From Eunapius fragilis (taxonomy: Eukaryota; Porifera; Demospongiae; Spongillida; Spongillidae): 64,000 nucleotides of DNA. The translations under genes and the position numbers were made by a program. How positions within the stretch are numbered: the stretch's first letter is position 1; each line of letters starts with the position of its first letter. The notes beneath the pieces were generated by a model that made no database searches, was not told the DNA's origin, and was given only the letters and a program-made list of their open reading frames with translations. This document shows positions 1 through 64,000 of the stretch, piece after piece. The stretch is from NCBI GenBank assembly GCA_963681505.1, contig OY811972.1, forward strand, positions 17,182,173 to 17,246,172, written 5' to 3'.

Positions 1-3000
1 ATTGAAAACAGATAGAGGAATGGTTACTGCTATCTTCCATGTGTGCAGTGGTTTGCTCATATTGCATGTCTCATCAACACCTCGATGCTAAGATAGTCAA
101 GAATTTCCCATAGAAATGTATGGGTGGGAACCTACTTTTGAATCGCTTGGTAAACCCATACCGAAGCAGGTATCCTCGGGGTGGCATATAAAACAGATAG
201 ATGAATGGTTACTGCTATCTTCCATGTGTGCAGTGGTTTGCTCATATTGCATGTCTCAATAACACCTCGATGCTAAGATAGTCAAAAATTTCCCATAGAA
301 ATGTATGGGTGGGAACCTACTTTTGAATCGCTTGGTAAACCCATACCAAAGCGGGTATCCTCGGGGTGGCATTTAAAACAGATAGAGGAATGGTTACTGC
401 TATCTTCCATGTGTGCAGTGGTTTGCTCATACAGCATGTCTCATCAACACCTCGATGCTAAGATAGTCAATATTTCCCATAGAAATGTATGGGTGGGAAC
501 CTACTTTTGAATCGCTTGGTAAACCCATACCAAAGAGGGTATCCTCGGGGTGGCATTTAAAACAGATAGATGAATGGTTACTGCTATCTTCCATGTGTGC
601 AGTGGTTTGCTCATATTGCATGTCTCAATAACACCTCGATGCTAAGATAGTCAAAAATTTCCCATAGAAATGTATGGGTGGGAACCTACTTTTGAATCGC
701 TTGGTAAACCCATACCAGAGTGGGTATCCTCGGGGTGGCATTTAAAACAGATAGAGGAATGGTTACTGCTATCTTCCATGTGTGCAGTGGTTTGCTCATA
801 CTGCATGTGTCATCAACACCTCGATGCTAAGATAGGCAATATTTCCCATAGAGATGTATGGGTGGGAACCTACTTTTGAATCGCTTGGTAAACCCATACC
901 GAAGCAGGTATCCTCGGGGTGGCATATAAAACAGATAGATGAATGGTTACTGCTATCTTCCATGTGTGCAGTGGTTTGCTCATATTGCATGTCTCAATAA
1001 CACCTCGATGCTAAGATAGTCAAAAATTTCCCATAGAAATGTAAGGGTGGGAACCTACTTTTGAATCGCTTGGTAAACCCATACCAAAGCGGGTATCCTC
1101 GGGGTGGCATTTAAAACAAATAGAGGAATGGTTACTGCTATCTTCCATGTGTGCAGTGGTTTGCTCATACTGCATGTCTCATCAACACCTCGATGCTAAG
1201 ATAGGCAATATTTCCCATAGAGATGTATGGGTGGTTTCCCATAGGAATGTATGGGTGGGAACCTACTTTTGAATCGCTTGGGTAACCCATACCAAAGCAG
1301 GTATGCTCGGGGTGGCATTGAAAACAGATAGAGGAATGGTTACTGCTATCTTCCATGTGTGCAGTGGTTTGCTCATACTGCATGTCTCATCAACACCTCG
1401 ATGCTAAGATAGGCAATATTTCCCATAGAGATGTATGGGTGGTTTCCCATAGGAATGTATGGGTGGGAACCTACTTTTGAATCGCTTGGGTAACCCATTC
1501 CAAAGCAGGTATGCTCGGGGTGGCATTGAAAACAGATAGAGGAATGGTTACTGCTATCTTCCATGTGTGCAGTGGTTTGCTCATACTGCATGTGTCATCA
1601 ACACCTCGATGCTAAGATAGGCAATATTTCCCATAGAGATGTATGGGTGGGAACCTACTTTTGAATCGCTTGGTAAACCCATACCAAAGCAGGTATCCTC
1701 GGGGTGGCATATAGAACAGATAGAGGAATGGTTACTGCTATCTTCCATGTGTGCAGTGGTTTGCTCATACTGCATGTGTCATGAACACCTCGATGCTAAG
1801 ATAGGCAATATTTCCCATAGAGATGTATGGGTGGTTTCCCATAGAAATGTATGGGTGGGAACCTACTTTTGAATCGCTTGGGTAACCCATTCCAAAGCAG
1901 GTATGCTCGGGGTGGCATTGAAAACAGATAGAGGAATGGTTACTGCTATCTTCCATGTGTGCAGTGGTTTGCTCATATTGCATGTCTCATCAACACCTCG
2001 ATGCTAAGATAGTCAAGAATTTCCCATAGAAATGTATGGGTGGGAACCTACATTTGAATCGCTTGGTAAACCCATACCGAAGCAGGTATCCTCGGGGTGG
2101 CATATAAAACAGATAGACGAATGGTTACTGCTATCTTCCATGTGTGCAGTGGTTTGCTCATATTGCATGTCTCAATAACACCTCGATGCTAAGATAGTCA
2201 AAAATTTCCCATAGAAATGTATGGGTGGGAACCTACTTTTGAATCGCTTGGTAAACCCATACCTAAGAGGGTATCCTCGGGGTGGCATTTAAAACAGATA
2301 GAGGAATGGTTACTGCTATCTTCCATGTGTGCATTGGTTTGCTCATACTGCATGTGTCATCAACACCTCGATGCTAATATAGGCAATATTTCCCATAGAG
2401 ATGTATGGGTGGGAACCTACTTTTGAATCGCTTGGTAAACCCATACCGAAGCAGGTATCCTCGGGGTGGCATATAAAACAGATAGAGGAATGGTTACTGC
2501 TATCTTCCATGTGTGCAGTGGTTTGCTCATACTGCATGTGTCATCAACACCTCGATGCTAAGATAGGCAATATTTCCCATAGAGATGTATGGGTGGTTTC
2601 CCATAGGAATGTATGGGTGGGAACCTACTTTTGAATCGCTTGGGTAACCCATTCCAAAGCAGGTATGCTCGGGGTGGCATTGAAAACAGATAGAGGAATG
2701 GTTACTGCTATCTTCCATGTGTGCAGTGGTTTGCTCATATTGCATGTCTCATCAACACCTCGATGCTAAGATAGTCAAGAATTTCCCATAGAAATGTATG
2801 GGTGGGAACCTACTTTTGAATCGCTTGGTAAACCCATACCGAAGCAGGTATCCTCGGGGTGGCATATAAAACAGATAGATGAATGGTTACTGCTATCTTC
2901 CATGTGTGCAGTGGTTTGCTCATATTGCATGTCTCAATAACACCTCGATGCTAAGATAGTCAAAAATTTCCCATAGAAATGTATGGGTGGGAACCTACTT

Positions 3001-6000
3001 TTGAATCGCTTGGTAAACCCATACCAAAGCGGGTATCCTCGGGGTGGCATTTAAAACAGATAGAGGAATGGTTACTGCTATCTTCCATGTGTGCAGTGGT
3101 TTGCTCATACTGCATGTCTCATCAACACCTCGATGCTAAGATAGTCAATATTTCCCATAGAAATGTATGGGTGGGAACCTACTTTTGAATCGCTTGGTAA
3201 ACCCATACCAAAGAGGGTATCCTCGGGGTGGCATTTAAAACAGATAGATGAATGGTTACTGCTATCTTCCATGTGTGCAGTGGTTTGCTCATATTGCATG
3301 TCTCAATAACACCTCGATGCTAAGATAGTCAAAAATTTCCCATAGAAATGTATGGGTGGGAACCTACTTTTGAATCGCTTGGTAAACCCATACCAAAGCG
3401 GGTATCCTCGGGGTGGCATTTAAAACAGATAGAGGAATGGTTACTGCTATCTTCCATGTGTGCAGTGGTTTGCTCATACTGCATGTGTCATCAACACCTC
3501 GATGCTAAGATAGGCAATATTTCCCATAGAGATGTATGGGTGGGAACCTACTTTTGAATCGCTTGGTAAACCCATACCGAAGCAGGTATCCTCGGGGTGG
3601 CATATAAAACAGATAGATGAATGGTTACTGCTATCTTCCATGTGTGCAGTGGTTTGCTCATATTGCATGTCTCAATAACACCTCGATGCTAAGATAGTCA
3701 AAAATTTCCCATAGAAATGTATGGGTGGGAACCTACTTTTGAATCGCTTGGTAAACCCATACCAAAGCGGGTATCCTCGGGGTGGCATTTAAAACAAATA
3801 GAGGAATGGTTACTGCTATCTTCCATGTGTGCAGTGGTTTGCTCATACTGCATGTCTCATCAACACCTCGATGCTAAGATAGGCAATATTTCCCATAGAG
3901 ATGTATGGGTGGTTTCCCATAGGAATGTATGGGTGGGAACCTACTTTTGAATCGCTTGGGTAACCCATACCAAAGCAGGTATGCTCGGGGTGGCATTGAA
4001 AACAGATAGAGGAATGGTTACTGCTATCTTCCATGTGTGCAGTGGTTTGCTCATACTGCATGTCTCATCAACACCTCGATGCTAAGATAGTCAATATTTC
4101 CCATAGAGATGTATGGGTGGTTTCCCATAGAAATGTATGGGTGGGAACCTACTTTTGAATCGCTTGGTAAACCCATACCAAAGCGGGTATCCTAGAGGTG
4201 GCATTTAAGACTAATAGAGGAATGGTTACTGCTATTTTCCATGTGTGCAGTGGTTTGCTCATACTGCATGTCTCATCAACACCTCGATGCTAAGATAGGC
4301 AATATTTCCCATAGAGATGTATGGGTGGTTTCCCATAGGAATGTATGGGTGGGAACCTACTTTTGAATCGCTTGGGTAACCCATTCCAAAGCAGGGATGC
4401 TCGGGGTGGCATTGAAAACAGATAGAGGAATGGTTACTGCTATCTTCCATGTGTGCAGTGGTTTGCTCATACTGCATGTGTCATCAACACCTCGATGCTA
4501 AGATAGGCAATATTTCCCATAGAGATGTATGGGTGGGAACCTACTTTTGAATCGCTTGGTAAACCCATACCGAAGCAGGTATCCTCGGGGTGGCATATAA
4601 AACAGATAGAGGAATGGTTACTGCAATCTTCCATGTGTGCAGTGGTTTGCTCATACTGCATGTGTCATCAACACCTCGATGCTAAGATAGGCAATATTTC
4701 CCATAGAGATGTATGGGTGGTTTCCCATAGGAATGTATGGGTGGGAACCTACTTTTGAATCGCTTGGGTAACCCATTCCAAAGCAGGTATGCTCGGGGTG
4801 GCATTGAAAACAGATAGAGGAATGGTTACTGCTATCTTCCATGTGTGCAGTGGTTTGCTCATATTGCATGTCTCATCAACACCTCGATGCTAAGATAGTC
4901 AAGAATTTCCCATAGAAATGTATGGGTGGGAACCTACTTTTGAATCGCTTGGTAAACCCATACCGAAGCAGGTATCCTCGGGGTGGCATATGAAACAGAT
5001 AGATGAATGGTTACTGCTATCTTCCATGTGTGCAGTGGTTTGCTCATATTGCATGTCTCAATAACACCTCGATGCTAAGATAGTCAAAAATTTCCCATAG
5101 AAATGTATGGGTGGGAACCTACTTTTGAATCGCTTGGTAAACCCATACCAAAGCGGGTATCCTCGGGGTGGCATTTAAAACCGATAGAGGAATGGTTACT
5201 GCTATCTTCCATGTGTGCAGTGGTTTGCTCATACTGCATGTCTCATCAACACCTCGATGCTAAGATAGTCAATATTTCCCATAGAAATGTATGGGTGGGA
5301 ACCTACTTTTGAATCGCTTGGTAAACCCATACCAAAGAGGGTATCCTCGGGGTGGCATTTAAAACAGATAGATGAATGGTTACTGCTATCTTCCATATGT
5401 GCAGTGGTTTGCTCATATTGCATGTCTCAATAACACCTCGATGCTAAGATAGTCAAAAATTTCCCATAGAAATGTATGGGTGGGAACCTACTTTTGAATC
5501 GCTTGGTAAACCCATACCAAAGCGGGTATCCTCGGGGTGGCATTTAAAACAAATAGAGGAATGGTTACTGCTATCTTCCATGTGTGCAGTGGTTTGCTCA
5601 TACTGCATGTCTCATCAACACCTCGATGCTAAGATAGGCAATATTTCCCATAGAGATGTATGGGTGGTTTCCCATAGGAATGCATGGGTGGGAACCTACT
5701 TTTGAATCGCTTGGGTAACCCATACCAAAGCAGGTATGCTCGGGGTGGCATTGAAAACAGATAGAGGAATGGTTACTGCTATCTTCCATGTGTGCAGTGG
5801 TTTGCTCATACTGCATGTCTCATCAACACCTCGATGCTAAGATAGTCAATATTTCCCATAGAGATGTATGCGTGGTTTCCCATAGAAATGTATGGGTGGG
5901 AACCTACTTTTGAATCGCTTGGTAAACCCATACCAAAGCGGGTATCCTAGAGGTGGCATTTAAGACTAATAGAGGAATGGTTACTGCTATTTTCCATGTG

Positions 6001-9000
6001 TGCAGTGGTTTGCTCATACTGCATGTCTCATCAACACCTCGATGCTAAGATAGGCAATATTTTCCATAGAGATGTATGGGTGGTTTCCCATAGGAATGTA
6101 TGGGTGGGAACCTACTTTTGAATCGCTTGGGTAACCCATTCCAAAGCAGGGATGCTCGGGGTGGCATTGAAAACAGATAGAGGAATGGTTTCTGCTATCT
6201 TCCATGTGTGCAGTGGTTTGCTCATACTGCATGTGTCATCAACACCTCGATGCTAAGATAGGCAATATTTCCCATAGAGATGTATGGGTGGGAACCTACT
6301 TTTGAATCGCTTGGTAAACCCATACCGAAGCAGGTATCCTCGGGGTGGCATATAAAACAGATAGAGGAATGGTTACTGCTATCTTCCATGTGTGCAGTGG
6401 TTTGCTCATACTGCATGTGTCATCAACACCTCGATGCTAAGATAGGCAATATTTCCCATAGAGATGTATGGGTGGTTTCCCATAGGAATGTATGGGTGGG
6501 AACCTACTTTTGAATCGCTTGGGTAACCCATTCCAAAGCAGGTATGCTCGGGGTGGCATTGAAAACAGATAGAGGAATGGTTACTGCTATCTTCCATGTG
6601 TGCAGTGGTTTGCTCATATTGCATGTCTCATCAACACCTCGATGCTAAGATAGTCAAGAATTTCCCATAAAAATGTATGGGTGGGAACCTACTTTTTTGA
6701 ATCGCTTGGTAAACCCATACCGAAGCAGGTATCCTCGGGGTGGCATATAAAACAGATAGATGAATGGTTACTGCTATCTTCCATGTGTGCAGTGGTTTGC
6801 TCATATTGCATGTCTCAATAACACCTCGATGCTAAGATAGTCAAAAATTTCCCATAGAAATGTATGGGTGGGAACCTACTTTTGAATCGCTTGGTAAACC
6901 CATACCAAAGCGGGTATCCTCGGGGTGGCATTTAAAACCGATAGAGGAATGGTTACTGCTATCTTCCATGTGTGCAGTGGTTTGCTCATACTGCATGTCT
7001 CATCAACACCTCGATGCTAAGATAGTCAATATTTCCCATAGAAATGTATGGGTGGGAACCTACTTTTGAATCGCTTGGTAAACCCATACCAAAGAGGGTA
7101 TCCTCGGGGTGGCATTTAAAACAGATAGATGAATGGTTACTGCTATCTTCCATGTGTGCAGTGGTTTGCTCATATTGCATGTCTCAATAACACCTCGATG
7201 CTAAGATAGTCAAAAATTTCCCATAGAAATGTATGGGTGGGAACCTACTTTTGAATCGCTTGGTAAACCCATACCAAAGCGGGTATCCTCGGGGTGGCAT
7301 TTAAAACAGATAGAGGAATGGTTACTGCTATCTTCCATGTGTGCAGTGGTTTGCTCATACTGCATGTCTCATCAACACCTCGATGCTAAGATAGTCAATA
7401 TTTCCCATAGAGATGTATGGGTGGTTTCCCATTTTGAATCGCTTGGTAAACCCATACCGAAGCAGGTATCCTCGGGTTGGCATATAAAACAGATAGATGA
7501 ATGGTTACTGCTATCTTCCATGTGTGCAGTGGTTTGCTCATATTGCATGTCTCAATAACACCTCGATGCTAAGATAGTCAAAAATTTCCCATAGAAATGT
7601 ATGGGTGGGAACCTACTTTTGCATCGCTTGGTAAACCCATACCAAAGCGGGTATCCTCGGGGTGGCTTTTAAAACAGATAGAGGAATGGTTACTGCTATC
7701 TTCCATATGTGCAGTGGTTTGCTCATACTGCATGTCTCATCAACACCTCGATGCTAAGATAGTCAATATTTCCCATAGAAATGTATGGGTGGTTTCCCAT
7801 AGGAATGTATGGGTGGGAACCTACTTTTGAATCGCTTGGTAAACCCATACCAAAGCGGGTATCCTAGAGGTGGCATTTAAGACTAATAGAGGAATGGTTA
7901 CTGCTATTTTCCATGTGTGCAGTGGTTTGCTCATACTGCATGTCTCATCAACACCTCGATGCTAAGATAGGCAATATTTCCCATAGAGATGTATGGGTGG
8001 TTTCCCATAGGAATGTATGGGTGGGAACCTACTTTTGAATCGCTTGGGTAACCCATACCAAAGCAGGTATGCTCGGGGTGGCATTGAAAACAGATAGAGG
8101 AATGGTTACTGCTATCTTCCATGTGTGCAGTGGTTTGCTCATATTGCATGTCTCATCAACACCTCGATGCTAAGGTAGTCAAGAATTTCCCATAGAAATG
8201 TATGGGTGGGAACCTACTTTTGAATCGCTTGGTAAACCCATACCGAAGCAGGTATCCTCGGGTTGGCATATAAAACAGATAGATGAATGGTTACTGCTAT
8301 CTTCCATGTGTGCAGTGGTTTGCTCATATTGCATGTCTCAATAACACCTCGATGCTAAGATAGTCAAAAATTTCCCATAGAAATGTATGGGTGGGAACCT
8401 ACTTTTGAATCGCTTGGTAAACCCATACCAAAGCGGGTATCCTCGGGGTGGCTTTTAAAACAGATAGAGGAATGGTTACTGCTATCTTCCATGTGTGCAG
8501 TGGTTTGCTCATACTGCATGTCTCATCAACACCTCGATGCTAAGATAGTCAATATTTCCCATAGAAATGTATGGGTGGTTTCCCATAGGAATGTATGGGT
8601 GGGAACCTACTTTTGAATCGCTTGGTAAACCCATACCAAAGCGGGTATCCTAGAGGTGGCATTTAAGACTAATAGAGGAATGGTTACTGCTATTTTCCAT
8701 GTGTGCAGTGGTTTGCTCATACTGCATGTCTCATCAACACCTCGATGCTAAGATAGGCAATATTTCCCATAGAGATGTATGGGTGGTTTCCCATAGGAAT
8801 GTATGGGTGGGAACCTACTTTTGAATCGCTTGGGTAACCCATACCAAAGTAGGTATGCTCGGGGTGGCATTGAAAACAGATAGAGGAATGGTTACTGCTA
8901 TCTTCCATGTGTGCAGTGGTTTGCTCATATTGCATGTCTCATCAACACCTCGATGCTAAGGTAGTCAAGAATTTCCCATAGAAATGTATGGGTGGGAACC

Positions 9001-10287
9001 TACTTTTGAATCGCTTGGTAAACCCATACCGAAGCAGGTATCCTCGGGGTGGCATATAAAACAGATAGATGAATGGTTACTGCTATCTTCCATGTGTGCA
9101 GTGGTTTGCTCATATTGCATGTCTCAATAACACCTCGATGCTAAGATAGTCAAAAATTTCCCATAGAAATGTATGGGTGGGAACCTACTTTTGAATCGCT
9201 TGGTAAACCCATACCAAAGCGGGTATCCTCGGGGTGGCATTTAAAACAGATAGAGGAATGGTTACTGCTATCTTCCATGTGTGCAGTGGTTTGCTCATAC
9301 TGCATGTCTCATCAACACCTCGATGCTAAGATAGTCAATATTTCCCATAGAGATGTATGGGTGGTTTCCCATAGGAATGTATGGGTGGGAACCTACTTTT
9401 GAATCGCTTGGTAAACCCATACCAAAGCGGGTATCCTCGGGGTGGCATTTAAAACAGAAAGAGGAATGGTTACTGCTATCTCCCATGTGTGCAGTGGTTT
9501 GCTCATATTGCATGTCTCATCAACACCTCGATGCTAAGATAGTCAAGAATTTCCCATAGAAATGTATGGGTGGGAACCTACTTTTGAATCGCTTGGTAAA
9601 CCCATACCGAAGCAGGTATCCTCGGGGTGGCATATAAAACAGATAGATGAATGGTTACTGCTATCTTCCATGTGTGCAGTGGTTTGCTCATATTGCATGT
9701 CTCAATAACACCTCGATGCTAAGATAGTCAAAAATTTCCCATAGAAATGTATGGGTGGGAACCTACTTTTGAATCGCTTGGTAAACCCATACCAAAGCGG
9801 GTATCCTCGGGGTGGCTTTTAAAACAGATAGAGGAATGGTTACTGCTATCTTCCATGTGTGCAGTGGTTTGCTCATACTGCATGTCTCATCAACACCTCG
9901 ATGCTAAGATAGTCAATATTTCCCATAGAGATGTATGGGTGGTTTCCCATAGGAATGTATGGGTGGGAACCTACTTTTGAATCGCTTGGTAAACCCATAC
10001 CGAAGCAGGTATCCTCGGGGTGGCATATAAAACAGATAGATGAATGGTTACTGCTATCTTCCATGTGTGCAGTGGTTTGCTCATATTGCATGTCTCAATA
10101 ACACCTCGATGCTAAGATAGTCAAAAATTTCCCATAGAAATGTATGGGTGGGAACCTACTTTTGAATCGCTTGGTAAACCCATACCAAAGCGGGTATCCT
10201 CGGGGTGGCATTTAAAACAGATAGAGGAATGGTTACTGCTATCTTCCATGTGTGCAGTGGTTTGCTCATATTGCATGTCTCATCAAC

Positions 10288-10288
<1 letters not shown>
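1..10288. repeat. Satellite array of ~184/208-bp monomers with higher-order structure
   Basis: About 54 head-to-tail monomers fill the first 10.3 kb. The basic monomer is 184-185 bp. A second class of about 208 bp carries an extra 24-bp partial duplication around the GTATGGGTGG motif. Diagnostic variants recur at fixed distances: 1755-1757 bp (4525 to 6280, 5103 to 6860, 5472 to 7229) and 786 bp (7597 to 8383 to 9169), so higher-order repeats are present. Short open frames of 64-77 codons occur on both strands of almost every monomer; they are by-products of the repeat, not genes. The array enters the window already in progress and stops inside a monomer at the poly-C run. Confidence 0.95.

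Positions 10289-10319
<31 letters not shown>
10289..10319. repeat. Poly-C run at satellite end
   Basis: A run of 31 C follows ...CATCAACA, at the point in the monomer where ...CACCTCG is expected. The satellite is therefore cut mid-monomer and joined to unrelated sequence through a homopolymer. This could be a real junction or an assembly weak point. Confidence 0.9.
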
Positions 10320-10320
<1 letters not shown>

Positions 10321-10463
10321 CGCCGCCACTGACGTCAGGAAAAGAAACAAGCGAAACGACGTGTGAAATACCTTCAAGGTCGAGACTATTTTTAGAATCG
10401 GCACGGGCATCATACAGCGATACATAATAGTGGTTTGGATATGAACAAAAATAAAGGAAACAA

Positions 10464-10727
10464 GTAACTCAAAACATTCTCTACGAGAAAGATGTTGGTA
10501 TATAGGATTTGAAGGCAATTGGTTGTGTAAAAAGAGGTCTTATCAGAAAGGAAAATGTACTAGTCCCATATTTAGCACATTTCTAGAGCATGTGTTGTTT
10601 GTGTGCTAAATATAGGACCATTACATTTTCCCTTCTGATATGACCTTGTTTCCTTGCTTTTTACATCACCAATTGCCTTCAAATCCTATATACCACCAAC
10701 TTTCTCGTAGGAATGTTTTTAGTTAGT
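10464..10727. mobile_element. Fold-back (MITE-like) element
   Basis: Two inverted arms of roughly 110 bp surround a short spacer near 10590. Both arms read AAAACATTC, then a CTACGAGAAAG block, TATATAGGATTTGAAGGC and GGAAAATGTA when each is read inward, with only small indels. No coding capacity is visible and no target duplication was identified. A second, left-truncated copy begins exactly at the edge of the assembly gap (14253). The architecture is that of a fold-back or MITE element; the superfamily is not assigned. Confidence 0.75.
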
Positions 10728-10982
10728 TGCATATAGTTCTGCACAATACACACATCCATGGGAAGTAATACTTAAAGCACCATTAGTTGAATGTCGATGT
10801 CTCCAACATCCTCGTGATCTTCATCTGACATTGCTGTGGTGTCACCTGTTTGGATCGCTGTTCATTACGTCATTTCAAAATTACATTTCACTTTAAAAAC
10901 TTACATACTGATTCCTTAACCACTCTGTAGTGATAAGTTATGCCGGTGAATGGCTACGCCAAATATGCAATGCACATGTGTG

Positions 10983-11036
<54 letters not shown>

Positions 11037-12374
11037 GTGTGCGTGTATGTGTGATTATCATAACCCCATTCAGGAATGAGCTATTATAGTTCAGTAATAA
11101 AATGAAGTCACTGTTTGTGCTCTTAATCTAGTTAGTAGTGTGTGCGTGTGCGTGCGTGTGTGCATGTGTGTGTGCGTATGTGCGTGCGTACGTATGTATG
11201 TACGTGAGCACGCACACAAAGTAATTAATCAACAGTTGCTCATAAGAAGTGTCACCCTATAAATGAAAAGTAACCGGATGCCAAACTATATATATGTCAA
11301 TTATGACAATGACACGTCCATGCATGCACACGCACGACGCACGCTCACTCGCTCCCCCACCCACACCCACACCCACTACTTTGCCCTTCCCCTTCCGTCC
11401 CTCCCTCCTCTATCACTCTAGCTAGCACTAGCTCTAGATAAAGTATATGCACACACAATGACTTCAGTTCATGCTGAACTATATCCCTGGAATGCGGTTA
11501 TGATCATTTCATTGCTGGATGAAACTCATTTATGAATGGAATGCAAATTCCTTTCAACCTGGCTATACAGAACCCATATTCTGACACTTATTAACGGTCT
11601 CAGTTAATGAGAGAGTAGTTCGGCACCAAAACGGATATACATTTACACTTACTACTAACTCTCAATTGAAATAAGTATTTTGGTTTGTGGCATAGAAGGA
11701 TAATTGGACTGAAGCATACAACTAAACAATGTCTACCCCAAGAAACTCCCCCCAACACGGGTAGTATCGAGAAATGTCTATATAGTGTTCTCAAAGCTAT
11801 AACTCCCCAATAGCTTATTGGAACTGAAACACAACGAAGGTAGGAGTAACACTATTACGTTTGAACATGGATTTCAATACAATTTTGAAGCTTTGGGATA
11901 AGGAATCAGGAGTTACATCACTGATGTTTGCGGCTGGACAAAATTCAGATAATTAGACATTACGGTATACTTCGAATGATTTTTAAAATACATTGTTCAA
12001 AGAGATCATTATAAATCGTACTTTTGCAACCCACATTTTAGGCTTTTTTCAAGTCATCTCTTTTAGATCATTTGTTTTTTCATACACCCTACTACCGCTG
12101 TTAATAAAATTACCTACGCGCCAGGGGCGGCGGAAGCCTATCATTTATTTGGCGGGGGAGGGGGGGGGGCTAAACCGAACAAACGATAATTATTTCATGA
12201 CCACATGAATTTCGTTTCAACGCACCAGTAAAAACTACAGTACCAAAGTATCTGGTGCGTTCGTCGTTAGTAGTGGAAAATTCAACGGCAACATCAGTGG
12301 CGTTAGTGTCTAGTGTACCAGGACCTCCTCTCGGGGGTACATTTGCCTACTGCGGTGCTTAGAAAAAAATTTGT
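10728..12374. other. Non-coding stretch with (TG)n tracts
   Basis: I see no convincing gene. The stretch holds a (TG)n microsatellite at about 10983-11045, a second mixed TG/CG tract at 11139-11215, and a G-rich block at 12121-12170 beginning CAGGGGCGGCGG, which recurs in inverted orientation near 13112-13127. Open frames here are short and show no recognisable domain. The same sequence occurs again from 14476 onward. Confidence 0.6.
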
Positions 12375-12925
12375 CCACGTTCAGCCAGTTTAACATTTGA
12401 CAGTGCATGCTCGTTGTACAGGTCCTTTAGAGCTTGGCCCGAAACCCAGCAAAACGTTCTTGGGCAAGATTCTTGCCAAGAAGAGCAAGATCTTGCCAGG
12501 AGGCCGAGATCATGCCATATCTTGGGTAAGACCTTGGCCAAGATCTTGGCCAGAACTTGGCCGGAATAATCTTGGCACCTTGGGCAAGTCTTGGGCAAGT
12601 TGGGAATGATCTTGGGCAAGTTGGTCAAGATATTGGGCAGGAATCATGTCCGCAAGAACATTTTGCTGGGTTAACCAAGGTATTATTCTTTTTCTTTGAT
12701 TCCAAGCCAGGGTTTCAGATCGTGATATGGGTGGTTTCTATGTAATATTCTGTACTAACTACGCGTACCGCGATCGAATAGCTTCACTTCGACGTTCTGG
12801 CTTGGGTCTGCTTGGGACCAGAGAAAAAGAATTAGAGCCTGGAAATTCGGGCCAAGCTCTAAACGCCTAGCATGCATTGTCAAATGTAAAAGGGATGTTA
12901 AACTGGAAGAACGTGAATAACTGTA
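12375..12925. mobile_element. Inverted-repeat element with internal CTTGGCCAAG-type repeats
   Basis: The left end (CACGTTC, CCAGTTTAACAT, ATTTGACA, TGCATGCT, TTTAGAGCTTGGCCCGAA) is matched in reverse complement at the right end, with a few short indels, giving imperfect terminal inverted repeats of about 60-70 bp. The left interior (12450-12640) is a run of degenerate CTTGGGCAAG and AAGATCTTGGCC units on both strands. No transposase is visible, so it would be non-autonomous. The same element is present at about 16123-16673 in the duplicated block. Confidence 0.6.
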
Positions 12926-13019
12926 TTACAGTACGCCACGGTAGACAAATGTACTCCCAGGAGGACGCCAGATACATTAGACATATTAATGGAGTACATG
13001 TACTTACATACGGCAGCAT

Positions 13020-13291
13020 ATGATCGTCCGATCGATCGCTAAATTTGGGGGGGCTGAGCCCCCCCCCCCCCCAAATACATATTTGGAGGGGCTAAAGGCC
13101 CCCTTGCCCCCTTCTTCCGCCGCCCCTGCCGCTTAAGGCCCGATACAAAAAGCGGGGGGGGGGGGGGGTGGAGTGTGCTGTCTGCTTTAGGCCCGACACG
13201 AAAAGCGGGGGGTTTTTGCTTTAGGTCCGATACGAAACGCTGGGGGGGGGGAGGTGCTGTCCACTTAAGGCCGGATACGAAAAGCGGAGGT

Positions 13292-13323
<32 letters not shown>

Positions 13324-13440
13324 CCGGCGCTTCAGGCCCGATACAAAAAGCGGGGAGATGAAGGGGGCGGTACCGTATATGAAATTGGGGGTTGCAGACC
13401 CCCCCCCCCCCCCCCCGGATCCGCCTCTGTACTCCGATAC
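13020..13440. repeat. G-run/C-run hairpins and five ~45-60-bp GGCCCGATAC repeats
   Basis: Five degenerate units share CTTTAGGCCCGATACGAAAA followed by GCGGGG and a G run (near 13131, 13182, 13220, 13262, 13329). They are preceded by a hairpin at about 13046-13075, where a G7 run, CTGAG and a C14 run are flanked by AAATTT/AAATAC. A further C-run and GGATCCGCCTCTG follow at 13399-13429. Homopolymer lengths differ between this copy and the one at 16795-17180, as expected of poorly resolved poly-G tracts. Open frames through it encode only poly-glycine and poly-proline. Confidence 0.7.
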
Positions 13441-14052
13441 TCACTTTAGACCATGATTATATTCCAGCAGCGGGGAAAAAGTAGCTTGATGTAGTCTGGG
13501 GACCAGATATAACTTTCTAACGCGCGCGTGGGAAATTTGGCTGTTTTTATTTTTAGAATACGGGGAAACCTCAAACCCCACCCACAAAGGTACCCGAGAA
13601 TGCCGTATAAAAACGGCCCGAATGTTGAATGTCCGAATCATGAGTATAATGGCTGGTATGTTCCCGCATTAGTGTTACGTATGTGTATATAACAACACTG
13701 AGATCTGAATACACAGCGAAGTGGTATGATATGACGACAATTTAGAATCCGAACTTTTGCCCGAGACCCGTGGCCTTGAGCTTAGAAACATTGTAAGTAT
13801 TCTTATGTTCTTCGCACAATGCAGCTGAAGTTCCATTGAAAACAAATACATAGTGCATTCTGCGTTAGAGGTTTAGGACGGTTACAACATGCCATATCAT
13901 ACGTCAACATGTACTGTGTCGATAGCACGAGCGATGCATTAATCGATTATCCCCATTCATGAATATATATAGTATTGCTGATTTTCATTAACCACAATTG
14001 TCACTTTCAATATCCACCAGCTCCAACCATCAACCTCAATTGTCAGGTAGGT

Positions 14053-14252
14053 NNNNNNNNNNNNNNNNNNNNNNNNNNNNNNNNNNNNNNNNNNNNNNNN
14101 NNNNNNNNNNNNNNNNNNNNNNNNNNNNNNNNNNNNNNNNNNNNNNNNNNNNNNNNNNNNNNNNNNNNNNNNNNNNNNNNNNNNNNNNNNNNNNNNNNNN
14201 NNNNNNNNNNNNNNNNNNNNNNNNNNNNNNNNNNNNNNNNNNNNNNNNNNNN
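14053..14252. other. Assembly gap (200 N)
   Basis: Exactly 200 N. The sequence immediately right of the gap repeats the sequence that begins at 10505, so the gap probably joins overlapping contigs rather than marking missing DNA. Confidence 0.97.
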
Positions 14253-14730
14253 GGATTTGAAGGCAATTGGTTGTGTAAAAAGAGGTCTTATCAGAAAGGA
14301 AAATGTACTAGTCCCATATTTAGCACATTTCTAGAGCATGTGTTGTTTGTGTGCTAAATATAGGACCATTACATTTTCCCTTCTGATATGACCTTGTTTC
14401 CTTGCTTTTTACATCACCAATTGCCTTCAAATCCTATATACCACCAACTTTCTCGTAGGAATGTTTTTAGTTAGTTGCATATAGTTCTGCACAATACACA
14501 CATCCATGGGAAGTAATACTTAAAGCACCATTAGTTGAATGTCGATGTCTCCAACATCCTCGTGATCTTCATCTGACATTGCTGTGGTGTCACCTGTTTG
14601 GATCGCTGTTCATTACGTCATTTCAAAATTACATTTCACTTTAAAAACTTACATACTGATTCCTTAACCACTCTGTAGTGATAAGTTATGCCGGTGAATG
14701 GCTACGCCAAATATGCAATGCACATGTGTG

Positions 14731-14784
<54 letters not shown>

Positions 14785-17031
14785 GTGTGCGTGTATGTGT
14801 GATTATCATAACCCCATTCAGGAATGAGCTATTATAGTTCAGTAATAAAATGAAGTCACTGTTTGTGCTCTTAATCTAGTTAGTAGTGTGTGCGTGTGCG
14901 TGCGTGTGTGCATGTGTGTGTGCGTATGTGCGTGCGTACGTATGTATGTACGTGAGCACGCACACAAAGTAATTAATCAACAGTTGCTCATAAGAAGTGT
15001 CACCCTATAAATGAAAAGTAACCGGATGCCAAACTATATATATGTCAATTATGACAATGACACGTCCATGCATGCACACGCACGACGCACGCTCACTCGC
15101 TCCCCCACCCACACCCACACCCACTACTTTGCCCTTCCCCTTCCGTCCCTCCCTCCTCTATCACTCTAGCTAGCACTAGCTCTAGATAAAGTATATGCAC
15201 ACACAATGACTTCAGTTCATGCTGAACTATATCCCTGGAATGCGGTTATGATCATTTCATTGCTGGATGAAACTCATTTATGAATGGAATGCAAATTCCT
15301 TTCAACCTGGCTATACAGAACCCATATTCTGACACTTATTAACGGTCTCAGTTAATGAGAGAGTAGTTCGGCACCAAAACGGATATACATTTACACTTAC
15401 TACTAACTCTCAATTGAAATAAGTATTTTGGTTTGTGGCATAGAAGGATAATTGGACTGAAGCATACAACTAAACAATGTCTACCCCAAGAAACTCCCCC
15501 CAACACGGGTAGTATCGAGAAATGTCTATATAGTGTTCTCAAAGCTATAACTCCCCAATAGCTTATTGGAACTGAAACACAACGAAGGTAGGAGTAACAC
15601 TATTACGTTTGAACATGGATTTCAATACAATTTTGAAGCTTTGGGATAAGGAATCAGGAGTTACATCACTGATGTTTGCGGCTGGACAAAATTCAGATAA
15701 TTAGACATTACGGTATACTTCGAATGATTTTTAAAATACATTGTTCAAAGAGATCATTATAAATCGTACTTTTGCAACCCACATTTTAGGCTTTTTTCAA
15801 GTCATCTCTTTTAGATCATTTGTTTTTTCATACACCCTACTACCGCTGTTAATAAAATTACCTACGCGCCAGGGGCGGCGGAAGCCTATCATTTATTTGG
15901 CGGGGGAGGGGGGGGGGCTAAACCGAACAAACGATAATTATTTCATGACCACATGAATTTCGTTTCAACGCACCAGTAAAAACTACAGTACCAAAGTATC
16001 TGGTGCGTTCGTCGTTAGTAGTGGAAAATTCAACGGCAACATCAGTGGCGTTAGTGTCTAGTGTACCAGGACCTCCTCTCGGGGGTACATTTGCCTACTG
16101 CGGTGCTTAGAAAAAAATTTGTCCACGTTCAGCCAGTTTAACATTTGACAGTGCATGCTCGTTGTACAGGTCCTTTAGAGCTTGGCCCGAAACCCAGCAA
16201 AACGTTCTTGGGCAAGATTCTTGCCAAGAAGAGCAAGATCTTGCCAGGAGGCCGAGATCATGCCATATCTTGGGTAAGACCTTGGCCAAGATCTTGGCCA
16301 GAACTTGGCCGGAATAATCTTGGCACCTTGGGCAAGTCTTGGGCAAGTTGGGAATGATCTTGGGCAAGTTGGTCAAGATATTGGGCAGGAATCATGTCCG
16401 CAAGAACATTTTGCTGGGTTAACCAAGGTATTATTCTTTTTCTTTGATTCCAAGCCAGGGTTTCAGATCGTGATATGGGTGGTTTCTATGTAATATTCTG
16501 TACTAACTACGCGTACCGCGATCGAATAGCTTCACTTCGACGTTCTGGCTTGGGTCTGCTTGGGACCAGAGAAAAAGAATTAGAGCCTGGAAATTCGGGC
16601 CAAGCTCTAAACGCCTAGCATGCATTGTCAAATGTAAAAGGGATGTTAAACTGGAAGAACGTGAATAACTGTATTACAGTACGCCACGGTAGACAAATGT
16701 ACTCCCAGGAGGACGCCAGATACATTAGACATATTAATGGAGTACATGTACTTACATACGGCAGCATATGATCGTCCGATCGATCGCTAAATTTGGGGGG
16801 GCTGAGCCCCCCCCCCCCCCAAATACATATTTGGAGGGGCTAAAGGCCCCCTTGCCCCCTTCTTCCGCCGCCCCTGCCGCTTAAGGCCCGATACAAAAAG
16901 CGGGGGGGGGGGGGGTGGAGTGTGCTGTCTGCTTTAGGCCCGACACGAAAAGCGGGGGGTTTTTGCTTTAGGTCCGATACGAAACGCTGGGGGGGGGGAG
17001 GTGCTGTCCACTTAAGGCCGGATACGAAAAG

Positions 17032-17063
<32 letters not shown>

Positions 17064-17793
17064 TCCGGCGCTTCAGGCCCGATACAAAAAGCGGGGAGAT
17101 GAAGGGGGCGGTACCGTATATGAAATTGGGGGTTGCAGACCCCCCCCCCCCCCCCCCGGATCCGCCTCTGTACTCCGATACTCACTTTAGACCATGATTA
17201 TATTCCAGCAGCGGGGAAAAAGTAGCTTGATGTAGTCTGGGGACCAGATATAACTTTCTAACGCGCGCGTGGGAAATTTGGCTGTTTTTATTTTTAGAAT
17301 ACGGGGAAACCTCAAACCCCACCCACAAAGGTACCCGAGAATGCCGTATAAAAACGGCCCGAATGTTGAATGTCCGAATCATGAGTATAATGGCTGGTAT
17401 GTTCCCGCATTAGTGTTACGTATGTGTATATAACAACACTGAGATCTGAATACACAGCGAAGTGGTATGATATGACGACAATTTAGAATCCGAACTTTTG
17501 CCCGAGACCCGTGGCCTTGAGCTTAGAAACATTGTAAGTATTCTTATGTTCTTCGCACAATGCAGCTGAAGTTCCATTGAAAACAAATACATAGTGCATT
17601 CTGCGTTAGAGGTTTAGGACGGTTACAACATGCCATATCATACGTCAACATGTACTGTGTCGATAGCACGAGCGATGCATTAATCGATTATCCCCATTCA
17701 TGAATATATATAGTATTGCTGATTTTCATTAACCACAATTGTCACTTTCAATATCCACCAGCTCCAACCATCAACCTCAATTGTCAGGTAGGT
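14253..17793. repeat. Second copy of 10505-14052
   Basis: This 3.54-kb block matches 10505-14052 collinearly. The offset is 3748 at the start and 3741 at the end, and the shift arises in poly-G/poly-C runs. It includes the fold-back right arm, (TG)n tract, inverted-repeat element (about 16123-16673) and poly-G repeats. The first copy stops at the gap; this copy continues into unique sequence after 17793. It is most likely an unmerged contig overlap or the other allele. Confidence 0.9.
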
Positions 17794-18840
17794 TATCCTA
17801 TGGATTTTTCAGAATCCGTACATTTAATTCACTCACTGAGTTCACCTCAGCACTGATGCTCACCAATTCTTTTAGTTTCAAGACCTCCAATTGATTTTGA
17901 TAATGGGTTTGAGGTTGACTTATCTTCATATGCACAAAACACATTGCCTAAGTCCAACTGTCACATGGTAGGTGATTAACCTTTAAAACTGGATCCACAT
18001 ATGACATGGGTGATGACTTACCAATACGGTTCAAATTCAAACGTATGTGCTTTGATATACCTACACATATCCATTGGGATCCCAAATGCTGTGCTTCATT
18101 GCACAGAGATCCCAGATGGTCAGCTCACAGTTAGCGCCACTTGCTACTTCCTTGAGAAGCAGGCAGTTCCTGTGCTCTGCTGTCCACATCACCGCGATAC
18201 TTTAAAACATGGCTGCATGGAACCAAGTTGTTTCATCACCACTCCACACCACAGTGATTCTTTCATCACAGCAGACCAGTTTGGGCACTTGTCCTTAACA
18301 GTCCCTGGTAAGATCCTCCCTTTTATCACTACATGGATGCCACACCTCCTCCTGCTCACATACAGTCCATGCCTTCCATGAAAATACAGCTGTAATCACC
18401 TACAGCTACCCATGTTACACATCGGATGTATCAAAACGTGGTGTCATTGAAACTCTATTTTGTTTAGAGAGAAACAAGTAAGCTGTGAGTTGAAATATTC
18501 GGCATGAAAGGTATAGAGTTTCAAATTTGCAGTGAAGAAGAAGTAGCACGATGTGTGTTAGCTACTCTCCTGGGAGAGATAGGTATGCAGACGAGAAAAA
18601 AGGAAATAGTACACGGACGAGAACAAAGGAAAAGGTAAAGGCCCAGTAGTTGGAAAAAAGAGGAGTTAGTTATTTTAGTGAATCATTATGCCATAGCTGC
18701 TCATCGATTAAATTATTTTCTGCAGAGACCTCAGATGATAGTGAGGCATCAGAAGACCCTGCTGGCTCTGGTCTGGGCAGGACGTCCCTGACAATTAATG
18801 TCTGTTGCATGGCAGTATTAGTAATTACATTTCACTGCTG
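17794..18840. other. Unique sequence without recognisable gene
   Basis: No recognisable domain, convincing exon series or RNA gene was seen. A 126-codon open frame at 18001-18381 (+) has no motif I recognise and is not flanked by clear splice sites. A short internal repeat of GGGATCCCAAATG / GAGATCCCAGATG lies around 18077-18120. Confidence 0.5.
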
Positions 18841-21800
18841 CCTTACACCTGCAGGAGTCAAGTATCTCTATGATGACTCCTGTAGGAGTGAAGTATGTCA
18901 ATATGTATGACATCTGCAGGAGTCAAGTATATCTCCATGTATGACACCTGCAGGAGTGAACTATTTCCAGGAATGACTTCTGCATGAGTCAAGTATGTCA
19001 GTATGTATGACTCCTGCAGGAATCATTAACCTCCATATATGACTCTGGCAGGAGTCATCTATCTCTGTACATGACAAGTCAAGTATCTGTATATGCGTGA
19101 CTCCTGCAGGAGTCCAGTATCTCTATATGCATGACTCCTGCAGGAGACCAGTATATCTATATGCTTGACTCATGCAGGAGTCCAGTATCACCATGTAAGA
19201 CTCCTACAGGAGTCATGTATCTCTATATGTATGACTTCTGCCGGAGTCACGTATCTCTATATGCATAACTCCTGCAGGAGTCAAGTATGTCAATGTATGA
19301 CTCCTGCAGGAGTCAAGTATTGCCATGTATGACCCCTGCAGGAGTCAAGTATGTCAGTATGTATGACATCTGCAGGAGTCAAGTATCTCAATGTATGACT
19401 CAAGATTTCAGGAGTCAAGAATGACAAGATTTTCGACTCCTACAGGAGTCAAGTATCTCAATGCATGACTCCTGCATAGTCAAGTATGTCAATATGTATG
19501 ACTCCTGCAGGAGTTGAGTATGTCATGATGTATGACTCCTGTAGGTGTCAAGTAGTCAGTATGCTTGACTCCTGCAGGAGTCAAGTATCTCAATGAATGA
19601 CTGCAGCAGGAGTCAAGTATCTCAATGTATGACTCCTGCAGGAGTTTAGAATCTCAATGTATGACTCCTGCAGGAGTCACGTATCTCAATGTATGACTCC
19701 TGCAGTAGTCAAGTTTGTCAGTATGCATGACTCCAGCAGGAGTCAAGTATGTCAGTATGCATGACTCGTGCAGGAGTCAAGTATCTCAATACATGACTCC
19801 TGCATGAGTCATGTATCTCAATGTTTGATTCCTGCAGGAGTCAAGTATGTCAGTATATGCATGACTCCTGCATGAGTCATGTATCTCAATGTTTGATTCC
19901 TGCAGGAGTCAAGTATGTCAGTATATGCATGACTCCTGCATGACTCCTGCAGGAGTTTAGCATCTCAATGTATGACTCCTGCAGGAGTGATGTATCTCAA
20001 TGTATGATTCCTGCTGGAGTCAAGTATGTCACTATGCATGACTCCTGCTGGAGTGAAGTATGTCAGTATGCATGACTCCTGGAGGAGTCAAATACGTCAG
20101 ATTGCATGACTCATAAAGGAGTCAAGTATCTCAATGTATGACTCCTGCAGGAGTTACATTGAGATACTTCACTCCTGCAGTAATCATGCATTCTGAAATA
20201 CTTGACTCCTGCAGGAGTCATACATTGAGATACATGACTCCTGCAGGAGTCATACATTGAGATACTTGACTCCTGCTGGAGTCATGCATACTGGCATACT
20301 TAACTCCTGCAGGAGTCTGCACACTGACATACTTGACTCCTGCAGGAGTCATACATTGAGATACATGACTCCTGCTATAGTCATACATTGAGATACTTGA
20401 CTCCTGCAGGAGTCATGGATACTGACATACTGGACTCCTGCAGGAATCATGTATACTGATATACTTGACTCTTGCTGGAGTCATGCATAGTGACATACTT
20501 GACTCCGGCAGGAATCATACAATGAGATACATGACTCCTGCAGGAGTCATTCATTGAGATATATGACTCCTGCAGGAGTCATACATTAAGATATTTGACT
20601 CCTGCAGGAGTCATGCATACTGACATACTTGAATCCTGCAGTAGTCTAGCGTACTGACATACTTGACTCCTGCAGGAGTCATACATTGAGATACTTGACT
20701 CCTGCACACGAGTCATACATTGAAATACTTGACTCCTGCAGGAGTCATGCATACTCACATACTTGACTCCTGCAGGAGTCATACATTGTCAATACATGAC
20801 TCCTGAAGGAGTCATACATTGAGGTTCTTGATTCCTGCCGGAGTCATGCATACTTGCATACTTGAATCCTGCAGGAGTCTTGCATCGTGACATACTTGAC
20901 TCCTGCAGTAGTCAAACACTGAGATACTTGACTCCTGCAGGAGTCATACATTGAAATACATGACTCCTGCATGAGTCATGTATAGTGACATACTTGACTC
21001 CTGCAGGAGTCATGCATAGTGACATACTTGACTCATGTAGGAATCATACATTGAGATACATGACTCCTGCAGCAGTCATAAATTGAGATGCATGAGTTCC
21101 GCAGGAGTCATACATTGAGATACTTGACTCCTGCAGAAGTCATGCATACTGACATACTTGACTCCTGCAGGAGTCATGCATAGTGACATACTTGATTCCT
21201 GTAGGAGTCATACAATGAGATACATGACTCCTTCAGGAGTCATACATTGAGATTCTTGACTCCTGCTTGAGTCATGCATACTGACATACTTGACTCCAGC
21301 AGGAGTCATGCATGCTAACATACTTGACTCCTGCAGGAGTCATTCATTGAGATACAAGACTCCTGCAGAAGTCATACATTGAGAAATTTGACTCCTGAAG
21401 GAGTCACGCATGCGGACATAATTGACTCTTACTAGAGTCATGCATACTGACATACTGGACTCCTGCAGGAGTCATATATTGACTTACTTAACTCCTGCAG
21501 GAGTCATACATACTGACATACTTGACTCCTGCAGGAGTCATGCATACTGACTTGCTTGACTCCTGCAGGAGTTATGCATACTGACATACTTGACTCCTGC
21601 AGGAGTCATGCATAGTGACATACTTGATTCCAGCAGGAATCATACATTGAGATACATGACTCCTGCAGGAGTCATACATTGAGATACATGAGTCCTGCAG
21701 GAGTCATACGTTGAGATACATGACTCCTGCAGGAGTCATGCATTTTAGCATACTTGACTCCTGCTGGTGTCATACATTGAGATACTTGACTCCTGCAGGA

Positions 21801-22390
21801 GTCATGCATACTGACTTACTTGACTCCTGCAGGAGTCATACATTGAGATACTTGACTGCTGCAGGAGTCATGCATACTGACATACTTGACTTCTGCAGGA
21901 GTCATACATTCAGATACTTGACTCCTGCAGGAGTCATGCATACTGACATACTTGACTTCTGCAGGTTTCATACATTGAGATACATGACTCCTGCAGGAGT
22001 CATACATTGAGATACATGACTCCTGCAGGAGTCATACATTGAGATACTTGACTCCTGCAGTGCAGGAGTCATGTATCTCTTTGTATGACTCCTGCAAGAG
22101 TCAATTATCGTTTTGTTTGACTCCTACAGGAGTCAAGTATCTCTGTATGGATGACTACTGCTTGAGTCAATTGTCTTTTTGTATGACTCCTGCAGGAGTC
22201 ATGTATCTCTTTATAGCTGACTCCTGCTGGAGTCAACCATCTCAATGTATGACTCCTGCAGATGTCAAGTATCTCAATATTTATGACTCCTGCAGGAGTC
22301 AAGTATTTCTAAATGGTATATATTTGAGTTCTACAGGAGTCAAAAATCACTATTTATGAATCCTGCTGGAGTCAAGTATCTCAATATGCA
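18841..22390. repeat. Palindromic minisatellite based on GACTCCTGCAGGAGTC
   Basis: Around 100 degenerate copies of a perfect 16-bp palindrome (GACTCCTGCAGGAGTC, containing CTGCAG) are separated by linkers of about 14-20 bp. From 18841 to about 20150 the linker reads AAGTATCTCAATGTAT or AAGTATGTCAGTATGCAT. From about 20160 to 22055 it is the reverse complement (ATACATTGAGATACTT, ATGCATACTGACATACTT). From about 22070 to the end it returns to the first orientation. The middle ~1.9 kb is therefore inverted relative to its flanks. Open frames read a repeating DSCRS/TPAGV pattern on both strands and are not genes. Confidence 0.93.
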
Positions 22391-22391
22391 A

Positions 22392-22454
22392 CATGATGTC
22401 CTGAATTGAGACATGCAGAATACCCTAAATTCTGTCTCAATTCAGGACATCATG
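22392..22454. ncRNA. Perfect 22-bp-stem hairpin (candidate structured RNA or element end)
   Basis: CATGATGTCCTGAATTGAGACA at 22392-22413 is matched exactly by its reverse complement at 22433-22454. Inside, CAGAAT and ATTCTG can extend the stem across a small bulge, leaving a loop of about 7 nt. The size and tight fold resemble a small-RNA precursor, but no expression or conservation evidence is available. It may equally be a palindromic remnant at the edge of the minisatellite. Confidence 0.35.
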
Positions 22455-23891
22455 GCTGGCTACTTTGGCAAGGAAGCTTTTGACATCACCACCACTATTA
22501 ACACCAGACCATCATCATTGTACATCAGCACATGCGTGTATATATGTACATATTGATTAACACATGTGTAACTTTAGTATCGTGGTCATTACCATCACAT
22601 GGTTCATGGACATTACAATGAGATTGTTACGACCTTCAACACTTAGAGCAGCCTAATATAAAGATGTGGACACCTCAGTATAAACAATCCAAACACTAAC
22701 TAAAGTAAGGATTCCTAGATCATGCTGCACAATCCTATGATTGCTTTGTGCAAATCCCTGCTTCGCGCAGAAATGTGCGCAATTCTGGATACAGTGCGCA
22801 GTCCTTGGATTGTGCGCTAAAGTAACGATTCCTAGATTGCGCAGCGCAATCCTATAGGATTGCGCAAATTCCTGCTTCGCGCGGAACATCAATAATTGAT
22901 TTGAGTCATTTGATGCGTTTTTTTTTTTTTTGTTTGTTCTGTCGTGGACTTGTAGTCAGTGGCGCAGACATCTCAACATGAAGCATCTAGCTGATCAGCT
23001 GGTTAAACCTAGAACATTTTGTGCCGAGAGCATGTATAGTTAATAACATGCAGATATAGATTTTGACATTTTCCTCGTGCACTGAGTTTAATGCATGCAT
23101 GTAATAATATGTTATTGGTTAGTGTTTGGATTGTAGTGCGAACTACTTGTAAAAGCCGACTATCTCTGCATTGCTTATTAAATAATAACTAAACGGTGAA
23201 TTAATTGTGGGATTCCAATCAGAAATGGGTCAATTGGCAAGCGCAAGTACATGTAGCCCTGGTGTTGTTTACATGTATGAACAATGAATTCTCTTTAAAG
23301 GCAGCACGAGCCCCCATGCAATGGCAATATGATTTTAATTCTACTGCATTGCTTAAAGGCTTTCTAGGAGCCTCATGCAGCGTAAAACAAATCAGTATTA
23401 TTGAAATCATTGCCGCTGCATGGGTCTCCGCGGCCTGTTGTCCTAGAAAGGGTTTAAAAAGGAAGTTCATTTAATGACGATTGGTATAATGAATGTATGC
23501 ACTGTCGGCAGGGCTTAGCAAAAGTCACCTTCCACAGCTAGAGGGTTAAGGGGGGGGGGGGGGGGGAGGAGGAATCCCATGTGGAGGAGGGGAGGGGGGT
23601 CTACTGGTGGAGATGGAAGCCATGATGTAGAGGAGTGGGTGGCATCCACGGGTGGCCTATAGTGGTGTGTACATCCCAACATGGAGGGACCGGGGTGGGG
23701 GGGGAGGGTGTGAAGGTCCAGTGGGTACTTTTACAGCACAGCTTGCATGCTGAATGCACCAATATACCAACTGTCGCGCTCATAGGCCTTCTTTTCTAAA
23801 CACATGGTTACGTCATCATATACACAACATACAAAAAGTACAACAGATTAATACAAACATTGATATTACGACACACACACAATCATACATA

Positions 23892-23946
<55 letters not shown>

Positions 23947-24269
23947 TAATAATCATTGAGAGAAATGCCATTAACAATGCTGGAAGCCGTGCACAAGGAA
24001 CTGGCTGTAGTACATGTACGGCTTAATCACAGAACAGAACGTTTTTGCGCGTTGAACAAAAAACCATGCATGTCGATAAGAGCGTTCTTGAGATTATTAT
24101 GTATAGACATTACGAAAGGAACAAATGGAATATAAATACGTCCCAGTTAGGGACAAGAACATCTAAATGGCGGGATTGTGAATTGGGGTACCCAGCCCCA
24201 CAGCCCATCTCCAGACGTGAATGGACCTAGGCAGCACATTACCAGAGGAAGGGCAGTGAGCTGAGGGCA
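22455..24269. other. Non-coding stretch with local repeats
   Basis: No gene is supported. At about 22698-22890 a block of about 120 bp containing ATTCCTAGAT and CCTGCTTCGCGC is tandemly duplicated and includes the perfect palindrome GCGCAATCC-TATA-GGATTGCGC (22844-22865). At about 23300-23440 an imperfect inverted repeat (CCCATGCA..GGCAAT..GATTT) gives overlapping open frames on both strands (23205-23474 plus, 23219-23470 minus) that I do not treat as genes. A poly-G tract lies near 23551 and a (CA)n tract at about 23897-23942. Confidence 0.55.
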
Positions 24270-25640
24270 ACTTTGGCCCTTATTAATAACTTCATACTCA
24301 ATGACGGAGCCTTGGCTAGCACCCGCTCAGCTATACACCGTGCCTCGCACCTAATGGAGGAGTTAGACCCTGCAGTGGGCCTACATGTGAACCTGCTCAA
24401 GTGTAGCTATTCAGCAGGAAGGGTAACACATCATTCCCACCTGAAGGGAGGGGCTCTCTCGTGCGTAGCGCTCTAATTTCAGATTACATATACTGTTCCA
24501 AGTTCATCGCTGGGAAGTGTGCAGAGTCCAGGAAACTACTGTCTGATCTAGTGGCAGTTGATCTCCAGGTAGCAGTTACTCTATTGCGCATGTGTGGTAG
24601 CTTCTGCAGGATGGTCCACATAGCAAGGGTCTGGCATCAGATGCTCTGAGGTCTTTTGATGAGATCAAGCAGTGCTTCACAATGTTTTCAGCCATCAATG
24701 TTACCAATGACGTCTGGAGCCAGGCACAGCTTGGACCAAAATTTGGAGGTCTAGTCCTTTGCTCCCTCACTTATCATGCTGCTGCAGTATCATTGCCTCA
24801 CTGTTATTCTCAGGCTTTGTCAGTGCTGATAACATAGAACTACAACAGGCAGTTGCAGTGTTCAACATCCAGGTCTATCTATCTCCAGTGCCATCATGGT
24901 CAGTTCCGCTCTGGACTCTCCCATTCCCCAGAAGATCTTGTCAGGAATGATCCAAACCCAAGGTGCAAGCCCATGCAACAAGGGACCACTGATAGCCAGG
25001 AGAAAGGAGGAGCTGCCACTGACAGGAGGCAAGCTCTGTTGGCAGGGGAGGAAGACCCCAACAAGATATGGAGATGTTGAGTTGAATGAGTACCAGATGG
25101 CCATTAGGTGGTGGCTGAGGTTGGATACTTCCAGTAGTTCCATGTACTCATTCTGCCCTGATAGCTCTTGATCCTCTTGGTCACCATGCTGTGACCTGCA
25201 GGCATGGGGGAGATGGGGTCATATGCTATAATCAACTATGGAATGAGATATTCGACCTCTGTAGTCGTGCCCACATCGAGTGTGAGTGTGGAGAGAGGTC
25301 ATGTCTCCTCAGAGACACCAGACCTGCTGGCATCCTTATTGCTGGTCGGGACGGCTTGACCTGACCACCACTTCACCTGTCACCAGGCTGGTGCGACAGC
25401 CCTTGCAGCAGAGGTCGGCAAGCTCCACTCCAATGGCCAAGAGTTAGGCAGGTCCTGCATTCCATTGGCAGTGGAGACGTATGGTAATTGGGGCACGATA
25501 CCTTCTCCAGGCTGGCATCTCACCTGGCCATTCACCAGCCCTCCACCAAGTCATCAGTGGTGACAAAGATTTATGACCAGTTGTTGAACATGTCTGGTTT
25601 GTTCCATTGCCAGAGCCATCCTGGCCAGGGAGCTCCCACC
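24270..25640 (+). pseudogene. Decayed non-LTR-type reverse transcriptase remnant (3' part)
   Basis: Successive plus-strand fragments in shifting frames resemble the C-terminal half of a retroelement reverse transcriptase. One has GLHVNLLKCSY (about 24385-24415). Others are a helical segment with LLRMCGSFCRMVH (about 24575-24610), SQAQLGPKFGGL (about 24715-24750), NEYQMAIRWWLRLDTSS (about 25085-25135), and DTFSRLASHLAIHQ with a closing arginine/leucine-rich tail to about 25640. Stops and frameshifts separate them, and no catalytic YxDD box was seen. I recognise the motif order as that of invertebrate RNA-directed DNA polymerase ORFs. The copy is dead and 5'-truncated. Confidence 0.65.
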
Positions 25641-25781
25641 CTTCTAACTGCTATTAGCTTGTGCCTTTTGTGTATAATAAGTAACGTATGTGTTAAATAT
25701 GTGAAGCCGTATGTACTTATTACTAGCAGCTGTAGATGTGATGTAGTAAACATTCCTTTGGTATAGTCTAAATAACATAAT

Positions 25782-26410
25782 CAGAGATAATATATAGGGG
25801 GATTGGCAACGAGTTCACTTAACGCTAATTAACGCGTGCCATTCGCACGTGAATCCATAGAAATTTCCTGTTCCCTATGCAGCCTTGTACAGGCACTTTG
25901 AGTATGAAAAGCTAGACATAAGTCCACTGATCTGACAACCAGTTTTGCTTTATTCCTCAATCAACTATAATCCTATAGGAATGGATTGGCATTGACCTTT
26001 GGGTGATATGGTTTACTAGCTTAATCCTTGCTAACTTACAAGTTACAAAAGTCATATTTATATCCTGTAGGCTTCACAACCATGCAGCACTAATTGCATT
26101 GACACAGAGCCACCATAACTTGGTGCACTGTGAACCTTACTAACATGTAGTGGCCTGTTCCAGTAAAAGAAGTGGGGTTTGGGCATGTGAAGGTGTTGGG
26201 GGGGGGGGGGGGGTTGCTAATTTGGCGGTATTTATAGTTACAGTAAAGAGTGGGAGGAGGGAAGATGAGAGTCACAGGACTGTTTTTCCTTTTGTGCAGT
26301 TATGCATTATCCAAATTCCACTTGATCCAGACCCCCCTTCACAGTGCACCAGCTCCTGAACCCATTCCATTACATCACAACTGCTCCTGTTGAATCCCTT
26401 TGTCCCACCC

Positions 26411-26444
<34 letters not shown>

Positions 26445-27335
26445 TCCAAGCAACAATAAATCCCATCCCCTCACCACAGATGACAAATGGGATTGTGTAG
26501 GGGGTATTTTAAGGTTACATTCGAGATGGGTGTGAGGAGTAGAGTAGGATCGTTTGAAACCAATTGGACTTTTAAGCAGTAGTGGTTGCATGCTAAACTT
26601 TTATACACATTCAAGAAGGGAACAACACACTCTTGTCAACGGTAATAAAAGCTGGATAGAGCAGTCTAGTGGTAGTACTCAACGATCAAGAAACAGACTA
26701 TTCTCGCGAGGCTGTGGGCGCTCGCCGTTCTTTTGCGAATAAATTCACCTTCCCTTCGAAAAAATGCAGGTTGTCAACCAAACGCGTGGTGCACATCACT
26801 ATACTTGGACGCTAAAATGTAAGGAATGTGCTACAAGCCAGTATAGGTTTTATAGTACTAGCTTGCTTAGCAATGACTACACTGTCCCACAAGATTTGCA
26901 TACACGATATGTTATACGGGTGGTTCTGAGCGCGTTATTGGCAAAACAAGAATGGCACGCTAAAATACAACCATTTTTAAGTTGGGGTAACGGATTTCAG
27001 AAAGAACAACCCGTCGATTCACTAGATACTGTCCCACAAAAAAGAGCGCACCCAACATTGGAAATTTTCGCTTAACTTGGACAAAAATAAAATGACGCGG
27101 AGAACTCTCGATCCTGAAAAACTTGTTAAAATACACATACACAATAACCTGCTTGCGTACTACAGTGAAACGTGCCTATCCATCTTTGTTCCAAAACGCC
27201 AGCGAATTTTCGTACCCCTTTCACACTTCGATGTACGTGTGATTCACAGCAGGTCGGATGGCACACATAAAATTGCAAATATCTATGGCTCACGTGACGC
27301 GTTGCCAATCCCTCTATATATTATCATTATCTCTG
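25782..27335. mobile_element. 1554-bp terminal-inverted-repeat DNA element with 7-bp TSD
   Basis: The left end starts CAGAGATAATATATAGGGGG; the right end, reversed, starts CAGAGATAATGATAATATAT. Both continue with GGGATTGGCAACG, and the inverted similarity extends about 70-90 bp inward (CACGTGA..CCATAG). The element is flanked by identical ACATAAT at 25775-25781 and 27336-27342, a 7-bp target-site duplication. No transposase is apparent. One 103-codon open frame (26764-27075, plus) has no recognised domain. G- and C-homopolymers lie at about 26197 and 26408. Superfamily is unresolved; 7 bp is one short of the usual hAT duplication. Confidence 0.8.
26764..27075 (+). CDS. Hypothetical open frame inside the TIR element
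   Basis: A 103-codon plus-strand frame lies wholly inside the inverted-repeat element and could be all that remains of its coding region. It contains one Cys-x2-Cys pair near residues 19-22 but no transposase signature such as a DDE pattern. It is not recognised. It may be chance coding in a non-autonomous element; expression is unknown. Confidence 0.2.
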   Translation: MQVVNQTRGAHHYTWTLKCKECATSQYRFYSTSLLSNDYTVPQDLHTRYVIRVVLSALLAKQEWHAKIQPFLSWGNGFQKEQPVDSLDTVPQKRAHPTLEIFA

Positions 27336-27383
27336 ACATAATCAAGTTGTTAGGTCAAGTTATAACATACAAATAAAGTCAAG

Positions 27384-28322
27384 TCACGAGGGTGCAGGAA
27401 CTTCCTTGCCAGGCTGTTTCTCTTCGAATTTTTCGATAATGTTTTTGTCAGTTGGCGGTAGTATGGTACACTTGTTGTCTTTTAAATCGGGCCTTATCCA
27501 GAAGTCTAGAATTCCAATAAAAGCAGCCACAACCACACATAGCATCATAATGCCGTAAAAGTTGAGAAATACGCCATTGATGGCGACAGAATTAAAACTG
27601 CATGGTATAGAAGCATTCGATGTCCAATAAGACTCCAGCTGTGGTACTTCAATACGACAATCGAACAGCTTTTGTAATCTTTTTCCGCTTAGATACTCGT
27701 ACACATATAGGCAAATCGGGACTACTATGGAGAAGGCCATTTGAAAAACATTTTTAATCAGATATAGCACGAATAGCCAGTACGTGGGAGCGTCATTCTT
27801 AGTTGTTCCGTCAGCTGCTGTTTTGTTTGCTCTTGCTAAATAGTCCATCGCTGAATACCAAGAATGATGCAATAGTAGAGTCAGAAGCCCTTGACCAAAT
27901 ACCCCAAAGGGTAGAAAGGACGTCCAAGTTGGTACTTGATCGCTGCAGTAGTCATTGATGTAGGCTTGCTGTCCTACAGTGAATGAGCTAGCGCCGCTGG
28001 TAGGGATAAGGAAGCACGAGACAATCCCATTCCCGTACGGCAGCACATTAATAAAAGAATCAAGTACGATGAACCCCATACATGTGTAGGCCAGAAGAGC
28101 AACAGTCTTGTCAAAAAAAAGCTTTTTTGGATCTGCTAACGCATTGCCAACAAAGTCCTTGGACGATAATTTGTTCATTTCGAAAACCAAATATAAACCA
28201 CCACCACCGGTTACAATGGTATACGGCACGGCGGTGGTATATAGGTTTATACGATGTGCTATACAATATTCATGGTGGAAAACATCTAAGCTATTTGATT
28301 GGCTGCTCCCCATGCACACCAT
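27384..28322 (-). CDS. LRRC8/pannexin-like four-TM pore protein without LRRs
   Basis: A single open frame of 312 codons if the first ATG is used, or 264 if translation starts at the internal Met 49 (ATG at 28178), which sits closer to the pore domain. In long-form numbering, hydrophobic segments lie near residues 73-94, 134-155, 182-208 and 250-275. The first extracellular loop has Cys103 and Cys126 (the latter in AYINDYC); the second has Cys222 and Cys241 (FDCRIEVPQLESY..IPC). The TM order, paired loop cysteines and the C-x18-C second loop followed by NFYGIM in TM4 match the pannexin-like channel part of LRRC8 volume-regulated anion channels. The C-terminus is a short charged tail of about 35 residues, so the leucine-rich repeats of vertebrate LRRC8 are missing. 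It would sit in the plasma membrane. Upstream exons cannot be excluded. A generic pannexin/innexin-like channel is the alternative. The stop is 41 nt from the neighbouring TIR element's target duplication. Confidence 0.68.
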   Translation of the reverse strand: MVCMGSSQSNSLDVFHHEYCIAHRINLYTTAVPYTIVTGGGGLYLVFEMNKLSSKDFVGNALADPKKLFFDKTVALLAYTCMGFIVLDSFINVLPYGNGIVSCFLIPTSGASSFTVGQQAYINDYCSDQVPTWTSFLPFGVFGQGLLTLLLHHSWYSAMDYLARANKTAADGTTKNDAPTYWLFVLYLIKNVFQMAFSIVVPICLYVYEYLSGKRLQKLFDCRIEVPQLESYWTSNASIPCSFNSVAINGVFLNFYGIMMLCVVVAAFIGILDFWIRPDLKDNKCTILPPTDKNIIEKFEEKQPGKEVPAPS

Positions 28323-29265
28323 CCATTAGTTATTCATCCATTCAGATTGGACATATATGGGCTTCATGCGTTAGGAATGGGACGAATGAATAATTAGCCC
28401 TCTTATTTCGGAACATTCCACCAAATATTAATTTATAAATACAACTCGGTTCAAACAATTATATTCACAAAATGCAATGCTCAATACATGTTTCTATTTC
28501 ATGTGAGTAAACCATGTACGGTAGAAAGCTGCTGCAGCATTATCACACAAAAAATCGCCATAAATCAGAAGTTCATCGGTTCATTCAATCCATGACGTGA
28601 GGTTCATTAGCTTACCCCATGCACCCTCCATCTATCTCTGCTGCAGATTAGTACAAGTAACAGCAGGGTTGACTTGGGGTGGCATTGAACAGTCGATGCT
28701 CTCTGTTTTTGTGAGCAGGTGGTTGAACCCATAAGTGTTTTTTTTGTACCACTGTAGTCATTGATGTAGCTTGCTGTCCAGAAAAATCTGAGGTCCATTT
28801 GCATGCAATTAAAAAGCCTTGATTATGAAGTACCCACATGTCCATGCATGTATCCTTCCTACACACATTTCAGTATGAGTGCACAAAGAGAAAATGGACG
28901 TACATGAGATGCACTCATGATCATCATGTATTCTACATGTATATACACATATGTATAGGAGCAGCACTTGGAAAAATTCTTTGCTAAATTTGGTAGTGGT
29001 TATTTAAACTTCACGCAGCTCAATACAGAAACTCAGAGATATCATAGCGGTTGAGCACTGCTATGAAATGAATATTTGGCTTAGTACCAATGTGTAACTT
29101 CTCTATGACAGAACCAATAATGTGATCAAATTAAGGTATTTAACTGTGTTCCATTATACTTTAACCTTAATTTTGTACCGTGTCTTAACACAATGATATA
29201 ATCCTCACAGTGGGAAGGTACAAAGAACATTCCAATTGACAATGAAACAACATATGCGCCAAAAA
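28323..29265. other. Intergenic region between LRRC8-like gene and NLR
   Basis: Apart from the LRRC8-like fragment near 28735-28800, no gene, tandem array or RNA feature is supported. The stretch is AT-rich compared with the gene-dense part to the right and probably carries the LRRC8-like promoter near its left side. Confidence 0.5.
28735..28800 (-). pseudogene. Fragment similar to the LRRC8-like gene
   Basis: The segment with GTAGTCATTGATGTAG and CTTGCTGTCC (plus strand, about 28756-28781) matches the LRRC8-like gene around 27949-27976 with a one-base deletion. In minus-strand translation it reads ASYINDY, as in the gene's AYINDYC loop. Flanks are out of frame and not recognisable, so it looks like a decayed fragment of a duplicate. 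Confidence 0.4.
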
Positions 29266-29271
29266 TTTATT
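29266..29271 (-). terminator. Polyadenylation signal of the NLR gene
   Basis: AATAAA on the minus strand, 15 nt beyond the TAG stop at 29287-29289, implies a very short 3' UTR. Confidence 0.6.
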
Positions 29272-29286
29272 ACTTAACCCGTATGA

Positions 29287-32200
29287 CTACAGGGTGAGTG
29301 CTATGGTCCCTTTGGTAAGAGTTGGATGGTCCTTGATCGCATCATATAGTGCAGTGGCTCCAATCTTGGTGAAGACATTGCTACTAAGGTTGAGTTTCTT
29401 CAGTGTACAATGCTCTGCACCCTTGGCCAGGGAACACACTGCATCATCGTCCAGGCCACAAGAACACAATGTCAAATCTAATAATGTTCGGTTGTTGGTG
29501 AGTAGGTGTACTGTAGGAGGGGAAAATACCATGACATCAGTACAGACGCAGTTAAAAATATAATAAATTGCAACCATGATTGGTTTATTTCAACAGAGTG
29601 CACAATGAAACATAGCTCACTGGCCACGAACCAATCAATTATTCTATAAATTACCAAGATTGGCTACACTGCGGTCATCAAACTTGTTGATTGACAGGTC
29701 AAGTGCAGTCACTGTCGTGTTCACTTCCACAGCATTGCACACTCCACAAAGGTGCATTGGACTTAACAAGCAGTAGAAAAATCTTAGTGTTGTGAGCACT
29801 TTGTTCTCTCGTAACATTGTCCCTGGGTAGTAATTGTAATCATAATTCATTAATGGGGTACCACTCCTCAAGATGAGAAGATGTACCATTTGGTGGCAGA
29901 GGATAAACACATAGCTTAGAGGTAGCTTAGAGGTAGCTTAGAGGTAGCTTAGAGGTAGCTTAGAGGTCTTAGAGGTAGGTTAGAGGTAGCTTAGAGGTAG
30001 CTTAGAGGTAGCTTAGAGGTAGCTTAGAGGTAGCTTAGAGGTCTTAGAGGTAGGTTAGAGGTAGCTTAGAGGTAGGTTAGAGGTAGCTTAGAGGTAGCTT
30101 AGAGGTAGCTTAGAGGTAGCTTAGAGGTAGCTTAGAGGTAGCTTAGAGGTAGCTTAGAGGTAGCTTAGAGGTCTTAGAGGTAGGTTAGAGGTCTTAGAGG
30201 TAGCTTAGAGGTCTTAGGTAGCTTAGAGGCCTTAGAGGTCTTAGGTAGCTTAGAGGTCTTAGAGGTAGCTTAGAGGTCTTTGAGGTAGCTTAGAGGTCTT
30301 AGAGGTCTTAGGTAGCTTAGAGGTCTTAGAGAGCTTAGAGTTAGCTTAGAGGTAGCTTAGAGGTCTTAGAGGTAGCTTAGAGGTTTGCTTGCAAACATTA
30401 ACATACTGACTGCAGGTGATGTGTAGATGGGGAAACATTTCCAGGTGGGTGAGCATGCGTGAGCAAATTGAACAGCTATGCATGGACAACGTGCATTAAC
30501 CTGGTTATAGGCAATTAATGGTGGGAAGGGGTGAGGGAGGGTGAGATTGAATGAGGGAGATAGGAGTGGCATACATAACTATGGAAACCACAAAAACACA
30601 GTGGGCAGGGGGTGGGGGGGGGTTGTACTTACCAAGACTAGCTATGCTTTGATCATCAAATGTAGTCTCTGTTAGATCAAGTTTAGCCAACGTTGTGTTC
30701 ACCCTAACAGCATCAAACACCTCACATAGGCCGCTGGGACCTAGTCCACACAGCCTCAGGCGAAGTGTTGTGAGAACCTTGTTCTCCCTTAATATTGCAC
30801 CTGTAGAATAAAAGCTTTTCTTAACTTCAAGTAAAATTTGTAAGGTAATCATTATTGAACTCATTATAATTATTCAACTACAATACCAGTTATCTGCTAT
30901 CCAAAGGATTTAGCTGTGAGGTGGACTTATTTTCGCATTATATCTAGTAGAACAAGGAATTTAAGTCACCATGCAGCTGAATCACCTCCTTTGGATAGTC
31001 GAATGTGTGGATAACGGTCATGTAAATTATTCAACTTGAGCACAAACAAGATTCTTTTCACCATATATGGTATTGTCAATGCCATAAATGAATCGTTAAA
31101 AAAGGATGAGTGCCCCCCCCCCCCCCCCCCCCCCCCCCGGATCACCTACTGGCACTTCATACCATGTACGCGTACGCTTACCCAGGGCAATGGCTCCTTC
31201 GTGTCCCATGAAATTGCGATAGAAGTCAATAATATTGATGTAGTCAAAGGCTCTTCCACTCTCCACCACTGTCAGCATCTTCATGCACTCCCCCCTCATG
31301 GAGCAGTTGAACACTCTAAAATTTCGTGGTTGCCTGCTTGCGGCAAAGCAGTACCCAAGAACATAGCAGTCAAATGGATCGAGTGGCTCTTCATTCAATC
31401 TCATGTCCCACTGCCTGTCCTCCATACACTTCAGTACAAGGTCAGGGTCATGTGCCTCAAACAACCAATGGAGGGTTTCTATCAGAACTCTTCCACCTTC
31501 CTTATGGCATTCTATGACACATTCTACATCTTCTTGTGACTGAAGCTTGGTTAGACCAGCCACAAACCTCCCAACCATTGTCATGTTGCTCTTACCAATG
31601 GAGTACGTCATTAGAAACTTGGCCCTCTCGCTGGGTGGCAGTGATGACACATGCAAGGCTGCCATGAACTCCTGCACTGTCTTGTGGATGAAGTGGCATG
31701 AGGATGAACCAGAACTCTCAGAGTGCAGTTCTGGGACCTCTTGGAGCAGGCCTGCAAATATACATCAACGGTACATCAATGATACATCAATGGTACGTCA
31801 ATGGTACATCAATATGGTACATCAATGGTAAATCAATGGTACATCAATGGTACATCAATGATACATCAATGGTACGTCAATGGTACATCAATGATACATC
31901 AATGGTACGTCAATGGTACATCAATATGGTACATCAATGGTAAATCAATGGTACATCAATGGTAAATCAATATGGTACATCAAGGACTACATGTTTTACA
32001 TGCATGTAATGGCATGCAACATAGTTGTATCTTCTTATGTGTTGTCATGGTTACATCATACCTAGTGTCTCCATTGTACCCCCCAGATCATTAAATATCA
32101 GCCGATCATCATTGGTGCCGTCATATGCTAGCTTGGCCAGTACCAGCAGTTGGGATACAGTGCCATCTGACAGACCAGCAAGCCAAGGGAAACCGGATAG

Positions 32201-34202
32201 TTTATCTGTGAACCATATGTAGGAGCAAACATTACATATTAAACCACCACAATCACCACCACCACCACCACCACCACCACCATCTCTACCCCACCGCCAC
32301 CACCACCACCGCCACCACCATCACCACCACCACCACCGCTACCACCACCACCATCATCACCACCACCATCACCACCACCACCACCGCTACCACCACCACC
32401 ATCACCACCACCACCACCACCATCACCACCACCACCACCACATGGCATAATTAAAGGCCACTCAAATGGTGAGGGAGCACCAGTTTTAGTTACAAACAAG
32501 ATGTTTACATATGTACTTATAATACACATGCACATCCATGAATGTATCAATTGCTTGCTATCTACCATGGATGAAGACAGAACACGTACTTGTACTCTCA
32601 TGGGTCTCGGCATTTGAAGGCTTCAAGGTCTTTTCCTCGTACCACTTCAATACAGATTTAATCAGCATTTGGTAAACATCTGTGTGTGTTTCGGGAGATT
32701 GCATTTTATTCATCTGGTTTTTCACGAAGATCTCTACAATGATGGCACAGTTGAGGGGAACATACATTAAGCCATGGACGTGTGGATGGCATTGAAGATA
32801 GGACATGAGCTGGTCCCTTAGCTCCTTGTTGTATCCAAGGGCCCCATCAACGTACTGCTGGATCTCTTGTTTGCCAAAGCCTATCACCTCAATGAACTGA
32901 CACTTCTGTGACTGACACAGCTCATGGAGGTTTTGGTTAGCTGAAGGTCGACTGGTCACCAACACTGTTGCCTTGGGAAGCACCTCCCCTTTGATGATGT
33001 CAGCAAAGATGGATGACGTCTGCAGATGGGAAGACAGCTCATCATAGCCATCAAGAACCAGCATCACGCCATCTCCTTCACGTGAGGTAACCCACTGGAC
33101 AACAGACTGCTGGGTTGCTTGGTCATGATGGTAGAAGAGGTCAGACACACACTTGGCACGCTGCACCCTCTCATCCCTGAAGCGTAGGAGGACAACCAGA
33201 TGGTAGCCATGAAGGATCTCCTGACGGGCCCAGCCAACCCCAAGGTGCCAGCTGAACGTTGATTTTCCTATACCAGAAATCCCTTCCACGATGATACACC
33301 TGGCCCTCTCACCATCTCCTATCATGCCTACCTACGATAGAGAAGGCTTTATGTTTACTGATATCGAAAGAGATGTGTACATCTCCATAGTGACGGAGAT
33401 ATGTATATGCAGGATGTCTATGCATGGTACCTACCTGATCATAATCTGCAATGGCCTTTCTAACATTCTTAAATTCTTCTATCTCAGAGTGCATCATGAT
33501 TAAGGTGCAATAATCTCCCCTCTCCCTCGGCAGGTCCTCCATCTTCTCAGCAGAAAACAAGTTGGTGTAGCACTGAAACTTGATAGGTGGCCACTGGCCT
33601 CCTGCCTCTTTAGGTCCTGCCTCTTTAGGTCCTGCCCCTTTAGGTCCTGCCTCTTTAGGTCCTGCCTCTTTAGGCCCTGCCTCTTTAGGTCCTGCCTCTT
33701 TAGGTCCTGCCTCTTTAGGTCCTGCCTCTTCTGTCCTCTTGTAAAGGGTTGTCAGGTACTCTGCATAGCTACTCACCTCCAATGGGGCTGCTTTAGAGGG
33801 TAGAAACTGGTAAATTGAAAGATCACTTAGATATGTTACAAACATCGCATTGCTGAGTCAGATAGTACACACATATCTGCACATCTCTGCACACTTCTGC
33901 ACACTTCTGCATACAGTATTATGATCACCTTGCGTTGCAGCCTTCCTTTCCAACTCTTCGACTTGCTCAGCTGTAGTGTTATTCTCCAAGTCCCTCAGTA
34001 CCTTAACTAATGCACTGTAGGTACCGTCACGTGCTCTGGACCTCTTCCACTCCAATAACATCTCTTTTCTCTTCTCTCCTTCACTACCAGAGCCCTTATC
34101 AATGGCCCTTATAGCCTGATCACTGAGAAGCCTACTGCCCACAAGCCTCCAATCAAAGTCATACCCCGCTGCTGTGCACATGTCTTCCCCACTGCACTCC
34201 AT
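29287..34202 (-). CDS. NLR receptor: Death-NACHT-LRR (881 aa, 8 exons)
   Basis: Exons: 34202-33929, 33790-33435, 33331-32590, 32205-32062, 31751-31182, 30800-30633, 29822-29655, 29510-29287. All junctions are GT-AG and all phases agree, giving 2646 nt. Residues 1-91 form a Death domain (DFDWRLVGSRLLSDQAI, then EMLLEWKRSRARDGTYSAL). Exon 2 carries about nine KEAGP pentapeptides. Exon 3 is the NACHT NTPase: Walker A GISGIGKST (227-235) and Walker B VMLVLDGYDEL (299-309). Exons 4-5 hold the NACHT-associated helical region (FIHKTVQEFMAAL). Exons 6 and 7 are 168-nt phase-1 symmetric LRR exons with ENKVLTTLR and LDL motifs; exon 8 closes the LRRs. NLRs of this kind are cytosolic pattern receptors that oligomerise on NTP binding and recruit partners through the Death fold; that role is inferred from the family. 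Start ATG at 34202 has A at -3 and G at +4. It is divergent from SHMT. Introns hold simple repeats. Confidence 0.92.
29913..30385. repeat. 11-bp minisatellite (GGTAGCTTAGA) in NLR intron
   Basis: About 40 tandem units of 11 bp, with shorter CTTAGAGGT variants mixed in, fill the intron between the two LRR exons (30633 and 29822). No coding signal was seen. Confidence 0.9.
31755..31985. repeat. GGTACATCAAT minisatellite in NLR intron
   Basis: Tandem 11-14-bp units (GGTACATCAAT, GATACATCAAT, GGTACGTCAAT) begin 4 nt upstream of the acceptor of the exon at 31751-31182. A larger block is itself repeated (ACATCAATATGG near 31806 and 31919). Confidence 0.85.
32243..32442. repeat. (CCACCA)n tract in NLR intron
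   Basis: About 200 bp of CCACCA/CCATCACCA trinucleotide repeat lies between the NACHT exon and the next exon. Poly-Gly and poly-Val frames across it are artefacts of the repeat. Confidence 0.9.
33598..33732 (-). repeat. In-frame 15-bp exonic repeat (KEAGP)n
   Basis: Nine 15-bp units (plus-strand TCCTGCCTCTTTAGG) sit inside NLR exon 2 and encode KEAGP, once KGAGP. The multiple-of-three unit keeps the reading frame. It forms a linker between the Death and NACHT domains that is probably variable in length. Confidence 0.9.
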
Positions 34203-35540
34203 GATCAACTATAAACAGGACCAAAAGCAATGATGGGATGGCTGCATTACTGACATACATATTCCCTCGGCCGGATAGCTTGACAGTGAACTGATGCATA
34301 CAGTGCAACATTGAACCCTTTTATCACTACTACCCCATCATGTTCACATCATGTTAACATCATGTTCACATCATGTTCACATCATGTTCACATCATGTTC
34401 ACATCATGTTCACATCATGTTCACATCATGTTCACTTTTTTTAAAAACACACATGGGCTACATTTTTGGTTTCATTTTTGCACCTTTGGAGTATAGCACA
34501 AGTACATACATTACGCTCGAATGATAAGGGGGCGCGGCTACAATATAACCTTACAGCCCCGCCCCTTTCCTACGTGTCTACACTGTTACAACAATGTAAG
34601 CTAAAGTTAATGTACTGCTTGAACTCCACAAGCCACTGTGAACTGAGGACTGGGGACTGGGGTACTGGGGTACTGAGGACTGGGAACCGGCGAGGACTGG
34701 GGTATTGGGACTAGGGACTTGGTAGTGGGGACTGGTACTGGACTTGGGTATTATCTCTGGTACTGGCGTCTGAGGACTGGAGTGCTGGACAGTCTGGAAA
34801 GTGATCGTTGTTACTAGGGATTCCGTTACTAGCATTATCAGTCTTTAATTCGCAAGGCCTACCACCCTCGCTACCACGCTAAACACGTAGCCTACGTATG
34901 GACTTGTGGGCATTTAAATCAACGTAACAACTTTGGCCCAAGTGGACAAAGTCATTTAGTAACCTTGGCACCAGCGCTGTTGCTTACATCGATACAGCAT
35001 ACCGTAAATACAGCTGACTCATATACAGTGACATACCTGCACTTGTATCTGGAAAGGGCGCCGCCAGTCTGATTGAATTTTCAATAAATGATGTCATATG
35101 TGGCTAGGATGTCTCGTGCCCAGCTGCGGATGTGCTTCTCGTTTGCAGCTGGGGGTTAGAGGGCCGGCCTGGGTACGAAACTAATTAGCTAATATACCTT
35201 TGGAAAGGATGTTATGTAGATCTCTAATGCCCAAGGCACACAAGTGTCTCTTTGTTTATTACACATAATGCCACCGCTGATTACATAAGGGAGGGGCGTG
35301 GTGGGCGCAGCGCTAAAAGAGGCACTCTGTTTATCTCCCGGATCTTCACAAATGTCGCACGTGGCACTTAGTCAGTGGACCCGTTTGGTGAGCGTTGTTA
35401 GAACATTTTTTGAGGCGGGCGCAAGTGCTAAATTCGCGCGCACCTTTTTTTGAATACTTCGCTTTGCGCAGGCTACCGCGACCTCACTAAGGCGACCTAT
35501 TGTTCGTTTGCTCTCCGCTCCCCTCACTACCCCTCGCACG
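34203..35540. promoter_or_regulatory. Divergent intergenic region between NLR and SHMT
   Basis: This 1.3-kb region separates the start codons of the minus-strand NLR and plus-strand SHMT, so it should contain both promoters. It holds a 12-bp repeat of CATCATGTTCA(C) (about 34338-34437) and a GGACTGGGGTACTGG-type repeat (about 34640-34800). Near SHMT there is GC-rich sequence with GGGGCGTGG (35291-35300), a GC-box/KLF-like motif. No clear TATA box was seen at either start. Confidence 0.5.
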
Positions 35541-38208
35541 ATGGCTAAGTGGACTGGAACGGAACCATTATCAGAAGATGACCCGGTAATAAGCGAGTTG
35601 CTGAGAGAGGAGAAAAGGCGCCAGAGGAGCGGGTTGGAGCTGATTGCCTCCGAGGTAACAGAATGGGCGGGAGGCGTCATTATCGCCTTAACGCTGTTTA
35701 CACATGTCCTCTTCAACCTGGCTCCCTCCCATCACGTCTCTGTCCTCTCGTTCTTACACACCACCCTCCCCCTCTACCGACTACCCCACGGCCCTCACTC
35801 CCTCACTCCCTCCCTCCCAGAACTTCACCAGTCGTGCAGTACTGGAATGCCTTGGGTCATGTCTACAGAACAAGTATGCTGAGGGTTACCCCGGAGCCCG
35901 TTACTATGGTGGCAATGAGGTCATCGATAAGGTGGAGAGGTTGGCTCAGCAGAGAGCTCTGGAAGCCTTCAGACTGGACCCCAAGAAGTGGGGGGTCAAC
36001 GTCCAACCATATTCTGGTAACCAGGGGGATAGGGGAGGGGGGAGGAGGGGTGAGGGCATTCATGACAATACATCTTGACACCATCAATCTTTTGACACCA
36101 CACATTGGCACCATCACACCTTGACACCGTCGCACCTTGGCACCATCACATCTTGTTTTGTTGTGCCTCCTCCCCAGGCTCTCCCGGAAACTTTGCGGTC
36201 TACACAGGCCTGCTAAACCCTCACGACAGGATAATGGGACTGGACCTCCCTGATGGGGGACAGTAAGTGCACCCCACGAGGGGAGGGTGGTGACCTCATG
36301 TGACCCCCTCCTCCTCCCCAGCCTCACTCACGGCTTCATGACTGCTCAAAAGAGGATCTCGGCCACCTCCATATTCTTTGAGTCCCTCCCCTACCATGTC
36401 GATGTGAGCCATCCCGCTGTGTAGTTAGTTAACCATTTAGTCCCTCCCACCACCAGCCCAAGACCTGCCTCATAGACTACGATGGTCTACAGCAGCTGGC
36501 CAAGGGATACCATCCTCGGCTGATCATAGCTGGTACCAGCGCATACTCACGTCTGATAGACTACGGGAGGATGAAGAAGGTGAGGCCGTGGGTGTGGCAT
36601 CAAGGTCATGTGATGTCACGTGATCTCCTTCCCTCCCAGATAGCCGATGAGAATGGAGCCTACTTGATGGCAGACATAGCTCACATCAGTGGGCTGATAG
36701 CGGCCGAGGTGATGGTCTGGGCACCCTCACCATTACAGACACTTATCTTGTGATGTTACACACACACTCACACATACAAACATACACATGCACTCACACA
36801 GGTCATCCCTAGTCCCTTTGAGTTCTGTGATGTGGTCACCACCACCACTCACAAGACACTTCGTGGTCCAAGGGGCGCGGTCATCTTCTATCGCAAGGGG
36901 GTCAAATCAGTGACCCCCCAGGGGAAGGAGGTGACCTACGACCTTGAGAAGAAGATCAATGGAGCAGTTTTCCCGGGCCTTCAAGGCGGGCCACACATGA
37001 ATGCCATTGCAGGCATCGCCGTGGCAATGAAACAGGTGGGCGGGGCCATTGAGATGCAAATGGATAGAAGAGTAGCTTCATGTTATTGTGGTGGAGGTGT
37101 GGCCATTGCAGAGGGATGTACACAGTCATTGTGGCATACATGTTCCATCTGTTTATGGTTCACGGTGTGTGGAGGTTGGCACTTACATCAGACATGTATT
37201 GAAAGTCCTAGCCAAGAGGAAGGAAGGGGTGGGTGGGGGGGGGGCGGGGGTTGTAAAGCAGGCCACTATTGTGTGCTTTAAGGGACATGTCTGGCTAGTC
37301 CTGACAGGTGGTGGTGGTGGTTACTTTAAAGACCTAACAGTCAATAGGTATTATGCCAAACCACACCCCAAACCTGACCACACCCCTAGCTACTGTGTGT
37401 TTCCAACCACATAGTAACTGCATGCCTCTTGGTGCACATATAGATGAGAGGAGAGAGCCAACAGATACATGAATGGTGTGTGGATGTTGAACCGCACACT
37501 TTACTCTTTCCCAGGCCACTTCCCTCGAGTTCAAAGAGTACCAACGTCAGGTTGCTGCCAATGCCAAGACACTGGCCAGTGCTCTCATTGATCGCCATGG
37601 GAACACCATCGTCACGGGAGGGACAGACACGCACCTCTGTCTCCTGGACCTCAGACCTAGGGGGACAGACGGGGCACACGTGGAGAGGGTACTGGAGCTG
37701 GCGGCCATTACTGCCAACAAGAACACGTGTCCTGGGGACCAGAGCGCTGTGTTCCCAGCTGGTGTGCGGCTAGGTGAGGTCATGTGGAGGTGTGGTCACG
37801 TGGGTGGGTGAGGCCACGTGGAGTGTGGTCACGTGGGTGTGGTCACGTGGGTGGGTGAGGCCACATGGGTGTGTGGTAACGTTAAAATTGTGCATTAGCA
37901 AGCCCATCCTTTTGACCACGCCTACCTCCTCCTCCCCAGGCACTCCTGCCCTCACCTCCCGAGGTATGAAGGAGGCAGACATTGAACAGGTCGCTGCATT
38001 TATAGAGGAGGGTGTGGCCATCACCATAGCAGCACAGAAGGGCTGTGAAGCCATGGTGAGAACTGCGGCCACGCCCACTGCTGGTCTGAAGATATTCAAG
38101 GACTTCCTTCTCAGCGATGAGGGTACCAAGAAGGCCATAGATGACCTGAGGACCAGGGTGGAGGCCTGGGCTGATAAGTTCCCCATTCCTGGGTTTGATG
38201 ACCAGTGA
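35541..38208 (+). CDS. SHMT: Serine hydroxymethyltransferase (476 aa, 9 exons)
   Basis: Exons: 35541-35654, 35821-36016, 36178-36262, 36322-36403, 36457-36579, 36640-36708, 36802-37035, 37515-37773, 37940-38208. They sum to 1431 nt with consistent phases and GT-AG borders. The enzyme is PLP-dependent and interconverts serine plus tetrahydrofolate with glycine plus methylene-tetrahydrofolate, feeding one-carbon metabolism. Diagnostic segments are LELIASE, the [14 protein letters not shown] folate/PLP region, [28 protein letters not shown], the PLP-lysine motif [12 protein letters not shown] (Lys241), and [15 protein letters not shown]. Length matches the cytosolic enzyme of other animals. No mitochondrial presequence is visible in the N-terminus, which starts [10 protein letters not shown], so a cytosolic form is likely. 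The start has A at -3 and G at +4. It runs tail-to-tail with gene B (293 nt apart). Confidence 0.97.
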
Positions 38209-38501
38209 CATCATCTGGTTAATTGACTATTTGATAGCATGCAGACTATGATGTATGACCTGATACAATCATACTAACTTCTAATACCTTATTCAGTCAT
38301 CTGGAGGGTGCTGCCCCTTTTTGGGTCTTGCATAGGGCACGCCCTCTGCTTAGCTATCCGGTGTGTTGTTTCCATAGTTACACCCACAAACGTTTTTATG
38401 TACCATAGCAACATTGAACTGTTAAATTGCACATCACTGAACCACACAATAGAAATTGAAAGTTTAAAAAAACTGCAGGCATCTGTGCTCCTGTTGGTCT
38501 C
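38209..38501. other. Short convergent intergenic region
   Basis: These 293 bp separate the stop codons of SHMT (plus) and gene B (minus), and both 3' UTRs must lie here. No canonical AATAAA was found for either gene, so variant signals or overlapping 3' ends are likely. Confidence 0.5.
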
Positions 38502-39593
38502 CTAGGTGATGGTGTTCCTCCGCCTACTGAGGTCTTCCTGTAGCTTTTTAATCTCCTGGTCTATCTCTGCTACAAAGTTCTGATGTGGAGCTAAGATAGG
38601 CATGGGGAGGACGAAGTTCATACTGGCTCCGCCTCTTGCCACACCTACTTACGTCTGCGCTCTCCTTGCAGTTCTATCCTTAACCTCCTCAGCTCCTGGT
38701 CAAGCCTTAACTGGTCTGGCAGCTGTTCTGAACCTGTGGGTGTGCTGGAGACTAGTGGTTAGGCCTGGGGATGAGGGTACCCACCTCCTCCTCCCCTTCC
38801 AAGGGTGTCCTTCAGTACTGCTACCTCCCTGTCCAGTACGGTCAGCACAGGGACCGTGCCTGGGGGAGGGGAAACCATGTTTGGAAACACTACATGCCCA
38901 TAAATGGAACTACATGCCCATATATGGTGCACAACATGCCCATATATGGTGCTCCAATGCCCATATATGGTATACCTTTGTTCCTCTTTCTTGCCAATTC
39001 TTCTTTCAGATTTTGTATTTCATTGTCAAGGGTGACCATTGAAAACAGTGGGTCAGGATTATCTACATGTATTATGGAACAAGTGGGCATGATCAGGTGT
39101 CCACATCATGTTGCCATAGTGACATACCTTTAATGATTTCTGCCCTCAACTTCCTGATCTCATCTTCCAAAGCATCCATCGAGAATGGGTGAGATGGGGG
39201 TCCTGGGGAGGAGGGTGCTTGTGGGCGTGGCTTACGTACCACTGGAGAAGATGTTCGAGGCGCTGAACCCATTGAAATGCTGTGGAGACGTGTTATATCT
39301 CACGTGATCATCACATGACATCACACCTGGAATACCTCTCGTCCTGATGAGTTTTTCTGTACTCATCAAGCTAAAGGAAAATATGGTCACATGATGGAAC
39401 ATATGGTCACATGGCATCACATGACAGAACACATAGTCACATCACATGATGGAACACATGGTCACATGACATACAAAACACATGGTCATGTGACATCACA
39501 TGATGGAACACATGGTCACGTGACATCACATGACATCATGTACCATTAAATTCACATATAACACCACACACAACACATACACACAACACACAC

Positions 39594-39648
<55 letters not shown>

Positions 39649-42600
39649 CTTCCTATGGAAAGACTTGGTACCAGTGCACTGATCTGGTAGCTTCTGTTCT
39701 CCATTCATTATGTTACAGTTTACGGATGGGAAGCTCTGTGAACGAGGGGTGTGGTCTCATCAGAGGGGCACCGCCCACACCGATACCCACATACCAGCAA
39801 TACCCTGAGGCAACGCTTATGCCCCAGCAGACAGGCGAGGTGGAGGGGAGTGTTCCCCTCCCTGTCTTGAATATTCACCCCCCGGGGGTCCGCTGACATC
39901 AAGACATGAGCATTTTCACATCTGTTGGCCGTGATGGCCTTGTGGAGGGCTGTGTGCCCATCCCTGGGGGACTGGTACCTCAGGAGAGCTGGATGGGGAG
40001 GATGAAAGTCAGGTGGACAATGAAAGCCACGCCCTTCATTGTAAAGCCACGCCCTTCACTATTAAATTATTACTACTGGGCAAGTAACATGAATTTAAAC
40101 TTTTAGTAGGATGTTCCAAGGGTGGGGCAAAAATAGGTGTGGCTTCATGGCACTGTGTCTATGTGTAGCTACCCCAGATAAGCATCCCGTGAGGTGAGAT
40201 AATACCCTCACCTCACCCTCATCCCGTGAGGTGAGATAATACCCTCACCTCACCCTCATTAGGGCAATTCTAGACAGCACATAGCATACCTACACTCACC
40301 CACACCTACACTGACCACACCCACACCTACACTGACCACACCCACTCACTGGCTTGCACTGTGATGTGAGGCTCATCTCCCTCGGTGTCTTCCATGATGC
40401 TCTGTATGGGGCTAAGGCGTGGCCTCGTATCCAGGACGGAATCCAAGGAAGTGATGGACCCCATGAGGTCATCATTTCTGGTCCCCAGGCCATCATCATT
40501 CTGAAGGGTATCATCAAGACTGGTCATACTGCCGGTATAGTCTGACTGATGTAGGGTGCCCAGACTGCTCAAGCTACCAGTGGGGTCAATGTCTGATGTA
40601 TCAAGGCCAGACATACTTCTGGTCCCCAGACTGCTGTTGGGGTCATCACCAGTGGTGTCCAGTTGGGTGCCCAGGCCATTGGCACTGGGTAACGTGTTGT
40701 CATTTTACAGTCCTGATGAGATTTATGGATTGCTATCCCCTCCCCCTAAGCCACTCCCCCTAAGCCACTCCCCCTAAGCCCCATGACCTTCTAGGAAACA
40801 CCAATGCCCACAGAATGATCACACCCTCCACGTTACCTTGGAAACGAGTTGATGATGATGTCATGTTTAGCTTTCTTGAGCTCCTGTACCATAAAGGTGA
40901 GGACATCTGAGCTCTTCATCTGACTGGCCAACATTAGCAGACTCTCACCAGAGGCCAGGAAGAGGTTAAAGTCACAAGGACCCTGTATAAAGTTTTCATG
41001 GTTACCAATATATTTAACCATAATTTGTGATACAAGATTTTGCTCTTCACAGTGAAGGCACTAAGGGTTAACTATCTGCCTAAGCACTAAGGGGTTAAAT
41101 ATCCTCCCAAGCACTAAGGGGTTAAATATCCTCCCAAGTACTTAAGTGGTTAACTACCCAGGCACTTGACAAAGAAGTTAACTATCAGCTCTGAAAGCAC
41201 TAAGAGGCTAACTATCCTCCCATGCACTAAGGGGTTAACTATCCTCCCATGCACTAAGGGGTTAACTATCCTTCCATGCACTAAGGGGTTAACTATCCTA
41301 CCATGCACTAAGGGGTTAACTATCCCCCCATGCACTAAGGGGTTAACTATCCTTCCATGCACTAAGGGGTTAACTATCCTATCAGGCACTAAGGGGTTAA
41401 CTAACCTTCCACACCCTCTTGAACTCGCTCAGTGCCTTCTTAACCCTGAGAGCTCTGACCAGGTCTTTGAGGTGGCCCTTACGTGTGGTCTCCAAGAGAT
41501 GCTGCACTCCACTGTACTCCAGGCAGTGCACAAAGAGGCCATCACTTCCCGGGACAGTGGTACTGGCACCCACCTCAAGGAGCAGTCTGGGGAAGGAAGG
41601 ATAAACATGGTACAGTGTTTCCATAGCAACATAGAAACAGTTTGTCACCATAACAAAGTACACAGGTGCCCATCCCATCCCATGACATCACCTAACGACC
41701 TCCCCATGGCCATTGGAGGCGGCCAGTTGAAGGGGTGTGGCCCCTGAGGGTGTACGAGCGTCAACATCAACCAGACGTTCATTGGAATCTCCATCAGTAA
41801 GGGCCAAGAGGTACCTAGGGAACCATGACAACCACTGACACCATGGCAATGACAACCATTAGCACCTCCCAACTCTCCACCCCCGCCTTGCGTCCTCCTC
41901 CCCAGTCCATTACCTCACCACCTCCAGGTGACCGCCTCGTGATGCCTGGTGAAGGGGTGTGGTCAGAGACCCTTCATGGGCAATGACCGCACCCCCATAC
42001 TGTGGAGGAAACTTTGTCGTTGGCTAGTGCCATGGCAACAATGAGCCACACCCACCTGATGAAGCAACTTGACAACTTCCAAGTGACCCAGCCCAGCTGC
42101 CAGTAGAAGAGGCCAGTCTCCATTCCTATTCTGAAAGTGAAGGATATATATGGAGCAAACTACATGCAGATGAATATCACCTCTCGCAGCAGTACATGAT
42201 CATGTGACCACCCCGTGACAATCATGTGACCACCCCATGACAATCATGTGACCACCCCATGGCAATCATGTGACCACCTCATGACAATCATGTGACCACC
42301 TCATGACAATCATGCGACCACCCCATGACAATCATGTGACCACCTCACACGACTACCTCATGCTGTCAGCTGTGATGGTACTGTGGACAAGTTTTTAGTG
42401 TCCAGGGTGGTTTACAAACCTCCAGAGTGGTTATAAGCAGAAGGCCAACTTATGTTACATCACAGATGTTTGTTAAACCAGGCCACACCAGATATTAAAG
42501 CACATGGTACTGGTCAGCTTTTTTCTAAATGACCCCAACGTTTGTTAGAAAATAACTAACCACTATGCAGGTAGGATCATCCCCGTACTCCCATACCCAT

Positions 42601-45600
42601 GCTCTCATACCCCCATACTCCCGTACTCCTACATGTATGCTCCCATACCCCATATTCCCATACCTTATGCTCCCATACCCCATATTCCCATACCCTATGC
42701 TCCCATACCCCATACTCCCATACTTGCATACTCCCATGCTTCAATGGTGAACCATGTAGTGCAATCGCATCCACTGGATCACATGACCTGTCACATGACA
42801 CCTTACCACTGGGTTCACATTATCTCCGCTCTCCAACACTTCCATCAGTCTGTCCTTTGACCCCCTCATGGCTGTGTCAAACAGCAATGGCTGCACTATC
42901 GTCTTCTGTCTCTTCTCAAAGGCTTCCCTCAAGATGGCCAGAATCCTGTCATTACGGCTGTTCTCAGCTAGGCCGATGGCCGCCTGAAGACCGACCAATC
43001 CCAGCTTGGGGGTGGGGCAGTTGAGGATAGCCTCCACACACTCCACATGTCCATTCCACACAGCGTAGTGGAGAGGTAACCAACACTGGTTGTCTCTGAT
43101 GGAGGGGTGGGCTCCAGCACTGGGGAGGAGGGAGTGGGGGAGGGGGAGGAGGGAGATTGACATCATACGACATATTGTAGCCAGTGTGTTGAATGGAGCA
43201 CATGTACAAAGGTCGTTTTCACAAACAATTCAATTATGCCCTAAATAAATATATACCATCATGTCACGATGTACAGGAAGGATAGAGGTCACATGACAGG
43301 AAGGTCACATGACAGGAAGGTCACATGACAGGGGGAGGTGGTCATACCTGATGATGGCAGTCAGACACTCGGTATGTCCCATCTCTGCAGCTATGCACAC
43401 GGCTGTCTTGAAGGTGTGTTCACTGCCCCCAGCTAGCTGAGCTGCTCCTATGCTGTTACTGAGGTCAAATATCTGACGACAAACAGTAGCCATATATGGT
43501 CATGTTTGCAACACATGTCGCCACGGTAACATGTGCAGGTGCCCCACCCCTTTACCCATCCAATGGTGGGAGGGTATATGATTGCCAAGGTAACTGACCT
43601 TGATCTGCTTGTAGTTAAGAGGACATGGTGACCTAGCTATGAGCTGCCTGACCAGGTCCACCTGGTTATGGGTCACTGCCACCATGAGGAGGGTCATACC
43701 ATCACTGTTGACCATACACAGATCTGAGATGTTGAGATGGTATACATTGAGTGTGCCCTGGAGAGGGAAAGAAGGGGGAAGAGGAAAGGAATGGGGAGGA
43801 GGAAAGGAAGGGGGAAGAGGAAAGGAATGGGGAGGAGGAAAGGAAGGGGGAAGAGGAAAGGAATGGGGAGGAGGAAAGGAAGGGGGGAGGAAAGGAATGG
43901 GGAGGAGGAAAGGAATGGAGGAGGTAGAAAGGAAGGGAAAGTGAAGTAGGAGAGAAATAAGGCAGGGGTGGATTGGGGAGGGAGGGTCTCCGGAGAGAGG
44001 AGGGAGAGGGAAAGGGGAGAGGGGATGGAGAAGACAAAGATAAATCATGCCTCTCCAAATAGTGCACACCGTACATTCTTGGCCTCTTCTGACAGTCTTC
44101 TGGCCCTATCAGTGCGGTGGTTATCAAGCACCTGGGCACACTCCAACATCTGGTGCTTCCTGGCCACGATGAGGGGGTCAAGTTGGAACCTGTCCTCACA
44201 ACCACTGTCTGCACCCCTGCGGAGTAGTGCACTAGGGAGGGGGAGGAGGGGAGGGGGAGGAGCATATTTAGCACCTGGTTTGACACAGTACTTCCTCCCA
44301 AGGTCTCCTCTACCAATGCTACCCCCCCTCCCCCATGTTGTAGCATAGCTCCAAGATGGTTACCCCTTACCTGATGACACCAAGATGGTTACCCCTTACC
44401 TGATGACACCAGGATGGTTACCCCTTACCCGATGACACCAAGATGGCTACCCCTTACCTGATGACACCAGGATGGCTACCCCTTACCTGATGACACCAGG
44501 ATGGCTACCCCTTACCTGATGACACCAAGATGGCTACCCCTTACCTGATGACACCAAGATGGTTACCCCTTACCCGATGACACCAGGATGGTTACCCCTT
44601 ACCTGATGACACCACGATGGTTACCCCTTACCTGATGACACCAAGATGGTTACCCCTTACCTGATGACACCAAGATGGTTACCCCTTACCTGATGACACC
44701 AAGATGGCTACCCCTTACCCGATGACACCAAGATGGCTACCCCTTACCCGATGACACCAGGATGGCTACCCCTTACCTGATGACACCAAGATGGCTACCC
44801 CTTACCTGATGACACCAAGATGGCTACCCCTTACCTGATGACACCAGGATGGCTACCCCTTACCTGATGACACCAAGATGGCTACCCCTTACCCAATGAC
44901 ACCAAGATGGCTACCCCTTACCTGATGACACCAAGATGGCTACCCCTTACCTGATGAAACCAAGATGGTTACCCCTTACCTGATGACACCAAGATGGCTA
45001 CCCCTTACCTGATGACACCAGGATGGCTACCCCTTACCTGATGACACCAAGATGGTTACCCCTTACCTGATGACACCAAGATGGTTACCCCTTACCTGAT
45101 GACACCAAGATGGCTACCCCTTACCTGATGACACCAAGATGGCTACCCCTTACCCGATGACACCAAGATGGCTACCCCTTACCTGATGACACCAAGATGG
45201 CTACCCCTTACCTGATGACACCAGGATGGCTACCCCTTACCCGATGACACCAAGATGGCTACCCCTTACCTGATGACACCAAGATGGCTACCCCTTACCT
45301 GATGACACCAAGATGGCTACCCCTTACCTGATGACACCAAGATGGCTACCCCTTACCTGATGACACCAAGATGGCTACCCCTTACCCGATGACACCAAGA
45401 TGGCTACCCCTTACCTGATGACACCAAGATGGCTACCCCTTACCTGATGACACCAAGATGGCTACCCCTTACCTGATGACACCAAGATGGCTACCCCTTA
45501 CCCGATGACACCAAGATGGCTACCCCTTACCTGATGACACCAAGATGGCTACCCCTTACCTGATGACACCAAGATGGCTACCCCTTACCCGATGACACCA

Positions 45601-47378
45601 GGATGACTACCCCTTACCTGATGACACCAAGATGACTACCCCTTACCCGATGACACCAAGATGGCTACCCCTTACCTGATGACACCAGGATGGCTACCCC
45701 TTACCTGATGACACCAAGATGACTACCCCTTACCTGATGACACCAAGATGGCTACCCCTTACCTGATGACACCAAGATGGCTACCCCTTACCCGATGACA
45801 CCAGGATGACTACCCCTTACCTGATGACACCAAGATGACTACCCCTTACCCGATGACACCAAGATGGCTACCCCTTACCTGATGACACCAGGATGGCTAC
45901 CCCTTACCTGATGACACCAGGATGGCTACCCCTTACCTGATGACACCAAGATGGCTACCCCTTACCCAATGACACCAAGATGGCTACCCCTTACCTGATG
46001 ACACCAAGATGGCTACCCCTTACCTGATGAAACCAAGATGGTTACCCCTTACCTGATGACACCAAGATGGCTACCCCTTACCTGATGACACCAGGATGGC
46101 TACCCCTTACCTGATGACACCAAGATGGTTACCCCTTACCTGATGACACCAAGATGGTTACCCCTTACCTGATGACACCAAGATGGCTACCCCTTACCTG
46201 ATGACACCAAGATGGCTACCCCTTACCCGATGACACCAAGATGGCTACCCCTTACCTGATGACACCAAGATGGCTACCCCTTACCTGATGACACCAGGAT
46301 GGCTACCCCTTACCCGATGACACCAAGATGGCTACCCCTTACCTGATGACACCAAGATGGCTACCCCTTACCTGATGACACCAAGATGGCTACCCCTTAC
46401 CTGATGACACCAAGATGGCTACCCCTTACCTGATGACACCAAGATGGCTACCCCTTACCCGATGACACCAAGATGGCTACCCCTTACCTGATGACACCAA
46501 GATGGCTACCCCTTACCTGATGACACCAAGATGGCTACCCCTTACCCGATGACACCAGGATGACTACCCCTTACCCGATGACACCAGGATGACTACCCCT
46601 TACCCGATGACACCAGGATGGCTACCCCTTACCCGATGACACCAAGATGGCTACCCCTTACCTGATGACACCAAGATGGCTACCCCTTACCTGATGACAC
46701 CAAGATGGCTACCCCTTACCTGATGACACCAAGATGGCTACCCCTTACCTGATGACACCAAGATGGCTACCCCTTACCTGATGACACCAAGATGGCTACC
46801 CCTTACCCGATGACACCAGGATGACTACCCCTTACCTGATGACACCAAGATGACTACCCCTTACCCGATGACACCAAGATGGCTACCCCTTACCTGATGA
46901 CACCAGGATGGCTACCCCTTACCTGATGACACCAAGATGACTACCCCTTACCTGATGACACCAAGATGGCTACCCCTTACCTGATGACACCAAGATGGCT
47001 ACCCCTTACCCGATGACACCAGGATGACTACCCCTTACCTGATGACACCAAGATGACTACCCCTTACCCGATGACACCAAGATGGCTACCCCTTACCTGA
47101 TGACACCAGGATGGCTACCCCTTACCTGATGACACCAAGATGACTACCCCTTACCTGATGACACCAAGATGGCTACCCCTTACCTGATGACACCAGGATG
47201 GTTGTGCTTTGCTGCAAAGTGGAGAGGTGTCCTCAACTGTTCAACATCACAGGCATTAACATCTGCACCAAACACACACACCATCACCTGAGGTGGGGAG
47301 TGAGGTAGGTGTGGTCAGTGTGAGGTGGTCAATACACCCACTAGCATGTGGGCGGAGCATATGGGGGTAGTTATGACA

Positions 47379-47414
<36 letters not shown>

Positions 47415-50103
47415 ATCAGCTATTTCATATAACATTTGCAGTTCAAACCGATCACATGACATTGTCACATGACATGCAGAAACCTCTAATGACAGCATAC
47501 GGCACTGTCCATCACATTACATCATCCTGCGCCATCCCAGAATGATGCACTCAACATAACATAAACGATCTCAAAGTGTACCAAGACAAGGTTTACTGAC
47601 TGAAAAGGGAGAATAAAACAGAAGACAAGGTTTACTGACTGAAGAGGAAGAATGAAACAGAAGACAAGGTTTACTGACAAGGTTTACTGACTGAAGAGGA
47701 AGAATGAAACAGAAGACAAGGTTTACTGACTGAAAAGGGAGAATGAAACAGAAGACAAGGTTTACTGACTGAAAAGGAAGAATGAAACAGAAGACAAGGT
47801 TTACTGACTGAAAAGGGAGAATGAAACAGAAGACAAGGTTTACTGACTGAAGAGGAAGAATGAAACAGAAGACAAGGTTTACTGACTGAAAAGGGAGAAT
47901 GAAACAGAAGACAAGGTTTACTGACTGAAAAGGAAGAATGAAACAGAAGACAAGGTTTACTGACTGAAGAGGAAGAATGAAACAGAAGACAAGGTTTACT
48001 GACTGAAAAGGGAGAATGAAACAGAAGACAAGGTTTACTGACTGAAAAGGGAGAATGAAACAGAAGACAAGGTTTACTGACTGAAGAGGAAGAATGAAAC
48101 AGAAGACAAGGTTTACAGGCTGAAAAGGGAACAGACCTATTCAAACTGCACATTGTAATGCTGTGTTCATTACTCCCATTCAGTCACAAGCTTGGTGTTT
48201 TTTTAAAAGCACACCCCCTGCTTTCATCACTTTGTTCCCACACAAACCAGAAGAATCCCAATCCATTAGGTAGTACTCCTTATATGTGGTGGTATCTAGT
48301 GTTAACATCACACACACATCACCACATACATCACCACACACATCGCCACACTATCCCACAAAAGTTGCCGTGACAACATGGGTCCCCAGACCTCTATCAA
48401 GTTCTCATCTCCCAGCTGTGCGGCCAAGCAGAGAGGTGTTAGCCCTTTGGTGTTACGGGAGTCAATGTTGGCCTTGTAGGTGTGTACCAGGAGGAAGAGG
48501 AGTGGGAGGGACACCAGACCCTGTCTGACCGCCACATGTATCAGCAGGTCTCCATTGACGTTCTTCTCACTGCTCACGTCAAATGAATTGTTCTACCAAA
48601 TGAGAAAATGGAGGGGCCATGGAGGGGAGGAACAGGAGGGGGAGGGGCCATGAAGGGGGATGGGCCATGGAGGGGGAGGGGCCATGGAGGGGGAGGAGCA
48701 GGAGGGGGGGGGGCCATGGTGGGGAGGAACAGGAGGGGGAGGGGCCATGGTGGGGAGGAACAGGAGGGGGAGGGGCCATGGAGGGGGAGGAACAGGAGGG
48801 GGAGGGGGAGATGAAGGGAAGCTATTAATATCCATAAAAGGTGAAGGGGGGGGGGGGGGGGGCACAAGCCCTCCTCCCCGGGCCATACCTGTAGCTCCAT
48901 CACCAGGGTATAGAACATCTCTGGCTGTGTAGCATGGAGGAATATCTCATCTCTCAGTGAAGTAGAGATGGGAACATATTGCTTGTAACCTGCAGCAGGG
49001 TGGGAGGGAGTATACAATGGTGCACAATAGTGGGAGGGAGTATACAATGGTGCACAATAGTGGGAGGGAGTATACAATGGTGCACAATAGTGGGAGGGAG
49101 TATACAATGGTGCACAATAGTGGGAGGGAGTATACAGACGTCTGACCTTTGACTCCACTGTCCCTCCTGGCAGACGGTGGAATGGACTGTGGACTGAACG
49201 CACGCATGAGATGCCCCAGGGTCACGGTACCAGCCTCCTTAAAGACATGATCCTCCTTCAGCACCTTGCGCTCCAACATCCCCTCCAGACACTTATGGCT
49301 GCCAGAGGCTAGCAACAGCTTACACAGCTCATAGCAGCTGTCCACAAGGTTAGCATCGTGGTAGATGGAGGCCATCCTCTGTGTGTCAGGCCACAGGGAC
49401 TCAAACTTCACGGTGGGTTCTCTGTGATGGTAGGTGTTGTATGACAGCTGGGGACCCCAGAGGGTGTGGCATATCAGCACACAGTGCTTCTTGGCCTGAG
49501 AGGTGAGGGGCGTGTCTGCGGTGGGCGGGGTCAAAGGTGAGGTGTAGTCATGTGATTAAATTGTCGGCCAATTGTGCTCACTGATATTCCCCTCTCCACC
49601 TCCTCCCCAGCCCTCCCTTCCTCCTCCCCAGCCCTCCCTTCCTCCTCCCCAGCCCTCCCTTCCTCCTCCCCTGTCCCTCTCATCCTCCTCCCCATCCCTA
49701 GATCCAATCACACACCTTGGCATATGGCTGGTACCTCTTCCCCAGACCTGACACTTGATGTTACACTTGATGTTGGGTCGCTTGTCTCATGTGATAGGGC
49801 AGGTGAGGGCGGAGCCAGGGGGCGTGTCAGACCACCGATAGTGGCAGGCAGAGATGAAGCCTTTGTATCGATGAAAAAGATTACATCATCATTACATCAT
49901 CACAACAACACATCTCACAGCTTGGATATGTTAAGAGCATGCTTGTGTAGGTGGTACACACACATACGTCTTAGGTAAACTAACCTTGGGATGAGTAAAC
50001 ATATCCAACATGAGAGGGAGGGGAGGGGGAGGGAGGAGAGGGAAAGGGATTATTTATCAATACATCTTAACCTCAGACCAGCCCATGTTCATGATTTGTT
50101 ATT

Positions 50104-50159
<56 letters not shown>

Positions 50160-51613
50160 ACAGGGTCTGTGCCTACGGATGTCAGCTCCACCACACCAGC
50201 CATTCCTCCCTCCCTCAGCTGCTCCACGCTGAAGGGACGACCAAACACCTCACGGTACACGCCCCTCGGCACGCAGTAGACCACGCCCCCACAGGCCCCA
50301 CACAGGGAGCACACCCTCATTGAGTACAGTGGAAGGTTCAGGCTCTTGACCAGCCTCTGGTGGAACTGCTCCAGACCAAACAGGCTAGGTTCCATAGAAC
50401 CAAGCGGCTTCACCAGCAAGTACCGCCCCCCACTGGGGAGGGCGTGGCCATTCACGAGTGGGGGACACTCCCACACCCTCAGACTGCGGTAATCGACCAG
50501 CCTCTTCCTGTAGCCCTGCAGCTGTGCGTTGAAGGCTTCCCTCTCCCTCCTGGCTTCACCGCACACGGACTGAAGGAGGTGTGGCATCACCTCGTGCCCC
50601 GCCCACGAGGCGTACTGAAGCACAACCTCCAACACCTCCGCGTGGGTGGAGAGCCTGTTGATTGAGTGGGCGTGGTCTCCAAACATGGACACGTTGTGCA
50701 GGGGAGCCCCAGATATGCCTAGCACCGCCTCTTTCAGCCCCTCCACAGAGGTCATCTTCCCCAGACACTCCACCAACGTCTGCTTGAGGGACGCAAACCT
50801 TTGGCTGATCCCGGCCATGTCGGCTCCGCCCACCCAGTGAGGGGAGGTGGACGAGGAGCAATGCTGGCCCCGCCTACTTGGGGGGGTTCCCTGGGAAGGG
50901 GTGGGGCAGCCGTGACTGAAGATCTGTTCTATGGAGCACCACTGGCAGGGTTCACTGGGGGGCGTGGTCCTGACGGGGGAGGGTACTTCAGGGGGCGTGG
51001 TGGATATGCCTGCAGAGAGGTGCATCAGTGATGAGGTGAGTGTGATGAGGTGAGTGTGATGAGGTGAGTGTGATTATAAAATATGTATATGTGAAGGGAT
51101 TGAGGGAGAAGTGTGTGTCTGTATGTGTGTGTGTGTGTGCTTATGCAGGTGCATTCAGCAAACGTTGCACTGTGAAAACGAGTGTACCTAATGGGTCCAA
51201 GTTCCCGCTTGAAGCCCCTCCCCCTCCGTCCCCTTTGTTTTTCCACTTTCCTCCCTTCTTGATGTACGCATCTGAAAAGAGGAGGAATGAGTACTCCGCC
51301 CCCTCTCTCGTATATACACCTCACCTCTCAGCGTCCCGCCCAAATCCCGCCACAGCTTCTCCTTGCTGAACTCTTCGACGAAGGTCTGGAACACGCCATC
51401 ATCACCGTTGCCTAGCAGCGCATTGATCAGGGCCTGCACGCGGCCACCCGGGGGTCTCTCTTCGCGACAGCTGTCGTTAAGGAGGTCGAACTCTATCAAA
51501 TTGGCCTCAAACAAGCATCCCGCCAGTGTGGTTGGATCGGCGGTAGAGGATATGTGTCTGTAGTGCTCCCTGATGGTGTCGAACCCCGCTGGGTCGCTTT
51601 GCTTCATCGCCAT
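38502..51613 (-). CDS. Gene B: CARD-like / ankyrin-repeat / coiled-coil protein (1517 aa, 27 exons)
   Basis: Exons: 51613-51325, 51271-51188, 51009-50162, 49860-49735, 49495-49147, 48989-48889, 48592-48392, 47287-47184, 44216-44075, 43757-43599, 43472-43348, 43119-42807, 42130-42056, 41999-41914, 41814-41692, 41586-41406, 40982-40837, 40684-40350, 39988-39795, 39735-39649, 39370-39336, 39279-39236, 39202-39128, 39062-38976, 38859-38785, 38733-38653, 38590-38502. All borders are GT-AG, phases agree throughout, and the total is 4554 nt. Residues about 12-96 look like a CARD (LFEANLIEFDLLNDSC, VQALINALL, VFQTFVEEF). Residues 125-407 are an unrecognised helical region with a CSLCGAC cysteine cluster. 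About 13 ankyrin repeats span 600-1327 (for example RTPLHFAAKHNHPGVIR, TALHKAI, NTPLHLACLLGH). The C-terminus is a series of short coiled-coil exons. CARD-ankyrin proteins act as cytosolic signalling adaptors; that role is inferred. Micro-exons at 39370-39236 are the least certain. Confidence 0.88.
38890..38975. repeat. Tandem ~21-bp repeat carrying four CArG-type boxes
   Basis: CCATAAATGG (38898-38907) and CCATATATGG (38918-38927, 38939-38948, 38961-38970) recur every 20-22 bp in a gene B intron; the last one abuts the 5' splice site of exon 39062-38976. CC(A/T)6GG is the SRF/MADS consensus. Binding is untested, and a simple tandem duplication explains the spacing. Confidence 0.75.
39375..39648. 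repeat. CACATG-rich repeat and (CA)n in gene B intron
   Basis: About 39375-39545 repeats ATGGAACACATGGTCACATG units. It is followed by CACACAACACA and a (CA)n tract (about 39597-39645) that runs directly into the donor GTATGTGTG of exon 39735-39649. Confidence 0.85.
40190..40260. repeat. Two-copy 36-bp repeat with internal GTGAGGTGA
   Basis: CATCCCGTGAGGTGAGATAA followed by TACCCTCACCTCACCCT is present twice in tandem. GTGAGGTGAG and CTCACCTCAC also make each unit self-complementary. It lies in the intron between exons 40684-40350 and 39988-39795. Confidence 0.75.
41045..41405. repeat. 27-bp minisatellite touching a 5' splice site
   Basis: Units of 27 bp (CATGCACTAAGGGGTTAACT then ATCCTCC) repeat about 12 times. 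The last unit joins the donor of exon 41586-41406, whose sense sequence GTTAGTTAACCCC resembles the array's ATAGTTAACCCC. Confidence 0.9.
42186..42352. repeat. 22-bp repeat (ATCATGTGACCACC) in gene B intron
   Basis: About eight tandem 21-22-bp units with ATCATGTGACCACCCCATGA lie between exons 43119-42807 and 42130-42056. A second tandem block of CCCATACCCCATATTCCCAT units follows at about 42595-42730. Confidence 0.85.
43758..44035. repeat. Polypurine tract, pyrimidine-rich on the gene strand
   Basis: About 280 bp is almost pure GA on the plus strand (GAGGAAAGGAAGGGGGAA and GGAATGGGGA units). On the coding strand it is an extended CT tract directly before the acceptor of exon 43757-43599. Similar expanded pyrimidine tracts precede exons at 48592, 55906 and 56940. 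Confidence 0.85.
44217..47183. repeat. ~98-copy 29-bp minisatellite made of the intron's own 5' splice site
   Basis: Tandem 29-bp units fill nearly the whole intron between gene B exons 47287-47184 and 44216-44075 (array about 44346-47200). On the coding strand each unit reads TGGTGTCATCAG|GTAAGGGG followed by TAGCCATCT. The first unit starts inside the upstream exon (CCTGGTGTCATCAG), so the exon-intron border itself was copied. Variants are CGG|GTAAGG (TTACCCG on plus) and TTGG|GTAAGG. A block of 37 units (1073 bp) is repeated: the rare TTACCCAATGAC marker occurs at 44889 and 45962, and GATGAAACC at 44953 and 46026. The paralogous intron in gene C is only 229 bp without an array. Confidence 0.96.
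47586..48122. repeat. 39-bp minisatellite in gene B intron
   Basis: About 13 units of 39 bp (GAATGAAACAGAAGACAAGG then TTTACTGACTGAAGAGGAA) lie in the intron between exons 48592-48392 and 47287-47184. Units alternate between AAAGGGA and GAGGAA endings. A 160-codon frame across it is a repeat by-product. Confidence 0.93.
48600..48860. repeat. GGAGGGGCCATGG purine-rich repeat before exon 48592
   Basis: GGAGGGGGAGGGGCCATGG and GGAGGAACAGGAGGGG units repeat upstream of the acceptor of exon 48592-48392, and a poly-G run follows near 48847. On the coding strand it forms a long pyrimidine-rich tract. Confidence 0.85.
48998..49135. repeat. 30-bp minisatellite in gene B intron
   Basis: About five units of 30 bp (GTGGGAGGGAGTATACAATG then GTGCACAATA) lie immediately upstream of the acceptor for exon 48989-48889. 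Confidence 0.92.
50105..50158. repeat. (CA)n running into the 5' splice site of exon 51009-50162
   Basis: About 26 CA dinucleotides on plus. On the coding strand the donor GTAAG continues directly into (TG)n. Confidence 0.95.
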
Positions 51614-52349
<736 letters not shown>

Positions 52350-52355
52350 TTTATT
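52350..52355 (-). terminator. Polyadenylation signal of gene C
   Basis: AATAAA on the minus strand, 21 nt past the TAG stop at 52377-52379. Confidence 0.55.
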
Positions 52356-52376
52356 GGACAGCACACACGTAGGCAG

Positions 52377-54000
52377 CTAGCTGTTCATTTTCTTCTTCAG
52401 TTCAGCCTTCAGTCTCTTCATCTCTTCATCAAACATTGACATAGTAAAATCTTCCTTACCTAAGGTGATGGATGGTATGGGGGACCAGGGGTGGATGGTA
52501 TGGGGACCAGGGGTGGATGGTGTGGGGACCAGGGGTGGATGGTATGGGGACCAGGGGTGGATGGTGTGGGGACCAGGGGTGGATGGTATGGGGACCAGGG
52601 GTAGATGGTGTGGGGACCAGGGGTAGATGGTGTGGGGACCAGGGGTGGATGGCATGGTGACAAGGAGGTGGACAGCATGGGGACCAGGGACAGATGGCAT
52701 GGGGACCAGTTTCAATTAACCTACATACCTTGTACGTCGGTAACCTGTGGAGGCGTGGCCTCAGCAGAACGGTGGTGAGGAGGTGTGGCCTCAGCAGAAT
52801 GGTGATGCGGAGGCGTGGCCTCTGCCGAGTGGTGTGGGGGCGTGGCCTCGGCAGATAGATGTGGTGATGAGGCTTCAGCTTGTCTTGTGGTGGGAGGGGT
52901 GGGAAGACTGGGGAGGAGCAATGGGAAAAGAAAACCAGTGAAAATCAGTCCTACCCAGTCCTCCTCCCCAGTCCTCCCCAGGATATATTGCTTACCCTAA
53001 CTTGGATGTAGGTTCACTTGGAGCACTGTTGCTATGGAGATAAATATGTTGGTGGATTTTAGCCATTATCCAAATCATGCCCACCTCATAGCTAGCTTCC
53101 TTGTTTTCTCCATCTGCACATACAAACACACACACAGACATCACACACACACACACACAAACACAAACACACACATACACACACATACACACACATATAT
53201 ATACACACACACACACACACAATACACAAAAAAACATTGAAAGGTTCACATGATGTCACATGATCCAGACAGACCTGTTTCCTGAAGTGCCTCTGGTGAG
53301 ATGTTGCACACATCTCTGGAAGATTACCGTCCTTGTTCCGTATGTCTGCTCTCACACAGGGGAAGCTCTGTGCAGTCACATGATGCATCACATGACTATC
53401 ACATGACTATCACATACCAGCAAGGTCTTCACAAGGTCCTTCTTTCCACGTCTACAGGCTACATGGAGGGCAGTGTTACCCTCCAAATCCTGCATGTTGG
53501 CCAGCCTGGGGTCTGATGTGAGGAGGACAACCATGTTGTTCCCCCTGTCCCCCATGACAGCTCTGTGGAGTGCCGTCTGCCCGTCACACATGTTCTGCCT
53601 GCGGAGGATGACTGTGGGAGAGGGGAGGAGGGGGAGGGGGAGGGGAGGAGGGAGGAGGGGAAAGATGATTTAAATGTCCACTACTTCACATCACTAACAT
53701 GACTGGATCCATTCACCAGTCCTCTCTCCTTGGTCCTCTTGTAGGGTTTCATCCCTAGAGGGCATCTGGTTGTCATGGCAATTTCCAAGGTAACCACCAC
53801 CTACATTTTTTTAGTGACAGACTTAGTAAGCCCCGCCTCTTCCTCTTCCTCACATATGGAGTTACTGTCCATGCTGAGGACATGGAATGGAAACCGCAGT
53901 ATGGAACACAGACAGAATAGGACCCCCTCCACACACACACACACACACACACATACCCAACACACACACACACACATACACACACACATACACACACACA

Positions 54001-54047
<47 letters not shown>

Positions 54048-57000
54048 CAGCACAGATATCTTGCTAGTTAGCAGCTTGTCCCCAGTGGTTGTCTTAGCCT
54101 CCTGTACCAAGAAGGTAACCAACTCTGTGGGGGCGTGTTGAGCTGCAAGCATCAGAACACTGGAACCAGACCGTGTGTACAGGTTAAAGTCACTGGGACC
54201 CTATGTGAGGGAGATGGTGGGTAATAGAACCCTGGTCCCCAGTCCTATCAGAGTAGTTCCAGTCCCCAACAACTGTACACTGGTCCCCAGTCCCAACAGC
54301 TGTACACTGGTCCCCAGTCCCAACGCTGTACACTGGTCCCCAGACCCAACAGCACACTCCAACAGCTGTACACTGACCATCCATATCTGTTTGAAGTCTT
54401 CCACAGTGATGTTTGACTTGAGGGCACGCGACAGACTGCCAAAGTGAAGCCTTCTGTGTGAGTCCAAGGTATGCTGGACCCCTGCGTACTGGGACCCCAC
54501 AAACTGTCCCTTGCTGTCAGGTAAGGAGCTTAGTGCTCCATGGGCCAGTAGAAGTCTGTATGGGTAGGGGTGTGGTCGTGGGTTAGGGGTGTGACCATAA
54601 GTGAGGGGTGTGGCCGTGGGTGAGGGGTGGAGCCATGGGTGAGGGGTATGACCATGGGTGAGGGGTGGAGCCATGGGTGAGGGGTGGAGCCATGGGTGAG
54701 GGGTATGGCCATGGGTGAGGGATGCGGCCATGGGTGAGGGGTGGAGCCATGGGTGGGGTGTGGCCATGGGTGAGGGGTGTGGCCATGGGTGAAGGGGTGA
54801 GGGATATGGCTTACTCCACAATATTTGCATGTCCACTGCGTGCAGCCAACTCAAGAGCTGTGGCTCCTGTGGTGTCCCTACGGTTGATGTCCTTAAATTC
54901 AGTGACCTTGTTAAGATGAGGACGGGGGTAGAACTGAAGGAGATACCTAGGGGGAGAAGGAGGGAGGGGAGGAGGGAGGAGAGAGGGATGTGGATCAGGA
55001 CTCTACTATACTTCCCCTCCCTCCCACCCCTCCTCCCCTCCTTCCCCCATATTACTCACTCCACTATTTTGATGTGTCCTTTCTCTGATGCACGATGAAG
55101 AGGGGTGGAGCTTGAATTGGCCATGTAGGTGACCACACCCCCAAACTGGGTATACCACACAGACATGAGGTCAAAGTATACACACCCACACACACATATA
55201 CACACACCCACACACACACATACACACACACCACATTGCTAACCTGGTGTAGGTGTTGGATGATTTCAACATGACCTGCTTCAGCAGCCAATAGAACTGG
55301 CCACTCTCCTTTGACATTCTAAGGATAGTTGTTATTATTGGTTATTAAAATTAGGATGCCAGCTTATAAGAGGTTAGGTTAAATAACCCCTACTTACAAG
55401 AGGTTAAATGACCCCAGCTTAGAAGAGGTTAAAGGACCTCAAGTTTACAAGAGGTTAAAGGACCCCAAGTTTACAAGAGGTTAAAGGACCCCAAGTTTAC
55501 AAGAGGTTAAAGGACTCAGCTTACAAGAGGTTAAAGGACCAGCTTACAAGAGGTTAAAGGACCCCAGCTTACAAGAGGTTAAAGGACCCCAGCTTACAAG
55601 AGGATTGACATCATCGCCCTGTTCAACACCTCCACCAGACGATCCTTGTCTCCACGCACACACGTCTCAAAGAGGACTGGCTGCACCAGGTTGGTCTGTC
55701 TTGTGTTGCTGGCTTCCGTCAGTACAGCCACCATCTCTTCATGTTGGGCACCCTGGGCCAGCCCTATGGCCAGGTTTAGTCCCGTCAGCCCACGGTAGTT
55801 TGGTGTGCTGAGGATGGCTTTCACACAGTCCAAAAACCCGTTCCATGTGGCGTAATGAAGGGGCAACCATAAGTTGAGGTCCTTGATGGCAACATTGGCC
55901 TTCTTTCTGAGGGAGAGAGAGAGGGAGAGAGAGAGAGGGAGGGAGGGAGGAGGAGAAAGGGAGAGGGAGGGAGGAGGAGAAAGGGAGGGGGAGGGAGGAG
56001 GAAGGGAGGGGGAGGGAGGAGGAAGGGAGGGGGGAGGGAGAAGGGAAAGTGAATGATGCTGCATATCAGAGGTGGCAGTCTGTGTTGGAAGGGGTGTGGC
56101 CTGTGTTTGGAAGGGGTGTGGTCTGTGTTGGAAGGGGTGTGGTCTGTGTTGGAAGGGATGTGATCTGTGTTGGAAGGGGTGTGGTCTGTGTTGGAAGGGG
56201 TGTGGGCTGTGTAAAGGTGACAATGGTGAGGTGTGGGTGACTAGAAGGAATAGCTTATCCCCGGCCACTGCTCCAATGGTGGGTGTGGTCTCACGGTGAC
56301 CAATGGCCTTACAAGATGAGTTCATTGAGACACTCCACATGGCCTCTTTCAGCAGCCATCAACAGTGCTGTCTTCTGGTCACTACCACCCTGTGTGGATA
56401 AGAATAATGTGGAACATCTGACTGACTCCCCTCCTCTCCCCTTCCCTCAGCCCCTCCCTCTTCTCCTCCCTCCCTCTCTCTCCTCCTCCCTCCCTCTCTC
56501 TCCTCCTCCCTCCCCTCCCCTTTACTACAGATACGCTAACCATGCACATGGGGGTAGGGGTAAGGGGTGGGGGGGGGAGGAGGAGGATGTACCATGTAGT
56601 TGATGGGACAGCTAGGTTGCAGCAGTAGCTGCCTGACCAGGTAGTGGTGGCCACCCAGCACAGCCACCATCAGGAGGGTGAGGCCATCTTCGTTGATCTC
56701 ACACATATCAGACGGGGTAAGCTTGGACACTATCAGGCTTCCCTAGACGGTTGGAGGGGAGGGGTGAGTAAGTGGTGCCCAGTCCCCAGGCCTTTACCGT
56801 CTCGGCCTCCTTGGATAGCCGCTGTGTCCTCTCCTTGCGATGGTTCTCCAACACCTGCACACACTCCAGGTGGCCATTGTTCCTGGCCAGTATGAGAGGG
56901 TCACATTTGGACAGGTCCTCACAACCACTGTCGGCCCCCCCTGCGGAGGAGTATACTGGGGAGGAGGGAGGGAGGAAGGGGGAGGAGGGAGGGAGGAGGG

Positions 57001-58533
57001 AGGGAGGGGGAGGAGGAAGGGAGGGAGGGAGGGGGAGGAGGGAGAAAGGGGGATGAGGGAGGAGGGAGGGGGAAGGATAGGTGAGGTGACATGAGGAGAG
57101 GGGGGAGGAGGGTGGTGAGGGGACAAGGGACATAAAAGTGAAAGTAAGCACTCCTCTTAAAGAGCTCACTGTATGGTGGAAGGGTGGTTGTTAGCAGCTG
57201 CATAATGTAAGGGCGTCCAATGAAGCTCATCACATAACCCCATGTCCGCTCCAAACACACACGTCAGTACCTGGGGACCAGGCACATCACATGACAAACA
57301 CGTGATCCCCCCCTCCTCCCCCGGGGGGTGGTGGGTGCTCTCACATTAACAAGCTTTTCCTCGCCCATCTGTGCGGCAATGCTCAGAGGGGTGCGGCCTT
57401 CCTTGTTCTTAGCATTGATGTCGGCATTCTTGGACTTGAGGACAAACAGGACGGGCAGGGAAGCCAGCCCTTGCATGGTGGCCACATGTACCAGGAGGTT
57501 ACCCCTCTCGTCCCTCTCACTGTTCACATCAAACCTGTACTCCTTCACGCCAGGTGGGTGTGGTCAAGACCAATGGGTGTGGTCAAGGAAAACCGTTTCA
57601 GTTAAGTTGTTCAATATAACCACGCCCATTTAGCCACACCTACCTGCAGTCCCACCACCATTTGATAGAACTTGTCAGGCTGCGTGGCATGGACGAATAT
57701 CTTTGGCCTCACTGCACCTCCAAAGGACTTCTTCTTAGTCTGGGTCTGCGTGGGCGTGGCCTGTGAGCGTGTTTGGACGGGGGGGTAGCTGAGCCTTAAG
57801 GTCAGAAGAGAAGCAGACGTCCGCAGGGGTGCGGCCTGCGGAGGAGGAGGGATACACAGTTTGTTACAAGGCCTGGGGAGGAGGGCGTGTACAAAAAATG
57901 TTTTGCATGCCCCCGCCCCCTATATATCCGCTTGTAATGATACTAGCCATTTCGATGTTCGCCTACAAAGTTGCCAAGTTAAAATTCACCCCGGACCAAG
58001 GTTCTCAGTTGTTTCAACAGCACAGGGAAGGGAGGAGATGGGGGAGCGGGGAGAAACCCGGGAAGAGATGGGGGGGGGGGGGGGAGGGGGGAGGGGGGGG
58101 GTGATAGGGTGAGGCGTAAGCTCTGGACCCACGCACGTATTCCCCTCGTACCTTCGTCGTCCTGGTGCGCCCACAGCCCTACGCTCCCTCTCTTCAGCAC
58201 AGCCGTCACTGCCTGCTGGGAGCCCAGCGCACACGCCAAGTGAGCGAACGTGATTCCGCCGGCCGACCCGAAGCATCGATCGATGGCCACGTGACCCTTA
58301 TCCAGCAGGACCTCCAGGTACCTGACGCTGTTGGACGCCAGCAGGAGCTTACACAGCTCGTAGCAACAATTTCCGAGGCTCTCCGCATACGTGTCCGCGA
58401 ACGTGGTAGCGTCGGGCCACAGCGTGGAGAAGTCCACGGTGCTCCCGGGGGTGTAGTCCTTGTTAAGAAGGTAGGGTCCCCAGAGGTTGCTGTAAATGGT
58501 CGTGCACTGTTGCTTCGTCTGTTGAGTAGCCAT
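52377..58533 (-). CDS. Gene C: ankyrin-repeat paralog of gene B lacking the CARD part, with three frame breaks
   Basis: Exons: 58533-58152, 57835-57644, 57542-57345, 57270-57170, 56940-56798, 56742-56593, 56389-56313, 55906-55598, 55318-55244, 55145-55060, 54946-54815, 54555-54378, 54200-54046, 53873-53805, 53598-53418, 53367-53275, 53113-53085, 53031-52996, 52907-52729, 52459-52377. They follow gene B exons 5-27 in order (shared LWGPYLL, CYELCKLLLAS, GADSGCED, DRLVEVL, GPSDFNL, TALHRAV, SFPCVRADIRNKDGN). The product is about 948 aa when the frame breaks are discounted. It has ankyrin repeats, a 4x SAEATPPHH linker and one terminal coiled coil (MKRLKAELKKK). There is no CARD or 280-residue middle region. 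Frame breaks: a C7 run at 57779-57785 (one base too many), a G7 run at 56935-56941 (one too many), and one base missing near 55610. Start could be 58533 or 58596. Either a live gene with sequence errors or an early pseudogene. Confidence 0.78.
52460..52715. repeat. GGGGACCAGGGGTGGATGGT minisatellite in gene C intron
   Basis: About 11 units of about 22-24 bp lie in the last intron of gene C, between exons 52907-52729 and 52459-52377. Confidence 0.92.
52746..52860 (-). repeat. In-frame exonic repeat (SAEATPPHH)x4
   Basis: Four 27-30-bp units (plus strand GGCGTGGCCTC..GCAGA) inside gene C exon 52907-52729 encode SAEATPPHH with one or two extra His/Arg codons. The frame is kept. It is probably a flexible linker between the ankyrin part and the terminal coiled coil. 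Confidence 0.9.
53930..54045. repeat. (CA)n running into a gene C splice donor
   Basis: A (CA)n/(CACACATA)n tract on plus. On the coding strand, exon 54200-54046 ends ..CTGAG and is followed at once by (GT)n, so the donor is the start of the microsatellite. Confidence 0.9.
54265..54377. repeat. 26-bp minisatellite derived from a gene C splice donor
   Basis: Units CAGCTGTACACTGGTCCCCA followed by GTCCCAA repeat about four times up to the donor of exon 54555-54378. The donor itself reads (sense) GTCAGTGTACAGCTG, and the array carries the degraded form CCAGTGTACAGCTG. Confidence 0.85.
54560..54810. repeat. GGGTGAGGGGTGGAGCCAT minisatellite in gene C intron
   Basis: About 12 units of about 18-19 bp (CCATGGGTGAGGGGTGTGG and related) fill the intron between exons 54946-54815 and 54555-54378. 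Confidence 0.92.
55345..55600. repeat. 25/26-bp minisatellite copying a gene C splice donor
   Basis: About ten units of TTACAAGAGGTTAAAGGACC(CC)AG(C/T). In the coding sense each reads CCTCTT|GTAAGC (or GTAAAC), the same as the donor that ends exon 55906-55598. The exon's last six bases, CCTCTT, belong to the first unit. Confidence 0.92.
55907..56050. repeat. Expanded polypyrimidine tract before exon 55906
   Basis: A GA-only tract on plus (GAGAGAGAGGGAGGGAGGAG units) is a CT tract on the coding strand that ends in the acceptor CTCTCCCTCAG. It is followed by a GGAAGGGGTGTGGTCTGTGTT repeat (about 56085-56215). Confidence 0.85.
56945..57125. repeat. Expanded polypyrimidine tract before exon 56940
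   Basis: GGGAGGAGGGAGGGAGG units on plus, hence about 180 bp of CT on the coding strand directly before the acceptor CTCCGCAG of exon 56940-56798. Confidence 0.85.
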
Positions 58534-58596
58534 CACATGCCCCACCTGCTTGGCTGAGCTGAGCACAGCCCACTCGTTAATATAATTACATAACAT

Positions 58597-58897
58597 TGGT
58601 CATTGTTCATGAATGTCAACACGGTAGGGAAACTCCACGACTTTTGAAAAACATGATCACGTGGCACTAACCGTATCCAACAGCCATCACGTGACCATGC
58701 AATATACATGCCCCTACACGTACATGCTATGCATGCTTGTTTTGGAATCATTTCATTACTATGGTGACCAGCAAATTCATGTGTGTGCTACCCTATGACC
58801 TCTGTGACCTTGGTCAACCCATGTGTGCAGTATGAATATGAGCAGTGAGGGGAAGATGATCAAAGGGGAAACTTTCCAAACACACAGCAGCAAGCAT
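58597..58897. promoter_or_regulatory. Short intergenic region upstream of gene C
   Basis: About 300 bp lie between the gene D stop (58898) and the gene C start. The region contains CACGTG-like motifs (TCACGTGGCA near 58649, CATCACGTGACC near 58686). If gene C is independently transcribed its promoter must be here. No TATA element is evident. Confidence 0.4.
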
Positions 58898-59804
58898 TCA
58901 TTTCTTGTAGCTCTTGACAAGCTGACACGCCTCTCCTCTGCGCTCCAAGGCGAGCACTTCCCTTGGTAACGTCCCCTTCCTCCCTCCTCCCTTCCCCTCC
59001 AGCAACACTGCTACCCTGGAAAGAGAGTGCAAGTTGGTAATTATGGTCTGGGGACTAGAGTACACAGAGAGAATGATGGTCTGGGGACTAGAGCTGCACT
59101 TACTGTGGACCAAGGGCTGCGACTACTTCTCCTCCCCAGCCATGAGGAACTGACCGGCACCTCGGTCCCCTCCCACTGTCACCAGCACCAGCACACCCTA
59201 GTCCAAGAGCATACTCACGACATCATAGTAAGATGCTGTGCCACGCCCACCTTAGCAGTAAGCTCATTGGCCAGAACGTTCATAAACTCATTGTCACCAT
59301 CATCTCTGGGAACAGGTGATCACATGACCACAGCTATCACACACTCCCACACACACACACACACACACCCTAACACCTCACCTGTGTATAGTAGCCACGG
59401 GGTCAACAGGGTCGTTGCTATGGAGATGTTGAAAGGCCAACAGCTGGGCCAGGTCCCTGAGCTGGTTACGCACAACCTTAGCTAGCTGTCTCCCTTCCTT
59501 CATCACCTTGTCCACACTCTCCACATGGCTCTCACCCCCACACTAAGATAGACGAGGCTTCGTGACAACCCACACACACATCCACTCACACACACCCACC
59601 CACTCACATGCCCACAACACATCCACCCACCCACATTCACATGTCCACCCACCCACACACACATCCACCCACACACCTTAGTAGCTTAGTGAGGGATCGC
59701 TCAATTGTTATGGCTCTCTCCATGTACGATAACACCCGGTCCCCAGCCAGGTAGTAGACCAACACTGACCCCTTCTTGGGCTCGGAATGAACAAGCTTGA
59801 TACA
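58898..59804 (-). CDS. Gene D: 3' end of an unrecognised gene (partial)
   Basis: Candidate exons: 59804-59677, 59542-59382, 59305-59251, 59235-59219 (17 nt), 59015-58898 ending in TGA. The last four agree in phase; the junction between the first two needs an alternative donor (GTGGGT, about 4 nt downstream) to stay in frame. The segments read CIKLVHSEPKKGSVLVYYLA, then ESHVESVDKVMKEGRQLAKV with a helical continuation, DDGDNEFMNVLANELTAK, and a basic tail ending LVKSYKK. I do not recognise the family; the composition suggests an alpha-helical protein. The 5' part is lost in the assembly gap. It lies in the same orientation just upstream of gene C. Confidence 0.55.
59340..59370. repeat. (CA)n in gene D intron
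   Basis: A short (CA)n tract just downstream of the donor GTGAGG of exon 59542-59382. A longer CCCACACACATCCACC-type repeat occupies the next upstream intron (about 59565-59676). Confidence 0.8.
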
Positions 59805-59829
59805 CTGCAATGAATGATACCCTCACATT

Positions 59830-60029
59830 NNNNNNNNNNNNNNNNNNNNNNNNNNNNNNNNNNNNNNNNNNNNNNNNNNNNNNNNNNNNNNNNNNNNNNN
59901 NNNNNNNNNNNNNNNNNNNNNNNNNNNNNNNNNNNNNNNNNNNNNNNNNNNNNNNNNNNNNNNNNNNNNNNNNNNNNNNNNNNNNNNNNNNNNNNNNNNN
60001 NNNNNNNNNNNNNNNNNNNNNNNNNNNNN
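59830..60029. other. Assembly gap (200 N)
   Basis: Exactly 200 N. What follows repeats an internal part of gene B, so the join to 60030 is doubtful. Confidence 0.97.
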
Positions 60030-63000
60030 TGTGTTGAATGGAGCACATGTACAAAGGTCGTTTTCACAAACAATTCAATTATGCCCTAAATAAATATATA
60101 CCATCATGTCACGATGTACAGGAAGGATAGAGGTCACATGACAGGAAGGTCACATGACAGGAAGGTCACATGACAGGGGGAGGTGGTCATACCTGATGAT
60201 GGCAGTCAGACACTCGGTATGTCCCATCTCTGCAGCTATGCACACGGCTGTCTTGAAGGTGTGTTCACTGCCCCCAGCTAGCTGAGCTGCTCCTATGCTG
60301 TTACTGAGGTCAAATATCTGACGACAAACAGTAGCCATATATGGTCATGTTTGCAACACATGTCGCCACGGTAACATGTGCAGGTGCCCCACCCCTTTAC
60401 CCATCCAATGGTGGGAGGGTATATGATTGCCAAGGTAACTGACCTTGATCTGCTTGTAGTTAAGAGGACATGGTGACCTAGCTATGAGCTGCCTGACCAG
60501 GTCCACCTGGTTATGGGTCACTGCCACCATGAGGAGGGTCATACCATCACTGTTGACCATACACAGATCTGAGATGTTGAGATGGTATACATTGAGTGTG
60601 CCCTGGAGAGGGAAAGAAGGGGGAAGAGGAAAGGAATGGGGAGGAGGAAAGGAAGGGGGAAGAGGAAAGGAATGGGGAGGAGGAAAGGAAGGGGGAAGAG
60701 GAAAGGAATGGGGAGGAGGAAAGGAAGGGGGGAGGAAAGGAATGGGGAGGAGGAAAGGAATGGAGGAGGTAGAAAGGAAGGGAAAGTGAAGTAGGAGAGA
60801 AATAAGGCAGGGGTGGATTGGGGAGGGAGGGTCTCCGGAGAGAGGAGGGAGAGGGAAAGGGGAGAGGGGATGGAGAAGACAAAGATAAATCATGCCTCTC
60901 CAAATAGTGCACACCGTACATTCTTGGCCTCTTCTGACAGTCTTCTGGCCCTATCAGTGCGGTGGTTATCAAGCACCTGGGCACACTCCAACATCTGGTG
61001 CTTCCTGGCCACGATGAGGGGGTCAAGTTGGAACCTGTCCTCACAACCACTGTCTGCACCCCTGCGGAGTAGTGCACTAGGGAGGGGGAGGAGGGGAGGG
61101 GGAGGAGCATATTTAGCACCTGGTTTGACACAGTACTTCCTCCCAAGGTCTCCTCTACCAATGCTACCCCCCCTCCCCCATGTTGTAGCATAGCTCCAAG
61201 ATGGTTACCCCTTACCTGATGACACCAAGATGGTTACCCCTTACCTGATGACACCAGGATGGTTACCCCTTACCCGATGACACCAAGATGGCTACCCCTT
61301 ACCTGATGACACCAGGATGGCTACCCCTTACCTGATGACACCAGGATGGCTACCCCTTACCTGATGACACCAAGATGGCTACCCCTTACCTGATGACACC
61401 AAGATGGTTACCCCTTACCCGATGACACCAGGATGGTTACCCCTTACCTGATGACACCACGATGGTTACCCCTTACCTGATGACACCAAGATGGTTACCC
61501 CTTACCTGATGACACCAAGATGGTTACCCCTTACCTGATGACACCAAGATGGCTACCCCTTACCCGATGACACCAAGATGGCTACCCCTTACCCGATGAC
61601 ACCAGGATGGCTACCCCTTACCTGATGACACCAAGATGGCTACCCCTTACCTGATGACACCAAGATGGCTACCCCTTACCTGATGACACCAGGATGGCTA
61701 CCCCTTACCTGATGACACCAAGATGGCTACCCCTTACCCAATGACACCAAGATGGCTACCCCTTACCTGATGACACCAAGATGGCTACCCCTTACCTGAT
61801 GAAACCAAGATGGTTACCCCTTACCTGATGACACCAAGATGGCTACCCCTTACCTGATGACACCAGGATGGCTACCCCTTACCTGATGACACCAAGATGG
61901 TTACCCCTTACCTGATGACACCAAGATGGTTACCCCTTACCTGATGACACCAAGATGGCTACCCCTTACCTGATGACACCAAGATGGCTACCCCTTACCC
62001 GATGACACCAAGATGGCTACCCCTTACCTGATGACACCAAGATGGCTACCCCTTACCTGATGACACCAGGATGGCTACCCCTTACCCGATGACACCAAGA
62101 TGGCTACCCCTTACCTGATGACACCAAGATGGCTACCCCTTACCTGATGACACCAAGATGGCTACCCCTTACCTGATGACACCAAGATGGCTACCCCTTA
62201 CCTGATGACACCAAGATGGCTACCCCTTACCCGATGACACCAAGATGGCTACCCCTTACCTGATGACACCAAGATGGCTACCCCTTACCTGATGACACCA
62301 AGATGGCTACCCCTTACCTGATGACACCAAGATGGCTACCCCTTACCCGATGACACCAAGATGGCTACCCCTTACCTGATGACACCAAGATGGCTACCCC
62401 TTACCTGATGACACCAAGATGGCTACCCCTTACCCGATGACACCAGGATGACTACCCCTTACCTGATGACACCAAGATGACTACCCCTTACCCGATGACA
62501 CCAAGATGGCTACCCCTTACCTGATGACACCAGGATGGCTACCCCTTACCTGATGACACCAAGATGACTACCCCTTACCTGATGACACCAAGATGGCTAC
62601 CCCTTACCTGATGACACCAAGATGGCTACCCCTTACCCGATGACACCAGGATGACTACCCCTTACCTGATGACACCAAGATGACTACCCCTTACCCGATG
62701 ACACCAAGATGGCTACCCCTTACCTGATGACACCAGGATGGCTACCCCTTACCTGATGACACCAGGATGGCTACCCCTTACCTGATGACACCAAGATGGC
62801 TACCCCTTACCCAATGACACCAAGATGGCTACCCCTTACCTGATGACACCAAGATGGCTACCCCTTACCTGATGAAACCAAGATGGTTACCCCTTACCTG
62901 ATGACACCAAGATGGCTACCCCTTACCTGATGACACCAGGATGGCTACCCCTTACCTGATGACACCAAGATGGTTACCCCTTACCTGATGACACCAAGAT

Positions 63001-64000
63001 GGTTACCCCTTACCTGATGACACCAAGATGGCTACCCCTTACCTGATGACACCAAGATGGCTACCCCTTACCCGATGACACCAAGATGGCTACCCCTTAC
63101 CTGATGACACCAAGATGGCTACCCCTTACCTGATGACACCAGGATGGCTACCCCTTACCCGATGACACCAAGATGGCTACCCCTTACCTGATGACACCAA
63201 GATGGCTACCCCTTACCTGATGACACCAAGATGGCTACCCCTTACCTGATGACACCAAGATGGCTACCCCTTACCTGATGACACCAAGATGGCTACCCCT
63301 TACCCGATGACACCAAGATGGCTACCCCTTACCTGATGACACCAAGATGGCTACCCCTTACCTGATGACACCAAGATGGCTACCCCTTACCCGATGACAC
63401 CAGGATGACTACCCCTTACCCGATGACACCAGGATGACTACCCCTTACCCGATGACACCAGGATGGCTACCCCTTACCCGATGACACCAAGATGGCTACC
63501 CCTTACCTGATGACACCAAGATGGCTACCCCTTACCTGATGACACCAAGATGGCTACCCCTTACCTGATGACACCAAGATGGCTACCCCTTACCTGATGA
63601 CACCAAGATGGCTACCCCTTACCTGATGACACCAAGATGGCTACCCCTTACCCGATGACACCAGGATGACTACCCCTTACCTGATGACACCAAGATGACT
63701 ACCCCTTACCCGATGACACCAAGATGGCTACCCCTTACCTGATGACACCAGGATGGCTACCCCTTACCTGATGACACCAAGATGACTACCCCTTACCTGA
63801 TGACACCAAGATGGCTACCCCTTACCTGATGACACCAAGATGGCTACCCCTTACCCGATGACACCAGGATGACTACCCCTTACCTGATGACACCAAGATG
63901 ACTACCCCTTACCCGATGACACCAAGATGGCTACCCCTTACCTGATGACACCAGGATGGCTACCCCTTACCTGATGACACCAAGATGACTACCCCTTACC
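60030..64000. repeat. Copy of 43185-47155 (part of gene B and its 29-bp array)
   Basis: The whole segment matches 43185-47155 at a constant offset of 16845, with no difference at any marker checked. Checked points include rare array variants (TTACCCAATGAC at 61734, the GGATGACTACC cluster at 62446) and the last bases of the window. Fast-mutating minisatellite units would be expected to differ between true duplicates, so a redundant contig is the simplest explanation. Confidence 0.9.
60193..61061 (-). pseudogene. Duplicate of three gene B ankyrin exons
   Basis: Exons 60317-60193, 60602-60444 and 61061-60920 repeat gene B exons 11, 10 and 9 exactly, including flanking introns and splice sites. 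They are followed on the right by the 29-bp array to the window end. The other gene B exons are absent because the segment is cut by the gap on one side and the window on the other. Not counted as a separate gene, since it is probably an assembly duplicate. Confidence 0.8.

What the first reader, a model, noticed from the sequence alone, without database searches (positions are those of the whole stretch)
44217..47283. A splice donor amplified ~98 times: minisatellite whose unit spans the exon-intron border
Seen directly: the 29-bp unit (sense ..GTCATCAG|GTAAGGGG..) starts inside gene B exon 47287-47184 and continues through most of the next intron, so nearly every unit presents a near-consensus 5' splice site (CAG or CGG before GTAAGG). 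Use of any but the exon-proximal donor shifts the frame (29 is not a multiple of 3) or meets the TAA/TAG inside the unit. The cell must choose one donor among about 98, or make many dead-end isoforms. The array could titrate U1 snRNP, act as a length-variable expression dial, or be neutral. The equivalent intron in gene C has no array.
Basis: partly seen in the sequence, partly recalled or inferred. Interest (0 to 1): 0.82.

Follow-up and report, generated by a model that had tools for sequence, protein, structure and literature searches.

The report
Splice-donor repeat array in sponge gene
A short stretch covering the end of an exon and the start of the next intron is present 98 times in a row in a freshwater-sponge gene, so the splicing machinery meets 98 near-identical cut sites; it is most likely a repeat that happened to start there and is tolerated because the first site is used.

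Summary
On the minus strand, 98 full 29-bp units (47201-44360) begin 18 nt inside a 104-nt exon of an ankyrin-repeat gene and fill about 96% of the next 2,952-nt intron. All 98 keep GTAAGG (73 CAG|, 23 CGG|, 2 TGG|). Skipping the first donor meets TAA at once, so the other 97 give the same truncated product. The apparent second array at 61210-64000 is the same array: two contig ends overlap, unmerged, across a 200-N gap. Border-straddling donor arrays recur in the 297 kb examined: gene C, TIMELESS (two introns), a Rab gene. There too only the exon-nearest donor fits the protein. I found no convincing preference of repeats for donors; arrays cover 12% of predicted intron sequence, and borders are hit less often than intron interiors. 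Most likely: a neutral minisatellite seeded over a donor, tolerated because the 5'-most donor wins (inferred, no RNA seen). Closest known case: the human IFI6 donor minisatellite. U1 titration is unlikely; a length-dependent dial is untested. Deposited RNA-seq (ERR11641155) can decide.

The parts
44351..47201 (-). 29-bp minisatellite, 98 full units (47201-44360) plus a short stub; sense unit CCATCTTGGTGTCATCAG|GTAAGGGGTAG
47184..47287 (-). Exon (104 nt) of gene B whose last 18 nt are the exonic part of unit 1; encodes ..RTPLHFAAKHNHPGVI
   Evidence: ankyrin Pfam match over this part
47178..47186 (-). Exon-proximal 5' splice site CAG|GTAAGG (first of 98), the only one that keeps the frame
44232..47183 (-). 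Intron (2,952 nt); about 96% is array
44075..44231 (-). Next exon, acceptor CCCTAG|TGCACTACTCC; ALLRRGADSGCED..
39795..51613 (-). Gene B, hand-read exons of an ankyrin-repeat protein (further exons predicted down to 38645); N-terminus resembles Em0007g62a
55376..55603 (-). Gene C: 25-bp array (9.1 copies) beginning at CCTCTT|GTAAGC, a second donor-bearing border array
41058..41411 (-). Gene B, another intron: 27-bp array (13 copies) spanning AAG|GTTAGT; in the later copies the site reads GATAGT (donor lost)
59830..60029 (.). 200-N gap between two contigs whose ends overlap by 16.6 kb without being merged
60030..64000 (.). Redundant copy of 43185 onwards, including the apparent second 29-bp array from 61210

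Best explanation
A chance tandem duplication of 29 bp (18 nt exon + 11 nt intron) at an exon-intron border of an ankyrin-repeat gene grew, partly by block duplications, into 98 units. It is tolerated because the spliceosome pairs the exon with its nearest (5'-most) donor and discards the rest as intron. Use of any other donor keeps an in-frame TAA and gives dead-end RNA. Shown: anatomy, donors, frame, recurrence in other genes. Inferred: order of events, and use of the first donor (no RNA was available).
For: The unit starts in conserved coding sequence and gene C has the same intron without the array, so exon and intron are older than the array. The 13 unit types and a 22-unit run repeated 37 units further on show growth by block duplication. 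Downstream exons are open and homologous to gene C, which needs correct splicing at this border. Four similar arrays sit in gene C, TIMELESS (two) and a Rab gene. In the Rab and the 39-bp TIMELESS case the Pfam match of the hand-joined exons runs across the junction made with the first donor; in gene C the first donor gives the same residues at the border as the corresponding gene B junction, apart from one conservative change (hand comparison); the 32-bp TIMELESS case rests on the gene model. Arrays cover 22,194 of 184,332 predicted intron bases (12.0%), so border seeding is expected now and then. A 20-base donor window has a near copy within 80 bp (3 mismatches or fewer) at 5 of 179 donors, against 12 of 180, 9 of 177 and 10 of 177 at control intron positions. 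In human IFI6 two downstream repeat units serve as further donors and the 130-residue form predominates (passage in PMC4526556).
Against: No RNA data. All 98 donors keep GTAAGG, so decoy donors have not decayed. By the homemade matrix 72 of the other 97 donors score the same as the first, and by folding the first is no more accessible (rank 68 of 98), so the cause of a first-donor preference is not visible. The intron from the last donor would be 139 nt, a size that intron definition might favour. Donor-like 8-mers are doubled more often than matched 8-mers (14 loci for 211 occurrences against 1,148 for 81,250; 2 in 5,000 random sets as high); I put this down to purine-rich runs, but it is not excluded that part is a real preference. 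In gene C the gene finder itself chose the third donor.
Confidence: 0.7

Rival explanations
1. Expression dial: a length-dependent share of transcripts splices from internal donors, meets TAA and is degraded, so array length sets the output of the gene.
For: Every internal donor is unproductive in the same way; 72 of the other 97 donors score the same as the first by the homemade matrix; minisatellites are known to mutate in length (general knowledge).
Against: No RNA or population data; the only two array copies in hand are one assembled locus with equal length; the same architecture in TIMELESS and a Rab gene fits tolerance better than regulation.
Confidence: 0.15
2. Ratchet array: 73 of 98 units read AG|GT, so a unit can be acceptor and then donor. 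Splicing inside the array would shorten it and rebuild the same donor, and the intron would be removed in steps.
For: 73 of 98 units have CAG|GTAAGG with acceptor score 7.2-8.4 bits against a median of 6.9 for predicted acceptors; internal splicing would be silent by construction.
Against: By eye no clear branch site or strong pyrimidine tract; the acceptor matrix is noisy; 25 units (CGG/TGG) lack AG; the true acceptor scores 12.2 bits.
Confidence: 0.08
3. Gene B is decaying or the exon model is wrong, so the array lies in non-functional sequence.
For: Gene models are unsupervised and unsupported by RNA; the Ephydatia gene model ends near this exon.
Against: Predicted exons stay open on both sides of the array and match gene C and ankyrin profiles.
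Confidence: 0.05
4. Copy number is an assembly artefact.
For: The region is at a contig end, overlaps are unmerged, and the assembly has 802 gaps.
Against: Two contig ends carry the identical array, though perhaps from the same reads; mean HiFi read length (184.53 Gb / 18.74 million reads, about 9.8 kb) exceeds the 2.85-kb array.
Confidence: 0.02

Closest known systems
Human IFI6 (6-16, G1P3) minisatellite with multiple splice donors (Turri, Cuin and Porter 1995, known here from its title in reference lists and one citing passage; the paper itself is not held)
   Same: A minisatellite whose units offer splice donors at one exon border.
   Different: Recalled: the IFI6 unit is 12 bp (a multiple of 3), about 26 copies, so other donors give longer proteins. 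Here the unit is 29 bp, 98 copies, and every other donor gives an immediate stop. Sponge, not human; no RNA proof.
[quoted passage not shown] potato RdRp, PMC4974935, listing only)
   Same: Tandem duplication across an AG|GT motif multiplies splice sites.
   Different: There the duplication makes a new intron the size of the repeat; here the intron existed before (gene C has it) and was lengthened.
Recursive (ratchet) splice sites, recalled
   Same: AG|GT could serve as acceptor and then donor.
   Different: By eye no branch site or pyrimidine tract of note; no evidence of stepwise splicing.
CeRep25B minisatellite near alternative splicing regions in C. elegans (PMC4039745, abstract and section list only)
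   Same: An intronic minisatellite linked to splicing.
   Different: There the abstract speaks of intronic regulatory motifs, not of amplified donors at an exon border.

Membership tests
Splice-donor minisatellite (IFI6 type) | Tandem array straddles an exon-intron border | tested here: met
   18 nt of exon in unit 1
Splice-donor minisatellite (IFI6 type) | Units carry consensus donors | tested here: met
   GTAAGG in 98 of 98 units
Splice-donor minisatellite (IFI6 type) | More than one donor is used in mRNA | not testable with these tools
   no RNA data held
Splice-donor minisatellite (IFI6 type) | Unit length a multiple of 3, giving in-frame isoforms (recalled for IFI6) | tested here: not met
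   29 bp; TAA begins 1 nt past donor 1
Intron gained by tandem AGGT duplication | Intron absent before the duplication | tested here: not met
   the homologous intron in gene C has no such array
Recursive splice site | AG|GT junction | tested here: met
   73 of 98 units
Recursive splice site | Functional pyrimidine tract and branch site | tested here: inconclusive
   acceptor 7.2-8.4 bits against a predicted median of 6.9; branch site judged by eye only
Recursive splice site | Stepwise intermediates or lariats | not testable with these tools
   no RNA data

The most novel reading that the evidence does not exclude
Because 73 of 98 units are both acceptor-like and donor (AG|GT), the array is a self-shortening splicing substrate: splicing within it removes whole units and rebuilds the same donor. 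Array length then tunes how often the exon-proximal donor is finally joined, giving a hypervariable RNA-level rheostat of a kind that recurs at several genes of this sponge.
Probability: 0.08. Interest if true: 0.75.

Novelty: new variant of a known kind. Interest (0 to 1): 0.42.

Why it matters
How a spliceosome picks one donor among equals is usually studied with a few engineered sites (recalled). Here one gene offers 98 natural near-identical donors, and other genes in the same genome offer arrays of about 3 to 9 units. In each, exon-proximal and internal use should be distinguishable by sequence, and only one choice appears productive. If the first donor always wins, that is strong in vivo evidence for exon-proximal choice; if not, array length becomes a candidate expression dial.

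Tried and rejected
Donor preference of minisatellites. At first sight units with strong donors were in excess: at 10 bits or more 7 of 113 arrays, 0 reversed, 1.4 +/- 1.3 shuffled; at 8 bits 17, 8 and 9.4 +/- 3.1; at 6 bits 35, 29 and 31.1 +/- 4.1 (113 of 230 arrays, after dropping low-complexity units, scores under 50 and the window's satellite and first redundant stretch). Donor 8-mers (NAGGTRAG) were doubled within 46 bp at 14 loci for 211 occurrences, against 1 for 107 reversed and 2.0 for 91 scrambled; matched 8-mers gave 1,148 for 81,250, and 2 in 5,000 random sets of eight reached the donor rate. But 8 of the 14 loci are GAGGTGAG and 3 are AAGGTGAG, mostly in purine-rich runs; only gene B and TIMELESS are clear donors, and a third (C1 85534) is a predicted border inside a purine run. 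Donor-like units were not commoner on the sense strand (12 of 123 intronic arrays sense, 17 antisense, at 8 bits). I judge a preference unproven.

Donor/acceptor asymmetry. Near copies of the border window at 7 of 179 donors against 1 of 199 acceptors (4 mismatches or fewer, Fisher p 0.029); 5 against 1 at 3 or fewer (p 0.105). Introns under 120 bp and low-complexity windows were dropped first; windows 30 bp inside the predicted exon gave 7 of 179, a warning that some predicted exons lie in repeats; the fifth donor (C3 44020-46819) is doubtful. By TRF, of 97 arrays overlapping predicted introns, 6 reach over a predicted donor (one, C2b 27176, doubtful) and 2 over an acceptor. Suggestive only.

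Second array as an independent locus: rejected, contig overlap. Accessibility of the first donor by RNA folding: no privilege. Constraint on the donor block: variation is at 6 of 29 positions, none in positions 18-28, but there are too few independent changes to claim selection. C3 8758-8839 (GTAAGA, 16 bp) looked like one more case, but the gene model has no exon there on that strand. Exact 18-19-mers of the unit in viral and prokaryotic contigs: one stretch with one match each, taken as chance and not studied.

A genome-wide count of tandem CAGGTAAG pairs did not complete.

Full report
What is there. On the minus strand, the 29-bp unit CCATCTTGGTGTCATCAG|GTAAGGGGTAG occurs in 98 full copies from 47201 to 44360, with a short stub to 44351. 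The first 18 nt are the end of a 104-nt exon (47287-47184), and the array fills about 96% of the 2,952-nt intron that follows. The copies are of 13 types, vary at 6 of 29 positions, and keep GTAAGGGGTA in 98 of 98. The triplet before GT is CAG in 73, CGG in 23, TGG in 2. Mean pairwise difference is 4.6%. A run of 22 units recurs 37 units further on, so the array grew in blocks.

Which gene and organism. The best relative is Em0007g62a, 61% identity over 47% of the query; that the Em prefix means Ephydatia muelleri is recalled. The genome held has 218,937,333 bases in 24 contigs, C1 being 24,992,492. Eunapius fragilis odEunFrag1.1 is published as 218.91 Mb in 23 scaffolds, longest 24.99 Mb, with a 28.5-kb mitochondrial genome (first part of five of PMC12616128 read). 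The identification rests on these sizes.

Assembly. 43185-59829 repeats at 60030-76675 (extended coordinates) across a 200-N gap at 99.86%, with 2 substitutions and 20 short indels, all between 54008 and 59616; 43185-54007, with the array, is identical. This is a suffix-prefix overlap of two contigs, so the array from 61210 is the same array. 10505-14052 and 14253-17793 show the same pattern. Gene C as read from the first contig has a one-base difference in an exon at about 55624.

Consequence for splicing. After the exon the frame reads ATC AGG TAA: skipping donor 1 meets a stop 1 nt past it. So the choice is binary: donor 1, or one of 97 donors with the same truncated product. By the session's own matrix the donors score 10.4 bits (73), 8.7 (23) and 5.9 (2), against a median of 7.0 for predicted donors. 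The first donor is not stronger than 72 of its copies and not more accessible by folding (rank 68 of 98).

Not alone. In 297 kb (window, its extension, and three other stretches) I found other arrays that start at an exon border and repeat its donor: gene C (25 bp, 9 copies; CTT|GTAAGC in the first four, then GTAAAC in three and GTAAGT in a late one), a TIMELESS intron with 39-bp units (3 donors), a TIMELESS intron with 32-bp units (4 donors), and a Rab gene (GTGAGC in 4 of 6 units). The TIMELESS_C match and the Ras match (to 7 residues past the border) run across the hand-joined junction of the 39-bp and Rab cases; the gene C border is supported by the matching gene B junction; the exon before the 32-bp array rests on the gene model alone. 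In gene B another border array (41411-41058) keeps the donor GT only in the first copy. So 4 of 286 predicted introns, plus the Rab intron that the gene finder missed, carry live donor arrays. The gene finder put the gene C border at the third donor.

Preference for donors. Arrays cover 12.0% of predicted intron, 5.5% of exon and 4.4% of intergenic bases. Border windows are doubled less often than intron interiors: 5 of 179 donors against 12 of 180, 9 of 177 and 10 of 177 control positions, 7 of 179 windows inside exons, and 1 of 199 acceptors. Against this, donor-like words are in excess in repeats: 7 of 113 units at 10 bits against 0 reversed and 1.4 shuffled, and 14 doubled loci for 211 donor 8-mers, a rate reached by 2 of 5,000 random sets. 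Of these 14 loci 11 are GAGGTGAG or AAGGTGAG, mostly in purine-rich runs, and two are clear donors. Sense and antisense counts in intronic arrays do not favour sense (12 and 17 of 123). I read this as no convincing preference. Donor borders may tolerate arrays better than acceptor borders (7 of 179 against 1 of 199, p 0.029; 5 against 1, p 0.105), which would fit 5'-most donor choice, but the numbers are small and the models unproven.

Reading. The simplest account is a minisatellite seeded by chance over a donor in a genome rich in intronic minisatellites, and tolerated because the exon-nearest donor is used. Use of the first donor is inferred from intact downstream frames here and in the other genes, not observed. 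The closest precedent is human IFI6 (6-16): a citing paper says two downstream repeat units serve as splice donors, giving three mRNAs, and that the 130-residue form predominates (passage in PMC4526556). Searches for other donor-carrying minisatellites, for recursive splicing with tandem repeats and for sponge minisatellites showed me no second case in the titles and abstract starts listed (one search listed 20 of 471); I did not open most of these papers, and the library holds open-licence papers only.

Noticed in passing
14053-14252 and 59830-60029: 200-N gaps flanked by unmerged overlapping contig ends (3.5 kb and 16.6 kb): local false duplications of this assembly.
   Followed up: yes
L013 6900-6991 and 7732-7848: TIMELESS gene with two introns that begin with short arrays repeating the exon's donor (3 and 4 donors).
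   Followed up: yes
L018 400-524: Rab-type GTPase exon ending in AG|GTGAGC followed by a 21-23-bp unit, 6 copies, 4 with the donor intact.
   Followed up: partly
47583-48128: 39-bp array (about 12-14 units) in the preceding intron; units carry an acceptor-like CTCTTCAG or CTTTTCAG (9.2-9.7 bits; the exon's own acceptor scores 11.9), so the exon sits between acceptor-like and donor arrays.
   Followed up: partly
41058-41411: Array spanning another gene B exon border in which the later copies have lost the donor (GTTAGT to GATAGT).
   Followed up: partly
C2:17258828 onwards (just beyond the first contig's end): 30-bp array of about 114 copies starting where the first contig ends, possibly the cause of the contig break.
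   Followed up: no
1-10290: Satellite with 185/208-bp units, some with a 24-bp sub-duplication.
   Followed up: no
31096-34202: Gene on the minus strand with Death and NACHT domains (NLR-like); a 15-bp repeat (33600-33730) lies in a predicted exon.
   Followed up: partly
L012 6400-8600: Sequence resembling the TIMELESS C-terminal region of L013, with one exact copy of the donor 14-mer.
   Followed up: no
44351-47201: Many units read GCCATCTTGG, which resembles the YY1 binding motif as recalled; not counted, probably a by-product of the coding sequence.
   Followed up: no
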